Shown: positions 1 through 64,000 of the stretch, one piece after another | How the letters are laid out: every line of letters begins with the position of its first letter | Numbering within the stretch: position 1 is the first letter of the stretch | IMG/VR virus record: IMGVR_UViG_3300021091_000020 | Span: 59,503 to 123,502 of that record | Reading direction: 5' to 3' (one strand) | DNA: 64,000 nt | Source of the DNA: a virus | Notes under the pieces: model-generated | The model's database searches: none | Told to the model about the DNA's origin: nothing | What the model saw: the letters and a program-made list of their open reading frames with translations, nothing else | Translations under genes and position numbers: made by a program

Positions 1-93
1 ACGGACTACCCAAATGTTTTCGTGTTTTTCGATAACAATTTCAGGTAAAGTTATAGTGACATCTTTCGTGGGATATTGAAAGAAGTCTGTCAT
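1..93 (-). CDS. 5'-terminal part of an unidentified gene (cut by window edge)
   Basis: Thirty-one codons are visible, beginning MTDFFQYPTKDVT and running off the window. The ATG at 91-93 follows an AAGGTGA ribosome binding site and starts 8 bases after the thioredoxin stop codon, so it is probably co-transcribed with thioredoxin from the promoter at 391-425. I do not recognise it. The end of the visible part (KHENIWVVR) is faintly like the start of some PLP-dependent enzymes, but too little is present to name a function. Confidence 0.6.
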   Translation of the reverse strand, partial: MTDFFQYPTKDVTITLPEIVIEKHENIWVVR

Positions 94-101
94 GTGTCAC
101 C

Positions 102-359
102 TTAAAGACTATTGATAATTTGTTCGTAATATGACATTGGTTTTAATCCAACAACTTGCTGAACTACTTTACCATGTTTTTCAAACAAAACAGTTGGAAC
201 TGCACGAACACCATATTGTTGTGCTATTTCTGAATTTTGATCAATATCTATTTTTTGATAGCCAATCATTGGATATTCCCCAACTATTTTTTGTATGATT
301 GGCGTTAATTGTTTACACGGTTGGCACCATGCTGCTGTGAAATGTTTTATTGTAATCAT
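102..359 (-). CDS. trxA: Thioredoxin
   Basis: A small cytoplasmic dithiol-disulfide oxidoreductase of 85 residues, shorter than the ~105 of typical bacterial thioredoxin. The active site WCQPC lies at residues 11-15 and the cis-proline at P55 (AVPTVLF). It likely re-reduces phage enzymes; the obvious partner in this window is the class II ribonucleotide reductase at 8294-10147, whose C-terminal CX4C pair needs such a donor. The gene sits alone behind a Bacteroidota-like promoter and is followed closely by the cut gene at the left edge. It has no clear Shine-Dalgarno sequence. A glutaredoxin role is less likely because WCxPC is thioredoxin-like. Confidence 0.93.
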   Translation of the reverse strand: MITIKHFTAAWCQPCKQLTPIIQKIVGEYPMIGYQKIDIDQNSEIAQQYGVRAVPTVLFEKHGKVVQQVVGLKPMSYYEQIINSL

Positions 360-390
360 AATATATTACATATTGTTAAAAATGTATAAT

Positions 391-425
391 CAAATATATG
401 AATTTTTGAAATAAAAAGCAAGCAA
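391..425 (-). promoter_or_regulatory. Bacteroidota-type promoter for thioredoxin
   Basis: On the coding strand TTGCTTGCTT (416-425) is followed by TATATTTG (391-398). The second TTG is 20 bases from TATATTTG. This fits the Bacteroidota primary-sigma consensus (TTTG near -33, TAnnTTTG near -7). The promoter upstream of gp32 at 15898-15932 has the same elements, the same spacing and a shared AAATTCATATATT core. Confidence 0.7.
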
Positions 426-433
426 ATACTTTA

Positions 434-745
434 TTAAAATTCATCACCTTCTATTTGTATGTCTTTTATACTTGAGAATATGGATGATAAAGAAAACCCA
501 CTATTTGAGTCCATCCCAGCAAAAAAGTTAGTGTCAGGCATATTTTCTCTATCATCTGTTTCTTCCAGAGGAATTGCTTCTTCGTCTGGTTCATTCAATT
601 CACCGAAAGAATTACATAATATTTGGTATATTTTATTGTCATACTCTACTATATGAGACATATCTGTAAAATCTTCGGTATCAAAGTTGTAATATGGTGC
701 AGTTTCAAGTATGATACCTTTTTTATAGACATGTAAATTTTTCAT
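434..745 (-). CDS. Hypothetical acidic protein
   Basis: A 103-residue protein that I do not recognise. It is acidic, with a run of Glu and Asp in the middle (residues ~50-70), and ends in GDEF. It starts 15 bases after the 1629-residue virion protein stops, with a GGAGGTTTTTT ribosome binding site, so it belongs to that late unit and may be an accessory or assembly factor for it. No membrane segment or catalytic motif is visible. Confidence 0.75.
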   Translation of the reverse strand: MKNLHVYKKGIILETAPYYNFDTEDFTDMSHIVEYDNKIYQILCNSFGELNEPDEEAIPLEETDDRENMPDTNFFAGMDSNSGFSLSSIFSSIKDIQIEGDEF

Positions 746-760
746 AAAAAACCTCCAATT

Positions 761-3700
761 CTATGTTGATATTGCAATTTTTAAATATACTTCATCATTT
801 GGTGTTTTAATAATTGGTTTACTTGGTTTAGCTATAGCAACCAATTCATTTTGATCACTGTAAAATCCTATTGCTGTAATATATGTAATCGGTTCATTAT
901 CAAAACACTCATTCTTTATTTTTCCTTTCTGTGATAGTGCATTGTCAGAAACAACAAATGTGGGATTATTACTATAATTTGCTTCCATGTGTTTTATCTT
1001 TAAAAGGTATTCTGTTCTTATTTTCTTATGGGCTTTTCTAGCTCTAATAGGATTATTCAAAGAAGCGGCACCACTTATTGATGTAAATATTTTACTGGAA
1101 TTATCACCATTTATATTACTGCCGGTTACGGTATTAAAGCTCAATTCATTACGCAATTTTTTTCCATCCAATACAACTAAATTTAATAAAGGATATATTG
1201 TTCCATAAGTATGCAATGAACTTGTATTATAGTATCCGTTTACTAAACTACCACTAACAATATCAAATGATGTATACGGTGATGTTGAACAAAATTCTTC
1301 ATTTCTTAAATCATTTGAAGTATCTATCAAAGTTATTATTTTTTTCGATGAACTGACTTGAACATTACTACCAGTAAATACATTGTTGGCATAAGTACCA
1401 CCATTTAATTCTGCCAAACTTAATTCAAAGTTTCCAGGATCTATACCATCTTTTGCATATTCACTATAAAAGTTAATAGTATAAATTTCATCAACATTTT
1501 GGTCAATCACGCCATTTGTGTAGAAACTAAATTTAGTTGTTGGTGATTCTTGTGTTATCAATCTGTATCTCGAATAAACAGCGCGTGATGGTGAATCATT
1601 TGACTCAAATGAACTCTGAACTGATCCTGAACCATTAAAGTTACCATAACTAACTGCAAAATATGGAGAGTATGTTTCACATTGATGACAACCTACAACG
1701 TCTCTATGATATTCATATGAGGAACTTCTTTGCATAGAAGAAGTGAAATAACAATCAGGACTATCTGAATTATTGAACATCGGATAATTTTCTATTATTT
1801 CTTTTGCATATAAAATATCCGTTTCAGGATTTATCTTATGATGAACTTTAACATCAACTTTACCACAATCAATGCTAACCGAATATCTAGTTTCTGTTTT
1901 CTTTGGTAATTTGTTTGGTGGAATTATTTGATTATCATAATAATAAAGACCATCATCCAAACAAATTTCATAAACATTATCTATGTATATTTCTCTGCAT
2001 CCACATGGATCATCGGGATCAATAACTGGTGTTCCAGCAACTTTTATTTCTATACAATCACACATTATTTTTTCGGGTTTTTCCCAAACTGTTTGTGTAG
2101 TTGTGATATACTCTATACTTCCGCTAAAAAATCCATTGTAACGCTTCCAAGCAAAACCATCGAATATAACATTTTCTTCTCCCTCATTCAACGGCGATGC
2201 ATCTGTCCAGCAATCTTTACTATGAGTCACTTCATAGTATTCTGTAATATCGTATACCGTTTTATATCCCTGATAACATGGAGATTGAGGATCTCTTGTT
2301 TTTATAGTTTCTGTTAATTCCTCATTTCTTATTTTTGTTATTTTAGGAACAAAACCAATTATTTTTGGTAATTTTTCTTCAGGAACTTCATCTATTCCTA
2401 CTACGAATTGAAACGAAGGATCTACAAATTCTTTTGCTTCTAAAAATGGATTACTACTGTATGGAATCCACACGGCATCTTCACAATTTACATATTCTGG
2501 TTTAACATCGGCTGCAAGATCCGAACCGGGTGCCTTTGGATATTCGTCTCTAAAATCCCATCTATATGAACTTTGAGTGCAAGGAGTTTCACCTATTACT
2601 TTATTTTTGAAACGAGTTATGTCATAAGGAATAACATATTTATCAACCGCATCTTTTAATACCAATTTACCAAAAACTCCTTTAGGTTCTTGATCAATCA
2701 ATATAGGAAGATTACCAAACGAATAACTGTAATATTTTTCATTTTCTTGAAGATATGGTTGCCAATGTCTATTATTCATCTCCTCATATGCATTTTGTTT
2801 CAATATATGATTCAAGAGAGTTATTCTTGTTTCTCCGTTAATAAAAGAAAGTTCATAATCTTTCATTCTATCTAACGTGACTGGATCTCCAGGTTTTAAT
2901 CCCGGTAAACCCATTTTGTATTTTCTATTTCTATCTGCACCAGTTAGAGCGGATCTTATATTATTTGCATGGTGATTATACCCTTGACTTAATGGAAATA
3001 ACGAATTAATTTGACTAACACTAAATCTGTATTCATATTTAACAGAGTTCCAATCAAATAAATCTTCACAATCTTGATTTATGCTAGTTACTAATTGACC
3101 TCTTGCTAAAATATAATCTGGATAAAGAATACCAACAAACATACGTACTGTGCCAAATGATGGATTTTGTATATCTCTGTAAGTTGGAATATACATATAC
3201 AAATCTGCAATTAGATTGAAAACTCCTGGAATTACTCTATTATTTACTTCCGCAATAGTTCGGGTTCTCTTTTTTACTCTACCACGTGAATCTCTTTCAA
3301 TATCGTATGTTGGAACAAATCGTATATCTCTAAAAAAGTAATTTGCAAATTGTGGATTTGGTCCGTTTGGAACATAATACTTTCTATCATCTTCGTAATT
3401 ATCAACAGGAATTATGTATGCCGGATTCAAAGAATGAAAACCATCAATAGTATTTCCACTCAAAGTATTTCGTGCTCTTTCATTTTCTATTTCCAAATAA
3501 GAACGTGTACTGGCATAAACATCATTTGCATATCCAGTTGTTCCGAATCTAAATGTTGGTGCAAGAATCAATCCTTTTGATGTCTCTATCCACATATCTT
3601 TCGCATCAAATGATAATGGAGGACATCCGGATGAACCCATGAGCAATGCTTTATCGGTAACAAAACTTAAAGATCTCCTGTTTCCTAAAAAATAATCAGG

Positions 3701-5650
3701 TATAGGTTTTAATATATTACCATCTTTATCTAATTGAGTTCCAATTGGTAAATTTTTTGGTCCGGTATAATTTGGTGGGTATCCTGCGTCATTTTGCAAA
3801 ATTGTGTATGGATTTACAAAAAGTGTTGCTCTTCCAGGATATAAACCATTGAATGTATTTGGAACATTTCTTAAACATATCCAAGGACTACGATAAAATC
3901 CTTCACGGCCAATTTCAACTCCTGGTGGTATTTGACCAAATTTATTTTGATCCCATTGACCACCGTACCATAGAACCATTCCTTTTGCCACTTGTGTAGC
4001 ATCAAGTGGCTTAACGTATTCGGTTGGCCTATAAAATGCATTTGCTGGTGGAATAACGGCTGCGGATGATGCATTTGTTAGACCAGCAAGATTTGTTGTT
4101 GAAGTGATATTACCTGAATTTACAAGTGAAATGTTTCCCGATTTAAAAATTTCATCTTGGTATCTGGATGTTCTATAAAATGGTCCAGATCTAGTACCAT
4201 CTGGATTATCTACCCAATATTTTTCAGCTTGATATGCAAAACTTGGACTTCCCCATTCGGGTATCCATTCCCAGTCTATGAATTTTACATACATTCCAAA
4301 AAAATCAAGAAAGCCCTTATCGTTTTTTTGAAAATTTTCTCGGCCTGCGGGTGGATTGTTAAAATTTAACCAATTCATATCTAATTTTTCATCACTAGAA
4401 TTTTCATCAAGTGCCACCGTTCTAGCAACTAGTATGTTATCATTTCCTCTTGCCGGCGGTTTTGATAACCCGTAATATATGTATAGTTTATCCAGCGTAA
4501 CGCTAGCAAATCTAAACATATTAGCTTCAGCATCCGTTTCAACGCTAAAGTCATTATCTTGTCCATAAAACCCAAGTGGTGGTTCCAAGAAAAATGTTGT
4601 ATTCGGTGATGGTGTTCCATCTTTTTTTACTGATTGTTCTTCACCAATATAAGCAATTTTTCTGCTATGATTTGCCCAAATAACGTGTTGTGCTATAGGT
4701 CTTTTGTGTGACTCTATTTTACCATCTGGTGTAAATACAACTCTTGATGTGTCATCTCCCAATGAAACTGTATTTCGTATTCTATCCGCAAGTGAAACTA
4801 AAACACCTTCTTTACCAACTTCGTCACCAAATTCATCAAGTATAGGAACTGTGCCAGATCTTGATGATTGTTGTTTTATTGTTAAGTTTGTCAATAGTTC
4901 AATATCATCTACTTCAAAGTACCATTCATAATCAATACCGTCTGGCTTTCCTGCAGTTTGAGGACATTTTCTTGTTCTATAAACAAGTTTTGAAGTTGCA
5001 AGAACAACATTTTTTTGAACTATTCCAGTTAGTATCTGTTGAAACGGTCTATAAACATCATTTGCAATGTCTTCATTATAGAAAGGACTAGTTGAATCTA
5101 GAGTTGCATCCGAAACAAGTGGTTGTTCTGGAAATTGAATATAACGAGTGAATTTTCCATGTAAATCTGCTACTAAATTCCATCCACCATTTATTATTCT
5201 TTCCCCAATTCTAGTTCTCTGTCTTGCACCAGTTGAATCAACTGCAGGAACTAGTCTTACTCTATCAAATGCATAAGTTATTTCACTAAATTCACCACCT
5301 TCATATTCATATTCGGGCAAAGCACCGTTATCTATAAAATATGCATCTGCGGATTTTACTTCTGTACCAGATCTATGCCATTGTTTTGTTTTTCCTACTA
5401 TTTTTACTTCTTCCGAAAATGTTGATGCCAAATATATCGGCATTGTTTTTTTTAAGTAATTATTATTTTTTGGAATTATATTTAATTTTGCACCTTGCGT
5501 TCCACTATCACCAAAATTACTAACTGCAACATTTGGTTTAAGAATGTAAAAAGGTAATATCCGGGTATCTACTTCTTGTAATGAATCTGGAACTGGTGTA
5601 TATGTAAACGGACTGTCACCGATTTGCGGTGCTATGTATTGATCTGCCAT
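761..5650 (-). CDS. Large virion structural protein (tail/baseplate type)
   Basis: 1629 residues with no signal peptide or membrane segment, rich in Tyr, Asn, Pro and Gly, as phage baseplate and fibre-associated proteins are. The C-terminus contains YITAIGFYSDQNELVAIA, a segment I associate with large structural proteins of marine T4-like phages. A cysteine-rich stretch (residues ~1195-1330, with CDC, CGC and HQC) is unusual for a phage tail protein and could bind metal or form disulfides. It lies far from the main tail cluster, after two small genes. Role in the baseplate periphery or adsorption apparatus is inferred from size and composition; no enzymatic motif is seen. Confidence 0.75.
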   Translation of the reverse strand: MADQYIAPQIGDSPFTYTPVPDSLQEVDTRILPFYILKPNVAVSNFGDSGTQGAKLNIIPKNNNYLKKTMPIYLASTFSEEVKIVGKTKQWHRSGTEVKSADAYFIDNGALPEYEYEGGEFSEITYAFDRVRLVPAVDSTGARQRTRIGERIINGGWNLVADLHGKFTRYIQFPEQPLVSDATLDSTSPFYNEDIANDVYRPFQQILTGIVQKNVVLATSKLVYRTRKCPQTAGKPDGIDYEWYFEVDDIELLTNLTIKQQSSRSGTVPILDEFGDEVGKEGVLVSLADRIRNTVSLGDDTSRVVFTPDGKIESHKRPIAQHVIWANHSRKIAYIGEEQSVKKDGTPSPNTTFFLEPPLGFYGQDNDFSVETDAEANMFRFASVTLDKLYIYYGLSKPPARGNDNILVARTVALDENSSDEKLDMNWLNFNNPPAGRENFQKNDKGFLDFFGMYVKFIDWEWIPEWGSPSFAYQAEKYWVDNPDGTRSGPFYRTSRYQDEIFKSGNISLVNSGNITSTTNLAGLTNASSAAVIPPANAFYRPTEYVKPLDATQVAKGMVLWYGGQWDQNKFGQIPPGVEIGREGFYRSPWICLRNVPNTFNGLYPGRATLFVNPYTILQNDAGYPPNYTGPKNLPIGTQLDKDGNILKPIPDYFLGNRRSLSFVTDKALLMGSSGCPPLSFDAKDMWIETSKGLILAPTFRFGTTGYANDVYASTRSYLEIENERARNTLSGNTIDGFHSLNPAYIIPVDNYEDDRKYYVPNGPNPQFANYFFRDIRFVPTYDIERDSRGRVKKRTRTIAEVNNRVIPGVFNLIADLYMYIPTYRDIQNPSFGTVRMFVGILYPDYILARGQLVTSINQDCEDLFDWNSVKYEYRFSVSQINSLFPLSQGYNHHANNIRSALTGADRNRKYKMGLPGLKPGDPVTLDRMKDYELSFINGETRITLLNHILKQNAYEEMNNRHWQPYLQENEKYYSYSFGNLPILIDQEPKGVFGKLVLKDAVDKYVIPYDITRFKNKVIGETPCTQSSYRWDFRDEYPKAPGSDLAADVKPEYVNCEDAVWIPYSSNPFLEAKEFVDPSFQFVVGIDEVPEEKLPKIIGFVPKITKIRNEELTETIKTRDPQSPCYQGYKTVYDITEYYEVTHSKDCWTDASPLNEGEENVIFDGFAWKRYNGFFSGSIEYITTTQTVWEKPEKIMCDCIEIKVAGTPVIDPDDPCGCREIYIDNVYEICLDDGLYYYDNQIIPPNKLPKKTETRYSVSIDCGKVDVKVHHKINPETDILYAKEIIENYPMFNNSDSPDCYFTSSMQRSSSYEYHRDVVGCHQCETYSPYFAVSYGNFNGSGSVQSSFESNDSPSRAVYSRYRLITQESPTTKFSFYTNGVIDQNVDEIYTINFYSEYAKDGIDPGNFELSLAELNGGTYANNVFTGSNVQVSSSKKIITLIDTSNDLRNEEFCSTSPYTSFDIVSGSLVNGYYNTSSLHTYGTIYPLLNLVVLDGKKLRNELSFNTVTGSNINGDNSSKIFTSISGAASLNNPIRARKAHKKIRTEYLLKIKHMEANYSNNPTFVVSDNALSQKGKIKNECFDNEPITYITAIGFYSDQNELVAIAKPSKPIIKTPNDEVYLKIAIST

Positions 5651-5684
5651 GATAATAACTTATTTATGTAACAATTATTATTTG

Positions 5685-6008
5685 TTAAATTGATGCAATA
5701 ACTGCACCATATTCTTTTGCTTCAAATTTTTCTCTTACCATATCCATCAACCCCTTCTCAACTTCTTTTTTATATTGTTCAATAAAGTATGGAGTTCCTT
5801 CTTCTGCCTTTTCAATATCTTTTATTGCTTCTAATTTTGTAACACATTTCTTTTCACCAACTAATTTTGCAAGTTCAATGAGTGCCTGTGTATCATCATC
5901 CTTTTCTTCAACCGCCTTTTCAATTTTCTTTATAGCAGTTTTTACTTTTTGTCCAAGTCCTTCATCTTCTTCTTTCAATAAAAGACTTTTTAATTTCAAA
6001 GATTTCAT
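5685..6008 (-). CDS. Small charged protein with possible head-packaging leader
   Basis: I chose the ATG at 6006-6008, giving 107 residues, because GGAG lies six bases upstream; the longer reading starts at TTG inside that site. The N-terminus MKSLKLKSLLLKEEDE resembles the N-termini of several other genes here and contains an L-x-E sequence of the kind cut by T4-type prohead proteases. The rest is helical and Lys/Glu rich. Function unknown; an internal head protein is one possibility. Confidence 0.7.
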   Translation of the reverse strand: MKSLKLKSLLLKEEDEGLGQKVKTAIKKIEKAVEEKDDDTQALIELAKLVGEKKCVTKLEAIKDIEKAEEGTPYFIEQYKKEVEKGLMDMVREKFEAKEYGAVIASI

Positions 6009-6023
6009 TACAAACTCCAATGT

Positions 6024-6227
6024 TTATTTACGAGATAATAAAAAATAAAGTCCAAAAAATAACAGCGCTACCGAATAAAATATAATATCGGTAACGATGT
6101 AACTCCCGGTAAGTTTTGTTACTAAAGCAAAGGCCGCATCGAACCCAAGAGGATTGAAAAATGTCCCAAGCACTAAACATATTTTTGCCAACACATCTTT
6201 TAATTGTTTTGAGTTTCTTTTTGACAT
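6024..6227 (-). CDS. Small two-helix membrane protein
   Basis: 67 residues starting MSKRNSKQLKDVL. Two hydrophobic segments (about residues 14-35 and 44-62) and a positively charged tail (SRK). The longer open frame to 6317 begins with GTG inside the terminator hairpin and is rejected. A GGATGG site precedes the chosen ATG, and a late-type promoter motif lies 50 bases upstream. Size and topology would suit a holin or other small membrane effector, but no family is recognised. Confidence 0.65.
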   Translation of the reverse strand: MSKRNSKQLKDVLAKICLVLGTFFNPLGFDAAFALVTKLTGSYIVTDIIFYSVALLFFGLYFLLSRK

Positions 6228-6276
6228 TACGCCATCCCATGTAGTTGCCTTTGTGTGAAAAAATACTTCTGTAACT

Positions 6277-6284
6277 ATAAATAT
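6277..6284 (-). promoter_or_regulatory. Late-type promoter motif
   Basis: Coding strand CTCATATTTATAGTT, 50 bases upstream of the start at 6227 and just beyond the terminator of the replication operon. Confidence 0.5.
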
Positions 6285-6293
6285 GAGATAAAT

Positions 6294-6320
6294 AAAAAAG
6301 GGTGATGTTTCCACCACCCT
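6294..6320 (-). terminator. Rho-independent terminator after hsp20
   Basis: On the minus strand GGGTGGTG, GAAA, CATCACCC forms an 8-bp stem (one G-U pair) with a GNRA-type loop, followed by six T. It closes the unit running from gp32 to hsp20. Confidence 0.85.
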
Positions 6321-6337
6321 AAACTTAACATCTAATC

Positions 6338-6733
6338 TTATTTTACTTTGATTGTTATTTCTTCGGGTTCCGTTGGTTTTTCATACGGAACTGAAATATG
6401 AAGAATACCATTCTCAACACTAGCAGTAACTCCTTTCAAATCATATTTGATTTTACCGTTTGGTAATTCAAATCTCAATTCAATTGTTTTTTCACCGAAG
6501 ATGTTTGTAACCTTTCTGTGACCTGTTACATTAAGGATATTGTTTTTTACCGTAATGTTAATATCCTCTTTTGCACAACCAGGAACTTCTGCATAAATGT
6601 TACGAACTCCATCCGCGTCTTGAACTAATGTTCGAGTATTAAAACGAGGTAAATCAAGATGTGTTTTGGACAACTGATTTACAACGTCATCCCATAAATT
6701 GTCTCTACGAAGAATAGAATTTATCGTTACCAT
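6338..6733 (-). CDS. hsp20: Small heat shock protein, Hsp20/alpha-crystallin family
   Basis: A 131-residue ATP-independent chaperone that holds unfolding proteins. The alpha-crystallin domain covers about residues 38-125: it begins ...YAEVPGCAKEDINITVKNN, carries the typical LNVTGHRK strand, and ends with a VENGILHISVPYEKP segment. The N-terminal arm is short. T4-like marine phages commonly carry hsp20, where it is thought to help virion folding. Start supported by CGAGG eight bases upstream. It is the last gene before the terminator at 6294-6320. Confidence 0.92.
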   Translation of the reverse strand: MVTINSILRRDNLWDDVVNQLSKTHLDLPRFNTRTLVQDADGVRNIYAEVPGCAKEDINITVKNNILNVTGHRKVTNIFGEKTIELRFELPNGKIKYDLKGVTASVENGILHISVPYEKPTEPEEITIKVK

Positions 6734-6763
6734 AATAACCTCGAAAAATTAAAAATAAAAAAG

Positions 6764-6949
6764 TTAATTAGATAATTTAGCAGCTTTTGCTTCGGCAACA
6801 GATGCTTGATTATACGGTGTAATCAATTTCTTAATTGCACTTGCCGCCTTACGAGCAATAGCAGCATCTTTCTTTTTTGTTGAATTATGTGCAACTGTAA
6901 ACTCATTGAATAAGTTTGTTAGTTGGGCATAGATTTCTTGCTTGGCCAT
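6764..6949 (-). CDS. Histone H1-like DNA-binding protein
   Basis: 61 residues, MAKQEIYAQLTNLFNEF at the N-terminus, then a Lys/Ala-rich helix (ARKAASAIKKL) and a tail with ASVAEAKAAK. This layout matches the short Hc1/histone H1-like proteins of Bacteroidota, whose core typically reads ARKAs..leKl..e.RKaSv.eAKK. It probably binds DNA or RNA nonspecifically through the basic helix. A strong AGGAGG ribosome binding site precedes the ATG. It could modulate the host nucleoid or coat phage DNA. The assignment comes from pattern memory, not a search. Confidence 0.6.
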   Translation of the reverse strand: MAKQEIYAQLTNLFNEFTVAHNSTKKKDAAIARKAASAIKKLITPYNQASVAEAKAAKLSN

Positions 6950-6973
6950 AAAACCTCCTGTGTATAATATAAC

Positions 6974-7849
6974 CTACATTATCTCCGGTATCGGTAATTT
7001 TGCATTGGTTATACTTTGTATAAAAAACTTGCGAATTGTGTCTCGCATTCCTGAAACTTTACTTTGTTTGTTAAATACAACATCATATAATTTTTCAAAT
7101 GATGCAGCATCAGCGATAGTATACTGATCTCCCAAAAAGAAATGTATCATTTCTTCCGGTGTTTGTGTTACAAAACTTTCACTACCTGCAATAGTTTTAC
7201 CGGCTTTGATAATACTACCACCTTTACCGGCATAACTTTTTGCTAATCTATAAATTCCTTTGTCATGTCTCATAACATACTTCTCAACTTCAATCGGAAC
7301 ATCCTTATCGGTTTTCTTTAATACTTTGTAATCAACCGCAGAAACAACTGCAGCCAATAAAAAGTTTCTATATGCTTGTTTATATTTTGACTCACCCTTT
7401 GAATAATCCGGTGATGAATAAACAAATTGTGTCCAATTAACATTATTTGATAACATGAAATCAACTTGCACAGGTTCTTCCGTAACTCTGCCGACTATTG
7501 GAAACGGAATAGAAACTTGTGAGAACCCACGAAGTGGCTTTGCATCATAACCCATCTTTTCCAATTCCTTTATCAACCAATCCAATACATCACTTAATTT
7601 CAAACCATTGGCGGATGCCAATTGATCCATTGAAATACCAATGTCCAAGTCACCTGATAATTGAACATCAGGTTTCTTTCCTGCACTACCGAGTATGAAA
7701 CAATCTGTTCCAAAACCGATAAGACCGAGTGGTTTCAAAACAACTGTCTCAATTTTTGAGACAGTTGCCGCCACTTCATTTTGTTTAATCGCCACGGCAT
7801 CGGGAAACATATTCCCACCCTCTGTCAATAATTTCTTTAATTTAATCAT
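6974..7849 (-). CDS. Nucleotidyltransferase-fold protein
   Basis: 291 residues with the Pol-beta-type nucleotidyltransferase signature: GSAGKK at residues 54-59, SGDLDIGI with the metal-binding pair D67 and D69, and a third acidic strand QVDFM with D130. Such enzymes transfer NMP to RNA, protein or small molecules. The second half (residues ~150-291) is not recognised. The N-terminus MIKLKKLLTEGG resembles other possible head-packaging leaders here and carries an LTE tripeptide. Possible roles are tRNA or protein nucleotidylation during infection; the substrate cannot be read from the sequence. Confidence 0.65.
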   Translation of the reverse strand: MIKLKKLLTEGGNMFPDAVAIKQNEVAATVSKIETVVLKPLGLIGFGTDCFILGSAGKKPDVQLSGDLDIGISMDQLASANGLKLSDVLDWLIKELEKMGYDAKPLRGFSQVSIPFPIVGRVTEEPVQVDFMLSNNVNWTQFVYSSPDYSKGESKYKQAYRNFLLAAVVSAVDYKVLKKTDKDVPIEVEKYVMRHDKGIYRLAKSYAGKGGSIIKAGKTIAGSESFVTQTPEEMIHFFLGDQYTIADAASFEKLYDVVFNKQSKVSGMRDTIRKFFIQSITNAKLPIPEIM

Positions 7850-7866
7850 GTTATATCAAAAATATG

Positions 7867-7882
7867 TGTTATAGTTCTTTGG
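7867..7882. repeat. Left arm of a 16-bp inverted repeat
   Basis: TGTTATAGTTCTTTGG, an exact reverse complement of 8271-8286. The two arms flank the membrane coiled-coil gene at 7915-8253. Confidence 0.8.
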
Positions 7883-7914
7883 ATAATGTGTTTAATAATA
7901 ATTATACTTTATTT

Positions 7915-8253
7915 TTATTTTACTTTACCCAAACCATCAATTCTTTCATGCACGAATTTTATTTCACCAACAACTTCTTGTTGTGATTTATCAATTCTTT
8001 CGTGGATGAACCGATGTTCTTTTTCAATAACCGAACTCAAGCTATCAACTCTGGAATCAATCATTCGTCTAAAATAATCATCTGTTGATGTAATTCGTTG
8101 ATCCAATTGATTAACTACTGTATCAACTAACCTCTCTAAATTATTTAGTTCTTTGTTTAATCTACTAATTTTGAACATACCCACAACTACAACCGTAACT
8201 GCCGTTAAGACTGTAACTGCACATACACCCAACCAAAATGAAGTTATATCCAT
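7915..8253 (-). CDS. Membrane-anchored coiled-coil protein
   Basis: 112 residues from the ATG that follows AGGAG by seven bases; the longer frame begins at TTG upstream of that site. One transmembrane helix (residues ~5-30, VTVLTAVTVVVVG) is followed by a long coiled coil to the end (RLVDTVVNQLDQRI and HERIDKSQQEV). The single N-terminal anchor with a coiled coil is the inner-membrane spanin layout, but the position inside the replication operon argues for another membrane role. The gene is bracketed by an exact 16-bp inverted repeat. Confidence 0.7.
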   Translation of the reverse strand: MDITSFWLGVCAVTVLTAVTVVVVGMFKISRLNKELNNLERLVDTVVNQLDQRITSTDDYFRRMIDSRVDSLSSVIEKEHRFIHERIDKSQQEVVGEIKFVHERIDGLGKVK

Positions 8254-8270
8254 AACTTTTCTCCTTATTC

Positions 8271-8286
8271 CCAAAGAACTATAACA
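8271..8286. repeat. Right arm of a 16-bp inverted repeat
   Basis: CCAAAGAACTATAACA, the exact reverse complement of 7867-7882, placed just upstream of the start region of the membrane coiled-coil gene. Confidence 0.8.
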
Positions 8287-8293
8287 TTATTAT

Positions 8294-10147
8294 TTATTTT
8301 ATTTCACAGGCACCACCAGCACAAGCCAATTCGCCAGTCAAATCTGTATTGTCTTCCAACTCAACAACATTACTTAAATCAACATCGTGCAGAGTTTCCA
8401 TTAACTTATTATACTTTTCTTCATCAATATCTTCAAAAGGTGCCTGTATGTATGTTCCACCGTCATAAGGCAATACTGAAAGACCATTGAAGTGTTCTTT
8501 ATTTTCCCACATCCAATTACCAACGGCATCCCATTCGTGTTCGCGGATAGATACTGTTGCAGATATATTATGTGTGTTCATACCTGTTCTATGACCTGGC
8601 TTAATCCAATTCTGATTGAACCATTTTACTCTTTCCAATAATTGTAATGGACTTTCACTACGAAGTATTGAACCCTCTGGTGACTTTTGTGGAACACCAA
8701 TTACAGCAGTATCATGTGGGCGGAAGTATTCATCTTCTACCAATTCGGGATGATTGATTGTGAGATAAGTATAAATTGCCTCATTCTTACCAACACGAAC
8801 ACGGCGTAGATAATAGTCATTATGCCATGCATGAATGCCTGATGAACAACCCAATGTCAATGATGATGTTCCAGCAGGTTTAATCGTTGTTGTTCTTGCG
8901 GATTTATTGATACCGATAAGTTCCGCAACTCTTTCGTTTTCTTCTCTTGATGCCTTAGCAGCAGCTTTCAAATCCAACTTTTGAACTTTACCAGAACCGA
9001 TACCTGTCATACCAACACCGAGAAGTGCATCCTTTTCAGTTGTTCTTTGCCATATTGGGCGAAGATAATGAAAATCCGTATAACCTGCCTGCAATGTTCC
9101 GATGAAAGAAGCGGCACGAACTCTATCCTCCAAATCCTCTTGACTTTCAACATCGGAAACATTTACTTCACACAAGTTACAAAATTGGAATGGGCGAAGT
9201 GCAATCTCACAACAAGGATTTGTTCCCCAATCTTTATCGTTGGAAAGATAAATACCCGGCTCACCTGCATTTGATAATTCTATTTTCTTCCAAAGTGATT
9301 TGAAAAATTCTTCTGTTACCTTACTACGAAGAAGAACTGCCGAATTATTAGCTCTGCCTCTTTGTGGATTAAGTTCCCACCAATTTCCAAACTTACATGA
9401 AATCATATCGTCATCATCTGCAGAAAAAAGAGAAATAAGAGCAGCACGGCGAATACCACCCGCAAGAACTGCATCTGCAATATGACAAACAATATCGTGA
9501 ACTTCAATGGGTGATAATTGTTCACCGTCATTTTTAAGTTCAAGTATTGCCCTAATCTTTTCAATACAAATGCGAAGTGGTTCTGGACCGGGTGCCTTAC
9601 CACCACTTGTAATAAGACGAGCACCCTTATGACGAATATCGGAATAATCAAAACGAATAGATGAACCACCGGTGAAATAAGACTTTATTACGGCTTTAAT
9701 TGCATCTGCCCATCCTTCAATCGAGTCACCAATAAGAAATCTTCTTTCTTTTGATTTAGGTCTGTGAATTGGTGGCAAACTTTCTACATGATGCTTCTGA
9801 ACGGAATAACCAACACCTGTTCCACCAAGAAGAAGAAACATTATTTCACCAAATGCACGCCAGTCATCTATTGGAAGATATGCACAGTTGTAAACTCTAT
9901 TAGGAGAAATTTCAATTGGTTTACCACCGAATTGCAATGAACGCATTGATGGTAATACTTTCTTATCATATACCATTTTATAGACATTTTCAATTTCATC
10001 TTTTAATTTTGGATATTTTCTTTGGTGCATTTTTTTATTTCGTGTCACCAATTCTTCCCAAGTTTCCCTACGATTTTTTTCGGGAATGAAACGAGCATAC
10101 TTCATGTAAACTGTGATCTCAGACAAGATGCGATTGCTGATGTCCAT
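8294..10147 (-). CDS. nrdJ: Adenosylcobalamin-dependent (class II) ribonucleotide reductase
   Basis: 617 residues. Reduces ribonucleotides to deoxyribonucleotides with a cobalamin-derived radical, supplying phage DNA synthesis. Visible features: first active-site cysteine in NCAYLPIDDW (C88), the LLLGGTGVGYS segment, the NPCCEIALRPFQFCNLCEVN region with the radical-site cysteine, and a C-terminal CAGGAC (C609 and C614), the CX4C relay of the monomeric Lactobacillus-type RTPR. Most T4-like phages encode class I NrdAB instead, so this suggests oxygen-independent chemistry and a host that supplies B12. GGAG precedes the ATG. No intein is present. Thioredoxin at 102-359 is a plausible reductant. 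Confidence 0.93.
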   Translation of the reverse strand: MDISNRILSEITVYMKYARFIPEKNRRETWEELVTRNKKMHQRKYPKLKDEIENVYKMVYDKKVLPSMRSLQFGGKPIEISPNRVYNCAYLPIDDWRAFGEIMFLLLGGTGVGYSVQKHHVESLPPIHRPKSKERRFLIGDSIEGWADAIKAVIKSYFTGGSSIRFDYSDIRHKGARLITSGGKAPGPEPLRICIEKIRAILELKNDGEQLSPIEVHDIVCHIADAVLAGGIRRAALISLFSADDDDMISCKFGNWWELNPQRGRANNSAVLLRSKVTEEFFKSLWKKIELSNAGEPGIYLSNDKDWGTNPCCEIALRPFQFCNLCEVNVSDVESQEDLEDRVRAASFIGTLQAGYTDFHYLRPIWQRTTEKDALLGVGMTGIGSGKVQKLDLKAAAKASREENERVAELIGINKSARTTTIKPAGTSSLTLGCSSGIHAWHNDYYLRRVRVGKNEAIYTYLTINHPELVEDEYFRPHDTAVIGVPQKSPEGSILRSESPLQLLERVKWFNQNWIKPGHRTGMNTHNISATVSIREHEWDAVGNWMWENKEHFNGLSVLPYDGGTYIQAPFEDIDEEKYNKLMETLHDVDLSNVVELEDNTDLTGELACAGGACEIK

Positions 10148-10202
10148 TTATTTCTCCATTGATTTTTTTATTGAAAACGGTATTTTTTAGGTATAAATCA
10201 AT

Positions 10203-10226
10203 ACCATACACGAATAAGTATATGGT
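10203..10226 (-). other. Hairpin between nrdJ and the upstream gene
   Basis: On the coding strand ACCATATAC and GTGTATGGT pair over 9 bp (one wobble) with a six-base loop. No good U tract follows, so it may be a weak terminator, a processing site or an RNA-stability element in the nrdJ leader. Confidence 0.4.
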
Positions 10227-10255
10227 TTTGGATAAAAAAAGTGGGTTTTTCTAAA

Positions 10256-10837
10256 TTATTTTTTAATCCAGTTTTCCCCATCCCACCATTCAAAATTTGG
10301 ATAATTTATTTTGTAATCGAATTGTTTATACCATTCTCCGATATACAAATAAGGATAAGAACTGTTTAATAATTTATCTATAAAATAATAACAAGTAATA
10401 GGTGTTATACCATTTCTCTTCAGCTTACCACCAAAAACTGCAGAAAAAAATGGTATATTGCCAAACCAATTCAAAACACAAAATACTTCCGAATTGAAAT
10501 AATATATTTCATAATCAAATGATAAAACTGTTTGTAAATAAAATTGACAACTATCTGAATAATAGTGTTTGGTATTTTCAAATATCTTTCTATAATCGCC
10601 TTTTTTTGATATTTGCATTTTATTCAGTTTATTTTTTTTACGAGTTGATATTGGTAAAATTTTTACACGCGATGATTTGCTTTGATACCATTCATTGTTT
10701 ATCGTTGGAATCCAACCATGTTCAAACATATAGCTTTCAGTTTCATTTATCGGTTTAGCAAACACTTCACATAAAAATGAAACAGACTTTTCATCATCTA
10801 TGAACATTCCGTTTTGGTGACTGTATCGGATCTTCAT
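10256..10837 (-). CDS. Hypothetical protein
   Basis: 193 residues, aromatic-rich, with patterns EHGWIPTINNEWYQSKSSR and NWFGNIPFFSAVFGG that I have an impression of in phage proteins distantly like acyl/aminoacyl transferases; that is not firm enough to name. The start is uncertain: the first ATG overlaps the upstream gene by 44 bases, while an internal ATG at 10807 would cut the overlap to 14. It lies between the 242-residue gene and nrdJ in the replication operon. Confidence 0.6.
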   Translation of the reverse strand: MKIRYSHQNGMFIDDEKSVSFLCEVFAKPINETESYMFEHGWIPTINNEWYQSKSSRVKILPISTRKKNKLNKMQISKKGDYRKIFENTKHYYSDSCQFYLQTVLSFDYEIYYFNSEVFCVLNWFGNIPFFSAVFGGKLKRNGITPITCYYFIDKLLNSSYPYLYIGEWYKQFDYKINYPNFEWWDGENWIKK

Positions 10838-11522
10838 TCAATTTCTCATTGTATATTTTTGAACGTTCTTCATTTGATTCACCGGCATCCAAATCGGTAT
10901 GGTCATAATTCATGTTTTCTGTATCGGGTGTTACCCACCTAGCATTTCTCTCTGCAGTCCAAAGTGTCCTATTATACATTCTTTCAATTACAATATCTTT
11001 CTTTACGGTAAATGAAGGATCATGTAATCTCAATCTGTTGTTTGGTTGTATTCCAAAATTACCATTATCCATCATTATTAAATGACCACATTTATGTTGT
11101 GAAGGATATTCAGAAAAAAGATAATCCGTGTCACCTGAGTCTGTACTTGCAGCCCAATCAAGTGTAAATAAATATCTACCACTATATTCTTTTCTACGGC
11201 GAGAAACAAATTTCATTACTTTATTTTTTAAATAAGGAAATTGTGTTACAGAAACATGATACGAAAACGAGTCCCACAAAACTAATTCATCTAATTCTTG
11301 TTCCGGTGCATCTTCTTTCCAACAGAATGCATGGATAGGCATTCTCCACCAGATACCACCATCTTCCATAACAAAATGAAATAGTGGTGCTTGTCCTGGA
11401 ATAGTTGCAACACCAAATATAAAACATGGAAATTTTTTATCAAATGAGTCTTTTTGGTCACGAAGAAAATTCCCTCTAACATATGCCTCAATAACTGGTA
11501 CCGCCGAGTTTAAATATGCCAT
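10794..11522 (-). CDS. Conserved hypothetical protein of the replication operon
   Basis: 242 residues, not recognised by function. It has a compact Trp-rich middle (GGIWWRMPIHAFCWKED, residues ~54-70) and a charged, probably disordered end (residues ~200-242). It starts one base after the helicase gene stops, so the two are translationally close and it may act in replication or recombination. Confidence 0.65.
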   Translation of the reverse strand: MAYLNSAVPVIEAYVRGNFLRDQKDSFDKKFPCFIFGVATIPGQAPLFHFVMEDGGIWWRMPIHAFCWKEDAPEQELDELVLWDSFSYHVSVTQFPYLKNKVMKFVSRRRKEYSGRYLFTLDWAASTDSGDTDYLFSEYPSQHKCGHLIMMDNGNFGIQPNNRLRLHDPSFTVKKDIVIERMYNRTLWTAERNARWVTPDTENMNYDHTDLDAGESNEERSKIYNEKLNEDPIQSPKRNVHR

Positions 11523-11523
11523 A

Positions 11524-12876
11524 TTAAAAACCTTCTAATTCTTTGAACTTTTGTGAAAGAGCTTTCTTAACATTAACATCACCTTTCATTGATGTTTGAA
11601 CACTCTGTCCCATGTCAGAACTTGGTTCGTATATTTCAATGTGGCCAGTCATTGTATTTATTTTACTTGGGAATGTCATACCATCTGGACCAAAACGATT
11701 TTTAATAATGTGCCATCTGCCTGTTCCACCGACTTTATCATTTAGTTTTCTCGATAGTGACATAATAAAATCTGCAATCATAATTTTGTTATATGATTCT
11801 GAAACCTTACCGCCTTCAATCACATCATCTTCGAGAGCAGAACGATTTGCTTGTGATGCAGTCCAAATAGGTATTCCATAAGTTCCACCAACACCACGCA
11901 AGTCTTCATAAATATCATTTAGTTCCAATCTCTTATCACCGGCTTTTGATGGTCTTATCAAGTCTGCATAATCAACGATAACCAAATCTGGTGGTTTGCC
12001 TTGACTTATACACTTCTCAATGTGTGATGTAATTGTTGTGATACTTGCAGTTTTGGTTGGATAATACTTTACAATCAAGTCACCTTTGATAGTTTCCATT
12101 GTATCACGGATTTTCTCTTGTGCATATTCTTCGTTAAGATTTTGAAATGCAATCTTTGTAAAGTAAGCATCAAATCTTCTTGCAACATAAAACTGATTGA
12201 GTTCAAGTGTATAATAAACAACTCTCTTACCGGCCTTAACTGCTTGAGCGGCGATACTTACCAATCCCCAAGACTTACCGCCACCGGCAGGAGCAATGAT
12301 AACACCCAACTCACCAGCAGCCAATCCACCGTTTGTAATATCATCAACTACATTCCAACCAGTAGATACACAACTTCTTGCACCTTCTTCATAACGAGCA
12401 ATAATATCTACAAGATATTCATGTCCAATATCTTTGTCAGTTCCGGCTTTGAGTGCATTATCAACTTTCTTTTTGATAAGGTCATACTTACCACTCTTAA
12501 GCAAATCAACCGACTCAATAATTGCAACTTTCATCTTTTGATTTTTACAAAATTCAAGAGTAGTTGATTTAACATATTCTGCATCAGAACTATCTTTATA
12601 CTTTGCACTTTCTTTCAGAGCATCTGCAATAGTGCTCTTCAAAACTTTATCTTCAACGGTAATCAATTCAGACTTGAAAACTTCAGCAGTTGGTGCAGTT
12701 TTATACTTCTCATAATAGGACATTATCTTTTCAACAACCCAACTATTTGCTTGAGACTCAAAATAATTTGGTTCGATAATATCTGAAACTTGTTGTAAAA
12801 ATGCTCTATCGTTTAATAATGAAGTGACTACTTTTGTCTGAAAGGTATGACCATATTGGGATAAATTATCCTGCAT
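11524..12876 (-). CDS. DnaB-like replicative helicase (T4 gp41 type)
   Basis: 450 residues. Unwinds DNA ahead of the fork as a ring hexamer. The RecA-like motor is clear: Walker A APAGGGKS at 195-202, Walker B LVIVDYAD at 298-305, a glutamine sensor in IWTASQANRS, and a C-terminal arginine region RWHIIKNRFGPDG. The N-terminal part (residues 1-150) is helical and would carry the primase/loader contacts. It overlaps the RNase H gene by 11 bases. The catalytic glutamate after Walker A strand (YTLEL) is present. Confidence 0.92.
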   Translation of the reverse strand: MQDNLSQYGHTFQTKVVTSLLNDRAFLQQVSDIIEPNYFESQANSWVVEKIMSYYEKYKTAPTAEVFKSELITVEDKVLKSTIADALKESAKYKDSSDAEYVKSTTLEFCKNQKMKVAIIESVDLLKSGKYDLIKKKVDNALKAGTDKDIGHEYLVDIIARYEEGARSCVSTGWNVVDDITNGGLAAGELGVIIAPAGGGKSWGLVSIAAQAVKAGKRVVYYTLELNQFYVARRFDAYFTKIAFQNLNEEYAQEKIRDTMETIKGDLIVKYYPTKTASITTITSHIEKCISQGKPPDLVIVDYADLIRPSKAGDKRLELNDIYEDLRGVGGTYGIPIWTASQANRSALEDDVIEGGKVSESYNKIMIADFIMSLSRKLNDKVGGTGRWHIIKNRFGPDGMTFPSKINTMTGHIEIYEPSSDMGQSVQTSMKGDVNVKKALSQKFKELEGF

Positions 12877-13912
12877 ATTTGTTCCTAATGGAATTTAATG
12901 TTGTAAAATTATTTTGAACCCATACATCCCAATTCAATAAAACATTTTGTAGTTTATCTTCTACAAATAGTTTATTCAGTTCAACTTTATTTATACCGTC
13001 AATTTCACCATCAACTAAATGTCTTAATGTTGATTTGGTGCTTTGTGAAATTTCAACATCACTTAATTGCATTATTCTATGATTGGTTTGCAATACATTT
13101 AGGTTGTTCTTTAATTCTTGAATTGCTTTGGATTTATTATCATGTAATTTACAAATTTCTACGAACATTTCCAAATTTATTTTTCTTTTTTCTGATAATT
13201 CTGGAAATAATTTTAATATCGTTTTGTCACCGAGACCACGAATGCCAACTACATTATCACTCTTATCGCCAAGTAAAGATTTGTATATGATATAATTCTC
13301 ACACCATATACCAGTTTCTTCCAATAAATTTTGAGGTGTATACATCTTCTTTTTGGTTGGCAGATAAACACTAACTCTGTCCGAAACCAATTGTAAAAAG
13401 TCTCGGTCATTGGAAAGTATTACACATTTTTCTTTGAAATAAGAAGAAAGGTAGGCAATCACATCATCTGCTTCTATTTTATCAATGGAGATTATTGTTA
13501 GTGGCAAATTTTGTAGGTATGAAAAAACACGAAACAGTTGATACTTAATTGAGGATTGTTCATCTTCAATATCTTCAAACCCAACTACACGGTTTAACCG
13601 TGACTTGATTGCCCTACCTTCCTTATAGTTTGAATAAATTTCTTTTCTTCTTTGTGAACCACCCTTACCATCAAAGACTACAACAACCCGCGTGGGATTA
13701 ACCATACGGATTGTTGCTCCAAGAGACTTCAAGAAACCAGATAATCCACCAACATGAATGCCATCTTCGTTTAGGGTTGGGATGGCAGAAAATGTGCGTA
13801 TAAAAAGGTTCATCCCATCTACAATCAAAACCTTACTATCACGATGTAGGTTTTCTTGTTCTTGTTTTTCTGTTTCTATTTCTTGTAAAAGTCTTTGATA
13901 TTTACGGTTCAT
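12866..13912 (-). CDS. rnh: 5'-3' exonuclease / RNase H (FEN family, T4 Rnh type)
   Basis: 348 residues. Removes RNA primers and flaps from lagging strands. FEN-family acidic clusters are visible: LIVDGMNLFIR (D32), VVVVFDGKGG, KIEADDVIAYL, LSNDRDFLQLV, and GDKSDNVVGIRGLGDKT, which is the helix-hairpin-helix entry. The first ~25 residues are a charged extension. The start overlaps the UvsX stop (GTATGA), so translation is coupled. Confidence 0.92.
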   Translation of the reverse strand: MNRKYQRLLQEIETEKQEQENLHRDSKVLIVDGMNLFIRTFSAIPTLNEDGIHVGGLSGFLKSLGATIRMVNPTRVVVVFDGKGGSQRRKEIYSNYKEGRAIKSRLNRVVGFEDIEDEQSSIKYQLFRVFSYLQNLPLTIISIDKIEADDVIAYLSSYFKEKCVILSNDRDFLQLVSDRVSVYLPTKKKMYTPQNLLEETGIWCENYIIYKSLLGDKSDNVVGIRGLGDKTILKLFPELSEKRKINLEMFVEICKLHDNKSKAIQELKNNLNVLQTNHRIMQLSDVEISQSTKSTLRHLVDGEIDGINKVELNKLFVEDKLQNVLLNWDVWVQNNFTTLNSIRNKYAG

Positions 13913-15057
13913 ACTTCATCTTGTAATAATGGTTCATCGGAAAGTGTTACGTCATCTATGCGTGCCTCATCCAGTTTCTTATATTTCATAATTACTTTCT
14001 CAGCGATTTCATCATAAACTATATCATACAATTGGGGATTACTCATAATCTTTTCAACAAATTCCTTTGATTGAAACTTAATGACTTCTCCGGTTCTTTT
14101 GTCTGTCCATGAATACCATGCACCAGATTGAGAAACAAGATTGTGTTCTTTCATCACAGTTAGCCATGATGAATAATCATCTATACCACTATCAAAATAA
14201 ACTTCATATTCACATTCACGCAGCGGAGGACCTACTCTGTTCTTTACCAATTTCGCCTTAATTCTTGAACCAACAATTTCATCACGACCTTCTCTCTTTG
14301 CTTTTATGGCACCGATTGAAGAAAGACGAAGACGAACAGAAGCATGGAAAGGAATACCTTTACCACCCGGTGTTGTCCAAGGATCAGAAAATGCTGGGGC
14401 ATTTAATTTCTGACGAAGTTGATTTGTAATAATCAAACAAATACGCTCTCTACCAATAAGATTTGTAATCTTTCTCATTGCCTTTGAAATGATAAGTGCC
14501 TTTGCCGTAGCATAACCATCCTTATCAAAGTCTGCAGCCATTTCTGTTTTAGTGGATGCACCGGCTATCGAATCAACTACTATCGTTACCAATCTATCTT
14601 TATCGGATGAACGAACCTTATCAATGATAACATCAACTGTTTCAAAAATATCTTCTACTGTTTCCAATGGAATGTATAACATATCTTTTAAGTTCAAACC
14701 GATTGCGGTTAGATATTCAGTTGATATTGCATTCTCGGTATCAATATAAACAGCAAGACCACCTTTCTTTTGTGTGTTAAGAAGTGCATGGGCTGCCAAT
14801 AGAGATTTACCAGATTGTTCGAGACCTGTTATTTCAGATACACGACCAACAGGAAAACCACCATACTTACGATTGGAAATGGCCAAATCCAACATGGTTG
14901 AGCCAGTTCCTACCCATTCTTTTACTATCGTAGGTGCATCACTATCACCTTCAAGAAAGTAAGCGGTCTTAATGTTTTGAGTTTTGAATTGTTTGTTTAT
15001 AGTTTCGGCAATGAGCCCACCGAGTTCATCGGAAAGATCACTCTTTGATTTTGCCAT
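13909..15057 (-). CDS. uvsX: RecA-like recombinase UvsX
   Basis: 382 residues. Forms filaments on ssDNA, pairs homologous strands and drives recombination-dependent replication. Walker A is GLEQSGKS at 78-85 and Walker B is around VVD at 160-162; the L2-region glutamine lies in LIITNQLRQKL. The acidic C-terminus (SDEPLLQDEV) is like that of T4 UvsX and would contact gp32/UvsY partners. The start has AAGGGTGA upstream. It sits directly after gp32, the expected functional pairing. Confidence 0.95.
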   Translation of the reverse strand: MAKSKSDLSDELGGLIAETINKQFKTQNIKTAYFLEGDSDAPTIVKEWVGTGSTMLDLAISNRKYGGFPVGRVSEITGLEQSGKSLLAAHALLNTQKKGGLAVYIDTENAISTEYLTAIGLNLKDMLYIPLETVEDIFETVDVIIDKVRSSDKDRLVTIVVDSIAGASTKTEMAADFDKDGYATAKALIISKAMRKITNLIGRERICLIITNQLRQKLNAPAFSDPWTTPGGKGIPFHASVRLRLSSIGAIKAKREGRDEIVGSRIKAKLVKNRVGPPLRECEYEVYFDSGIDDYSSWLTVMKEHNLVSQSGAWYSWTDKRTGEVIKFQSKEFVEKIMSNPQLYDIVYDEIAEKVIMKYKKLDEARIDDVTLSDEPLLQDEV

Positions 15058-15069
15058 AACTCACCCTTA

Positions 15070-15825
15070 TTAAAATAAATCATCAAATGTAACACCGACA
15101 TCTTCAGCAGATGTAGATGGCTTCTCACTCTTTTCTTGTTTGTAATTAAGGTCCTTTGATTCTTCTTCTTGTGAAGAAGCACCCATCCAAGTTTGCAATT
15201 GAATCTTCAAATCATCATAAGATGGTTCTGGATACAATTCTGTAATTTGTGGTTGTGACTTAATCTTTTCAAGAACGTCTGCACTTTCTGTAATGGGTGT
15301 TTCTTTTGGTTTAACACGAATACTTGTTTCTGCATAAGTTTTACCAGCTTCTTCTGGTGACTTAACGGTAACAACAATGTCACGACCAGATTTTGGATCA
15401 GACAAATCACCGTAATCAGGATCAACAAAGAAAGCAAGCAGTTCTTCATAGATTTGTTTACCAAATCCCCAAAACTTCACACCTTCATTTTCTTGACCAC
15501 GAACAATAACAGGAACATAGATACGCATTTTAGGTTCCAATTTTCTACCCATTACCCAATCTTCCTTGTCACCAGTTTGTTTAAGTTTTTCTGCAAACTC
15601 AACCACTGGATCAGGACGACCAAATGATGCAGGAGAAAGAATAGACCTCTTACCCAAATTGTAATGGAAATACAATTCGATAAACGGATTTTCTCTGTTG
15701 TGAATGTAGGGAACAATTCTGATTTGGGTTTCACCCGGATCGGGTTTCCAAATGTTAGATGTGCGATTGTTTGTGTTTTTTAGAGAGTTCAAACGACTCT
15801 TGATTGCATCTAGGTTAATAGCCAT
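15070..15825 (-). CDS. 32: Single-stranded DNA-binding protein gp32
   Basis: 251 residues. Coats ssDNA at forks and recombination intermediates. The N-terminus (MAINLDAIKSRLNSL) is the cooperative-binding arm, the core has the FHYNLGKRSILSPASFGRPDP stretch, and the C-terminus is an acidic tail ending in VTFDDLF, which recruits partners. T4 gp32 has a His-Cys3 zinc site in the core; this protein has no cysteine at all, so that zinc site is lost. It is the first gene of the replication operon, behind the promoter at 15898-15932, with a TTTGGAG site and a leader of roughly 65 bases. Confidence 0.92.
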   Translation of the reverse strand: MAINLDAIKSRLNSLKNTNNRTSNIWKPDPGETQIRIVPYIHNRENPFIELYFHYNLGKRSILSPASFGRPDPVVEFAEKLKQTGDKEDWVMGRKLEPKMRIYVPVIVRGQENEGVKFWGFGKQIYEELLAFFVDPDYGDLSDPKSGRDIVVTVKSPEEAGKTYAETSIRVKPKETPITESADVLEKIKSQPQITELYPEPSYDDLKIQLQTWMGASSQEEESKDLNYKQEKSEKPSTSAEDVGVTFDDLF

Positions 15826-15897
15826 GATGTTTCTCCAAATGTGTAATAAATAATGTTTAATCGTTACTAAAAGAATGTTATGTCTAATAGAACAATA

Positions 15898-15932
15898 CTA
15901 ATATATGAATTTAATGTTTAATAAGCAAGCAA
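15898..15932 (-). promoter_or_regulatory. Bacteroidota-type promoter for the gp32 operon
   Basis: On the coding strand TTGCTTGCTT (15923-15932) and TATATTAG (15898-15905), with 20 bases between the second TTG and TATATTAG. Nearly a twin of the thioredoxin promoter at 391-425. It would drive gp32, uvsX, rnh, helicase and nrdJ. Confidence 0.7.
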
Positions 15933-15951
15933 TTTTTATTTTATTCTATAA

Positions 15952-15959
15952 ATAAATAT
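15952..15959 (-). promoter_or_regulatory. Late-type promoter motif near gp32
   Basis: Coding strand CCCATATTTATTTATAG, at the foot of the terminator 15958-15981 and 127 bases from the gp32 start. The long distance makes it the weakest of the set; it may let gp32 be made late as well. Confidence 0.3.
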
Positions 15960-15981
15960 GGGAAATCCGAAGATTTCCCAT
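15958..15981 (-). terminator. Hairpin terminator after the ParB-like gene
   Basis: A perfect 10-bp stem ATGGGAAATC / GATTTCCCAT closed by a TTCG tetraloop, four bases after the stop of the ParB-like gene. The following sequence is A/T mixed, not a clean T run. Confidence 0.75.
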
Positions 15982-15985
15982 TTTA

Positions 15986-16822
15986 TCATTTATTGTATTT
16001 CATAAGTTCCTTTAATCTACGAACAACCGTTTCTGGTATTTTTTCCACATTGAATGTGTTATCAACCCAAGCTGGTGCATCATCTGTTTGAGGCATAACA
16101 TCACGCTTTGGAGCACCTGCAACTGGTGGACTTTTTGTTTTTAATGTCTGTACATTACCCCAAATATAGTCCGCAATCGCTTCTGGTGTATCGCCTTTAC
16201 CATATTTCTTAAATACTTCAACTACTGGCTCTTTTATATTATCAATAACATATTTTTTCAATTCACTCTCACCAACTTGAAACAGATTTACACCACCACC
16301 GGCTGCAGTTGGAACTGTTCCAGTTTGAGCAGCAATACCAATTTGAGTGGCTTTAAGTGCTTCGAGTGGTTTTTTAATATCCGTTAAATCAACTGCCTTT
16401 ATCTTTGCATCAGGATTAAGACAGAATACTTGTGACCAACGATGATGTCCGTCAATAACAAATTTACCACCGCCACCTGTTACAATTGATTTCCCAGCAG
16501 GTGCAACTACACCACCTTTCAAGTAGGCCTCTGCACTTGCAGGATCCTTCAATGGAAAACTCAATGATTTATCCATAACAACTTCATTTTGTGTTGGCTG
16601 TAGATCCGTGCACGCAGGTGATAATCCGGATGTTTTAACTGGAGCATCTGACGATAAAGATTTTATGGCATCAACAAATTTAGGATCCTTTATGTTATCT
16701 CCCAATTCTTTTACAAATGATACATAATCCTTTTTTAGAATTTTTTTCAATTCTTCTTGTGCCTCATCTTCATTTAGTTTTGTCTTAACCTCTTTGACTA
16801 AACCTTTTAATAAACTTTTCAT
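15986..16822 (-). CDS. ParB/sulfiredoxin-like domain protein (paralogue A)
   Basis: 278 residues from the ATG six bases after GAGA; the longer frame starts at TTG. A helical, charged N-terminus (MKSLLKGLVKEVKTKLNEDE) is followed by a domain with KFVIDGHHRWSQVF, the DGHHRW box at 124-129 typical of the ParB/sulfiredoxin fold, in which the region binds nucleotide or DNA. A related protein lies at 45848-46858. The leader resembles other possible head-packaging leaders, so it could be carried in the capsid. Nuclease, CTPase or kinase-like activity cannot be chosen from sequence. Confidence 0.7.
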   Translation of the reverse strand: MKSLLKGLVKEVKTKLNEDEAQEELKKILKKDYVSFVKELGDNIKDPKFVDAIKSLSSDAPVKTSGLSPACTDLQPTQNEVVMDKSLSFPLKDPASAEAYLKGGVVAPAGKSIVTGGGGKFVIDGHHRWSQVFCLNPDAKIKAVDLTDIKKPLEALKATQIGIAAQTGTVPTAAGGGVNLFQVGESELKKYVIDNIKEPVVEVFKKYGKGDTPEAIADYIWGNVQTLKTKSPPVAGAPKRDVMPQTDDAPAWVDNTFNVEKIPETVVRRLKELMKYNK

Positions 16823-16849
16823 AATAAATCTCAAATTATTTAAACATTT

Positions 16850-17437
16850 TTATCTTACATTATTTGATAGCAAATGAGTTCTTACTATTTCTTTTATCTT
16901 CTTACGAAGTTTATTTTTTAATCTTTCACTTACTTTTATTTCCGTTTTTTGTTCTTTGCTCATCATTGATTCTATTTGCGTATCTATTTTTTTAGATAAA
17001 TTTTCAGCAACAGAATTTAATTTGGATAAAACAATCTCTAACACTTCAAAATCTTCATCTGTCAATCTTTTTTTAATAAATAATCCAATTTTTTCTATTA
17101 TCTTTCGTATATCAGCTTCATGTGCATCCTTTTCACTTTCAGTATACGCAGCAGATTTTAATGTATCAAGAGATTTGTACAACACCTTTAATGTTGGAAT
17201 TCCTGAAAATCTAGATCCGATTGATTGTAATTTTTCAGAAGTGTCTTTATATTCTTGTGAATCTGCAAACTTATTAAACCAAGAACGAATAGTATTTGTA
17301 TTCTCATTTGGAAAAATAAATTGTAATAGATTTTTATTTCTTTGTATTATATTAGCAACATCTATTAGAACAATGAAACTCATTGGACTAATTGCTGATA
17401 CTGTTATTGATTCATTTACTACTTTTTTTGATTTCAT
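16850..17437 (-). CDS. Hypothetical helical protein
   Basis: 195 residues, mostly helical. Residues ~95-180 are Lys/Glu rich and likely coiled coil, ending with a basic segment (RLKNKLRKKIKEIVRTHLL). The N-terminus MKSKKVVNESITV carries a V-x-E near position 8, partly like the leaders of neighbours. Between two unknowns and the ParB-like gene, in one late unit. No family recognised. Confidence 0.65.
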   Translation of the reverse strand: MKSKKVVNESITVSAISPMSFIVLIDVANIIQRNKNLLQFIFPNENTNTIRSWFNKFADSQEYKDTSEKLQSIGSRFSGIPTLKVLYKSLDTLKSAAYTESEKDAHEADIRKIIEKIGLFIKKRLTDEDFEVLEIVLSKLNSVAENLSKKIDTQIESMMSKEQKTEIKVSERLKNKLRKKIKEIVRTHLLSNNVR

Positions 17438-17446
17438 TTTATTTAC

Positions 17447-17761
17447 CTATGGCATTAATGTTATATTCAATCTGTTTTGTATAAGATACAAACTAACACT
17501 TGTCTTTTTATTAAAAAAATGTAACTTTCCAGAGATTGGTTTTTTATATTCAAAACCAATTTTTTTCAAAGCATCAACTATTTCATGTTCTTTGTACATA
17601 CTTGCATCAATGGCATTGTCTGGAAGTATGCTTATCTTTTCTAATATTTTTTTTAATTCATCATAGATAGTATCAAACCCACTTCCTTCGGAAATAGATT
17701 TTACTTTTAATTCTTCAATAACTCTGTTTGTTATTTCGTCTATTAGTGTTTTTAGTTTCAT
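17447..17761 (-). CDS. Hypothetical small protein with leader-like N-terminus
   Basis: 104 residues. MKLKTLIDEITNRVIEEL at the N-terminus has two I-x-E sequences in a basic helix, as expected of proteins targeted into a T4-type prohead and cut by its protease. The remainder looks like a small alpha/beta domain. A late-type promoter motif lies 38 bases upstream. Function unknown. Confidence 0.65.
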   Translation of the reverse strand: MKLKTLIDEITNRVIEELKVKSISEGSGFDTIYDELKKILEKISILPDNAIDASMYKEHEIVDALKKIGFEYKKPISGKLHFFNKKTSVSLYLIQNRLNITLMP

Positions 17762-17798
17762 TGAATTAACTTAAATTATTACACATAAAAATATACAT

Positions 17799-17806
17799 AT
17801 AAATAT
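17799..17806 (-). promoter_or_regulatory. Late-type promoter motif
   Basis: Coding strand TGATATTTATATGTAT, 38 bases upstream of the start at 17761. Confidence 0.5.
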
Positions 17807-18195
17807 CACCAATTATAGACTTTTACCAAAAATATCTTTACTACACGAAATCCATCTTTGTTTTTTAATAGTGCGCAATTACGATACCTTTCCCATTCTA
17901 TCGGATATGTTTTATCCAATATACCGTTGTTCAGGTTCATAATTAGTTCATTTAATGCATTTATAGTGTATATGGTATTAGTTTCACGTTTTTGGTGAAC
18001 CATTATTGAATTTGGAAGGAATTTTTTGTAACTGTCCATTATGACATTGTATGACAATAAAGAATCTTCTCTTGTTTCCAAAGACTTAAATAAAAATACT
18101 TTATTATTCAATATAGAAAAATTTTCTTTAATTGTATCTATCGTTTCTTCTACGCTATGTTTTCTCGTAAATGTACATACTAATTGTGTCTTCAA
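17806..18195 (-). CDS. Conserved phage hypothetical protein
   Basis: 129 residues beginning MKTQLVCTFTRK, with NTIYTINALNELI in the C-terminal half. I associate this pattern with a conserved protein of unknown function in marine T4-like phages. No catalytic or membrane motif. It follows the DNA polymerase-like gene and has its own late-type motif 36 bases upstream. Confidence 0.65.
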   Translation of the reverse strand: MKTQLVCTFTRKHSVEETIDTIKENFSILNNKVFLFKSLETREDSLLSYNVIMDSYKKFLPNSIMVHQKRETNTIYTINALNELIMNLNNGILDKTYPIEWERYRNCALLKNKDGFRVVKIFLVKVYNW

Positions 18196-18230
18196 TATTT
18201 CTCTCTCATATTTTCAAATATCTACTCAAT

Positions 18231-18238
18231 ATAAATAT
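18231..18238 (-). promoter_or_regulatory. Late-type promoter motif
   Basis: Coding strand TGATATTTATATTGAGTA, 36 bases upstream of the start at 18195. Confidence 0.5.
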
Positions 18239-18242
18239 CATC

Positions 18243-19454
18243 TTAAATTTGTAGAATACTACCAAAATTGTCTCCCGTGTAAATTTTTACTGACATATTA
18301 TCTGTCTCAAATGCAGACTGTAAAACATCAATTAAATCCATTTCATCTGGATGAATATCAAAAACAAAAGCATCATACAGATACATCATAAACACCGACT
18401 TCTTATTTTGTATATGCGGTAAAATACTTTTTATCTTACGAACATTGTATTCGGTTTCCAATGATTGAAGAACATAATTGAATACTTTATTGGGAGTTGC
18501 ATCTTGAATATCTCTGAAATTCTTTTCGTAAAACCAAGACTTAACTATACCATCGGTTTCATATACCGAATACAGTTCATCAATCATTGCTTGAACAGTT
18601 GTAAAGAAAGGATGTTCTATAAACTCTGGAGTTATAGTTCCATATATGTTCTGAAAAACTTTTCCTTTGAATTGTTCATAGTCCATGTCAATTCCTAATT
18701 CATCTTTTATTTGTTCATACGGATGACTTTGGAATTGATAATCCAATATCTTAGCAAGTAGTTTAATATGAAATGCATCATAATCAAACTGAACTATTTT
18801 GCCATCGTCAAACCTTGAACGGATTTTATCTCTACTACCGTTTTTCTTATTCATTGCGGAGAAATTAAAACCATCCCAAGCGTTACTTGGTCTACCAGTT
18901 GCAGTATACCACATATAGTTTTGTTTCTTCCATTCATCACCAACAAGAATATCATTTCTCTCTATTTCATGCAATACTGTGATAAAGTCATTGCAGTAAT
19001 CTATACATTTCTGTTCAATTGGATTATCTTCATAAATCTTCATAACATATTTTGCAATCTTTCTTGCCCATTCTAATTGTTTTGAAAGTGGTATTACATG
19101 GCCTAAATCTTCTATTTTGTAAAATTTATTGACAAGCGTTTCCATACCCTTCGGATAAAATTCTTTTGGATTGATACTGTCTGATGTATAATAATGTAGA
19201 TATGAATTTAGATCGATACCATCATTAAAACCGTTATAGACTAATGCCTTCTTATTCAATACAAGTGTTTTTGGATGCAATTTTATTTCATTCAAATGAA
19301 TGTCTGTATCTACTTCATCTGGATGTGTAAAGTTTATGTAATGTTCTTCACCATCGGTAAATAAAAAATACATACCGATAATGCCAACTGCAGATTGGTG
19401 TTTGTTTGCATTGCTTATGATTGGAATGCAAACCGAAGGTTTTTCTTGGAACAT
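18243..19454 (-). CDS. Short family A DNA polymerase-like protein
   Basis: 403 residues, against about 580 or more for usual PolA-type enzymes. Polymerase core signatures appear in order: TATGRPS (184-190), motif A DYDAFHIKLLA (224-234; D224 the metal ligand), motif B KGKVFQNIYG (263-272, conserved K and YG), an LQSLETE segment (329-335), and motif C YLYDAFVFD (358-366; D361 kept, the usual HDE reading YDA). The N-terminal ~170 residues sit where a 3'-5' exonuclease would be but show no clear DxE motif. T4 phages use family B gp43, so this is unexpected. It is placed at the end of the tail operon, four bases after a baseplate-type gene. It may be a repair polymerase or a degenerate one. Confidence 0.7.
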   Translation of the reverse strand: MFQEKPSVCIPIISNANKHQSAVGIIGMYFLFTDGEEHYINFTHPDEVDTDIHLNEIKLHPKTLVLNKKALVYNGFNDGIDLNSYLHYYTSDSINPKEFYPKGMETLVNKFYKIEDLGHVIPLSKQLEWARKIAKYVMKIYEDNPIEQKCIDYCNDFITVLHEIERNDILVGDEWKKQNYMWYTATGRPSNAWDGFNFSAMNKKNGSRDKIRSRFDDGKIVQFDYDAFHIKLLAKILDYQFQSHPYEQIKDELGIDMDYEQFKGKVFQNIYGTITPEFIEHPFFTTVQAMIDELYSVYETDGIVKSWFYEKNFRDIQDATPNKVFNYVLQSLETEYNVRKIKSILPHIQNKKSVFMMYLYDAFVFDIHPDEMDLIDVLQSAFETDNMSVKIYTGDNFGSILQI

Positions 19455-19457
19455 AAG

Positions 19458-20132
19458 TTAGACTAATTTTAGTGTAGTATCATAAATTGTAAATTGTCTT
19501 GGATCTTTTATTATACTATCAAATATACTAACTTTTTTTGTAATGCGCAAAATAATTCTATTATTTGTATCAACAACGCCTGGATTTACCAAATAACCGT
19601 TGGCATCCAATACATCATATTCCGGACCGTTTATCTTCCAAGGAACATCTATCAATTCATACAAGTATTTATTTATACCAGCATGATCTCTATAATAATC
19701 TATTGTTTGATTTGGGGATATTTCAACGAAAAAAATTTGTGGTTCATTTCTTTTGTAAGCAAAATGTCTTATCATTTTACCGTCATTTAATTCACTTTCC
19801 GTTGGTATTCTAATAATGGGTATTGGCTTTGTGTATAATTCAAATTTAGCGAAAGGATTTACTTTAATCTTTCTTGTTCCATCTGGATTTTTTGTATATT
19901 GTTTTTGTTCAACATATTTGAAGTATGATGGTCCACGATCCTTATATTTAACAAGTCTAAATGATTTTCTTGGATCCCATTCAGACTCCGAATAAGTTTC
20001 TCCGGTAACATATTTATGATATGGTCCAATATACTCTTTCCAATTATCAATAGACATCCACTCTTTTCCATTTGTGAAAAGATTATTTTCTACTTGACTT
20101 GGGTGATAATATGTTCTTGATCTAAATGCCAT
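19458..20132 (-). CDS. Baseplate-region structural protein
   Basis: 224 residues beginning MAFRSRTYYHPSQVENNL, a pattern I link to conserved tail/baseplate proteins of T4-like phages from marine bacteria. Rich in Tyr, Pro and Asn, without membrane segments. It abuts the 714-residue hub-like gene with no gap, so the two are co-translated. A wedge or hub-periphery position is likely but inferred. Confidence 0.65.
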   Translation of the reverse strand: MAFRSRTYYHPSQVENNLFTNGKEWMSIDNWKEYIGPYHKYVTGETYSESEWDPRKSFRLVKYKDRGPSYFKYVEQKQYTKNPDGTRKIKVNPFAKFELYTKPIPIIRIPTESELNDGKMIRHFAYKRNEPQIFFVEISPNQTIDYYRDHAGINKYLYELIDVPWKINGPEYDVLDANGYLVNPGVVDTNNRIILRITKKVSIFDSIIKDPRQFTIYDTTLKLV

Positions 20133-22277
20133 TTATCCACCCATACTTACTCTTGCTTTTGTATTTAGTGTTGTTGTCCAAGCACCTGCATCTATTTTGT
20201 GACTAACTTTTGTAACGGTGAATGTAACATTCCAAGGAGCTAGATTATATCTCGATGGTATTGCAAAACATCTTATTGTATCACCGAACTTAAATCCCAT
20301 AACACCATCTATTGTTAATGACAAATCTATTGGATATACGGCTTTATTCATCCAATGACCATTTCCGTTTGCACCACCCATTCCTGTTGATGCCGCTAAA
20401 GTTTTTTTCCATGCCGTTATCAACCCACGAACTTGCTCACCCCACGCATTATTAAAACCATCTGTTAATGCCGCTGCATATTTTGCCTGTAAATCTAATA
20501 ATGCTTTGTTTGCATTCGCAATCATTTGTGGCGCATTTCCTGTTCCACCAGTTGTTGGTGTCATTTTGACATCAGAGTTAGTTGCTTGATTTGCTCCTCT
20601 GCTTTGTCCACGAGCAGCAGTGTAAGCTGCCGCTGCAGATGCTGCTGGTGGTTTACATGTTATAGATGCATTTCGTATTATAGCACGGTAAATATCTGGT
20701 CTAAAATCAAAAGGCGCAATAGCGTTTATTATTTCTCTTGGCAAATTAGTATCTTCTATACTCAATATAGCACGAACAGGTGCTGCTGTTCCTCCACCAG
20801 CTGCGCCGGCATTCGATAAATCTTCATCTTCATATAAAACAGGTGTTATTTGATATACGTCACCAGATGCATAATTTATTCTTTTTGATATTGTTTCAAA
20901 AAAACTCGTTAAGTTTTTATGACTTATATTTGCAGCATTTTCTGCAACAAATTCTTTATATGTTTTTTTAATAAAATCTGTTCCAATTAATATTTCCCCA
21001 ATAGCTATATTATTTCCACCCAATACTCCTGGTGGAGCAATTGTTGCCGGTCCAGTAGACCATCTCAACGGAGCTGTTCCAGCTGTAAAAGGTGAAGATC
21101 CACCGTATTGTCCCATAATATCATCTGGAAAAAATATATCCAAGGGAAATGCAGATTTAATTTGATCACTCCATGCAGTAAAATTACCAAAAACTTGTAC
21201 AGTAAATAATCTACCCATTGTATGAGCTGTACCAGCAGGCGTTCCAGCTGCACCAGTTTCTAATTGATTTATTGCTTTATTGATAAACCCAACAATTGAT
21301 TGATACTTTACATAATAAAATGGTTTTGGAATTGGTTGTGTAGGTGGAGCAGCCGAAACAATTTGAGCAGATCCTTGTGTTTTAACAACAGGATCAGTAT
21401 TACCAGTAGCTTCCGGCTCTATCTCTTGAAATGGCAATCCTATCGCCCAATATTCTAACATTTTCATATTTGTGACTGCATAGCCAATATATGCAGCCGT
21501 CATTTGTGCCTGTGTAAATGTTGCAGCAAAACCACTAGCAGGATCTGCCATGTCTTTATCTATAACAGTTGCAATATTTGGACCCGGCAAAGGATTAGTT
21601 CCAACAGTAACATCTGGTGCAGCAGGATCTATTCCTGTGTTTACATCACCAGACATACCAGATGCAATAGTAGCGGCAGATACAACAGAACATTCTGCGG
21701 TTATTGACAAATCTGGATTTACACTCCAATTAAAGTTGTATATTATTCCGGTAAACTTTCCCCTACATGCTCTAGAATTACTTGCATGTACACTCCATCC
21801 CCAAGCAATATTTACTTCAGCACCGGGTGTAAAAAATGCGTTTTCAATTGCATCTATTTGAAAACCGTTTGTGGTTATTCTTGGATATATTGTAAACGTA
21901 AACTTGCCCTTCAATAACGATCCCATAGTACCTTCATTGCTTATATCCAAACTTTGTAACAATGGCATATTTGGAACATTTCTAGCAGCACTGTACATAG
22001 TAAGATTACCACCCCTATCGCTCATGACAGTAGATCCAGCTGTTCCTAAAACTATGGTAGTTCTAGTTGATGCTATTCTACACCAAGGTTTTTTTCCATA
22101 TGACCAATTTAAGTTTCTAGCGGCATCACCACCTCCAGTACCACGAGCAGGTGCCCTGGCTCCTCTAACTCTTTGACCATGAAATAAACCTCTTGTGTTT
22201 AATTCTGCACTAACATATCCATCAACTTGTCTATAAAACGGGCTTTCATATCCACCTCTTGCACCTGATACTGGCAT
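20133..22277 (-). CDS. Baseplate hub-like structural protein
   Basis: 714 residues, Ala/Gly/Thr rich. The section at residues ~125-200 (LLKGKFTFTIYP, FFTPGAEVNIAWGWS, GIIYNFNWSVNPDLSI) resembles the beta-barrel domains of phage tail hub proteins. The C-terminus has FGDTIRCFAIPSRY and ends in a beta-rich KARVSMGG segment. Strong GAGGAG ribosome binding site. Its position after the LysM-like gene and the tape measure matches the hub/baseplate block of contractile tails. Exact T4 counterpart (gp27 or other) is uncertain. Confidence 0.65.
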   Translation of the reverse strand: MPVSGARGGYESPFYRQVDGYVSAELNTRGLFHGQRVRGARAPARGTGGGDAARNLNWSYGKKPWCRIASTRTTIVLGTAGSTVMSDRGGNLTMYSAARNVPNMPLLQSLDISNEGTMGSLLKGKFTFTIYPRITTNGFQIDAIENAFFTPGAEVNIAWGWSVHASNSRACRGKFTGIIYNFNWSVNPDLSITAECSVVSAATIASGMSGDVNTGIDPAAPDVTVGTNPLPGPNIATVIDKDMADPASGFAATFTQAQMTAAYIGYAVTNMKMLEYWAIGLPFQEIEPEATGNTDPVVKTQGSAQIVSAAPPTQPIPKPFYYVKYQSIVGFINKAINQLETGAAGTPAGTAHTMGRLFTVQVFGNFTAWSDQIKSAFPLDIFFPDDIMGQYGGSSPFTAGTAPLRWSTGPATIAPPGVLGGNNIAIGEILIGTDFIKKTYKEFVAENAANISHKNLTSFFETISKRINYASGDVYQITPVLYEDEDLSNAGAAGGGTAAPVRAILSIEDTNLPREIINAIAPFDFRPDIYRAIIRNASITCKPPAASAAAAYTAARGQSRGANQATNSDVKMTPTTGGTGNAPQMIANANKALLDLQAKYAAALTDGFNNAWGEQVRGLITAWKKTLAASTGMGGANGNGHWMNKAVYPIDLSLTIDGVMGFKFGDTIRCFAIPSRYNLAPWNVTFTVTKVSHKIDAGAWTTTLNTKARVSMGG

Positions 22278-22280
22278 TTT

Positions 22281-22616
22281 TTATCTCTCCTCGTTAAATA
22301 CTCTAATCAATGCACTGATACCAGAATATTCTGCATATCTAGGTATTCGTATTATCATACCAGCAGGTATATTCAATGTACCTCTACCTAAATTATTTGA
22401 AATTGCTATAACATGCCAAAAAGTTTCATCACCGTAGTATTCTTTTGCTAACAAATCAAGTCTGTCTCCCGGTTGTGATAATATGATACTATCACCTGCG
22501 GTGTCCAATAGTGGATAAAATGTTGAAGATAATCTGCTAACTTTATGAGTGTCACCCTTTGAATCTATTTTTTTAGATCCAGTAACAATAGTGCAAATAC
22601 TATATCTATTTTCCAT
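22281..22616 (-). CDS. LysM-like baseplate protein (gp53 / tail protein X type)
   Basis: 111 residues. The C-terminal two thirds contain SQPGDRLDLLAKEYYGDETFW..IA..N and IPAGMIIRIPR, the LysM pattern used by baseplate proteins (T4 gp53 and gpX-like) to bind glycans or to hold hub to wedge. It starts 61 bases after the giant repeat gene and stops three bases before the hub-like gene. A late-type motif lies 40 bases upstream. Confidence 0.75.
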   Translation of the reverse strand: MENRYSICTIVTGSKKIDSKGDTHKVSRLSSTFYPLLDTAGDSIILSQPGDRLDLLAKEYYGDETFWHVIAISNNLGRGTLNIPAGMIIRIPRYAEYSGISALIRVFNEER

Positions 22617-22655
22617 TTAAAATCCATCTATTGATACAACAATAATTAACTATCT

Positions 22656-22663
22656 ATAAATAT
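22656..22663 (-). promoter_or_regulatory. Late-type promoter motif
   Basis: Coding strand TTTATATTTATAGATAG, 40 bases upstream of the start at 22616. Confidence 0.5.
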
Positions 22664-22677
22664 AAAAAAGGTAAAAT

Positions 22678-25600
22678 TTATGGTGCACCCGTTGCTGTCA
22701 AAGCAGCAGCTGGAATAGCTCCTTCTTCGCCCGGAGCAACTGCCATATATTCTATAGCATCTTGATCACCACCAGCAATTGTAGTACTTGTGGCTGTTGC
22801 AGTTGGATTTGCTGCAGGACCTGGCATCGCTATATTATCAAATGGATTAAACCAATTGACTCTAGGAGTGCCCATAGATGCATCTGGAATAAGACCGGTT
22901 TCGATAGATCCACCACCCATTCTATCATCATATAATGGATAGAATACACCATATCTTTCAGGACGATATACACCAATTGGTACAAATCCAACAGAAACTT
23001 GTATAGTTTTTGGTAACTGAAGCGCACCTGGAGCCGATTCAGCTACAATACTTGCATCAGTTGCAACATTATATCTATCTCCTTCCAAATGAGCGGTTTC
23101 CCATGTACCATTCGCATTGTCAAATGTATAACTCAAATTACTGATGTATCCTGGCATTTTTCTAAATAGATTACCGATGTTTAATCTGCAAAGTGGTGCA
23201 CGAATGAAACCTGCACTTGTATATTCAGGTGCTGTCCATCCTGCTAAATAATTCAATTTACGCCAAGATGCCTTCGCTTCATCGCGCGATCCAATATGTA
23301 CGGTGAAATTAAAACTAACATCTCTCTCATATCCATCGTAAGTATAGAGTGGATCTCCTCTACCCATATATTTTACAGCAGACCATGATGGTTTGTGATT
23401 GTCAGTTATACTATCGAATATAGCTCGAAATACAATTACTTCTGCAGGACAGTAATTATGACCATCTAAAACAATACTTGAAAAATAAAATTCTATCAAA
23501 TCATCCTTACCCGGATTGTTTATATTATCAAACGCCCCTTTTTCATAAACAAGTTCGTGATTTAAAGCAACATTAGCTCTCTTGTAATCAATTATATTTA
23601 TTCTATCGCCTCTAAATTGATATGGTGGAGCACCTGCAGCTGCGGCTTTCACTATCGGAACAGGAAATGTTCTAAAAGCGACTCCTCTACCAGTTGCGCC
23701 CGCAACAAGTGCAGGAGTAAACAATGGGCCCATTATAGCCGTTTGTACTTTTTCATATATTATATTTGTTACTCTTGGATTTCCTCTGTCTGAACCAGGA
23801 TCTCCGTGTTTTCCTAAACCAAATTTTGTCTCCAAGTTATTTTGATCATAATCCACTACCGCAGGATGAGTTGAAAACTTAAAAGCCATAACAGTTGGCC
23901 ATACAGTAGTATTTCTTGGTGATGCAGCACCAACATTTGTTGCATCAAAGTCATCAATATCCCATCTAAAATCGTTCCATTTCTCACTTCTATTTGGAGT
24001 CCAACTTGGATTGAAATAATTTACACCAGGATTAATTCTAGTAGCGGGAATGGGTGGTCTTGAAGATGCAGGACTTGTTGATCCAAATCTATTTTTACTA
24101 TACCAAGGAGATGTTTTAAAATGTTTAACATTATCAATTGCTATATTATTTATATTCGCATTTATTGTGTCCATGGTGGTATTAGCACTGCCTCTACCTG
24201 ATGTTATTTCTTGAACCGTTGTATTCCTTAATCTATTTTGAGAAGATTCATAAGGAAAATTAAATGTATCCATTGCATTTATTTTTCTAGTTGTTATCGG
24301 TTGTATTGTTACATTTTCACCCCGAAATGGATGTTGGGGATCATTTGGCTCATAAATGCCATGCACATCAAATATACCGTTTAATCTATCTTTATTCTTT
24401 GTTGCTAAACCAGTTGTAATTGCATACAAATCGCCACCCAATTCATTTTGTGGAACTGTACTCGTTGATCTCAATGCATTTTGAACTTTTAATAATCTAT
24501 CTTTGTATGTTGAATAAAAATCTATTGCAAAAAATGTTTCTCTTTGTTTTCCTTCAAGTATACCATCTTGTGTTAATTCTGGACCATGCGTTGAATAAGT
24601 ACCAATTAATTTATGACGAGATTTACTTATTACAGTTCCACCAATCCCAAGAAACGATGAAGCTCCTCCAAAAGTAGATGAAATTCGTATAATTTCTCCG
24701 TCAGTCAATCTCTGTCTATGTGTGGACTTCAGTGAATTACTACTTTTTACTCGCAATTCTGATATTGGATCAACTGACTGTGGTACTGTTACTGGATTGC
24801 CAGGATTAGTATATGTTGCCGTTGTATTTGCAGATTGAGCTGGACCAGAATACTGTGTGCTGATGTCACTAAAATCAAATCCACCACCTGCAACATCGTA
24901 TTCCATTGAATTATCAAATCCTTGTGTCTCAACATTTGGTGCTCTTAATAAAATAGGTGCAAATGATTGTGGCAATAATTCTTTCATCAAACCAATTAAA
25001 CGATTGTATCTTCTTTGACGCGTTATTGCATTTCGTCTAGTTGGTTCTTCAAAATAATCAAGCGCCTCAGCAGTTCCTTGTGAGAGTTGATTACCCGCGC
25101 TTTGTCTTCCAGATATGGAGGAATCCATATCTAAATCGTGATCAGCACGCACAGCATTCCAATTTGGATTTTCTTCTGCAGGAATCATCCAATCGCCATT
25201 TAATCTTCTATGAAAAGACCTTTTTAGATAATTTATACCAGCAATATTTTGATCTATAAATCCAGTTTTATTCCTATATGTTGTTTGTGCCTCATATCCC
25301 CTATTTAAATCTTGTGGAACATTTTGTCTTTGATTTGGATTACCGGTTATATTTCCCAAAGTTGGTCTATATGCAAGATTATTGTTTGCATCAGTTGTAC
25401 TTACCGGATCACCTTGGCCTGCAGCAACAGAATATTGTGTTGTAAATAATAATTCTCTATAATTCGGAGGTTGTTGCATTACACCATTGAAACCAAATCC
25501 AGTTGATCCCCAATGTCTTTGCCAATGAAGACCTATTCCTTTACCAACTGCACTTATTATAGTAGAAAATGGATTATACAACATAGTTGGTGAAGGCATG

Positions 25601-28600
25601 AATATATTTGGATCGGTACTTCTTACTTGATCCGGATTGGAAGATCCATCACCAAATCCAGGCAATACTGAATTTCCTAAAGTATATGTTTGTCTATTTG
25701 GACCACTATCGGTTGATGAACGGGTTTGAAAAACATCAAACGGTTCATTCCATGAATCCATATATGGATTCATAAATTGTAGACCAAATTGTTTTACAAT
25801 CCACAACAAACCTTTACCGGATGTCATCCATTTACCAATTCTCTGTAAATCGGCAAGACTTCTATCTAATAGTGTAGATGGACTATTTCTACCACATGAT
25901 AATACACCCCATCCCCAATTGGCACCTATATTCGATGTGTAATAAGGTTGATCCCATATTAAATCTGGATTGTAAGAATCTTTACGCAAATCAAATTTAT
26001 TGTATTCTTTTTCAAGAGCACCAGATTTTATTGCCCATCTTCCAAGAAATCCATATCTTCTTACAAGATTTGCACTTGAATCATCTTGAACTGAAAAACC
26101 TATTTGATTTGTAATATTTTCATATCGGCCACCGCTACCATCATTGGTTATATTTTTTAACGCAGCTTCATCATTATCAATCGGTTGTGCCCACCAACCA
26201 TTTTTTAATTGTTGTTCATATGGACCACCTATAAACTTTTGTGAATTTGCATTATCACCCTGCAAATCAGTAAAATAAGTAGTTGGTCTTCTATATCCAT
26301 AAAATCTATTGGTTTTATCAGAAGTATATTGAGGGTATTGATTTGCCATTGTAGCAAAAAGTAAATTACCCATTTTACTAGACCAAGGACGTTTTCCCAA
26401 AGAATCTGGTAAATACGTATTTAAAAATTCTTGTTCAGATCCATTATCTAATGTACTCAATGTTCCTTGCTTATGTCCGTGGGCAACGGAATAAACCACT
26501 TGTGATACCAATGCCTCTCTTACAAATCTTTGGTCAGAATTAACATTATTAGCTCTTAAAATTTCACTATAATTTTCTATGGTTGGCATTATTATTGGAT
26601 ATTTTGTTCCATAAAATAATGTCATAAACGGTAAAAATCCATCACTTTGTTTGAATGGGTATGTGTTTCCTGGTCTTATTGATTTTGTAGTATTAGAGAA
26701 GAAACTAAAAAATCTTGTATATTTTTGTTTAGCATCTGTAAACGAGTATTTTGATCCAAGTGTACTATCATAGTATTGATTACCAACGCCCAATCTATTC
26801 ATTAACCGAAGTAAAAATCTTGTAGTTTGTAAATTTTGCTCGTTTTGATCAAATGTAGGTCTATTTAATGTTCCCAAAAATGGCACAAACCCTCTTATAC
26901 CTTGAACTAAACCGGATGCATTTCCTAATCGTCCAGGATCTCTTCCAGATTTATCAAAGTCCGTTGGATATGAGAAACCATTTGGTGCAGGAAAGAAATC
27001 AGTATATGGATCAGCAGTTGCAAGGACAGACAGTTCTGAAAGATACGGTGAATATGCAGTTTGAGTCTTGTTTATGAAAAATGTTCTAAATCCTGGATCA
27101 AGACCTTCTTTTCTAAATAATTCAGGAGGATTAACTCCAGCACGACCTATCTGAACATTTGGTGAGTTTTGTATACTAAATAAAACAATCTTTCTAGCAT
27201 GATCAGTTTTTGGTTCTATCTGTGGAAAAAATGTAACTGCTGGTGCATTTGTACGTATTCCATTCCAATCAAAATAGGAAGAATCTTCAATGTATTTTGA
27301 ATCCAATCCTAATGCAAAAGTATGAAATCCACTTCTTGTAAACAAATTATTTTTATCAAAATAATTAACAGCAGGTGCATTTAATTTAGTACCATCATAA
27401 TCAAATATAGATGAATCTGGAACATATTTTGAGTCATATATTTTTGCTAGTATATGAAAACCTGCAGTTGTTTTGTGAATGTATGGATCTTTATTTCCAA
27501 CCATTCCCAATTGATGTAATATACTACCAGGATTAATTTGAGAAGAATTATTGTTTAATTGTCCATTGATAACAACAGGAGTTGCATTTGTTGTTCCTGG
27601 TTTTGAATTACCATCTATATTATCCGATGATGAACCTAATCCTTCAACCATTCTCATAGAAGGATTATCAAAGAAATTAACTGGTAATGGATTTTTAAAT
27701 GTCAATCTATCAACGTTTCCAACCCAACCATATTGATCAGTATTCATAATATATTGAGTATCATACTTTTGAGCGAAAGTATGAAATCCTGCATATGTTA
27801 CGCCCTCAATTTTAAAATCAAATCTTCTTTGTACTCCCCCAACAGTTGTAAATGCGGGATATTTTGAAGCCATAACTTGTATCCCACGTAAATAATCCCC
27901 ACCACCAAGATTAAATCTAATAAATGCGTCACGTCCTCTAGCACTATCAAAATAATCAACAGCAGGTGCTTTATCTCTTGTACCATCCCAATCAAATCTT
28001 GATGCTCCTGGAATATATTTTGAAATATAATGCTCTGCAAATATATCAAAACCAGACAAAGTTTTTTTAATGTATGCGTCTTTTGTACCAATAGTTTTTA
28101 AGAAAGAAAATCCTCCTATTGGCGATCTTAAATTGTATGCCTCATAATTTTGTGTTGTTCCAGGATTATCCAAAAAGTTATTATCACCAACATTAAATCT
28201 TGCACGATAACGATTTATTGATCTAAATGCATCAAAAAAATCTACGCCTATCGGATTTGTAAAGTTTGTCCTATCTGCTCTACCATCCCAATCATATAAT
28301 GATGAATCTTTAATATACTTGGTATCATACTTTTGTGCAAATATATGAAAACCTGCAGTAGTTTTTGCAATAAAATCTTTTGGTCTATTGAACGCAGCCA
28401 ATAATGAGTTTGCCTCTGATGTTGTTCTATTTGATTCAAGAGTATCAAAGTAATCAACTGGAATAGGATTCCTAAAATTAGTTTTATCAGGAACACCATC
28501 CCAATCATACAATGATGCATATTTAATATATTTTGTATCGTACTTTTGTGCAAAAATATGGAAACCAGCAGTTGTAGTTGCATAAAACTGTCTTGGTATA

Positions 28601-31600
28601 TTTGGATTTATTAATATAGAATTTAACTCTGATGTTGTTCTATTTGTTTTTGCCGTATCAAAATAATCAACAGCAGGTGCTTTATATTTTGTACCATCCC
28701 AATCAAAACGAGAACTTTCAGGAATATATTTTGAATCATATAATTGAGCAAATATATGGAAACCACCAAATGTTTTTGCAATAAATTTATCTTTTATACC
28801 AACCGTCATTATACCATCACGATAATCATTTGGGGTATTTATGATAAATTGAGTCCCAAATCTTCTAGCATTAGCATTTGGGTTATCAAAATAATCTACT
28901 GGAATTGGATTTGTAAAATTCTTTCTATCAGGTTTTCCATCCCAATCATATCGAGAAGAATTGCGAATATATTTTGTATCATATAATTGAGCAAACTTAT
29001 GGAAACCGGCGGTGGTAAATGAAATAAACCCATTTGTAAATTCTGATGTAGTTCTATTTGTTTGAGCAATATCAAAATAATTAACAACTGGCGCTTTATC
29101 TCTCGAACCATCCCAATTGTATTCTGATGATTCTGTAATGTATTTTGTATCATACTTTTGTGGGAATGTGTGAAAACCGCCTATTGTGTTTGCAATAAAT
29201 GATCTTGGGACATTAAATTGAGCAAGCAAAGAATTTTGTTCAGTAGCAGTTCTACTAGTTCCAGCAACATCAAAATAATTTACAGCAGGAGCAACTTGTT
29301 TGTCACCGTCCCAATCATATATCGAAGAACCACGAACATATTTTGTATCATATATTTGTGCAAACTTATGAAAACCAGCAGTTGTTTTTGGAACAAACCC
29401 GCTAGGAAATTCTGATGTAGTTCTATTTGTTCCGGCAACATCAAAATAATTTACAGTTGGTGCGTCTATTCTATTTCCATCCCAATCAAATCTAGATGTT
29501 TCTTCTATAAATTTAGTATCATATAACTGTGCAAATGTATGGAAACCTGTTGTTGTATTTTCAGCATACAAGTCAAAATAATTTACAGCAGGTGCCTTAT
29601 CACGTGTTCCATCCCAATCAAAGAATGATCTTTCTGGAATATATTTTGAGTCATATTTTCTAGCAAATGTATGAAAACCTGTTGTTGTAAAATCTTTACT
29701 TAAATCAAAATAATTTACAGCAGGTGCTTTTCTGCGTTCACCATTCCAATCAAATCTAGATCTTTCTGGAATATATTTTGTATCATATATTTGTGCAAAG
29801 GTATGAAAACCTGTTGAAGTAAATCGACCATTTATGTCAAAGTAATTTATAGCAGGTGCATTTACCCCAATACCATCCCAATCAAATTCTGACGAATCTT
29901 TAACAAATTTACTATCGTATTTTTGTGCAAATACATGAAAACCTGTTGTTGCATTTTTTAAATCAACATCAAAATAATTTACAGCAGGTGCATTTTTTCT
30001 TTTACCATCCCAATCGAATATGGATGCACCCCTCACATATTTGCTATCATATATGTCAGCTAATTTATGAAATCCTTTTTTTGTATATGTGGAATTTATA
30101 TCAAAGAAATTTACTTCTGGAGATTTTGTTCTCTTTCCATCCCAATCATATATTGAAGATTGATTGATATATTTTGTATCATATATTTGAGCAAAAGTAT
30201 GAAATCCTGCATTACTTTTTTCTTTATTAAAATCAAAATAATTTACATTAGGTGCTAAAGGTTTTTTGCCTTTCCATGTAAATCGTGATATATTATCAAT
30301 GTAATTTGATGTCAATGCGCTTGCAAATAAAGTAAAACCAGCATTCGTATGTTGATTTGTTACATCAAAAAAGTTTACATTTCGGACAGTTACAAATGAA
30401 TAATCAGATGTATCAGTATTGTACAAAGTTTCTCTTGGTTGTGCAAATGTTTTGAAACCCTTTGCATGTTCATCTATAATAAAATCAACAGACGGTGCAG
30501 TTTTTTTAATACCCGGCCAACCAAAAATTGAACTAAATTTATTAACTAAATCCGTAGACTTTTGATTTATACTAAATCCTCTAAAAAATCTATCATCAAA
30601 ATTGTTTACACCGGTTGGGTTATTGAATGAATATAAAGATTTTGTTGGGTTTTCATTTCTACCAGATGGATTGGTCTTGATTACATCATCTACATTATAG
30701 ATACTGTTATCTTTATCTTGTATAGTTTCACGACTATATCTCAACAAATCCGGTTCTTGTATTGGTCTTCTACTTTCAAGCATAGAATTTGAAACAAACT
30801 CTATTGTTTTTCCTTTTGGATTTAATTCACTTTCATCGGTAAAATGATTTGTTCCGGATTGTATTCTGAATACTTTTGTTTTTGGATCAGTAACAAGACC
30901 TTCCTTTATTGTATCTTTTATTATATTCGGTGTTGTATTTTCTTTATTTGATGGTTTAAATACCGTATTTAAAGCAATGTTTGGATTAACAACATTATTT
31001 ATCGGTGAAAATAAATTTTTATTTATTACTACCGATTGTTTTTCTCTGTTTATTGTAAGTGGTTTACCATCTATTTTTATTTCTGGAATAATAATGTTAT
31101 TTGTTTCTTCATTATTATCGGTTAATATATTTGGTGTTTGTTGTATTCTATCAACTGTTTGCTTAAATATTTCAGGATTTATACCAGATTGATTGTTATT
31201 CGTTCCTCTTTCTGTTTTTATTATCAATGTATTTGAAGAATTTAAGTTGTTTACAATTTCTTCTTGTTTTATTTCTCCAAATTTTGAAGTAACATTTTCT
31301 ATTGTAGATCTACCAAGTGAATATGTATCTACATCTATATTTTTTGGAGATAATCCTGATACGGAATTAAGCATCATGTCATCAAAATCTTTGCGTACAA
31401 TATCATCCAATTTTGATTTTTTTAGCCTTTCATCTATCGGTGTTTGCTTTGGTTTTTTTATTTCTGGTATAGACGTTAGTAATCTATCGGTAATAGGTTG
31501 ATTTGTTGCAAAACCTTTACTACTTTTTGCAACGGATGTTTGTGGACCTTCTTTTTCTTCTATGGAAGTTTCAGCTCTATATTTTGATAAGTCTGACTTT

Positions 31601-31617
31601 AAATCTAACAAAGACAT
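22678..31617 (-). CDS. Giant repeat-containing tail/baseplate protein (2979 residues)
   Basis: The largest gene here. Residues 1-370 are Asn/Thr-rich and likely disordered. Residues ~370-1465 hold 18 copies of a ~44-residue unit with the conserved phrases GFHTFAQ, YDTKYI, S-S-x-F-DWDG and APAVNYFD; some units carry insertions of 20-80 residues. Residues ~1465-2700 are non-repeated. The C-terminal ~200 residues before the tail (VSFNFTVHIGSRDEAKASW, RAPLCRLNIGNLF) match a domain seen in phage tail-tube/baseplate junction proteins. A Thr/Ala-rich end follows. It lies between the tape measure and the LysM-like protein. No membrane segment or enzyme motif. Start has AGGA seven bases upstream. Confidence 0.8.
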   Translation of the reverse strand: MSLLDLKSDLSKYRAETSIEEKEGPQTSVAKSSKGFATNQPITDRLLTSIPEIKKPKQTPIDERLKKSKLDDIVRKDFDDMMLNSVSGLSPKNIDVDTYSLGRSTIENVTSKFGEIKQEEIVNNLNSSNTLIIKTERGTNNNQSGINPEIFKQTVDRIQQTPNILTDNNEETNNIIIPEIKIDGKPLTINREKQSVVINKNLFSPINNVVNPNIALNTVFKPSNKENTTPNIIKDTIKEGLVTDPKTKVFRIQSGTNHFTDESELNPKGKTIEFVSNSMLESRRPIQEPDLLRYSRETIQDKDNSIYNVDDVIKTNPSGRNENPTKSLYSFNNPTGVNNFDDRFFRGFSINQKSTDLVNKFSSIFGWPGIKKTAPSVDFIIDEHAKGFKTFAQPRETLYNTDTSDYSFVTVRNVNFFDVTNQHTNAGFTLFASALTSNYIDNISRFTWKGKKPLAPNVNYFDFNKEKSNAGFHTFAQIYDTKYINQSSIYDWDGKRTKSPEVNFFDINSTYTKKGFHKLADIYDSKYVRGASIFDWDGKRKNAPAVNYFDVDLKNATTGFHVFAQKYDSKFVKDSSEFDWDGIGVNAPAINYFDINGRFTSTGFHTFAQIYDTKYIPERSRFDWNGERRKAPAVNYFDLSKDFTTTGFHTFARKYDSKYIPERSFFDWDGTRDKAPAVNYFDLYAENTTTGFHTFAQLYDTKFIEETSRFDWDGNRIDAPTVNYFDVAGTNRTTSEFPSGFVPKTTAGFHKFAQIYDTKYVRGSSIYDWDGDKQVAPAVNYFDVAGTSRTATEQNSLLAQFNVPRSFIANTIGGFHTFPQKYDTKYITESSEYNWDGSRDKAPVVNYFDIAQTNRTTSEFTNGFISFTTAGFHKFAQLYDTKYIRNSSRYDWDGKPDRKNFTNPIPVDYFDNPNANARRFGTQFIINTPNDYRDGIMTVGIKDKFIAKTFGGFHIFAQLYDSKYIPESSRFDWDGTKYKAPAVDYFDTAKTNRTTSELNSILINPNIPRQFYATTTAGFHIFAQKYDTKYIKYASLYDWDGVPDKTNFRNPIPVDYFDTLESNRTTSEANSLLAAFNRPKDFIAKTTAGFHIFAQKYDTKYIKDSSLYDWDGRADRTNFTNPIGVDFFDAFRSINRYRARFNVGDNNFLDNPGTTQNYEAYNLRSPIGGFSFLKTIGTKDAYIKKTLSGFDIFAEHYISKYIPGASRFDWDGTRDKAPAVDYFDSARGRDAFIRFNLGGGDYLRGIQVMASKYPAFTTVGGVQRRFDFKIEGVTYAGFHTFAQKYDTQYIMNTDQYGWVGNVDRLTFKNPLPVNFFDNPSMRMVEGLGSSSDNIDGNSKPGTTNATPVVINGQLNNNSSQINPGSILHQLGMVGNKDPYIHKTTAGFHILAKIYDSKYVPDSSIFDYDGTKLNAPAVNYFDKNNLFTRSGFHTFALGLDSKYIEDSSYFDWNGIRTNAPAVTFFPQIEPKTDHARKIVLFSIQNSPNVQIGRAGVNPPELFRKEGLDPGFRTFFINKTQTAYSPYLSELSVLATADPYTDFFPAPNGFSYPTDFDKSGRDPGRLGNASGLVQGIRGFVPFLGTLNRPTFDQNEQNLQTTRFLLRLMNRLGVGNQYYDSTLGSKYSFTDAKQKYTRFFSFFSNTTKSIRPGNTYPFKQSDGFLPFMTLFYGTKYPIIMPTIENYSEILRANNVNSDQRFVREALVSQVVYSVAHGHKQGTLSTLDNGSEQEFLNTYLPDSLGKRPWSSKMGNLLFATMANQYPQYTSDKTNRFYGYRRPTTYFTDLQGDNANSQKFIGGPYEQQLKNGWWAQPIDNDEAALKNITNDGSGGRYENITNQIGFSVQDDSSANLVRRYGFLGRWAIKSGALEKEYNKFDLRKDSYNPDLIWDQPYYTSNIGANWGWGVLSCGRNSPSTLLDRSLADLQRIGKWMTSGKGLLWIVKQFGLQFMNPYMDSWNEPFDVFQTRSSTDSGPNRQTYTLGNSVLPGFGDGSSNPDQVRSTDPNIFMPSPTMLYNPFSTIISAVGKGIGLHWQRHWGSTGFGFNGVMQQPPNYRELLFTTQYSVAAGQGDPVSTTDANNNLAYRPTLGNITGNPNQRQNVPQDLNRGYEAQTTYRNKTGFIDQNIAGINYLKRSFHRRLNGDWMIPAEENPNWNAVRADHDLDMDSSISGRQSAGNQLSQGTAEALDYFEEPTRRNAITRQRRYNRLIGLMKELLPQSFAPILLRAPNVETQGFDNSMEYDVAGGGFDFSDISTQYSGPAQSANTTATYTNPGNPVTVPQSVDPISELRVKSSNSLKSTHRQRLTDGEIIRISSTFGGASSFLGIGGTVISKSRHKLIGTYSTHGPELTQDGILEGKQRETFFAIDFYSTYKDRLLKVQNALRSTSTVPQNELGGDLYAITTGLATKNKDRLNGIFDVHGIYEPNDPQHPFRGENVTIQPITTRKINAMDTFNFPYESSQNRLRNTTVQEITSGRGSANTTMDTINANINNIAIDNVKHFKTSPWYSKNRFGSTSPASSRPPIPATRINPGVNYFNPSWTPNRSEKWNDFRWDIDDFDATNVGAASPRNTTVWPTVMAFKFSTHPAVVDYDQNNLETKFGLGKHGDPGSDRGNPRVTNIIYEKVQTAIMGPLFTPALVAGATGRGVAFRTFPVPIVKAAAAGAPPYQFRGDRINIIDYKRANVALNHELVYEKGAFDNINNPGKDDLIEFYFSSIVLDGHNYCPAEVIVFRAIFDSITDNHKPSWSAVKYMGRGDPLYTYDGYERDVSFNFTVHIGSRDEAKASWRKLNYLAGWTAPEYTSAGFIRAPLCRLNIGNLFRKMPGYISNLSYTFDNANGTWETAHLEGDRYNVATDASIVAESAPGALQLPKTIQVSVGFVPIGVYRPERYGVFYPLYDDRMGGGSIETGLIPDASMGTPRVNWFNPFDNIAMPGPAANPTATATSTTIAGGDQDAIEYMAVAPGEEGAIPAAALTATGAP
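27220..30510 (-). repeat. In-gene tandem repeat array, about 132-bp unit, 18 copies
   Basis: Coding-strand array encoding the GFHTFAQ...YDTKYI...DWDG...NYFD units of the giant protein. Copies are diverged at DNA level but keep the protein phrase. Unit length is about 44 codons where uninterrupted; several copies bear longer insertions. Boundaries are approximate. Confidence 0.85.
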
Positions 31618-31637
31618 TAGTTTTCCTATTATTTCAT

Positions 31638-31645
31638 ATAAATAT
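31638..31645 (-). promoter_or_regulatory. Late-type promoter motif
   Basis: Coding strand ATCATATTTATATGAAA, 21 bases upstream of the giant repeat gene start at 31617; the shortest distance in the main set. Confidence 0.45.
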
Positions 31646-31664
31646 GATATAGTTGAAAATGTTA

Positions 31665-34600
31665 TTACATAGAACGACCATATGTATTATCTGTACCAAT
31701 TTGATATGTTTTCTTAAAATCACCCTTTCCATTTATTTCCTCTACCGTTTTGTCACCAATCTGAATTATAGTTGGTGTACTTGCCATTGAAGATATAATT
31801 GATATAAGTTGATCCATTTTTTGTTCCAACCCACCACCGCCACCAGCAGTTGCACCACCTGCACCGGGTGCACCGGCTGCTCCACCTGCACCAGCTGTTC
31901 CAACTGCTTCGGTTGTTTGTCCAACTGTTGATATTCCACCGGCTTTTGCAGGAGAGGCGGAAGCGCCACCCTTTTCTTCCCCACCGCCACCAAACAAAGA
32001 ACCTATACTACTTACAATCGAACCTATTTTACTTCCACCACTGGCTTTATCAACAGCAGACATTACTTCTTCTAATTTATCAAAGTTTACATTTTGGAGT
32101 GTGTTTGAAAGCATTGTCATGGCAGCAGAAAGTTCTACAATTGCCTTAGCTATACCAGATAATTTTTCTGGCTGAATGTCTTTCATTATAGTTTGTAATT
32201 GACTTAATGGACTTTCACCACCTAATAGTCCACCGATTGCATTTCCTATACCGTCTGCAATAGCACCTGCACCGGAACCACCACCAAAACCAGCGAGAGC
32301 GAGACCTAAAGCAGTTATACCACCGGCAATTTTTAATAAGTTATCCCCATCAAGTGTTGTTAGTCCCATCAACTTATCAATAACTTGTGATATACCACCT
32401 GCAACTGCTTCTATTATTTTAACAATTGCATCACCAATTGTTGTTATTATAGAGTTTATACCTTCAAATGCAACTTGCATTAAAGGAACAACCTCTTTCA
32501 TTGCCTTCCCTAATACCCACATAGCACCTGCAAAGACTATCAATGCCAATCCTAAAACAGCCAATACACCCGCACCAACTAAAAATACAGGAGCAAATGA
32601 ACCCAATAAAGCAGCAACACCAACTAATGCTAAAAGTGCAACACCGGCTTTTGCCATATCTTCCCACGATATTGACATAAATAATTGTAATGCCGCACCG
32701 ATTACATAAAGAGCGGCACCAAGAATTAACATAGCAGCTGCACCTTTTATCATATCTTCTTTTACTTTACCTATCAGGTAAGCAACACCAGCCAAACCTA
32801 ATAATGCAACACCGGCTTTTGCCATGGCAGCCCAATCTACTTTCATAAATTCTTGAACAGCTTTAGCAGTTACCCAAAGAGCTGCAGCGACTACCAACAA
32901 TGCAGCTGCACCCATTAACATTTTTTTAGCATCCATTTTATTAAATGCCTCTACCAATGAGTCTAAAAATCCACCACCACCTTTAGCAGCTTTTCCACCT
33001 GGCATTTTTGGTGTCTTTGGTGCCTTACCTTTTTTGCCACCAAGTCCTAATAGTTTTTTACCCATGTCACCTGCTGCATCTTTTATTTTATCTTCTATTT
33101 TTTCTTTAACTATATTTCCAAAGTCTGATGCCTTTTCCTTTAGCATATCAAGACCTTTACCGATAGCAGCTTTACCAGCAAATAATCCGCCAAGCAAGGT
33201 AACTGATTTTAATATACCACCGAAACCGGCTTCACTTGATTCTGCAGCTTTACCGGCTTCCGTTATACCACCGGTTATATTTTGTGTTTTATCCTCTACA
33301 CCACCAAAAAAACCTAAAACTGATGATACAGGTCCTATTAATGTTGATAATGCACCAAAAAGAGTTTTAACGATTGGAATAATACCCTTTATTACACCAG
33401 AAACAGATTCAACTATATTATCAAAATCGCCACCTGCATCAGCGGCATCCAACATACCGTGTACCATTTCGAGTATTGGTGTTAATAATTTTGATAGTTT
33501 CTCTTGTAGTTTTTGAACAATATTTGCCATTTTTTCTTTAATAGCAGCAGATTCTTTTTCTTTTGCCATTTTTTCTATTTCGGCCTTTAATGCACCGTCT
33601 GCCGTTTCACCTGCAATTTTTTTCAGTTCTTCAGCGTTTTTGGCTTGTAATTCATCCATTCTTTGTTGAGACACACCCAATTTTTGTAGTTTATCTGCAT
33701 TTGTAAGCATAGTAGTCATTTCTTCAACAGACATACCCATAGCATCTGCCATTGCCTTTTGTTGAATACGATTCATCTTTGTGAAATCTTCAAGACCACC
33801 TGCTTGTTTTAACAATTCATCTTGTAATCCAGCAATATCACCATTCAATGCAAGTTCACGTGCTTTGTCCAATTGAAGATTTTTACCAGTCAATACACGG
33901 GCTTCCATTTCTTTTTCAAGTGATTGTTCAATATCGAGCATACCATCACCAATATCTTGAACTTTTTTCAAATCGTGACCAAGTAATTTTGCCTTTTGAG
34001 CAGCAGCTGCAAGTGCAGACGGTATACCTTTGAATGCAACTGCAACTTCTTTTGGAACACTAGCAAGTGCTTTCATGGCCTGTTTGCTTGTCATCAATCC
34101 ACCACCCATTTTAGCAGCAGTTCCTGCAAGTTCACCCATACTTTTACCAGTTATAGATGAAAGACTGTGCATAGATTCTACTTCTTCTTTGGACATTTGG
34201 AATTTTTCTGTAAGTAATGTTGCATCTTTTACAAGTTGTTTTGCTGCAGGATTTCCACTGGCAAGTTGAGCACCAATATCTAATCCACCCATCATATCGG
34301 AAACCATACCAATATTTTTAACAACTTCTTTTGAATTTACTCCAACAACTTTCATTTCACCGGCTATATCTACTGATGTATCTCGTAAGGCCGCTGCTTC
34401 TTTTCTGGTGTACCCAAAATCTTTACCTATATCAGCTACTTCTTCATCCACTGCACTAAATGCACCTATTAAGAAATTAACTGCACCGGTTAATAATCCT
34501 ATACCCAACCCAGCCATCAATTTTGGTGCCATTGAAATCATACTACCCAATGCGGAACCTGCATCCTTAAATGCCTCGGCAGGACTATTTTTACCTTTTA

Positions 34601-35570
34601 TAGCACCTAATGCTGAAGTAAATGCGGTAGACATTTTTTTGTTTACATTATTTGCCGCTTTATCTATACCCAACGCATTTGTTATAGCATCTCCACCTGG
34701 AAGTTTTTTTACCCATCCCCCCATTGTATCACCAACTTTACTACTTGCCGTATTCAAAGTTGCCATACTATCATTTTGTTCTTTTATCTTTGCATTAGCA
34801 ACATCAAGTTGAGTAACTTTATCTAACATTATAGCAAGTGAATCAAGTTGTAATTTTTTTCCTTCACTTGTTAGGTTATTGTTTCCATGTTCTATCTCAT
34901 ACATTCTTACAAGAATTGCCTCTCTTGTTTTATCTGTATCAACAATAGTTGCCTTACCTTTTAATGCATCAGCCGATGATTTTAGCATTGCAGTTTCGAG
35001 TCTTTCTACATCTGAAGCAATATCTACTGTTTCTGCAAGTTCATCTTTAAAGTCTGCACCATATGTTGAAAGATCACGAGTACCAATTCCACCTCGTTCA
35101 AGAGTTTTAACCATTTTCTCTGCAACATTTACAGTCAAACCTATGTTTTCGGCATTTTTTCTTGCTTCTTCCGGAAGTGTTGATAATATGGCTTGTGTTT
35201 TGAAAGATGTTTTACCAAAATCATCCATAATAGTTTGACCGGTAGACAATTTTTGGAGGTAATCATCTGCTAAATTTACTTGTCCCTCTAATCCCTTTGT
35301 AGCATAATCTTGTGCTTTTTTTGCAGATTCAGTTCTTTTTTCAGTATCTTTGTCTATCTTTTCAATTTTTTTGCGTATTTCTTCTTCTTTCTCTACGCTA
35401 TCAAGGCGCAAAGTTTCCAGTTTTATTATTTTTTCTAGATTAGCAACAGACTTTTGTTCTGTTGATTCAATCTTATTTTTTAAATCAAGAATAGCCGCTT
35501 CAATTTTTTTTCGTTCTTCGGATATGACGCGTATCTGTTCTTCTAATTTTTTTTCATTTTCCGATGCCAT
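31665..35570 (-). CDS. Tail tape measure protein
   Basis: 1301 residues. Sets tail length and enters the cell with DNA. Residues 1-95 are a long Glu/Lys coiled coil, the middle is Ala/Gly/Met-rich helix, residues ~880-1025 hold several very hydrophobic helices (for example LLVVAAALWVTAKAV), and the C-terminal part is Gly/Ala low complexity ending in DNTYGRSM. It lies directly after the tail-chaperone pair, the standard position. GGAAGG precedes the ATG. A zinc-peptidase or lytic domain is not visible. Confidence 0.9.
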   Translation of the reverse strand: MASENEKKLEEQIRVISEERKKIEAAILDLKNKIESTEQKSVANLEKIIKLETLRLDSVEKEEEIRKKIEKIDKDTEKRTESAKKAQDYATKGLEGQVNLADDYLQKLSTGQTIMDDFGKTSFKTQAILSTLPEEARKNAENIGLTVNVAEKMVKTLERGGIGTRDLSTYGADFKDELAETVDIASDVERLETAMLKSSADALKGKATIVDTDKTREAILVRMYEIEHGNNNLTSEGKKLQLDSLAIMLDKVTQLDVANAKIKEQNDSMATLNTASSKVGDTMGGWVKKLPGGDAITNALGIDKAANNVNKKMSTAFTSALGAIKGKNSPAEAFKDAGSALGSMISMAPKLMAGLGIGLLTGAVNFLIGAFSAVDEEVADIGKDFGYTRKEAAALRDTSVDIAGEMKVVGVNSKEVVKNIGMVSDMMGGLDIGAQLASGNPAAKQLVKDATLLTEKFQMSKEEVESMHSLSSITGKSMGELAGTAAKMGGGLMTSKQAMKALASVPKEVAVAFKGIPSALAAAAQKAKLLGHDLKKVQDIGDGMLDIEQSLEKEMEARVLTGKNLQLDKARELALNGDIAGLQDELLKQAGGLEDFTKMNRIQQKAMADAMGMSVEEMTTMLTNADKLQKLGVSQQRMDELQAKNAEELKKIAGETADGALKAEIEKMAKEKESAAIKEKMANIVQKLQEKLSKLLTPILEMVHGMLDAADAGGDFDNIVESVSGVIKGIIPIVKTLFGALSTLIGPVSSVLGFFGGVEDKTQNITGGITEAGKAAESSEAGFGGILKSVTLLGGLFAGKAAIGKGLDMLKEKASDFGNIVKEKIEDKIKDAAGDMGKKLLGLGGKKGKAPKTPKMPGGKAAKGGGGFLDSLVEAFNKMDAKKMLMGAAALLVVAAALWVTAKAVQEFMKVDWAAMAKAGVALLGLAGVAYLIGKVKEDMIKGAAAMLILGAALYVIGAALQLFMSISWEDMAKAGVALLALVGVAALLGSFAPVFLVGAGVLAVLGLALIVFAGAMWVLGKAMKEVVPLMQVAFEGINSIITTIGDAIVKIIEAVAGGISQVIDKLMGLTTLDGDNLLKIAGGITALGLALAGFGGGSGAGAIADGIGNAIGGLLGGESPLSQLQTIMKDIQPEKLSGIAKAIVELSAAMTMLSNTLQNVNFDKLEEVMSAVDKASGGSKIGSIVSSIGSLFGGGGEEKGGASASPAKAGGISTVGQTTEAVGTAGAGGAAGAPGAGGATAGGGGGLEQKMDQLISIISSMASTPTIIQIGDKTVEEINGKGDFKKTYQIGTDNTYGRSM

Positions 35571-35589
35571 GACCTTCCGGATAAATTAA

Positions 35590-35626
35590 AAACAAAATGG
35601 TCTACATACTATAAATATGTAGACCA
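35590..35626 (-). terminator. Hairpin terminator upstream of tape measure
   Basis: Stem TGGTCTACAT / ATGTAGACCA (10 bp), then a T-rich TTTTGTTTTT. The loop contains a late-type motif, so termination and re-initiation signals are combined. Confidence 0.7.
35611..35618 (-). promoter_or_regulatory. Late-type promoter motif inside terminator loop
   Basis: Coding strand TACATATTTATAGTATG, 41 bases upstream of the tape measure start at 35570. Confidence 0.5.
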
Positions 35627-35631
35627 CAAAT

Positions 35632-35883
35632 TTATCTTCTTGCCGGCGGTTTACTAAATTTTGGAACTTTTGATTGAGACTTTGAAATTTCTGCTTGTTC
35701 CGCTTTATTTTTTTCATCAACCGCTTTTTGAATTTGTTTAAGATAATATCTTCTTAAATGTATTGGTAAATCGTAAACTTCACCCCAAGTAAAACCACCT
35801 TTACCATAATAACAAACAGAAAATATTTCTTCATGTAAACCTATTTTATACTCAGGTGTTAGGCCAAAAAAATGACACCTCAA
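35632..35883 (-). CDS. Frameshift-dependent tail assembly chaperone extension
   Basis: An 83-codon frame that has no ATG; the only nearby start is TTG with no well-spaced ribosome binding site. It overlaps the end of the 288-residue gene by 32 bases, and both frames read through a run of seven T. A +1 (or -2) shift there would join SFF to FGLTPEYKIGLHEEIF and yield a fusion of about 370 residues. The segment FTWGEVYDLPIHLRRYYL is typical of phage tail proteins that aid assembly. Position just before the tape measure matches the G/GT chaperone pair of other tailed phages. Confidence 0.65.
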   Translation of the reverse strand: MRCHFFGLTPEYKIGLHEEIFSVCYYGKGGFTWGEVYDLPIHLRRYYLKQIQKAVDEKNKAEQAEISKSQSKVPKFSKPPARR

Positions 35884-36718
35884 GCGGTATATCCATCTCC
35901 TTTACCTCACCTGTTATGTCAGAGACAAATGTGAAAGTCATATCTAAATCTGGTGAAAACTCTTTAATAAATTGTCTCAATGCTCGTGAATCAGATGCAA
36001 ATAATTCGTTATCAACAAAATTATCAACGGTTGCTCTTCCACGTTCTCCATCAACTGCAACTATAACATATTTGAGTCTTGTTGTTAGTTCCTTATCAAT
36101 TCCAGTTTTAACAAGAGCTTTATTCATTGTTTTCAATTCATTCTTGATTTGTTTTTCAATATCATGTGTTAAAAGTCTGAATGTAACAGTTCTATTTGAA
36201 ATTGGAAGTGTGTAATCAAATTCGGTTGCTCTGCTCTCAAATGGCGAATAATCGACCTCCTTGTGCTCAATTTGAGTTAAATCTATTGTTAGTTTTTGTT
36301 TGTTGCCGGGTGAGAATGGATCATCAATTTCTACCGTATACTCTTTACCATAACCCAAAACTCTGGCTGCAACCATAATTGCATTTTTATCACCTACATA
36401 TAAGTCACCGTAATTTATTGGAGTAACAATCAAAGACTCAAATAATTTATCTAAAACTACGCCTTGTTTTATTAAATTCTGCGAAGTTAAAATATCTTCT
36501 TCCCTTGCCGTCATATATTTCATTTCAATAAAACCATCTGCAAGTGGATGTCCTTCTGAATAAACCAATCCTTTTGATGGCAATGGCACGATTTCTGTTG
36601 GAAAGTTTGATTTTTTAATATTAGTCTGTTTGTGTTCGGCTACTAATCGTGCCTTTAAATCTGCATCAGACGTACCGTTATCGATCGGTACATCATAACC
36701 TGTTGGAATTTTTGTCAT
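35852..36718 (-). CDS. 26: T4 gp26-like baseplate hub / tail assembly protein
   Basis: 288 residues. It contains VPLPSKGLVYSEGHPL, KYMTAREEDILTSQNLI and GDKNAIMVAARVLGYG, which I recognise as the conserved core of T4 gp26-type proteins. These act in hub assembly and, by position, as the short form of a tail chaperone that keeps the tape measure soluble. It ends in FFWPNT just after the seven-T frameshift site. Start has AGGA upstream, with a late-type motif 49 bases upstream. Confidence 0.75.
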   Translation of the reverse strand: MTKIPTGYDVPIDNGTSDADLKARLVAEHKQTNIKKSNFPTEIVPLPSKGLVYSEGHPLADGFIEMKYMTAREEDILTSQNLIKQGVVLDKLFESLIVTPINYGDLYVGDKNAIMVAARVLGYGKEYTVEIDDPFSPGNKQKLTIDLTQIEHKEVDYSPFESRATEFDYTLPISNRTVTFRLLTHDIEKQIKNELKTMNKALVKTGIDKELTTRLKYVIVAVDGERGRATVDNFVDNELFASDSRALRQFIKEFSPDLDMTFTFVSDITGEVKEMDIPLEVSFFWPNT

Positions 36719-36766
36719 AACTAATCCTATAACATTGTTTGTAATAAAACTTTTTAATTTACTAAT

Positions 36767-36774
36767 ATAAATAT
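36767..36774 (-). promoter_or_regulatory. Late-type promoter motif
   Basis: Coding strand CCCATATTTATATTAG, 49 bases upstream of the start at 36718, immediately after the hairpin at 36775-36801. Confidence 0.5.
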
Positions 36775-36801
36775 GGGTATACCGAAAAAATCAGTATACC
36801 C
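36775..36801 (-). terminator. Hairpin after tail tube gene
   Basis: GGGTATAC / GTATACCC, 8-bp stem with an 11-base loop, 42 bases past the tail tube stop. The following bases are A/T mixed, so termination may be partial. Confidence 0.6.
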
Positions 36802-36842
36802 GTATTTTTAATTTCATCCTTAATATAACAATACAAAATGTA

Positions 36843-37331
36843 TTAGTATTGTAGTATAGCATAATCGTAGGCGAGTGTGAGAGAAATCTCAACAAACGCA
36901 TCGTTTGCCCAATCCATTTCACCGAATGTAGTTGCAGTAATGAAAGCACCTTTGAGTGTCCATTCTTCAACCTTATCACCAACAGGACCGAGAATATGAA
37001 GGGTAATATCTTTCTTGTAGAAGTCAGAATAACCATCACGACCTGTTACAGATTCGTGTGATAGACGTACCCATTCCATTGTTGCCTGTGCAGCGGATGG
37101 CACAATCGGATCATACAATTTGATTGTAATATCTTGCCACTCACCTTTACCTTTTACTTTACGTTTGATGTTAATGTGATCCAAAGTAATCGGATTAAAA
37201 GTTATATTTGGGCGGCCTGAACCTTTTACCAGGTAAGCGGGCACACCTTCAATGTACATAATAAAACGATTTTGTAACTTTGGCTCAAACGGGGTAAAAA
37301 ACACTTCCGTGGGATCAAGTAATTCAGCCAT
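36843..37331 (-). CDS. 19: Tail tube protein gp19
   Basis: 162 residues, the T4 gp19 length. Stacks as hexamers to make the inner tube. Characteristic stretches: FEPKLQNRFIMYIEGVPAYLV at the N-terminus (quoted span residues ~15-35), a charged IKRKVKGKGEW turn, and the closing beta strands AFVEISLTLAYDYAIL. It follows the sheath gene as in T4. TTTGGAG precedes the ATG, and a late-type motif is 32 bases upstream, fitting a highly expressed gene. Confidence 0.92.
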   Translation of the reverse strand: MAELLDPTEVFFTPFEPKLQNRFIMYIEGVPAYLVKGSGRPNITFNPITLDHINIKRKVKGKGEWQDITIKLYDPIVPSAAQATMEWVRLSHESVTGRDGYSDFYKKDITLHILGPVGDKVEEWTLKGAFITATTFGEMDWANDAFVEISLTLAYDYAILQY

Positions 37332-37362
37332 TTATTTCTCCAAATTTAAAATACCTTTAACT

Positions 37363-37370
37363 ATAAATAT
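37363..37370 (-). promoter_or_regulatory. Late-type promoter motif
   Basis: Coding strand CGTATATTTATAGTT, 32 bases upstream of the tail tube start at 37331. Confidence 0.55.
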
Positions 37371-37379
37371 ACGAATTTC

Positions 37380-37411
37380 AAAAAAATATGGGGAGAGTAT
37401 TTCATCTCCCC
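37380..37411 (-). terminator. Terminator after tail sheath gene
   Basis: GGGGAGA / TCTCCCC stem (7 bp) with an 8-base loop, followed after ATA by seven T. Lies 13 bases past the sheath stop. Confidence 0.75.
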
Positions 37412-37423
37412 TTTTTATATCAA

Positions 37424-39865
37424 TTAAGCACCTGGAAATGCCGCACCTGTTGATTGAATGTTGAAATCAAGAATGATAAATTCAGCAGTCTTTGCAGGTT
37501 GTAGATAAAGTTGTCCGTAAAGAATGTTACGGTCAATAATATCTGGCGTATTATTACTTTCATCCATGATAACACGGAAGGCGTACAAACCTTGACGTTG
37601 TTGTATAGATTCAAGATATGGGTTCACAATGTTCAAGAAGCGAGTTCTTGTTTGTGATGTGTTTTGTTCAAACACAAGGTATCTTGTGGAGGAAGCAATA
37701 AACTTCTTAGCAGCAATCAAGAGACGGCGAACATTGATACGGTCAAGAGCAGATGGGCGACCTTGCAATGTTTTTTGTCCCCATACGCAGACACCAGATG
37801 CAGGAAATACTGCAATTGGATTTATTCTACCTTCGTATAATTGGTCTCTTTCGGCTTGTGTCAAACGTGTTTTTACTTCAATTACTTCTGTCAAACCACC
37901 ACGATTCAAACCAGCAGGCGCAAACCATTCAGCTGCAACACGGTCATTGAACGCAATAACACCAGGAAGAACAACTGATGGGGGAACCCATACTGGTTTG
38001 TTTCTATCCAAATCAACAATCTTAACCCAAGGATAATATGTTGCGGCATAGTTTGTGTCTAAACCTTCCATTGCAGAAACCGCAGTTGTTATATTATCAT
38101 CATATCCAACTGAATCCATTACATAGAAAGCATCGCCACGAGCTTCACACATTTCAAAGGCATAAGATGTAATACCAGAGTGTAGAGAATGTATAACACC
38201 AGGAGTTACAACCATGTTTACATCAAATTCATCAGCATTTGAAATTGTGTCTAGCGCCTTTTTGTAAGCAGCATATCCACTTGCTCCCTGATTTGAAAGG
38301 TCAAATCCTTGTGTATTAGAAGCCAACATATGTGTTCCTGTTTTCTTTTGAAGATTTGGCTTGTGACCATCGAATCCTCCCTGAAACGGAATCATAAACT
38401 TACGAGTATCAATAGAAGTATTACTTGTTAAAGTAATTGATCCACTATACGGATTAGTTGGAGTTGGAAAATTAGCAGCAGCATGTTGTGTGTAATCACC
38501 CAAATAGAAGTCTACATTAGATCCAGTTGAACGATTAGAAGCAACAGGAAGTGGTCTTAAATAATTAAAATTATCCGTGTTGGAGAAATCATAACTAAAT
38601 CCATAATAAACTCTCTTATTGTATGCAGATCCTATTGTTTGTGAACTTACATAAGTTGCAGCAGCAGGTTGAGTAAATCCACTTGGAATTGGAGTTGTCA
38701 AAGAACGGAAACCAAATGGTACTAAATTAGGAGATACTGCACCATTCTTAACAGCTTCTGTTACTTCAACTCTAATAAATTTTGATTTATTTGAATAATC
38801 ACCATTTACTACAACTTTACCTTCATCGGTAATTGTTACATATCTATCACCAATTACACGAGCAATATATCTTGGAGAATTTGGATCAAGAGTACATTTG
38901 AACGATTCAATTGTTGCAGGTCTTATATCTTCGTCTTGCCATCCATATGGTGTTTGAGGAAGTTTAGATTGATCAACATATCGTACAACAATATCAAAGT
39001 CACCATATTCTGAACCTGCAATTGTTCCAGCAGGACGAATGTTAGAAACACCAACTTTAAGTTCATAATTGGAATGACAACCATGAGAAATAGTTTCAAA
39101 CCTAAATAAGTCTATTGTATTTGCACCAACTTTTTGTGAAGTAACAAAAGGTGTTTGTGCAGCCAAATAATCGTCTGTAAAATCCCATTGTGGTGAATTT
39201 AAAGAACCACTTTCAATTATTAACGTTGTTGCAGCATCGGCAGCAAGTGATGCAGATGCCTGTTGTGTGAAACAAACATAATTGTAAACTGCATTTGTTC
39301 CGTAAGGGTTATATCCAAAAAGATTTCCTATAAAAGATGCATTATTTGGATCTATTGATGAACTAAAAGCTTCACCATTTTGATCCAAAGCATTGGTAAA
39401 TGTTGATTGGTCTGTTTCCATGCCACCTGATATTGTCAGTACAAAACTACCACTATTATTTGATGTTAATGTGGATTTTGCAAACATACTTTCATCATCA
39501 TCATTTCCAATAGCAAATGTTGGATGTAAAAATGATATTAACTTTTTACCCCATGAACCTGTTGCAACGAGAGCAAGAGGATGAGTAAGCATATATCCAC
39601 CAGATCCTAATACTCTAACAATGGTAGCACCACCTGCATTATTTAAATAACTTTTTGCAGTGTATGGAAGGTAAGATTGTTCATACAAACTACCAAACTG
39701 AGCAACAAAATCTTGATAGCTGCTCACTGCAACCGGTACAAAGGCCGGTCCCTTAATTGTAGGTCCTATAAGTGCAGCACCAATGGCTCCCACTCCTGTT
39801 TGGAGGAAGGATAAATCTTTTTCATTGGTAAACACACCAGGACTTATTATTCTTTCAGTTGCCAC
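37424..39865 (-). CDS. 18: Tail sheath protein gp18
   Basis: 813 residues, longer than T4 gp18 (659). The contractile outer sheath. The N-terminus ISPGVFTNEKDLSF is the standard sheath arm, GATIVRVLG follows the first domain, and the C-terminus has the conserved GVCVWGQKTLQ, DRINVRRLLIAAKKFI and FEQNTSQTRTRFLNIV stretches. The middle (residues ~100-480) is an insertion, probably exposed on the surface. The start is GTG at 39863-39865, backed by GGAG seven bases upstream. A late-type motif is 38 bases upstream. Confidence 0.95.
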   Translation of the reverse strand: MATERIISPGVFTNEKDLSFLQTGVGAIGAALIGPTIKGPAFVPVAVSSYQDFVAQFGSLYEQSYLPYTAKSYLNNAGGATIVRVLGSGGYMLTHPLALVATGSWGKKLISFLHPTFAIGNDDDESMFAKSTLTSNNSGSFVLTISGGMETDQSTFTNALDQNGEAFSSSIDPNNASFIGNLFGYNPYGTNAVYNYVCFTQQASASLAADAATTLIIESGSLNSPQWDFTDDYLAAQTPFVTSQKVGANTIDLFRFETISHGCHSNYELKVGVSNIRPAGTIAGSEYGDFDIVVRYVDQSKLPQTPYGWQDEDIRPATIESFKCTLDPNSPRYIARVIGDRYVTITDEGKVVVNGDYSNKSKFIRVEVTEAVKNGAVSPNLVPFGFRSLTTPIPSGFTQPAAATYVSSQTIGSAYNKRVYYGFSYDFSNTDNFNYLRPLPVASNRSTGSNVDFYLGDYTQHAAANFPTPTNPYSGSITLTSNTSIDTRKFMIPFQGGFDGHKPNLQKKTGTHMLASNTQGFDLSNQGASGYAAYKKALDTISNADEFDVNMVVTPGVIHSLHSGITSYAFEMCEARGDAFYVMDSVGYDDNITTAVSAMEGLDTNYAATYYPWVKIVDLDRNKPVWVPPSVVLPGVIAFNDRVAAEWFAPAGLNRGGLTEVIEVKTRLTQAERDQLYEGRINPIAVFPASGVCVWGQKTLQGRPSALDRINVRRLLIAAKKFIASSTRYLVFEQNTSQTRTRFLNIVNPYLESIQQRQGLYAFRVIMDESNNTPDIIDRNILYGQLYLQPAKTAEFIILDFNIQSTGAAFPGA

Positions 39866-39902
39866 TTATTATCTCCGTAAAATTATAGAATGAAATCTGC
39901 AT

Positions 39903-39910
39903 ATAAATAT
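39903..39910 (-). promoter_or_regulatory. Late-type promoter motif
   Basis: Coding strand ACGATATTTATATGCAG, 38 bases upstream of the sheath start at 39865. Confidence 0.55.
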
Positions 39911-39930
39911 CGTGCAAAAAATCAAAACTA

Positions 39931-40290
39931 TCATTCAGTTGATATAAATTTGCCAGAATCCAAATCTAAAACACCATCACCATATTCTTCATTTAATGAT
40001 TTAACCAAATCCGTTTCTTCGGTTTGTAAATTAGAATATTTTGTAAACAAATCTTCTCTAATTTGTTTTACTTGATCCAATCTTTTATTAAGTAGATGTA
40101 ACTCAATTTCAATTTGACCAATTTGAGCAGTTGTGATTGCGTAAGCAGACTGTAAATCTTTTACCCTTTCAATATCAGAATCATTAAATTCTTTCGATAT
40201 TTTTTCATCCGTAGAATTTTTATTATTTTCTGTTACTGAATCATTTGGCAAAACTAAATCATCCGATGACTTTTCACTAAAACTAGACAT
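39931..40290 (-). CDS. Coiled-coil protein of the neck/tail block
   Basis: 119 residues from the ATG that has GAGG six bases upstream; the longer frame begins with TTG. Residues 1-35 are polar and disordered. Residues ~38-95 are a coiled coil (SAYAITTAQIGQIEIELHLL). This pattern is familiar from phage proteins next to the sheath gene, role unknown. It could be a sheath or terminator accessory. Confidence 0.7.
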   Translation of the reverse strand: MSSFSEKSSDDLVLPNDSVTENNKNSTDEKISKEFNDSDIERVKDLQSAYAITTAQIGQIEIELHLLNKRLDQVKQIREDLFTKYSNLQTEETDLVKSLNEEYGDGVLDLDSGKFISTE

Positions 40291-40325
40291 AAAAAACCTC
40301 AATTAATTATTGTTAAATTACTCAT

Positions 40326-40333
40326 ATAAATAT
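40326..40333 (-). promoter_or_regulatory. Late-type promoter motif
   Basis: Coding strand TTGATATTTATATGAGT, 36 bases upstream of the start at 40290. It touches the stop of the gp15-like gene. Confidence 0.5.
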
Positions 40334-41313
40334 CAATCAATTTCGTCTGGATATACTCCTGGCGAATTATTTAACGATATATCTGTAAATTTTTTCTCTT
40401 TACGATCCCTCTCTTTTGATTCTTCGGTAACATCTTCATCTATTGGTCTAAATACAATTCGGTTGTAATCATCAAAAAAATCACTACTTACTGTTCTATC
40501 AACTAACTTTACTTGATTTGGTCCAACAATTCTCTTTGTTGTAGTTTGCATTGCAACTTCTTTTGGAAGCAAATATCCATGCACCAACAGTTGAAAAGAT
40601 GCCCTAACAGTCCTATCTTGTCCTGTTGTATTGTTATCTTCTATCGTAAACCCATCAACATGAGTAGCAAACTTAAAATAATTTTTATCACCAAATGATT
40701 GACCACCAAAATAAATAAAATTTTCTATGACATAGTTTAATTGATTTTGATATTCACACCAAATTATGAAATCATAAGTTACATCAACATAGTCTGGAAT
40801 TGGGGTTAAAAAATATTCACTTGATTTATTTGCACTATACAAATTGCTAAATTTATCATATGGATTGAGTGTATTGTATTTTTGTTTAATAGCATAAGAC
40901 ACATGATATTGATTCGCAACTTTGTTTCTACGAAGTTCATTTTTTACTGTAACAGCAGACCGTCTAAATGTAATCAATGGGACTATTGTTTTTCCTTTTT
41001 TATCTTTTAAGAAACCATCTTTTTGTATTGATGCCCATTTTTCTGCATTAGCATATATTGTTGGAACTGTGATAAATTCACCGTTATCTTCAACGTTCAA
41101 TTGTATTTTTTTATCTATAAAATTTTTTATGGCATAATCAATGTCATATAATGTAATTCCAAAACTGCGAACTTTATCTTTATCTCTACGAACTTCACGA
41201 TGTCTATTACTTCCAATGTCATATATTGGATTTGCCTTTAAATTTTTATTATCAATAAAACTATCATGTGTTCTACTGATTGGGGGTTTTCTATATTTAA
41301 TTGAATTACGCAT
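40333..41313 (-). CDS. 15: Tail sheath stabiliser / completion protein (gp15-like)
   Basis: 326 residues. Caps the tail so that sheath and tube join the neck. The N-terminal third (KYRKPPISRTHDSFIDNKNL, NPIYDIGSNRHREVRRDKD, VPTIYANAEKWASIQKDGF) matches proteins in T4-like phages annotated as gp15. The C-terminal ~50 residues are charged. It overlaps the gp14-like gene by one base and follows the gp13-gp14 order. Assignment rests on pattern and synteny. Confidence 0.65.
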   Translation of the reverse strand: MRNSIKYRKPPISRTHDSFIDNKNLKANPIYDIGSNRHREVRRDKDKVRSFGITLYDIDYAIKNFIDKKIQLNVEDNGEFITVPTIYANAEKWASIQKDGFLKDKKGKTIVPLITFRRSAVTVKNELRRNKVANQYHVSYAIKQKYNTLNPYDKFSNLYSANKSSEYFLTPIPDYVDVTYDFIIWCEYQNQLNYVIENFIYFGGQSFGDKNYFKFATHVDGFTIEDNNTTGQDRTVRASFQLLVHGYLLPKEVAMQTTTKRIVGPNQVKLVDRTVSSDFFDDYNRIVFRPIDEDVTEESKERDRKEKKFTDISLNNSPGVYPDEID

Positions 41314-41837
41314 TATATGTTACCTGGCAAATCATTGCCATCGTTTATTATTTGAGGTCTAAATTCCTCTATATGTATTCTTGACCTTCTTGTTAAGTGT
41401 GTATTAGCTACAATAGAAACATTATGTCCCCATTTTTCTGTAGCAAATGAATAATCTGGATTTTTTCCACCAAAGAATTGATTTTCTTGAATTGCATCAA
41501 CTTCCCAATAATCGCCATTATATTCAATAATATCACCAACTTCTATAAAAATTTCAACCTCTTTCAAATACTCTCGTATAAATGCAAAGTTTGCCGCCTG
41601 TTGGTAATCTTGTCCAAATTCAGTTCCTTCATATGCCTGTGCTTGATAATCTATCAATGACGGAACTTTTATAGGACTATGATAAATCTTTTTGTCCGAC
41701 TCATTGTATATGTTTGTTTTTGTATTTTCCAATGAAAGTTTGTAAACAGCAACTTCTGTATCAATTATATCCGCAATAAGTTCCATATTAAACTTATGAA
41801 CAAGTCCTGCATCTCTGGTTCCGTGAAATAATGGCAT
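41313..41837 (-). CDS. 14: Neck protein gp14-like
   Basis: 174 residues. Part of the head-tail connector. It contains VGDIIEYNGDYWEVDAIQEN and FFGGKNPDYSFAT, conserved in T4-like gp14 proteins, and a terminal basic stretch HLTRRSRIHIEEFRP. TAGGA precedes the ATG. It lies between gp13-like and gp15-like genes, as in T4. Confidence 0.7.
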   Translation of the reverse strand: MPLFHGTRDAGLVHKFNMELIADIIDTEVAVYKLSLENTKTNIYNESDKKIYHSPIKVPSLIDYQAQAYEGTEFGQDYQQAANFAFIREYLKEVEIFIEVGDIIEYNGDYWEVDAIQENQFFGGKNPDYSFATEKWGHNVSIVANTHLTRRSRIHIEEFRPQIINDGNDLPGNI

Positions 41838-41841
41838 TATT

Positions 41842-42972
41842 TTATCCTATGTAAATTGATAAAGGAGTTCCATTCAAACTAGCTGCAAGTGCTTCAGTTT
41901 CTAATCTTTTTGCTTCTAATAATTTACTTCTGGTCATTGTATCTAACATAGTTCTTAATTGTTCTACCAATGCCTGTTTTTCTGCAGTTGCTGCAGAAAG
42001 TAAATCGGCAGCATTAAGAGTTGTTTCACCATTTGGTATTGGTATACTTCCATATTTACCGCGAATATATCCAAGCATTTCTTTTGCCAAAGCAAGACCA
42101 AACGAATATATCCATGTTTTTCCTGGTGAATTTATTTTAGAATAAACCATATAATCATAAGGTGCATTTGACATATCAGACACTTGACCATTTGGATATT
42201 TTAATGGATTACTTCTTTCTTCTTTTACAATATACTCAATCCACAATTTGAAATTTTTTGTTGGTACTGGAAATATACGAAGTTCATTTTTTATTATTTC
42301 AAATGTAAAGGCAGATTTACGCATTAAATCATTGAACTCTATTGCTTGAATACGAAGCAAATCTGCATACATTGGCATCAACATAAATGATACACCAGTA
42401 GAATAAGCACCGAACCCAAATGTGTCAAGCATTGCTTGATTTCCCAAATAAGGATCGTAAAATCTCATTGAAGCCGGTGGGGAATAGTGATGTACTTTTT
42501 TTATTTCTATTGAACCGGTTGGAACTTTTACATCACGTATTAGTGTATCTAAATCATATCGTTGTTTTCCAACAGTAATATCAATAGATGAAGAATAAAA
42601 TTTAACATTACCGTTAGTAAAAGTTTCACTACCATATTCGGTTGCAAGTTGAACTAATCCACCCATGTTTGTTGATATATTTCTTTGAGTCACATTTGAT
42701 CCTGTTGATGAACCCATCAAACTCAAAAGGTTTTGTTGTATATTAAACTGATTAACATTATATGAGTATTCATATACTGCTTCTTCAAAACAAGTATAAA
42801 AATTTACATCCTGCAATTCAACATCAACAATAGGATAACCTAATCTTTTAGCACACCAATCCGCAAAAGGATCTGCTTCTGCTTGAAAATCAGCATCGCT
42901 ATCAAATGTTCCAAACGGTGTGCTACCAGTTGTAAAACTTGAACTACCAGGCCAAATAGGAATATCTGTCAT
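41842..42972 (-). CDS. 13: Neck protein gp13-like
   Basis: 376 residues. Forms the connector ring below the portal. The N-terminus WPGSSSFTTGSTPFGTFDSD and ADWCAKRLGYPIVDVELQD are typical of T4-like gp13 proteins, and the C-terminus is a long helix (TAEKQALVEQLRTMLDTM). It starts within the stop of PhoH (TAAATG), so the two are coupled. GAGAAG precedes the ATG. Confidence 0.7.
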   Translation of the reverse strand: MTDIPIWPGSSSFTTGSTPFGTFDSDADFQAEADPFADWCAKRLGYPIVDVELQDVNFYTCFEEAVYEYSYNVNQFNIQQNLLSLMGSSTGSNVTQRNISTNMGGLVQLATEYGSETFTNGNVKFYSSSIDITVGKQRYDLDTLIRDVKVPTGSIEIKKVHHYSPPASMRFYDPYLGNQAMLDTFGFGAYSTGVSFMLMPMYADLLRIQAIEFNDLMRKSAFTFEIIKNELRIFPVPTKNFKLWIEYIVKEERSNPLKYPNGQVSDMSNAPYDYMVYSKINSPGKTWIYSFGLALAKEMLGYIRGKYGSIPIPNGETTLNAADLLSAATAEKQALVEQLRTMLDTMTRSKLLEAKRLETEALAASLNGTPLSIYIG

Positions 42973-43722
42973 TTACTTCTCGGTTTTTGTTTCTTCAAAA
43001 TACTTCAATATATCATCAACAATAGGATGACGGTGGTTTGTTTTTAACTCATAAACCCCCAATCCATTTATCTTGTCTTTCATATTAAATAAATATGGAA
43101 GACCAGAATCTTTTTTCTGTTTTAAGTCAATTTGTGATATATCACCAGTTAGCATCATCTTTGAATTGATACCAAGACGAGACAATATCATTTCCATTTG
43201 TGCCTTTGTTACGTTCTGTGACTCATCAACAATAACACAAGCATTAACAAATGTTCTACCACGAAGAAAAGAGATAGGAGCAATTTCTATCTTATCTTCA
43301 GCCATTAACTTTTCAATTTTTTCTTTATGGTATAACATATTCATATTTGCTTGAATAGGAGATACCCAAGGATCCATTTTTTCTTTTATATTACCAGGAA
43401 GAAACCCTAAATCTTCATTCGATACCGTTGGTCTTGTGATTATTATTTTTTCTACCTCACGATAGAAAAAACATTCAAGAGCAATTTGTGTTGCCAATAG
43501 TGTTTTACCGGAGCCAGCTTTACCAACAAATACTGAAATTGTATCACGAAGAGCATCAGTTTTTATTCTTTTTTGTTCGTCATTAAGAGTAAGTTGGAAC
43601 TGTATTTTATTTTTAATAGTTTTTCTTCCTTTTTTTATACCCGTTGTATTAAGACTTGATACTTCTTCTTCACTCAACAAATGTTCATTGTTATTCGTTT
43701 CCTCGTTATGTTCAGAACTCAT
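42973..43722 (-). CDS. phoH: PhoH-family ATPase
   Basis: 249 residues. P-loop ATPase with Walker A GKAGSGKT (67-74) and Walker B ACVIVDESQN (161-170), plus the typical ITRPTV and LPGNIKEKMDPW segments. PhoH is common in marine phages; its role in infection is not settled, with RNA helicase or phosphate-related functions proposed. The first ~40 residues are a polar extension. It is placed directly before the neck genes, with AGGAG upstream. Confidence 0.93.
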   Translation of the reverse strand: MSSEHNEETNNNEHLLSEEEVSSLNTTGIKKGRKTIKNKIQFQLTLNDEQKRIKTDALRDTISVFVGKAGSGKTLLATQIALECFFYREVEKIIITRPTVSNEDLGFLPGNIKEKMDPWVSPIQANMNMLYHKEKIEKLMAEDKIEIAPISFLRGRTFVNACVIVDESQNVTKAQMEMILSRLGINSKMMLTGDISQIDLKQKKDSGLPYLFNMKDKINGLGVYELKTNHRHPIVDDILKYFEETKTEK

Positions 43723-43730
43723 AATGGCTC

Positions 43731-44330
43731 CTATAATAATTTAGAAAGGGTTTCTCCCATTGATTTTACGTCAGCTTCAATTTCGGATAATATGTTATCC
43801 AATTTCTCAACCTTATGGGTCCATTCAAAACCTACAATAGCGATAAATTCCGATCCTTTTCGTATCGGATAAACCACTGCTGATTTAGACCCTCTCTGTG
43901 AAAAAAATGCTTTTGTAATTAAGTCCTCTATATTATCTACAACAGGATACACCGCCTTATGATTTACTACATCTTCAACGAAGTTTGAGTAAAGAGAAAT
44001 CGGTAAGTTCTGATATTGCTTAAACTCTGTGCTAACCCCTTCTTCTAGTGATTCAAATGAGGTTGAGAGTTTGGTCATTGATTTGCCTGTTTTGTATTTA
44101 CCACCGTTATGTCTTTGAAGTATAAATGCACGCTGACATTTATATTCTTCTAACAGTTGGTCTAATATGGTTTGGATTAGTTTGGCATGAGAAATCTCTC
44201 GGTCAATTCTTTTTTGTTTATATTCACCGTATTTGTATTTGAGGAACCAAGAAAGAAACACACCAAGTAGTGTGGCAATACTTGATACCGCCAAAGAAAT
44301 GATGTCTATGTATTGAATTTGAGTTTCCAT
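43731..44330 (-). CDS. Membrane-anchored GAF-like domain protein
   Basis: 199 residues. One N-terminal transmembrane helix (residues ~10-32, LAVSSIATLLGVFLSWFL), a short basic helix, and then a GAF-like alpha/beta domain: RAFILQRHNGGKYKTGKSM, SAVVYPIRKGSEFIAIVGFEW. GAF domains sense small ligands or mediate dimers. With the anchor it would sit on the cytoplasmic side of the inner membrane. Eight bases before PhoH. Function in infection is unknown; signalling or exclusion are possibilities. Confidence 0.6.
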   Translation of the reverse strand: METQIQYIDIISLAVSSIATLLGVFLSWFLKYKYGEYKQKRIDREISHAKLIQTILDQLLEEYKCQRAFILQRHNGGKYKTGKSMTKLSTSFESLEEGVSTEFKQYQNLPISLYSNFVEDVVNHKAVYPVVDNIEDLITKAFFSQRGSKSAVVYPIRKGSEFIAIVGFEWTHKVEKLDNILSEIEADVKSMGETLSKLL

Positions 44331-44354
44331 TTGTAATAAATAGCAAAGTGAAAA

Positions 44355-44381
44355 TAAAAAAGGGTGACAAATGTCACCCTT
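44355..44381 (-). terminator. Terminator before the GAF-like gene
   Basis: AAGGGTGACA / TGTCACCCTT, a perfect 10-bp stem with a two-base gap in the loop, followed by a T run. It lies 24 bases past the stop of the gene at 44405. Confidence 0.85.
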
Positions 44382-44404
44382 ATTAAAATTTATTTTTATG
44401 GAAT

Positions 44405-45751
44405 TTACTTTACATATAATAAATTACCATCTTGTATTTTGAACTCACCACGTGGGTTATATGATTCTGTTTTTCCTGCATCTGCAACTTTCTTTTGTAA
44501 TGTTGGTATCATATTTACTATTACTGTTGCAACACTATAAGCAATTAAGCAACCACCAACAATAGTGATAAAAGTTTTAGCCGCAGCAAAAATAGGAGCA
44601 AGTGGTGGAATAAAAAATCCAACAATATCCGCACCACCAGGAGTTAATAATTTTACAGCAACTTCCATTATCTCGGATATTATTCCTGAAAGAATTACAA
44701 ACTCAAATACACCTGGTCCACCTAATAATTTTGTGGCTTCTGAAAACTTTTTTAGCAATTCTTTACCAACCATTGCAGTTACCACTTGTGTAATTTTTGC
44801 TAAAGGTGCAAAAACTGACTGTAATATCTTAACACTTAATTCAACTATACCTTTCAATGCAGGATTTTTAATTGCACCTTCAAGGTGTGTAAACCCACCA
44901 CCTTCAAAAAGAAATGCCCTATCATTTGAACTATTATACAATTCAGAAACAACATTAGAATTTGAAAATAATTTATTTCTTTCTTTAATAATGTTTAATT
45001 TCATTTTTTTAACAGATTCCATAGTTTTTAAGTCATCCAAACCATCCTCGGCCTTTGCTGCATCAACTTTAACATCTTCTGAAGGTGCAACACTACCAGC
45101 AACCATATCTTTTTCCCAAGTTGGAGCGGAAACCCATTTACTATAAAAAGTTGTTGTTAGATATTTTCCAGACTCGAACAAATTTTTTACTTCTGTTGCA
45201 AACGTTTTTGGATCAGATACATTCTGTATTTTCTTTTCTACATCTGCAGATGCTTTAGCGGCAGCAGATTTTGCCTTTCCAGCGAATGATCCAAATGCTT
45301 TCATCAATCCGTCTTTGCATGCTGATGCAACTTCTGATACAAGTGCAGAAAATTCTTTCCAAACCGCTTTTATTTTACCCCAGCCACCTGAAAGAACTTC
45401 TTTTGCCTTATCACCAAGACCTTTAAGACCATCCCATATATCACTAAAAAATCCTTCGGATAATACTGCATCACCGTCTTTGGATTCAACTATTGTTTTT
45501 ACACTTTTATCCAATTTATTTATTATGGACTCACTTAATGATTTTGTTTTTGTCTTTGAAAACAAAATACGCATAGCAGACGCTTCATTTTTTGTAAATA
45601 CATCTGTTTCCAACAATGAATTGATTGCGGATTCATCAAGAGTTGTAAATCTAATGGTGTTTGCGTTGATTTTTTGTGATAATCTCTTTTCCGATACTAC
45701 CTCATTCATAAGATATTTCAAAGAGTTTAATTGTTTACGGCTGTTTGTCAT
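44405..45751 (-). CDS. Large putative internal head protein
   Basis: 448 residues from MTNSRKQLNSLKYLMNEVV; the longer frame starts at TTG. The N-terminal half is helical and Ala/Lys/Glu rich, with LSEGFFSDIWDGLKGLG near residue 105. The C-terminal half has several hydrophobic helices (residues ~290-420, for example IVGGCLIAYSVATVIVNMI), which could insert in a membrane on injection. No family known. The leader-like N-terminus and amphipathic profile suggest a capsid-carried, ejected protein; this is inference. A late-type motif is 43 bases upstream. Confidence 0.65.
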   Translation of the reverse strand: MTNSRKQLNSLKYLMNEVVSEKRLSQKINANTIRFTTLDESAINSLLETDVFTKNEASAMRILFSKTKTKSLSESIINKLDKSVKTIVESKDGDAVLSEGFFSDIWDGLKGLGDKAKEVLSGGWGKIKAVWKEFSALVSEVASACKDGLMKAFGSFAGKAKSAAAKASADVEKKIQNVSDPKTFATEVKNLFESGKYLTTTFYSKWVSAPTWEKDMVAGSVAPSEDVKVDAAKAEDGLDDLKTMESVKKMKLNIIKERNKLFSNSNVVSELYNSSNDRAFLFEGGGFTHLEGAIKNPALKGIVELSVKILQSVFAPLAKITQVVTAMVGKELLKKFSEATKLLGGPGVFEFVILSGIISEIMEVAVKLLTPGGADIVGFFIPPLAPIFAAAKTFITIVGGCLIAYSVATVIVNMIPTLQKKVADAGKTESYNPRGEFKIQDGNLLYVK

Positions 45752-45793
45752 AATGACCCCATAATACTTCAAAATAGTTGATATAGTTTTACA

Positions 45794-45801
45794 ATAAATA
45801 T
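45794..45801 (-). promoter_or_regulatory. Late-type promoter motif
   Basis: Coding strand TAGATATTTATTGTAAAA, 43 bases upstream of the start at 45751. Confidence 0.5.
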
Positions 45802-45811
45802 CTACTAAAAA

Positions 45812-45840
45812 TAAAAAACCTCACATTATTATGTGAGGTT
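45812..45840 (-). terminator. Terminator after the second ParB-like gene
   Basis: AACCTCACAT / ATGTGAGGTT, a perfect 10-bp stem with an AATA loop, followed by TTTTTATTTTT. Eight bases past the stop. Confidence 0.85.
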
Positions 45841-45847
45841 CATTTTA

Positions 45848-46858
45848 TCATTTCTTTTTTAATTTACTATTCAGAATTTCAGCAACAATTGGTTTAAGTA
45901 ATCGTGTTAATTTTTCTTGAAGTCTTTGTTTTTTAACTTTCTTAACATAAGATTCTTGTAATCTTTTTTTATTTTTAGTATTATATTCAACAAGTTTTTT
46001 AATAACAGATTCTCTTAATGGTTTTAATCCACGACGCATTTGATAATACGATTCCATTTTATCTTTTACATCTGGACTATATGGTGGCTTAATATCTATT
46101 TCACCAGCTGCAATTGCCTTTGCAACACCATCAACTTCTTTACCGTTGATAACCGGCATTTCAATTCTTGCAGGAGCACCAGGCATAATTTCTTTTGGTA
46201 ATTTATCTGCATTAGCCATAACAACTTTTTTACCGGCCTCGAAATCACCACCACCAAGAGTTTCCATTGCTTTAGTTACATCCTCTGGTTTTGTTTCATT
46301 CCCTTTATCATCTTTATATCCCTTTTCTTTCCATGTGTCTATTATTTTTGCAAATACAGGACCTTTGAAATCAGCTATATTTCCTTTACCAGCATTACCA
46401 CCACGACCAAATTGGCCTACTGTTACAACATTTAGTGCACTAACAAGTGCTTTACCTGGAAGTTCTATTTGAGTTGCAGTAATACTTGCACCGGGATCCG
46501 CAAGAAATGTTGCTGCCCAACGGTGGTGTCCATCCATAATATAATTATCTGCTGAAATTATGGATTCCAAATCTCCTCCAGGACCTCCACTAAAAATTCC
46601 AACTTTATTTATCATTCCTATTGCCATACCAAGTGCCTTCTCTGGAATAATTTCTGTTTGTGCTGCTTTCAATGCACTAGCAGCAATAGAAACTTTTTTA
46701 CCAGCAGCAACATCGTCTTTTGGATCACCGTCTTTTGTTCCGGCACCAATAGCAGCTTTTGCAGCATCTTTTGGAACTTTACTTAAACCTAGAACATCGG
46801 TAGTTCCAAGTATTTCATCGTCTTCAAACAGTCTTCTCTTTTTGTTAGTCTGTTTCAT
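45848..46858 (-). CDS. ParB/sulfiredoxin-like domain protein (paralogue B)
   Basis: 336 residues from the second ATG (a GGGAA site lies six bases upstream); the first ATG two codons earlier is also possible. NYIMDGHHRWAATF places the DGHHRW box at 109-114, as in the protein at 15986-16822. After it come Gly-rich and Lys/Glu-rich stretches and a very basic C-terminus (VKKQRLQEKLTRLL). The N-terminus MKQTNKKRRLFEDDE carries an L-x-E. The two paralogues share the same core and little else. Role unknown; a nucleotide-binding or DNA-binding head protein is plausible. Confidence 0.7.
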   Translation of the reverse strand: MKQTNKKRRLFEDDEILGTTDVLGLSKVPKDAAKAAIGAGTKDGDPKDDVAAGKKVSIAASALKAAQTEIIPEKALGMAIGMINKVGIFSGGPGGDLESIISADNYIMDGHHRWAATFLADPGASITATQIELPGKALVSALNVVTVGQFGRGGNAGKGNIADFKGPVFAKIIDTWKEKGYKDDKGNETKPEDVTKAMETLGGGDFEAGKKVVMANADKLPKEIMPGAPARIEMPVINGKEVDGVAKAIAAGEIDIKPPYSPDVKDKMESYYQMRRGLKPLRESVIKKLVEYNTKNKKRLQESYVKKVKKQRLQEKLTRLLKPIVAEILNSKLKKK

Positions 46859-46925
46859 ATACATTTCCCATTATTACTAAAAATTACATATTTGTAAAAA
46901 AAGTGATCCGTTTGAACACTCACAA

Positions 46926-46933
46926 ATAAATAT
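46926..46933 (-). promoter_or_regulatory. Late-type promoter motif
   Basis: Coding strand TTTATATTTATTTGTGAG, 68 bases upstream of the start at 46858; the longest distance in the main set. Confidence 0.4.
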
Positions 46934-46949
46934 AAATTAAAATAAAAAA

Positions 46950-46986
46950 AAAAACAAAAAAGGAGTGAGAAAAATCTCACTCCTTT
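46950..46986 (-). terminator. Strong terminator after the major capsid gene
   Basis: AAAGGAGTGAGA / TCTCACTCCTTT, a 12-bp stem with a TTTT loop, followed by a T-rich tract. It ends the head operon 22 bases past the gp23 stop. Confidence 0.92.
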
Positions 46987-47008
46987 ATTTTAACTAATCC
47001 AATACGGT

Positions 47009-48646
47009 TTAGACATCACCGAGAGAATCTACTTGGATAAGACCATAGAACTCTGGACGAACAATCTTCTTCGCATAACGAGTCATCACGCCTTTTCTTG
47101 GTGTGAAGTTCGTTGGATCGTATACCAACGGTGTCATTACAAGTGGAATGTATGGAGCATACACAGCACCAGTTTCGAGGAATTGTGTTCCACGGAAACC
47201 TACAAGAATTTGATTTTCGAGCATATAAGGATTCTTGTAAACTGTGATACGGCCATTCAATTGACCAACTTTTTGAACACCCATTGCGAATTTCATACCT
47301 TCACCATCAACTGCATAGCCAGGCATTGATTCAAGTATTGTAGCAACTTGTGGAGAACATACAAGGAAGTTTGCACCACCACGAAGTGTTTTCTGATGAA
47401 TTACGTTTGATACTTTTTGAATCTTTGTGCCAAGTGTTTGGAACCATGTTTGTTGATTGTAAGCAGAAGCAGCAGCTTGGTTTGTAGAATAGTCACCAAA
47501 TGCACTTGTAGAAGCATCATATGTGCGACCGATACGGGCTGACCATCTTTCTGTTGTTTGTGCATTCTTAATCAACATATCAAGAATTTCCAAATCAATT
47601 TCTTGTGAAATGTATTCGGACAACATAGATGTCAATTCAGCTTCAGCATCAATTGAGTGGTATGCATTCAAATCTTGTGCAAATTCAGGTGTCCATACTG
47701 CCTTCAACTTACGTGTTTTAGCAACTATGGATTCTGAACGCAATTCGAGATTGATTTCTGGTATACCCAAATTGTCACCTGCTGCATTTTCTTCAAAGTC
47801 ACCACGTGTTGTAGCAGTTGGTTGTTTCTCATAAGCAATACCTACTGTTGCAGGAGCAGCAGAAGCAGAAACAACGAAAGTAATGGTTGAACCATTGTTT
47901 GCAGTTGTTGTGTATTGTGGGAAATAACCAAGAATTGTTGAACCAGATACTTTGAAAGCACGAACCGCTTCTAGATCAGGTGTAGACAATGATGCAGATT
48001 GAACAGTTACAGTCATAATGTTACCAGCTGCAAGTGATGCAGAGTAAGCATTTTGGAACTCTGTGTCATGCTGGAACAATGATGGTGTTGAATGTGATAC
48101 AGATCCTGTTACAAACGCGTTTGCAGCCAATGCAGCAGCTTTTGTAAATGTACCTTCGGCTTCATTGATTGAATAACCGAAACGACCTGCACCATAAAGA
48201 CCACCTGAAGGATCAGCATCTTTTGCATCTTTACCTGTTACACCAAATACTGAATCAGCTTGTGAATCTTTACCAGATCCTGCTGTGAAACCAGGTTGTG
48301 CTGTTCCGTATTTGAAGTCCAAGAAGAACACAAGACCAGAAGGCAAGTTCATTGGTTGAACAGAAACAAAATCTTTCGCAGCAATTTCAGAGAAAATACG
48401 GCGAACCAATGGAAGTGCAACACCAGCCCATTCTTCTGAACCAGCTGCTGTACCTGTTCTGTTTGATTCTTCGATAAGTTGTTTTGCTTGATTTTCGAGA
48501 AGAACTGCAATAGAGTTCTTTTCATATTCGTTTTTCAAATTATCAAGAAGACCAGTTTTTGCCCATTTATTGACAATCTGCTTGTTTTCTTTGATAAGTT
48601 GCTTGTGGGGGTTCCCAGAAGTATTTAATAAATTTTGTATACTCAT
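47009..48646 (-). CDS. 23: Major capsid protein gp23
   Basis: 545 residues, about the T4 gp23 length (521). Builds the hexameric shell. The propeptide covers roughly residues 1-59, with a likely protease site at QLIEE (L-I-E at 57-59) before SNRTGTAAGS. The conserved shell segments follow: ALPLVRRIFSEIAAKDFVSV, QPMNLPSGLVFFLDFKYG and the C-terminal GVMTRYAKKIVRPEFYGLI. An Ala/Ser/Thr-rich middle (~150-260) is a probable insertion domain. AAGGA is seven bases from the ATG, and the terminator at 46950-46986 follows. Confidence 0.96.
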   Translation of the reverse strand: MSIQNLLNTSGNPHKQLIKENKQIVNKWAKTGLLDNLKNEYEKNSIAVLLENQAKQLIEESNRTGTAAGSEEWAGVALPLVRRIFSEIAAKDFVSVQPMNLPSGLVFFLDFKYGTAQPGFTAGSGKDSQADSVFGVTGKDAKDADPSGGLYGAGRFGYSINEAEGTFTKAAALAANAFVTGSVSHSTPSLFQHDTEFQNAYSASLAAGNIMTVTVQSASLSTPDLEAVRAFKVSGSTILGYFPQYTTTANNGSTITFVVSASAAPATVGIAYEKQPTATTRGDFEENAAGDNLGIPEINLELRSESIVAKTRKLKAVWTPEFAQDLNAYHSIDAEAELTSMLSEYISQEIDLEILDMLIKNAQTTERWSARIGRTYDASTSAFGDYSTNQAAASAYNQQTWFQTLGTKIQKVSNVIHQKTLRGGANFLVCSPQVATILESMPGYAVDGEGMKFAMGVQKVGQLNGRITVYKNPYMLENQILVGFRGTQFLETGAVYAPYIPLVMTPLVYDPTNFTPRKGVMTRYAKKIVRPEFYGLIQVDSLGDV

Positions 48647-48664
48647 TGTTTTTTCCTTAAAAAA

Positions 48665-49735
48665 TTATTTCAAACCTGCTAATTTACGTAAACGATTTGC
48701 CATATCATCACCTTCATTCAAGATTGGTTTAGATGGGCGTGTGCTTGCGGTTGGTTTAGATGCAAAGGATTCTTTAATTTGTTTAACCTTTGTTGTTCTA
48801 AGCGATTCGCAAAGTGTAGCATAGACCAATTTGACTTCACGAAGACTTGATGCACGATCAAAGTTTTCGATAACAGTCATTTTTTGTTTTTCGTTAAGTG
48901 AATGCTTGCGGAATAACTTGTTAGAGAAGAGCAATTTTGAGTTCAAAAGATTGACTTCATTGATTTTAGAACGCAAGAAAGAAATTACAGCATAAGCTTC
49001 ACGAAGTTTTGCTTCTGCCACTTCCTTTTCCTTTTCTTCTTCAGCTTCTTCAACTTTTTCTTCGTCTTCTTCTTCACGAAGAGCACGGAGAACTTCTTTG
49101 ATGTCTACTTCTTCTTCATCTTCACCTTCTTCAACTTTTTCTTCTGCCTTTTCACCTTCTTCTTCTTCACGAAGAGCACGGAGAATTTCTTTGATTTCAG
49201 CAACTTCTTCGGAATCTTCATCTTCTTCTTCAACAAGTTGAACAAGTTTTTCACCCTTATCTTCTGTGCTGTCATCAGATGCAACTGCGGAAGGTTTCTT
49301 GTTGTCACCGCCACCGATTTCGGATGAATCAATGTCTTCTTCTAATTGACGAATAATCTCCATCAATTCTTCATCCATTGGTTCTTCTTCATCTTCACCT
49401 TCTTCAACTTTTTCTTCTTCTTCACCTTCAGCTTCTTCAACCTTTTCTTCTTCTTCGGCTTCTTCAACCTTTTCTTCTTCGCCTTCACCTTCTTCCATAG
49501 CAGGTTCTTCATCATCACCTTCGCTATAAAATCCGTATTCTTCTACGGGTGCTTCTTCTTCACCCTCACCTTCCTCAACTGGCTCTTCGGCTTCTGCCTC
49601 CTCTGCCAACTTTTTGGAAAGCATAGACTGCAAACGCGGAGTGAATGCTTCTTCCAATGCCAATTTAGCGTTTGCTAATGCTACTTCCTTAACGGCTTTT
49701 GCATCTGCAATAGCTTCTTTCAATAAATCATTCAT
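48665..49735 (-). CDS. 22: Prohead scaffold core protein gp22-like
   Basis: 356 residues from MNDLLKEAIADAKAVK; the longer frame uses TTG in the ribosome binding site. Forms the scaffold that gp21 later digests. The centre (~residues 60-240) is extremely acidic, with repeated EEKVEE phrases and GEGEEE; the C-terminus is helical and returns to normal composition (residues ~245-356). Two hairpins lie in its leader. Position directly before gp23 and after the core and protease genes is the T4 order. Confidence 0.88.
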   Translation of the reverse strand: MNDLLKEAIADAKAVKEVALANAKLALEEAFTPRLQSMLSKKLAEEAEAEEPVEEGEGEEEAPVEEYGFYSEGDDEEPAMEEGEGEEEKVEEAEEEEKVEEAEGEEEEKVEEGEDEEEPMDEELMEIIRQLEEDIDSSEIGGGDNKKPSAVASDDSTEDKGEKLVQLVEEEDEDSEEVAEIKEILRALREEEEGEKAEEKVEEGEDEEEVDIKEVLRALREEEDEEKVEEAEEEKEKEVAEAKLREAYAVISFLRSKINEVNLLNSKLLFSNKLFRKHSLNEKQKMTVIENFDRASSLREVKLVYATLCESLRTTKVKQIKESFASKPTASTRPSKPILNEGDDMANRLRKLAGLK

Positions 49736-49755
49736 AAAAATCTCCAACTATTTTT

Positions 49756-49773
49756 AGTGTTATTTGAAACACT
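49756..49773 (-). promoter_or_regulatory. Hairpin in the gp22 leader
   Basis: AGTGTT / AACACT, 6-bp stem with a six-base loop, a few bases before the GGAG of gp22. It could influence gp22 translation. Confidence 0.4.
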
Positions 49774-49797
49774 AATTGCAATAAAAAATAATATCGG

Positions 49798-49816
49798 ACT
49801 CTATAACGAATAGAGT
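49798..49816 (-). other. Hairpin upstream of gp22
   Basis: ACTCTAT / ATAGAGT, 7-bp stem with a five-base loop; a T-rich stretch lies 10 bases further. Weak terminator or processing site. Confidence 0.45.
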
Positions 49817-49843
49817 ATTATGTAAGTATAAGTATAAGGAAAG

Positions 49844-49972
49844 TTATTTTTTTTCTATTTTTTCGATAGGTTTTTTTGTAGGATCATACTGAAAGATTGA
49901 TTTTGCATCATTTTCTGTATAGATGTATCTCTTATTTCGGTCTTTTGTATCTATTTTCTTTTCATCGGCCAT
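49844..49972 (-). CDS. Small basic protein of the prohead block (42 residues)
   Basis: A 42-codon gene, MADEKKIDTKDRNKRYIYT at the start and KIEKK at the end. Supported by GGAG seven bases before the ATG and by overlap of its start with the stop of the Alt-like gene (ATGGCCGATGA). It is highly charged. T4 has small core genes (gp67, gp68) in this block, but no sequence match is seen. Function unknown. Confidence 0.65.
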   Translation of the reverse strand: MADEKKIDTKDRNKRYIYTENDAKSIFQYDPTKKPIEKIEKK

Positions 49973-51149
49973 AGTTTTGCTCCACTAATATCTTGTAAAT
50001 ATTTCTCGTATCGTTAAATCCTTGTATAGTATATCTACAATTTCTTGGAAGTGTTACCTCTGTTTCGTGACAATAATCATTTGAGTGACATGGTAATGTT
50101 AGTATAGAAGTTCCAGCAGGAATTAAAAATTCAAATAATGGCAATCTCTTTTTTCCAGTTCCTTCTGTAATTAAAGGATTTAATGATGTTGTTACAAATG
50201 ATTTATCTACCCATTGTCCTGCATCAATAAACATTTGTAATACTTTTTCATTTTCTACGGAACGATATGAAACTATATTATATTCTAATTTTTGTAATTG
50301 TTCGTCAAATGCATAGTCCATTTCACGAATAGTAAATGCATTCATTGCACTTTTATATTGTTTTTCCCTTTTATCGCCTTCTTTTGGTTTACCTAACTTT
50401 AATTGTTTTTGTATTTCAGGTTTTGTTAAACTTGGTTTAGCAAATCTCAATATGTTAATTATTCTTTCAGTGTTCAAATAATAATAACCCAATGCCATTA
50501 GAGTTTCTTTATCTATTGATTTTGGTGTTATTAAAGAATACTTTGATACTGCAATCATTTCTGCTCGTTTGTATAACTTTTTAAAATTTACCCCATCTTC
50601 ATCAAATCTTAAATCATACATATCAATTATATCTTCATAATCATATTCCAACAGTTGTTCACGTGTTTTTGGATATAGATTGTCTGTTTTGGTATCTAAT
50701 TTTTCTGCATCAACTTTATTCAAAAAACCAACAGTTTTTAATCCAGTTTTTTCTTCATTTGGTTCTTTTGGTTTTTGTTCTGGTTTTTTTTCTGCTTTAT
50801 CACCCGCATCACCTTTTGGTTTTTCTTCATCAGAAGTTGCAGAATCTTCTTTTTTTGAATCATCGGTTTTAATTTCTTCTTCAGAATCAGTTGGTGTTTC
50901 TTCTGAAGAAGTTTCTTCTTCTTCTTTTGTAGTTTCTTTTGGAGCAGATTTTTGATGTTTTGCTGGATCAAAACTTTTTTTACTTATGTAATACGACTTT
51001 CCACTTTCTTTATTAACAACAAGCATTTTTTCAGGATCTTCGCTTGCAGGTTTTTCGTCTTCTTCTGATAACGAAAAAGACCTTTCCAGGTTTTCAATAA
51101 CTTTCCGTGTTTCCTCACGGATTAGTTTTTCAATACTAGCAAAGGTCAT
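49962..51149 (-). CDS. Alt-like ADP-ribosyltransferase, probable internal head protein
   Basis: 395 residues. The C-terminal ~110 residues show the R-S-E signature of arginine-type ADP-ribosyltransferases: YRSV with R296, FVTTSLNP (T320-S322), and HETEVTLPR with the ExE pair E362/E364, which binds NAD and acceptor. Residues ~75-145 are a Glu/Ser/Lys/Pro linker. The N-terminus MTFASIEKLIREETRKVIE is a short helix with I-x-E, like the head-targeting leader of T4 Alt, which is packaged and modifies host RNA polymerase at injection. It lies in the prohead block. Substrate here is unknown. Confidence 0.75.
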   Translation of the reverse strand: MTFASIEKLIREETRKVIENLERSFSLSEEDEKPASEDPEKMLVVNKESGKSYYISKKSFDPAKHQKSAPKETTKEEEETSSEETPTDSEEEIKTDDSKKEDSATSDEEKPKGDAGDKAEKKPEQKPKEPNEEKTGLKTVGFLNKVDAEKLDTKTDNLYPKTREQLLEYDYEDIIDMYDLRFDEDGVNFKKLYKRAEMIAVSKYSLITPKSIDKETLMALGYYYLNTERIINILRFAKPSLTKPEIQKQLKLGKPKEGDKREKQYKSAMNAFTIREMDYAFDEQLQKLEYNIVSYRSVENEKVLQMFIDAGQWVDKSFVTTSLNPLITEGTGKKRLPLFEFLIPAGTSILTLPCHSNDYCHETEVTLPRNCRYTIQGFNDTRNIYKILVEQNYGR

Positions 51150-51159
51150 TTTATCTCCA

Positions 51160-51393
51160 TTAAATGTTTTCTGAATCGAGTTTTCTCTGTCTTCTTACAG
51201 CAGCATTTCTTTTTTCAGATTTTCTTTTTGATGGTTTAATGTATTCCATGCGATTTTTATATTCTTCAAGAATACCGGCTTCTTTTACCTTACGTTTAAA
51301 TACCTTAATCATTGTATCTACATTCATTCCACCTGCCTTAACTTTAACATGAGCAGGTTTTGAACTGGTATAAACTCTGTCTGACATAACCAT
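51160..51393 (-). CDS. rpsU: Ribosomal protein bS21
   Basis: 77 residues: a 25-residue extension, then the family core IKVFKRKVKEAGILEEYKNR, IKPS at 52-55 and a basic tail ending RRQRKLDSENI. bS21 sits on the 30S platform near the 3' end of 16S rRNA. The Bacteroidota tyrosine at the equivalent of Tyr54, in my alignment from memory, is R67 here. Two ATGs are possible; the first follows AAAGGA. Located between a DUF3008-type gene and the Alt-like gene, so made late with the head proteins. It could replace host bS21 in new ribosomes. Confidence 0.85.
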   Translation of the reverse strand: MVMSDRVYTSSKPAHVKVKAGGMNVDTMIKVFKRKVKEAGILEEYKNRMEYIKPSKRKSEKRNAAVRRQRKLDSENI

Positions 51394-51400
51394 TTTTCCT

Positions 51401-51997
51401 TTATTTTTTTATTTCGTAAAATGTTCCGAGTTGTTTACCTATGTTCTCGTAGATAGACTCCAGGATTCTTTGTAATTTAACAATTTTTTCCGATATTTTT
51501 TGAAATTCATTTACAGATTCTCTCAATCTTTTTGAGTTTCTTCTATGTGATACACCTTCAAACCAATCGCCAGACTCCTCAACCATGTTTTTACTTGCAA
51601 ATTCAACAAGTCTTTTTATTTCAGAAACTATTTCTGGTAGTGCCTTTGAACGATGAACTACCTCTCTGTATTGATTGTATTTTGAAATTGCCTCAATATA
51701 TTGTTGTTTTTGTTCAGATGTAAGAACTTTTGTACTAAATTTTTCGTTCATTACTTCTTGAACAGCATCCGAAACAAGTTTATTTATTTCTTCTCTTGTC
51801 ATTGATGTTTTTGTTTCACCAACTTTTTTAGGAAGACCTTTATGTGATGTTCCAGCATATTTTTCTAATTCTTTTTCAGACATTGATGACGCCAAATCCT
51901 TTACAGATTTACTAACATCACTTGAAGCAACTTTACCTCTTTTGTAAGCAAGTGCAAGCCCCATTAACTTCTGTTGCTGTTGTGATAATGCCGGCAT
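51401..51997 (-). CDS. DUF3008-type protein with helical extension
   Basis: 198 residues. Residues 1-55 (MPALSQQQQKLMGLALAYKRG and SSMSEKELEKYAGTSHKGLPKKV) fit the DUF3008 pattern common in phages near head genes. Residues ~65-198 are helical (INKLVSDAVQEVMNEKF, then a coiled-coil end). Two bases after the gp21 stop, hence coupled. A core or head-assembly role is suggested by position only. Confidence 0.7.
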   Translation of the reverse strand: MPALSQQQQKLMGLALAYKRGKVASSDVSKSVKDLASSMSEKELEKYAGTSHKGLPKKVGETKTSMTREEINKLVSDAVQEVMNEKFSTKVLTSEQKQQYIEAISKYNQYREVVHRSKALPEIVSEIKRLVEFASKNMVEESGDWFEGVSHRRNSKRLRESVNEFQKISEKIVKLQRILESIYENIGKQLGTFYEIKK

Positions 51998-51999
51998 CG

Positions 52000-52671
52000 T
52001 TATCTCCCATCAAATATGCATTCACAAACATTACCAATTTCACAAATAATGTTTGTTATATTATTATGGATGCGATTTATTTTAGGATCTATTTTTGCGA
52101 TTGTTGAAGTTGATATACCTTCTGTAATCAATTCTTCATGTAAACCTTCTTTCATTCCTTGTGGATACATAAATGCACCATGAGTTGATGGATTTGAAAC
52201 AAAATCCCAACCAATCAATTCAAAATCATCTTGAACTTCAACTGTGCTTTCACTTATTTCTTCAACAGAACCTAACCCTCTTGATGATATTCCAAGACGA
52301 ATACCTGCACCAAGAAGTTGTTTTAGTATATTTCCGGATGGTGTTGGTAGTATCTCAACTGTGCCAACTACATCATTATCTTTCCAATGTACACCAAGAA
52401 CATTATGTGAAACATTACGAAGATTGATTATGGATGAATCTGGATGGTCAAGTTCACCGAGAGCACGATTTTCTTTTATTTGATTTTCGGCATACTTCTT
52501 AACTTCACGCATTAAAATCTTTTTGGGATATACTCTACCATTTTGATTTTTTGCTTCAGCTCTTTGTAATACTCCGGAAACTATAACTTTGCCACCATTT
52601 TTCTTTTCAGATTCGGTAATCATTTTTGGGGTTACATTAAAAAGTATAGTATCTACGAGTAGTTGTTTCAT
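52000..52671 (-). CDS. 21: Prohead maturation protease gp21
   Basis: 223 residues, close to T4 gp21 (212). Serine protease that digests the scaffold and trims gp23 after L/I-x-E. Key elements: NGRVYPKKIL near residues 44-53, the catalytic His in GELDHP (H76), and the active-site serine in GISSRGLG (S129/S130). The C-terminal ~45 residues are the usual self-cleaved tail. Ribosome binding site AGGTG. Lies between core-type genes and gp22 as in T4. Confidence 0.93.
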   Translation of the reverse strand: MKQLLVDTILFNVTPKMITESEKKNGGKVIVSGVLQRAEAKNQNGRVYPKKILMREVKKYAENQIKENRALGELDHPDSSIINLRNVSHNVLGVHWKDNDVVGTVEILPTPSGNILKQLLGAGIRLGISSRGLGSVEEISESTVEVQDDFELIGWDFVSNPSTHGAFMYPQGMKEGLHEELITEGISTSTIAKIDPKINRIHNNITNIICEIGNVCECIFDGR

Positions 52672-52673
52672 TT

Positions 52674-53177
52674 TTATGCACCTAATTCGTTAATTTTTTT
52701 TGTAATTCTGTTTATTCTTTCGGATATTTTTCTCAATCTAGTCATTGATTCACCCCAAAGAGTTCTTTGATCAACATTCATTTCTGTTTTTAATCTCAAT
52801 GCATGTTCAACAACTCTTTCTACTTCGTAGATTGTTCTGTTTATATTCTTAATCGAATCATTTATTTTTCTGTTTGAACTTCTTGTTTCATCCGTTCTAA
52901 AATCTTTATATGTTCCTTCCGAAATTAAACCCATTGCCTGTTTGTAGGTTGATTCATAATTTTTCTTTTTTGTTTTAGGAACAAGTTTATATCCATAAAC
53001 TTCTGCAGTTTCTTTGTTGTGTTCTTCAAAATCTTCTTCACTCTTAGCAAAAGCATTTGGCGTTTGGTATCCGGGAACACCAGCAGTTGTGCTCATTTCA
53101 TCGAGTGATAATTCTTCAGCAAACTGACGATATTCTTCTGTTTCTTTTAATTTTGTTATGAAAGATTCAACATTCAT
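52674..53177 (-). CDS. Prohead-block helical protein (core candidate)
   Basis: 167 residues. MNVESFITKLKETEEYRQF begins with a leader-like helix carrying LKE. EMSTTAGVPGYQTPNAF (~27-43) is a phrase I associate with conserved proteins of phage head modules. The C-terminal half is coiled coil (NDSIKNINRTIYEVERVV). Two bases before gp21. A gp68-like core protein is possible but not shown by sequence. Confidence 0.65.
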   Translation of the reverse strand: MNVESFITKLKETEEYRQFAEELSLDEMSTTAGVPGYQTPNAFAKSEEDFEEHNKETAEVYGYKLVPKTKKKNYESTYKQAMGLISEGTYKDFRTDETRSSNRKINDSIKNINRTIYEVERVVEHALRLKTEMNVDQRTLWGESMTRLRKISERINRITKKINELGA

Positions 53178-53185
53178 ATATTACA

Positions 53186-53503
53186 TTACCTAACAAGTTG
53201 ATTTTTTATTAAAGCATAAACTGTTCCAGAATCTACTGTAACAGAATTTAATGCAAATTCAAATATACGTTGTGCTCCAGATAAATCAGATAACGGAATA
53301 CTACCACCTGCAGAAAAATATGCAGTTCCACTAGCGCCTGCAGGAACAATTAAACCACCTTGACCATAGTTTGAACCGGTGAATGTAGTTGTTCCAGATG
53401 TGCATGTTATTGATTTTAAGAATTTTCCAGGATGCCCCTTTCTTTCAAATTCATTTGCCTGTGATGCAGGAAAATTATATGGGTGTATTTCATTGACTGA
53501 CAT
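53186..53503 (-). CDS. Small beta-rich virion protein candidate
   Basis: 105 residues, Gly/Ser/Thr rich (GTTTFTGSNYGQGGLIVPAG). Beta-rich, no charge clusters, no motif. Its start overlaps the stop of the 280-residue gene by one base. It could be a head decoration or stabilising protein, given its composition and place in the head operon; not recognised. Confidence 0.65.
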   Translation of the reverse strand: MSVNEIHPYNFPASQANEFERKGHPGKFLKSITCTSGTTTFTGSNYGQGGLIVPAGASGTAYFSAGGSIPLSDLSGAQRIFEFALNSVTVDSGTVYALIKNQLVR

Positions 53504-54345
53504 TATTTACTCCATGATAAATCGTCTATTAAACTGTAATAACGAAGTAGAGCAGATATATGATTTTCTTCTACTTTCTTTATTGTTTCATATTCATCCA
53601 AAAGTCCTGCAACTTCTTGTAATTTTATTTTTAGGGATTTGTCTTTTACCCTATGCATATTTTTTGTAAACAATCTTTTTATAGTTACCGCTTCTGTTTG
53701 AACAAGAGACTTTAAGTTATTTGTATTACTAACATTTTCTATGTATTCTCTTAACAATACCTTTTGTGACTCGGTTAAATTGTTATATTTTGCATTAAAT
53801 TTTTCAACAAGATACTTGTAAGCCATCAAACGAACTTCTTTTGATTCTTGTGTAATAGCAAAATCTTCTGTTATCACGGATGTATTTGGTTTTGATGTTA
53901 TACTTTCAAGTATTGTTATACGAGACTTTGTAATTTCAATTGGGTTATCCAACTCATTATATTCAAAAACCTTGTATACTGACGCAAGTATTTTATAGTT
54001 TTGAACTTTTGTTTGAAAAAATGTATCAATATCAAAGTTTTCTTTGATTGATTTTATCAATTCATACTTTTCGTTCTGTAATTTATGTTTGTTTAACCCA
54101 CGTCTTGCTTTCAATACTGCCTCTATTAACATATTTGCCTTCGTGTCTGACTTTAATTTTTCATCACAAAGGGTTTTATACAATTTATATTCCTTAATAA
54201 GTTCTGTGTTCTTATTAAAGAATTTTTTGAGAATCTGAATGGCAACAGATTCGTTGGAGGAAATGATGTCTGATGTTATTTGACGAGTCAATAACTCAAA
54301 CAGCATTGCAGTATTTTTGAATTTAGAATGTTTAATTTTCTTCAT
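53503..54345 (-). CDS. Conserved head-module protein
   Basis: 280 residues, mostly helical. The N-terminus MKKIKHSKFKNTAMLFELLT and RQITSDIISSNES are a pattern I know from phages of this type, next to the portal gene, with no assigned function. In T4 the corresponding place is taken by prohead core genes. A late-type motif is 36 bases upstream. Confidence 0.7.
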   Translation of the reverse strand: MKKIKHSKFKNTAMLFELLTRQITSDIISSNESVAIQILKKFFNKNTELIKEYKLYKTLCDEKLKSDTKANMLIEAVLKARRGLNKHKLQNEKYELIKSIKENFDIDTFFQTKVQNYKILASVYKVFEYNELDNPIEITKSRITILESITSKPNTSVITEDFAITQESKEVRLMAYKYLVEKFNAKYNNLTESQKVLLREYIENVSNTNNLKSLVQTEAVTIKRLFTKNMHRVKDKSLKIKLQEVAGLLDEYETIKKVEENHISALLRYYSLIDDLSWSK

Positions 54346-54380
54346 TGTTCCTTATACCTGTTTATGTGCACTTTCATAGA

Positions 54381-54388
54381 ATAAATAT
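54381..54388 (-). promoter_or_regulatory. Late-type promoter motif
   Basis: Coding strand CCTATATTTATTCTATG, 36 bases upstream of the start at 54345. Confidence 0.5.
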
Positions 54389-54396
54389 AGGCAATT

Positions 54397-56262
54397 TTAC
54401 AATTCATCTAATAAATTGTTCTCATTCAACAAATTTGATTCATTTTCGTGTTTAATAGTCGGTTTAAGACTTTCCGATATTATTTTTTTTGTTTTAATCT
54501 TTATACCGGACATACTATCTATCAACTTACCTATATCACGGTTTTCAAGTGATAACGGTGAATTTCCTTTGTAATTTACTTTTGGTGAATTATTAACCTT
54601 CAATGTATTACCAACATCTTTCTTTCCAATAGGATCCCTGCCAAATGGACTGTTATCTGTTCCATAACTTAAATTCTTAGCAGGTCTACCAGCTCCAGGC
54701 CAACCACCTTCTGGAACTTCGGCATCGTTTATTACTTTACCACCACCGCGAACTTGCATACTTGCAATATCATGTGGTGTTCCAAACGATTCTTTTGTTA
54801 TCGCAGGATCATTGCCTTCATTTTCAATTTGTTTTTGACGGAACATATGTTTAATATCTTCAAGAACTTCATTCTTTTCAAATTCTGCCTCGTCTTCTGA
54901 AAGGTTGAATATGTTTGAATAAATATATTTCAATGAAAATAGTTTCTTTTCTATCAGTGTTCCCGCCAAGTCCACTTTTTCTTTCATAAGAGCAACTTTT
55001 TCTTGTTCATATATGATAGAAGGTCCTGTTAATCCTAATTCAAAGTTTACCAAATCTGCATTTTCATATCCTTGAGCATACAAATGAACAATTGCAATCT
55101 TTGTCAATTCAGAAACCACAATTCTTTGCACTCTTTCTATTGTTCTAGCAAAACGAATATCAAGAGCGGCAAGTGTTGCCTTTCCTTCTATACTTTCATC
55201 ATAGCCCAAATACGGTTTTGGCACTTTAAGTGCAGCAAAGATTTTACTTTTTAGATATTCAATATCTTCAATTGCTTGATATTGTAAACCTGCAAGTGTT
55301 TCTATTGATGTACCAGATTGTCCACCACGAACAGGAAGATAAAAGTCTTCCAAAAGGTTTTGCATATTAAAACGAAGATTATAGTCACCAGTTTGTTCAT
55401 TTACGAGTGGAGTTTTCTTCATTCTATTCATAAGATTGTTCATGTATTGATCTACTTCGGCAGGTGGTATATTACCAATATCAACTTTAAAAATACGTTT
55501 TTCAGGAGCACGCATAATACGATGTATCAACATCGCATCTTCCATTAGAACTAGTTGTTTGTATAATTTTCTAGCACCTTCCAACATTGATTTACCGTAT
55601 GGTAAAAAGTTAGTATCACCGAGTAAACGAAAATGAGCAATTTCATAATTTTGAAATTCACCCCTACCGAGAGGACCTTCATAAACAAATTTAGTCATAT
55701 AGATATGTTCCGGATCAGTTCCTTCTTCTCTCTGCATTTCGTATGGTGAAAACGGAACAACATTTGTAACACCAAGTTCTTCTTTTACATCCATATACAA
55801 ATAAAAATCACCGTATTTACAAAGATTACGAATCCACGGCCAAAGATTATATTCTATATTAAGAACATCATAAAAAAGATTACGAAGTATTTTACGAATG
55901 TTATCATTATCTGTTTTTATGGTGAGAACATCACCTTGATCATTTTTTAGAGTGCTTTCATCAGAATATATGTCAAGTGCAGATGATATTATGGCATCGG
56001 TGTCCATTGCCTCATAATCAGTATAAAGATCTATTTTTGTTGCTGCGAATGAATTGTATTGATTGTATACTGATATTGGAGTTCCCTTTGTTCCATGTAA
56101 TCTGCCATATCTATCAATAACTTTTGATGTGTGTGGGTTTCCATCACCTTGATAGCGAGCAGTATCAACAACTTTTAATTTTTTACCACCAACATTACGA
56201 ACAACAACATTAGTAGAAAAAAGTGTTTTTAGTCTATCAAATAATGATTTATTTTGTGCCAT
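54397..56262 (-). CDS. 20: Portal protein gp20
   Basis: 621 residues (T4 gp20 is 524). Dodecameric DNA gate. Familiar segments: YGRLHGTKGTPISVYNQYNS, the LYTDYEAMDTDAIISSALDI block, FAALKVPKPYLGYDESIEGK (stem and wing region, ~350-370) and a long C-terminal barrel helix. The final ~100 residues are Asn/Gly rich and disordered. AGGTGA precedes the ATG and a late-type motif is 33 bases upstream. Confidence 0.95.
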   Translation of the reverse strand: MAQNKSLFDRLKTLFSTNVVVRNVGGKKLKVVDTARYQGDGNPHTSKVIDRYGRLHGTKGTPISVYNQYNSFAATKIDLYTDYEAMDTDAIISSALDIYSDESTLKNDQGDVLTIKTDNDNIRKILRNLFYDVLNIEYNLWPWIRNLCKYGDFYLYMDVKEELGVTNVVPFSPYEMQREEGTDPEHIYMTKFVYEGPLGRGEFQNYEIAHFRLLGDTNFLPYGKSMLEGARKLYKQLVLMEDAMLIHRIMRAPEKRIFKVDIGNIPPAEVDQYMNNLMNRMKKTPLVNEQTGDYNLRFNMQNLLEDFYLPVRGGQSGTSIETLAGLQYQAIEDIEYLKSKIFAALKVPKPYLGYDESIEGKATLAALDIRFARTIERVQRIVVSELTKIAIVHLYAQGYENADLVNFELGLTGPSIIYEQEKVALMKEKVDLAGTLIEKKLFSLKYIYSNIFNLSEDEAEFEKNEVLEDIKHMFRQKQIENEGNDPAITKESFGTPHDIASMQVRGGGKVINDAEVPEGGWPGAGRPAKNLSYGTDNSPFGRDPIGKKDVGNTLKVNNSPKVNYKGNSPLSLENRDIGKLIDSMSGIKIKTKKIISESLKPTIKHENESNLLNENNLLDEL

Positions 56263-56294
56263 TTGTCACCTATTTTATGTAATGTAAACTTAAT

Positions 56295-56302
56295 ATAAAT
56301 AT
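56295..56302 (-). promoter_or_regulatory. Late-type promoter motif
   Basis: Coding strand TACATATTTATATTAAG, 33 bases upstream of the portal start at 56262. Confidence 0.55.
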
Positions 56303-56321
56303 GTAGGAAAAAATACAAACT

Positions 56322-57905
56322 CTATTTTATTAACCAAGTTAAATCTTCATTATGTCCATTTACTGTCATATTCCAACCATCTCGGTCATCTCCATATTGA
56401 TATGAAGGTTTTAGTGGTGTTGTTGATTTCCCCATGTAATCTAAACTCATTCGTGTCTTCAGCAATCCCTCTTGACGAAGTTTTAGAGCAGTATCTCTAA
56501 CCCAAAGTCCTATTGCAAATGACATAACCAAGTCATCATTATATCCTGTTTGTGCCTCTGCTTTTGCACCATTCCAAACAAACACATATAGTTCTTGTGT
56601 TAATCTTGAAGACTTTATTATTGGTAATCTTTCACGAAAATATGTTTCCAATTTTGAAATCAAAAGTGGTCTTGTTTTAGCACTTGTAGTAAATCCAGGA
56701 ATCATTTGTGCCTTGTCTTTTAAGTCATAACCCTTTGGAATATGAACGGATGGATCAGTATACCCATCTTCACGGTATGTATAATAAAGATTTGGATAAC
56801 CTCTATCAATTATTTGTTGAATTGCTGCCCACCCAATGTTAGCATTTTCAACTACAAGAAGAGCATCGTTATATTCTGTTGCAACTGATACTAACATATT
56901 ACCATAAGTTTTTGTATCAAGTTTTCCTTTGTATTCTGCAACTTGTTCCATGTTTTCAACATCAATCACATGGAAAGCTGAATTATCATTTCCGTCACCA
57001 CGAGCAACATCAGCAATAACCATATATGTTTTATTTGGTTCTGGATAATTCCAAATCCAATAAGCATCCTCTGCACCACGCCGTTCTTTTGGTTCACACA
57101 CATAAGTTTGTTCATACCATTGGACAAGTTCACCATCAATTACGGAACGACCAGATGTAAGAAAATTCCCATCACATTCTTGTTTAGCCATGTCAGGACC
57201 CAATAGTATGTCCTGTTCATCACGCCATTTTTGGTCACGGTCTGGATGAACGTGCCATAATAATTCTATCGGATTGAAAGAACTTTCACCGAGTTTTGCC
57301 TTTACCCATTGTTTATGATAAAAGTTACCAACACCATTTGGGGTAGAGTTGATAATAGCAGTTCCACCGGTAGCAAGTGTTTGTTGTGCAGATGCCCATA
57401 TTCTATCTATGTCATCAATAAAGGCGGCCTCGTCTATGATAAGAAGTGAAAGTGCTTCAGAACGAGCGGAGTCAGCGGCAGCAGAAACGGCTTTTATTTG
57501 TGAACCGTTCTTAAATCGAAGTGAAAGTTTGTTATCTTCTTGAACACCGGTTTTCAACCAACTCGGCATATTGTCATACATAACACGAACTTTTGTTACC
57601 AAGTTTTTAGCAGTTTCTTGTTTTGTAGCAATAACGAGAATGTTTTTATCCTGATTGAATAACATCAACCAAAGTGAATATCCAGCAATAACTGTGGATA
57701 TACCTAACTGACGAGACTTTAATACGATATTCCACCGGTTACTATTAAATTCTCTAAGCACATCTTCCTGAAATGGATATAGGTCGAATAATATCTTGCC
57801 ACGAGTTGGATGTTGAATTTTAGCATAACGCTTCATAAAGTATACCGGATTAGCGGCACACTTTGCATATTCTTCTTTGATAATATCTTTTAGATTCTTA
57901 CTCAT
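56322..57905 (-). CDS. 17: Terminase large subunit gp17
   Basis: 527 residues. Packages DNA by ATP hydrolysis and cuts the concatemer. ATPase: deviant Walker A SRQLGIST (64-71), Walker B with catalytic Glu LLIIDEA (154-160). Nuclease: RNase H-like, first metal ligand D299 in MVIADVARGDG, and a later acid in YNDDLVMSFAIG. The start overlaps the preceding small gene by four bases and has no clear Shine-Dalgarno, suggesting coupled translation. The small terminase is not in this window. Confidence 0.96.
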   Translation of the reverse strand: MSKNLKDIIKEEYAKCAANPVYFMKRYAKIQHPTRGKILFDLYPFQEDVLREFNSNRWNIVLKSRQLGISTVIAGYSLWLMLFNQDKNILVIATKQETAKNLVTKVRVMYDNMPSWLKTGVQEDNKLSLRFKNGSQIKAVSAAADSARSEALSLLIIDEAAFIDDIDRIWASAQQTLATGGTAIINSTPNGVGNFYHKQWVKAKLGESSFNPIELLWHVHPDRDQKWRDEQDILLGPDMAKQECDGNFLTSGRSVIDGELVQWYEQTYVCEPKERRGAEDAYWIWNYPEPNKTYMVIADVARGDGNDNSAFHVIDVENMEQVAEYKGKLDTKTYGNMLVSVATEYNDALLVVENANIGWAAIQQIIDRGYPNLYYTYREDGYTDPSVHIPKGYDLKDKAQMIPGFTTSAKTRPLLISKLETYFRERLPIIKSSRLTQELYVFVWNGAKAEAQTGYNDDLVMSFAIGLWVRDTALKLRQEGLLKTRMSLDYMGKSTTPLKPSYQYGDDRDGWNMTVNGHNEDLTWLIK

Positions 57906-58273
57906 TGAACTGCAAATACTATCCCAAGAGTAGTTCCAACACCAGTAAAGAACCAGAGTAATTTATTATCATACCAACGAGGTTGAAGTTCATCAATTAT
58001 TTTTTCCAATTCTACACTTCTTTTTTTACAAGCATCAATAGCTTGGTCACGATTTTTTAATTGTTGATGATATAAGTCAAAACGAGTTTGGTGAAATTCT
58101 ATCAAAGTATCTTGAGCATTTACAACTGCGGTTAAATATTCAACTGAATCACGAATTAGTTGAATACGATTTGCCATCTTCACCACATCAGTTTTCTTAA
58201 AACATATAACAGAGTCATTTTCAACTGCAAACACAGTTGTTACTGAAAATAATAAGGCAATTAAATATTTCAT
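57902..58273 (-). CDS. Secreted/membrane coiled-coil protein (spanin-like candidate B)
   Basis: 123 residues. An N-terminal signal peptide (MKYLIALLFSVTTVFA), a periplasmic coiled coil (~45-95), and a hydrophobic C-terminal helix (LLWFFTGVGTTLGIVFAV). A lipobox is not present. The layout could bridge membranes, and it follows the type II membrane protein at 58277-58615, as Rz1 follows Rz. It overlaps the terminase by four bases. Confidence 0.55.
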   Translation of the reverse strand: MKYLIALLFSVTTVFAVENDSVICFKKTDVVKMANRIQLIRDSVEYLTAVVNAQDTLIEFHQTRFDLYHQQLKNRDQAIDACKKRSVELEKIIDELQPRWYDNKLLWFFTGVGTTLGIVFAVQ

Positions 58274-58276
58274 AAA

Positions 58277-58615
58277 TTAGTCTTTCAGAAAGTTAATAAT
58301 ATACTTTGTGGCTTCATCAGGATTTTTTATTTCTTTATCACGATAAACATAGAATTTTTTTCGTATGATAAGAATACTGTCCTTACGAACTTTGATTAGT
58401 GAGTCTAATTCGTCTGCTCTTTTTTTCAAATTGGTATAATCAAATTCATATTTGTTTATTAGAGCTTCCAAACTATCTGCGGTTTTGTGTGATTGTCTTA
58501 ATTGTTCTTTTGAACGATTATATTCATACCCATTGTATATCAATAGGATTGAAAGAAATACTATGGCAAATATCTTTATGTAATTGCCAATTTTTTGTGT
58601 CAAAACATCTTCCAT
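58277..58615 (-). CDS. Type II membrane coiled-coil protein (spanin-like candidate A)
   Basis: 112 residues. A transmembrane helix (~11-28, IFAIVFLSILLIYNG) is followed by a coiled coil (~30-85, TADSLEALINKYEFDY). This matches the inner-membrane spanin (Rz) layout. AAAAGG precedes the ATG, which overlaps the end of the preceding gene. Family not recognised; lysis role inferred from topology and from the partner just downstream. Confidence 0.6.
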   Translation of the reverse strand: MEDVLTQKIGNYIKIFAIVFLSILLIYNGYEYNRSKEQLRQSHKTADSLEALINKYEFDYTNLKKRADELDSLIKVRKDSILIIRKKFYVYRDKEIKNPDEATKYIINFLKD

Positions 58616-58617
58616 AA

Positions 58618-58962
58618 TTAACCTTTTGTATAAGTTGAAACCATTTTTGCCTTACCACGAGCAGTTGCACCCTTTTTTCTCTTTCGTGTTACGGCACTTC
58701 TTTTTTGTTTTGATGACATCGAAGCGGCTTTTGCTGCAGGAACACATTTTGGATATGCTCTCTTACCACCTTTTCTGGCCTTACTACCAGCAGAGGCGCC
58801 GCATGGTGGATGTCCACCACTTTTTTTCTTACGAGAAATATCAACCCATCTTTCTCTAAACCAACCAGTTAAACCACCACTCGGCTTTTTTCCTTCACGA
58901 ATATATTGTGAGATATACTCTCTGATGATTTCTTTAACGATATTTTCTGTTGTTTTATTCAT
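58618..58962 (-). CDS. DUF5872-like conserved phage protein
   Basis: 114 residues. KPSGGLTGWFRERWVDISRK, HPPCG and YPKCVPAAKAASM are the conserved pattern of phage proteins of the DUF5872 type. Highly basic C-terminus (KRSAVTRKRKKG). An N-terminal helix (NIVKEIIREYI) carries V-x-E and I-x-E. Function unknown; nucleic acid binding is likely from charge. The ATAAATAT at 58967-58974 lies only five bases upstream and is too close to act as promoter for it. Confidence 0.75.
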   Translation of the reverse strand: MNKTTENIVKEIIREYISQYIREGKKPSGGLTGWFRERWVDISRKKKSGGHPPCGASAGSKARKGGKRAYPKCVPAAKAASMSSKQKRSAVTRKRKKGATARGKAKMVSTYTKG

Positions 58963-58993
58963 ATCAATAAATATAATAATTTTTTTATTTTAT

Positions 58994-60562
58994 TTATTCT
59001 TCCCAAGATAAAACTGTTGAAATTGCTCTACCGTTATCGCCTTCCGCCTTTAGTTTTATTGTACCATCTGCAACAAATGTTGAAGAACCACCACCATCAA
59101 ATGAAATCCAAGTTGCATCTGGATTTATAGATAGTAATGTATTTTGCCAAATTGGCCAATTTTGTTTTCCATTCTTTGTGGATACATATTTATGTTTTCC
59201 ACTTGGAACAGTTACTGCAATAAAAATTTTATCTTTGTGAAATCCGATTGATGTTTTTGGTCTAGATTTATCTTTCTGTAAAAATTCTTTGTTACTCAAA
59301 TCTATCGCCTTTCCTTCTAAAATGAGAACTTCACTTCCTGAAAATGCATAATTTACATCTTTTAATTTTGATAAAACTTTTTCTTCTGCTGTTATTGTTC
59401 TTCTTTGACCACGATCATATTTAGTTTGGAATAATTCTATATGACCGTCATTAAATACGGTAATTGTTTCGTAATATTCCAAACTTCTACCGGTAGTTTC
59501 ACTTAGCATCGTATAGTATTTATTTCCAGTTTTTGGATGATTTGCACTACCATCTTTAATAAATGTACTTGTTGCTTTTCCAGAAGGTTCGTATAGAGTT
59601 AAATTGATAAAATTTTTCAAAGGCAATCTTCCTGTTTGGGTGTTGCCCTCAATCCATTTTTTAGCGTTATGTAAACTAAATCCACCTGATTTTGGATCAC
59701 CAATATGAACAGATACTATTCTTGAGTCGATAGCTCTGTAATCATAATCATCTGGATGTACGGTTTCGCCAATTGGTTTGCTTGGAACAATGTTTGTTGA
59801 ATATTTTATACTATTCCACTCTAATTTGACAACCTTTTTTTTATCACGTATATCAAAACCATAATACTCACCGGAATAACCATTGAAATGCTTTTCTAAT
59901 GATTGAGATAATTCTCTCAAAATGGCAAAAAGTGCTATTTCTCTTTGTGCTTTATATGTGTGTCTTGGTGTGAAAAATTTAGTAAATGCATTTTTTAATT
60001 CTTCTTTTGACTCATCAGTATTTCCATTTACTATTAATTTTGTAGTATTTTCTATTTTGTCACATACACCACACTCAATGGTATGCACTTCAGGTTTTGA
60101 AGTTCCTTCTACAATATCGTCAGACCATTCTGATTTTTCCCAAAAAATTTGAAATCCATCTATTATATCTTGAAGACCTTTTGGTCCGTCTGATTCAGCA
60201 GATGATCTCATTGATGAATTTTTTTTAAAACCAGTAGCAACTTTACTTAATGGTAATGGTATTTTTTTTGTTGTTCCATCATTTAATATAAATTCTACAC
60301 ATTCACAATTTCCTCCAACAAATCTAGCATTACTAATTTTATCTGAAAATGATATTCTTGCATTATCGATTAAAGATTTTTCATAAGAAGATATGAATAA
60401 TTCCGCTATATTATAGGAATCCGAATATTTTGGTGACGATGCTTTTAATAATGCGTTATATGTTCGTTCTATAAAATTTTCCATGAATGGAGTGATTTCT
60501 ACATCTGGAAATTGAACACCATAATCTAAATACATTTTTTTAATGTCATCAATAAATGCCAT
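58994..60562 (-). CDS. Protein with C-terminal phosphodiester glycosidase (NAGPA-like) domain
   Basis: 522 residues. The C-terminal ~100 residues resemble phosphodiester glycosidases of the NAGPA type: KTSIGFHKDKIFIAV, then WISFDGGGSSTFVADG with the DGGGSS box at 489-494, and NGRAISTVLSW at the end. These enzymes hydrolyse sugar-phosphodiester bonds. The N-terminal ~400 residues are not recognised and have no signal peptide. In a Gram-negative host it could act on a phosphoglycan or on teichoic-like polymers as a tail or lysis enzyme. It lies between lysis-type genes and the tail fibre end. Confidence 0.6.
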   Translation of the reverse strand: MAFIDDIKKMYLDYGVQFPDVEITPFMENFIERTYNALLKASSPKYSDSYNIAELFISSYEKSLIDNARISFSDKISNARFVGGNCECVEFILNDGTTKKIPLPLSKVATGFKKNSSMRSSAESDGPKGLQDIIDGFQIFWEKSEWSDDIVEGTSKPEVHTIECGVCDKIENTTKLIVNGNTDESKEELKNAFTKFFTPRHTYKAQREIALFAILRELSQSLEKHFNGYSGEYYGFDIRDKKKVVKLEWNSIKYSTNIVPSKPIGETVHPDDYDYRAIDSRIVSVHIGDPKSGGFSLHNAKKWIEGNTQTGRLPLKNFINLTLYEPSGKATSTFIKDGSANHPKTGNKYYTMLSETTGRSLEYYETITVFNDGHIELFQTKYDRGQRRTITAEEKVLSKLKDVNYAFSGSEVLILEGKAIDLSNKEFLQKDKSRPKTSIGFHKDKIFIAVTVPSGKHKYVSTKNGKQNWPIWQNTLLSINPDATWISFDGGGSSTFVADGTIKLKAEGDNGRAISTVLSWEE

Positions 60563-60586
60563 AACAAATTTACCAAATTTTAATTA

Positions 60587-61162
60587 TTAAGTCTTATCTA
60601 TTGCACCTTTACCCGAACTTGGCCATCCAAAACGGCATGACCAATATCTTGCCTTATGTCTTGGTCCTGGTGATTGACAATTGTGACGAGCACGGAAAGA
60701 CTTTCTTCGGGCTGCATTGCTCTTTTTAATACGCATTGTTTTCTTACCACCCTCACCCTTGTGACCAAAGTTTACTTTTACGATATTACCATTTGATTTT
60801 TTAACATAAACAGAAAACTTTTTTGGACCACCGGGCGTTCTAAACGGTTTTCCTAAACTAACTTTTCTACCACGATATTCAGCTTCATTCATCATGTTAG
60901 GTTCATTTTCTTGAATACGAAAATGTAATTCAGTAATTTTACCACAAGGATTTGTAGCATATCCTTCAAGTTGATAGCCGGGATTTACAATAGTTTCTTT
61001 TACATTACGAAATCCACCACCCGCAGCTTTATATGCTTTAACAAGAGCACCTGAAGCATATGCACTTGGCCATACTTTATATTTACTTTTAATTCTTGAT
61101 TTTATTCTTGAATAAAGTTTTTTATTTGTAGGAACTGCCCTTTCAATTATTATTGATTTCAT
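60587..61162 (-). CDS. Conserved phage protein with basic RARHNC-type C-terminus
   Basis: 191 residues from MKSIIIERAVP; GGAG lies six bases upstream, while the ATG four codons earlier has no site. Two recognisable parts: residues ~10-45 (LYSRIKSRIKSKYKVWPSAY) and residues ~150-185 (KSFRARHNCQSPGPRHKARY then WSCRFGW). These recur together or apart in many T4-like phages. Basic, so nucleic acid binding is likely. The start lies inside the holin-candidate gene end. Confidence 0.7.
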   Translation of the reverse strand: MKSIIIERAVPTNKKLYSRIKSRIKSKYKVWPSAYASGALVKAYKAAGGGFRNVKETIVNPGYQLEGYATNPCGKITELHFRIQENEPNMMNEAEYRGRKVSLGKPFRTPGGPKKFSVYVKKSNGNIVKVNFGHKGEGGKKTMRIKKSNAARRKSFRARHNCQSPGPRHKARYWSCRFGWPSSGKGAIDKT

Positions 61163-61409
61163 CACCTTCTCCATTTTCTATCTTTGTAAATTTGTTTGCA
61201 AATTGTTCTGATGCTACTGAAAAAAGACTACCAACTACTATGTAAAGAAAACCATCGAATATAAATTGTTCAACTTTCTTATCATAAAAGGTTGATACTA
61301 TTGCCATAAATATCATAACACCAAAAGAAAAAAACATCATCACACGCTTGGATGATATTCTACCACTAAAACCACTAAAAGTTTGAGCAACTGGATTAAG
61401 TTTATTCAA
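61143..61409 (-). CDS. Holin candidate
   Basis: 88 residues, starting at TTG (61407-61409) with AGGAG six bases upstream. Two transmembrane helices (~22-42 VMMFFSFGVMIFMAIVS; ~52-70 FLYIVVGSLFSVASEQF) and an acidic tail (ENGEGDEINNN), a class II holin-like layout. The start overlaps the stop of the upstream gene. Near the spanin-like genes, but no endolysin is recognised nearby. Pore-forming role is inferred. Confidence 0.55.
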   Translation of the reverse strand: MNKLNPVAQTFSGFSGRISSKRVMMFFSFGVMIFMAIVSTFYDKKVEQFIFDGFLYIVVGSLFSVASEQFANKFTKIENGEGDEINNN

Positions 61410-62019
61410 CTCTTTCTCCTAAATCTTTTTCTAACTTTTCAATAAAGTTCTTTCTAAACTCTGCAAATTCATTTTGTATTTTTTCTAACATTTCTTCTTT
61501 GTTAAATGGCGTTTTCCAATTTTCAATATCACCAAAATCGTTTGTAAATTCCATTCTTGATAATTCATTGGCAATTATATTTTTATCACGTTCTGCATCT
61601 TCCAACCATGCAAGTGCATTTTGTTTCAATTTTGTTTTTTCATATTCATCCCACTTGCCTTCAAGACGAATTTTATGTTCCATATCAATCACACAATCAA
61701 AACACATACCGTGAATTTTTTTCATTTTTTGGTCAAGTCTTTTAGGCATACCACAAGTGCAAGTTTCTTTTGGGCATTTTGGAAATGTATTCAAATACTG
61801 ATGTAACTCTTGTTGCCATTCTTTTCCAAGTTTTATTTTATATCCATTCTTTTGTTCCCATTCGTTACCATCTTCGTCAAACCACTTATCACCAATTTTA
61901 CGAATTTCGTTATCTTCTTTTTTATTTGCAGAAAAACCAACTTGAACTTTTTGCTGACTATCGTGTTCTCCCGCAAGAAGTTTTTTTACATCTTGTATAC
62001 TATCAATTTTAATATCCAT
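61402..62019 (-). CDS. Zinc-binding conserved phage protein
   Basis: 205 residues. A four-or-five cysteine cluster suggests a zinc ribbon: C82, C87, C89 in KCPKETCTCG and C106, C109 in IHGMCFDC. Residues ~110-205 are helical and charged. The start has AAAAGG eight bases upstream. Known to me as a conserved protein of unknown function in T4-like phages. Confidence 0.7.
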   Translation of the reverse strand: MDIKIDSIQDVKKLLAGEHDSQQKVQVGFSANKKEDNEIRKIGDKWFDEDGNEWEQKNGYKIKLGKEWQQELHQYLNTFPKCPKETCTCGMPKRLDQKMKKIHGMCFDCVIDMEHKIRLEGKWDEYEKTKLKQNALAWLEDAERDKNIIANELSRMEFTNDFGDIENWKTPFNKEEMLEKIQNEFAEFRKNFIEKLEKDLGERVE

Positions 62020-62030
62020 AACATAACCTT

Positions 62031-62774
62031 TTACTTTATTATTTCGTTGTAAACTTTATTCCAAAATTTTCTTGTTATCATGTGCATAGGTCTTAACCCA
62101 TTTTTATCGGATTTTACTTCTTTCATTTTTCCACGTTTTGTATTGAACTTGGAAACAACCATATTGAATATCTCAACATCAAACCATCCAAATATAGAAA
62201 TAAAACGAGACTTTAATTCAGCTAATTTAGCACTTCTATCGGCCAAAGCAGAAAAAATACTCTTTGATCCCATTTTGCCAAAACTTGGAATATCGTAACG
62301 AACATGATTAACAATCATATAATATACATACGGATTTTGAATATCTTTGTATGCCAATTGACTACTACCATTCCAACGCATCAATCTCTTGTAGTCTTTT
62401 AATTTAGATACATGATCTTTATCAACCGCATAAATTACAATGGTGCTATCGTTATCAAATTGTTCGATGACATCTGTTGCATGAAATGGTGTATTTGATT
62501 TCATAATCCGCTTAACATTATGACGACGCATAATTGCAGACTTTTCATCAAATGTTAGTGGTTTTTCTATTGGATCAGTAGTATCGTCTGTAACAATATA
62601 AACATTTTCTTTATCAAACTTACGGCAAATTCTATCATATTCTTCTTTATGATATATTGCCATCGGTTGAAATTTACCAGGATAAATTACAAGAACATCC
62701 TTATCTACCAAATCATTTTCATTGAATATGGCAAGGTTCATTTCCTTAATCAATTTTAATATTGATTTATTCAT
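62031..62774 (-). CDS. Nucleotidyltransferase-like protein (HxGH family, degenerate)
   Basis: 247 residues. LVIYPGKFQPM at ~28-38 is the opening of the cytidylyl/adenylyltransferase (NadM/CoaD-like) fold. The usual HxGH has become HKEE (H42), so the ATP-handling motif is incomplete. SKSIFSALADR near ~165 resembles the ISSTxxR motif. T4-like marine phages have a related protein often annotated as cytidylyltransferase. It may be active with altered substrate, or a binding protein. A late-type motif is 33 bases upstream. Confidence 0.6.
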   Translation of the reverse strand: MNKSILKLIKEMNLAIFNENDLVDKDVLVIYPGKFQPMAIYHKEEYDRICRKFDKENVYIVTDDTTDPIEKPLTFDEKSAIMRRHNVKRIMKSNTPFHATDVIEQFDNDSTIVIYAVDKDHVSKLKDYKRLMRWNGSSQLAYKDIQNPYVYYMIVNHVRYDIPSFGKMGSKSIFSALADRSAKLAELKSRFISIFGWFDVEIFNMVVSKFNTKRGKMKEVKSDKNGLRPMHMITRKFWNKVYNEIIK

Positions 62775-62806
62775 AATATCAACTTAAAATATTGTTACAT
62801 AATACT

Positions 62807-62814
62807 ATAAATAT
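62807..62814 (-). promoter_or_regulatory. Late-type promoter motif
   Basis: Coding strand AAATATTTATAGTATTATG, 33 bases upstream of the start at 62774. Confidence 0.5.
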
Positions 62815-62840
62815 TTATTATATTTTTAATAATGTTTAAA

Positions 62841-63005
62841 TTATGAATGTGATTGTAATATAATTTGTTTGGCATCCAATTCAGATCCACTAATGGCTGT
62901 TTGTGTTCTCCAAATATCTCCATTTTCATCTATAAATTTCCAAACAAAAATATTATTATTATTTACATCTTTTGCTTCTATTTTTTTGTAAAATTCTAAA
63001 TTCAT
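62841..63005 (-). CDS. Small hypothetical protein after tail fibre (54 residues)
   Basis: [14 protein letters not shown] at the N-terminus and QIILQSHS at the end. The ATG shares bases with the tail fibre stop (TAATG), so it is translationally coupled to it. A mixed alpha/beta composition with WKFIDENGDIWRT in the centre. Possibly a fibre assembly chaperone by position; no homology recognised. Confidence 0.6.
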   Translation of the reverse strand: MNLEFYKKIEAKDVNNNNIFVWKFIDENGDIWRTQTAISGSELDAKQIILQSHS

Positions 63006-64000
63006 TATGATGCCTTGAAAATTTCCAATCTACTTCCTTTTTTTATACGTGTACCAGTCAATGGAGTTTCTGTATATTGACACCAATTTAGTGCTAATGA
63101 TCCAGCCGATGTTGGTTTTACTGCTCCAGTAAGTTTAAATACTCTTGGTTTTGATGCATCCGTCCCTAGGTTTTGTAAAAAGTTATCACTGTAACCATCT
63201 GTCAAGAAATAATTACCAGGACTCACTGTAAAAAGTTCCCAATAACCTGTTCCACTATTTGCATCATCAACTGCTATTCTTATACCTGGATCCGTAAATG
63301 CATTTGTTCTTTCTACTATAAGTATAAAATTAAAGTAATATATTGCATTAGCTGACATACTATAAAATAATTCGTCATCACCTTGAAGTGCTCCATTATT
63401 TAAGACTGTTTCATCTGTGGTTTTTTCAACAACAGCAAACGGTAATAATGTTCCAAGACTACCTGTAATACTATTCTTACTAACAAATGAAGCGGTAGTT
63501 GCAAAAGATGCAGTTCCTTGAAGTGAACCAGTAAATGACATTGCAGTAACATTTCCGGTAACAACAAGTGTTGAACCATTAAATGCTAAATTTGTTTCTG
63601 CAACAGCAGCATTTGATGTACCATCGGATGTTAGTATTCTATCGTTTGAAGCACCTGATATTGTTGTAAATCCAGTTCCACTTGTTCCACTACTACCAGC
63701 AGCACCAGATATTCCTGATGAACCTGATGAACCTGAAGCACCAGTTGCACCAGTAGCACCAGTAGCACCAGATGTTCCTGATGAACCTGAAGCACCAGTG
63801 GCACCAGTGGCACCAGCAGCACCAGAAGTTCCTGATGAACCTGAAGCACCAGTGGCACCAGTGGCACCAGCGGCACCAGATGTTCCTGATGAACCTGAAG
63901 ATCCAGAAGTTCCTCTTGTTCCCGATGAACCAGATGTTCCAGATGAACCTGAAGCACCAGTGGCACCAGTGGCACCAGCAGCACCAGAAGTTCGTGATGA
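63005..64000 (-). CDS. Collagen-like tail fibre protein, C-terminal part (cut at window edge)
   Basis: The frame is open from the window edge through 63005 with no stop: 331 visible codons, no start in the window. Residues ~1-115 of the visible part are Gly-X-Y collagen-like repeats ([16 protein letters not shown]). Then comes [12 protein letters not shown] and [18 protein letters not shown], a phrase common in tail fibres of marine phages, and a beta-rich C-terminal domain of about 150 residues (ending [10 protein letters not shown]), the likely receptor-binding tip. An ATG at 63541 is internal, not the gene start. Confidence 0.85.

Follow-up and report, generated by a model that had tools for sequence, protein, structure and literature searches.

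Known tube initiators of contractile tails, among them A-1(L) gp18, Afp7, PVC7, that of pyocin R2 and the T4 gp48-type cap, are proteins of a few hundred residues. The window analysed here, a stretch of 64,000 nucleotides from a virus, contains a giant open reading frame on the minus strand (22678..31617) that encodes a repeat-bearing protein of 2979 aa and, judged from the reading frame, the gene order and the relatives, is probably a tail-tube initiator with repeats. It resembles the known initiators in its position by the tape measure protein (TMP) and LysM genes and, as far as a low-confidence model shows, in the tube-like strand-helix-strand order of its C-terminal domain and in the Foldseek matches of that domain, but here the domain is preceded by some 2700 residues, the tandem array among them. 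The same domain is found in proteins of RM378, immuto (gp35), L154, L186 and the cultured Microcystis phage Mel-JY01. Those of RM378, immuto, L154 and L186, several of which also share a short N-terminal motif, comprise 453-768 aa and lack the array of 44-residue units. Because these array-less orthologues are short, the array can be regarded as an addition to a tube initiator.

The source is a freshwater virus of bacteria that by its gene content is T4-like (Far-T4-like), with a contractile tail. T4-type head genes (phrog_138, phrog_2 and phrog_213), phoH near the major capsid gene and kinship with RM378 are all present, as in the Far-T4 phages (Roux et al. 2015, PMC4360716). A photosystem gene that might give a clue to the host was not found in this fragment.

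Organization of the repeat protein

All features described below lie on the minus strand. A unit HMM placed 18 units at residues 387-1465 (27223..30459) with the pattern GF..FA..YDtKYi..SS.fDWDG....AP.VNYFD. Each unit scored 46-82 bits and the best of 200 shuffled versions of the protein 5.4 bits, which bears out the 18 copies of about 44 residues reported in the first-pass annotation. Anchored on GF, the units start at residues 387, 427, 471, 515, 559, 603, 647, 691, 748, 814, 871, 952, 1018, 1089, 1189, 1277, 1386 and 1430, and a degenerate extra copy (10 bits with the unit HMM) is present near residue 361, just upstream of the array. A length of precisely 44 aa is found in seven units (2-7 and 17), and unit 1 has 40 aa. 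The period is constant at 44 aa in units 2-7 (residues 427-690; 29548..30339). The insertions noticed earlier in several copies are carried by units 8-16 (residues 691-1385; 27463..29547), where the period is 57-109 aa through inserts located mostly after NYFD; in units 11, 13, 14 and 16 the stretch from WDG to the P of the second phrase is longer by 5 residues. The phrases themselves are as strict as had been claimed. In 90% of the family's 599 units GF and W lie at a distance of 21, and in 86% W and [YF]F lie at a distance of 12; each unit has about seven aromatic residues in a fixed pattern.

Outside the array, the protein starts with the short motif MSLLDLKSDLSKYR (residues 1-14; 31576..31617), which by eye is also present in the array-less L154 and L186 and, less exactly, in immuto. 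A motif of about 20 aa, LKKSKLDDIVRKD (residues ~60-80; 31378..31440), occurs once in the window protein and as tandem repeats in some relatives. Another repeat, of 34 aa, is present in two copies (residues 161-228; 30934..31137; 42.3 and 39.1 bits) and in six in the relative L007. The N-terminal arm holds three repeat kinds together. Downstream of the array a conserved helical segment, RIGKWMTSGKGLLWIVKQFGLQFMNP (residues 1915-1952; 25762..25875), is recognisable also in LR756508 and immuto. In LR756508 an unrelated acidic repeat occupies the place of the array.

The absence of a named repeat family, as initially proposed, was borne out: the whole protein matched no family in Pfam or PHROGs and gave only sub-cutoff noise in NCBIfam, and no individual unit passed the cut-off in any of these three databases. 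Windows of six units reached 26.3 bits with Pfam WDGH, below its cut-off of 27, by summing sub-threshold matches. Other multi-unit Pfam matches, including a calicivirus capsid family, were likewise summed sub-threshold matches that extended equally to obviously unrelated families. Neighbouring units share 95-97% of their amino acids and 83-87% of their nucleotides, so the unit sequence is under purifying selection, and across phages it is conserved, not diversifying.

Predicted folds

An AF2 model of six units, obtained with one method at modest alignment depth and no control, showed no fold (pLDDT 47.7, pTM 0.16). It contained neither helices of 4 nor strands of 3 residues, and no solenoid or hairpin. 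The units are thus probably non-globular according to this model, contrary to the repeating small fold or beads on a string first envisaged.

The tube-initiator-like domain (residues 2705-2890; 22948..23505) is beta-rich with one long helix. In a low-confidence AF2 model the C-terminal ~190 residues look like the tube initiator of a contractile tail. The ten best Foldseek matches in the PDB with this model were all baseplate or initiator chains (E 1.3e-3 to 2.8e-2, probability 0.94-1.00), from the S. coelicolor CIS, PVC, A-1(L), pyocin R2, AFP and Mu, and models of viral tail tube caps in BFVD matched as well. No PDB match had an E value below 0.001 by Foldseek, none was found by sequence, and the AF2 models were poor (pLDDT 44.5 and 47.7). 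Taken together, similarity to relatives and fold search weakly suggest a tube-initiator fold, in line with the tube/baseplate-junction domain that had been recognised at the C-terminus.

Relatives and gene order

The repeat family was found at 62 IMG/VR loci and in Mel-JY01, with 7-21 detected units per member as counted by an HMM that undercounts the most diverged arrays (e.g. L101 and L114). Searches for the unit elsewhere gave 28 pattern matches in bacterial and archaeal chromosomes, none of which was confirmed, and none of 147 matches lay in other proteins of the family loci. Gain and loss among relatives involves exact blocks of 44 residues, i.e. whole units; expansion and contraction of the array had been expected. 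Most lineages keep 15-21 units while the spacing ranges from 44 to about 70.

The original assignment as a tail protein agrees with the neighbourhood of the gene. The TMP gene (1301 aa; 31665..35570; phrog_4372, E 4.8e-9) is directly upstream in 139 of 141 loci and a LysM/gp53-like baseplate gene (111 aa; 22281..22616; phrog_7145, E 3.7e-10) directly downstream in all 133 of 133. The order sheath, tube, p288, TMP, repeat gene and LysM is common to nearly all loci. In A-1(L) the initiator gene stands a few genes further on.

Co-variation with trunk proteins

With TMP length as a proxy for tail length, the number of units correlated with it at a Spearman coefficient of 0.84 in the raw data and at r 0.52 in phylogenetic contrasts (sign-flip p 0.0075). 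A sign test on these contrasts was not significant (18/27, p 0.12), and the correlation rests partly on few contrasts. The downstream protein gave r 0.00. From these sequence comparisons, weakly, the unit number seems to track TMP length among relatives, with a slope of 13-18 aa of TMP per unit and with TMP segments 632-943 and 1193-1253 carrying the co-variation. In the closest pair the added TMP length falls in a low-complexity linker.

In mirror-tree comparisons the divergence of the units follows that of tube, sheath and TMP (rho 0.49-0.65) and hardly that of LysM or a 714-aa protein (0.12-0.22). The tube as sole partner was dismissed, as its signal was significant without the sheath and was gone with the sheath included. 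For the TMP a partial signal of 0.28 (p 0.007) was retained with the sheath included. Gene linkage may explain part of these signals, which appear to point to the tail trunk and not to one partner.

Possible roles of the array

We suggest, with a probability of roughly 40%, that the protein is a tail-tube initiator with a string of linear docking motifs that grip a recurrent surface of the trunk. The C-terminal domain would probably form a ring with the hub on one side and the first ring of the tube on the other, and the N-terminal arm would have become a string in which a linear motif of 44 residues recurs some 18 times. Individual units, probably unable to fold by themselves, would dock by their rigid GF..W and AP.VNYFD phrases, each on one of a series of identical sites repeated along the trunk, much like the modules of nebulin on actin. 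Candidate docking surfaces are the tail tube protein (162 aa; 36843..37331; phrog_4542, E 3.3e-27) and the tail sheath protein (813 aa; 37424..39865; PF04984, E 2.5e-15). The joints between docked units could tolerate insertions, and several strings per ring may brace the trunk or help to organise its assembly; here we infer the ring stoichiometry, the docking partner and the bracing role.

The array could instead lie outside the baseplate as a whisker or adsorption string, its aromatic phrases binding sugars of the host surface or gathering other fibres. The fixed pattern of aromatics would suit such a string, baseplate anchoring would expose the array, and rapid turnover of copy number is common in surface-facing proteins. 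However, the searches matched no family of carbohydrate-binding or fibre proteins and no Pfam repeat, the units are conserved across phages instead of diversifying, their divergence follows trunk proteins and not the baseplate proteins tested, and the AF2 model shows no solenoid or hairpin. For the whisker or carbohydrate-binding string of the first-pass annotation nothing was found in favour, and we hold it to be unlikely, though still worth considering. Less probable is that the strings lie inside the tube beside the TMP bundle, help to set or pack the TMP and leave at ejection. The two co-varying TMP segments and the partial mirror-tree signal would agree with this, but a partner of the TMP ring by ring would require a steeper slope, and TMPs are equally long in phages with 7-9 detected units and in those with 17. 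Moreover, with the C-terminal domain fixed in the tube wall, the strings would block the path of the DNA if they were not extruded.

A repeat-prone linker that has no particular partner and grows when slippage or recombination occurs would explain the evident tandem turnover, the three repeat kinds in one arm and the replacement of the array in LR756508. This is improbable in view of the greater identity of neighbouring units in protein than in DNA, the near-fixed internal distances and the retention of 15-21 units in most lineages despite variable spacing. A strict second ruler, in which each tube ring corresponds to one unit and the units and the TMP jointly fix the ring number, is the least credible option. 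It would fit the raw correlation and the pair L027/L037, in which one member has one unit more and 28 more TMP residues, a length of alpha helix that spans about one ring. Yet A-1(L), with 24 rings and a TMP of about 689 aa, leads to an estimate of 24-29 aa of TMP per ring (PMC10966104), above the observed slope, and 45-54 rings are predicted for the window virus, as against 18-19 units. In the pair L025/L051 the unit number changes without a change in the TMP core, and array-less relatives make tails. One unit per ring was rejected on the slope, the TMP pair alignments and the low-copy phages. Of the length-setting spacer proposed at the outset, the loose tracking of TMP length stands; the slope below one unit per ring and the shorter orthologues without an array speak against the rest.

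Comparison with known systems

If the docking-string initiator is correct, some freshwater Far-T4-like phages would have, in addition to the TMP, another repetitive tail element that scales with the tail machine, and a giant gene annotated as hypothetical would obtain a likely role at 62 viral loci. Whether a non-TMP protein helps to build, brace or gauge a contractile tail would then be directly testable, since relatives differ by whole units and Mel-JY01 is cultured. The Mel-JY01 protein (WWT39329, hypothetical, 2255 aa) is alike in gene order, unit phrase and C-terminal domain, but its about 21 units are regular at about 44 aa and lack the inserts of the window copies.

The nebulin repeats of muscle thin filaments consist of numerous short modules, each non-globular and built on a fixed phrase, and change in number by whole modules. 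A phage counterpart, doubtful but conceivable, would have initiator-anchored strings along the tail in which each module grips a fixed number of trunk subunits, the module number co-evolving with the TMP as a second gauge or brace. This is an analogy in which homology is unclaimed and a repeated partner lattice is assumed. Like phage TMPs, the protein is a repetitive tail protein whose size appears to track the tail machine, but here the TMP is encoded by a separate adjacent gene, and a further one-to-one ruler is at odds with the slope and the ring estimate.

Results

The repeat protein is encoded at window positions 22678..31617 (minus strand) in a reading frame of 2979 residues and carries 18 tandem units, each anchored on GF, with starts from residue 387 to residue 1430. 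The array proposed by the first-pass annotation is real: a unit HMM gave 46-82 bits for each of the 18 units and no more than 5.4 bits in 200 shuffles of the protein. Seven units (2-7 and 17) are exactly 44 residues long, and units 8-16 contain extra residues, mostly after NYFD. In the family-wide folded unit consensus, TTAGFHTFAQLYDTKYIPESSIFDWDGTRQDAPEVNYFDLTGKN, the G, the F and the second S are 100% positions, and the first Y of KY, the W, the glycine of WDG, the P and the F and D of NYFD exceed 90%. Spacing inside the unit hardly varies: GF and W are 21 residues apart in 540 of the 599 family units, and W and [YF]F are 12 apart in 516 of these 599. The variable part is the joint that links one unit to its successor. 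As had been supposed, the unit has no named family in Pfam, PHROGs or NCBIfam, and no occurrence was confirmed in 84,980 bacterial and archaeal species genomes.

Profile scans of IMG/VR yielded 62 and then 80 loci, in overlapping sets that include near-duplicates. Full-length relatives have 7 to 21 detected units, as counted with a single HMM that undercounts diverged arrays. The cultured Microcystis phage Mel-JY01 (PP395634) encodes a 2255-aa relative, annotated as hypothetical, with the array and an identical gene order. In Mel-JY01, adjacent units from the middle of the array are 95-97% identical in protein and only 83-87% in DNA, so the unit phrase is maintained by selection, despite a structure prediction that is foldless. 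That prediction (AF2, six units, MSA of 92 six-unit windows, modest depth, without control) reached pLDDT 47.7 and pTM 0.16 without notable secondary structure, which argues against an autonomous fold and leaves the small repeating fold envisaged earlier unsupported.

Expansion and contraction by whole units, also anticipated, is seen in three pairs of related proteins that differ by exact 44-residue blocks (loci L025/L051, L031/L034 and L027/L037). Units 1 and 2 are each specific to their position. For the middle units, similarity is slightly higher among copies in one protein (0.63) than among copies from different phages (0.57), a pattern expected under continuing tandem turnover. In one clade (L068, L071, L150) most of the array is spaced at 52-74 residues, with 16-18 units, so the number is held and the spacing is not. 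Downstream of the repeat gene these three phages carry a much longer protein (1180-1324 aa) in place of the 714-aa one.

Two other repeats occur in the family. A 34-aa repeat, SPxIxVxPNDxSDNIxNPxIxI....LSFDRTxQ, is found on the N-terminal side of the main array, with two copies at window 30934-31137 (minus strand) and six in the L007 protein (residues 205-408). A repeat of ~20 aa, LSxTKLDDIKKPKPxPI, has one copy at window 31378-31440 (minus strand) and several in relatives (L031, L025, L232), among which it is gained or lost as 20-aa blocks.

The same-strand gene order is sheath (Pfam sheath domains), tail tube (window 36843-37331, minus strand; phrog_4542, E 3.3e-27), a 'baseplate hub' protein (phrog_150), tape measure protein (TMP; phrog_4372, E 4.8e-9), repeat protein, LysM-like baseplate protein and the 714-aa protein. 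With redundant records included, the TMP gene immediately precedes the repeat gene in 139 of 141 loci, and in 133 of 133 the repeat gene is followed immediately by the LysM gene. Between phages in which the adjoining LysM and TMP proteins diverge at 44-66% of sites, the tail tube protein is ~90% identical. A 1629-aa protein encoded at the window's far end (761-5650, minus strand) has no Pfam or PHROGs match.

The AF2 model of residues 1840-2979, computed from 31 sequences, is weak (mean pLDDT 44.5; ~57-71 across much of the last domain), and its last domain runs three strands, helix, three strands. The ten best Foldseek matches of this weak model in the PDB are all baseplate chains (probability 0.94-1.00, E 1.3e-3 to 2.8e-2), from the S. 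coelicolor contractile system, Bas63, PVC, cyanophage A-1(L) initiators, pyocin R2, Pa193, AFP, phage 7-7-1 and Mu, and the matching viral models include 'baseplate tail tube cap' proteins. No PDB structure matched at E <0.001, and a sequence-profile search of the PDB found nothing credible. The tail-tube/baseplate junction domain of the first-pass annotation has some support from sequence similarity to relatives and from this fold search. Because of these structure matches and the gene position, the protein is likely a tube initiator.

Discussion

In the best-supported reading the protein is a tube initiator, and its N-terminal arm would have evolved into a string of linear motifs that dock on a recurring surface of the trunk. 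The string may dock on tube or sheath and, once docked, could brace or gauge the tail. Unit divergence follows that of the trunk proteins in mirror-tree comparisons (sheath rho 0.65, tube 0.50-0.59, TMP 0.49-0.54) and hardly that of the LysM (0.12-0.13) or 714-aa (0.22) protein, which points to a partner in the trunk rather than the baseplate, although part of this could come from genetic linkage between the array and the upstream genes. Among these five proteins no single partner stood out; the tube was significant in partial tests until the sheath was added, and was dropped as sole partner. It is also possible that the array is a free whisker, or that it accompanies the TMP in the lumen.

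Gauging was considered with TMP length as a proxy for tail length. Unit number correlates with TMP length (Spearman 0.84, 49 phages, omitting L050 for its short TMP, a probable split or broken frame), and phylogenetic contrasts gave r 0.52 and a slope of 13.1 +- 3.1 aa per unit (sign-flip p 0.0075; sign test 18/27, p 0.12; r 0.30, p 0.04 without the three strongest contrasts). The 714-aa downstream protein, used as a control, had a contrast r of 0.00, and tube and sheath lengths hardly vary among relatives. The signal resides mainly in TMP segments 632-943 and 1193-1253. In L050 the TMP ORF, upstream of 8396, has only 657 aa, perhaps from a split or frameshifted gene. The tail of A-1(L) has 24 rings with a rise of 36.2 A and a TMP of ~689 residues (PMC10966104). 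Scaling from it (24-29 TMP residues per ring) predicts perhaps 45-54 rings in the window phage versus 18-19 units, so a strict ruler of one unit per ring is unsupported. For the length-setting spacer suggested earlier, the data give a loose covariation with TMP length and do not support a count of one unit per ring.

The window belongs to a virus record of 123,502 bases. Genes for a T4-type major head protein, portal, terminase and PhoH lie upstream of the tail genes. The proximity of PhoH to the head genes and the C-terminal similarity to RM378 agree with membership of the freshwater Far-T4 phages described by Roux et al. 2015 (PMC4360716). Distant relatives in RM378 (460 aa), immuto (716 aa), L154 (453 aa) and L186 (768 aa) have only the C-terminal half in common and lack the 44-residue array. 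Comparison by eye showed a short N-terminal motif, MxLxDLKxDL, in the window protein, L154, L186 and, with less exact agreement, immuto. The array therefore seems to have been added to a protein that is otherwise compact. In the 484-kb uncultured phage genome LR756508.1 (L012), the orthologous tail protein (5759-10504) carries an unrelated acidic N-terminal repeat, VPEEDEVFDHTEENES, of ~17 aa with a 51-nt period. This repeat sits where the 44-residue array would be, as if arrays were replaced in place.
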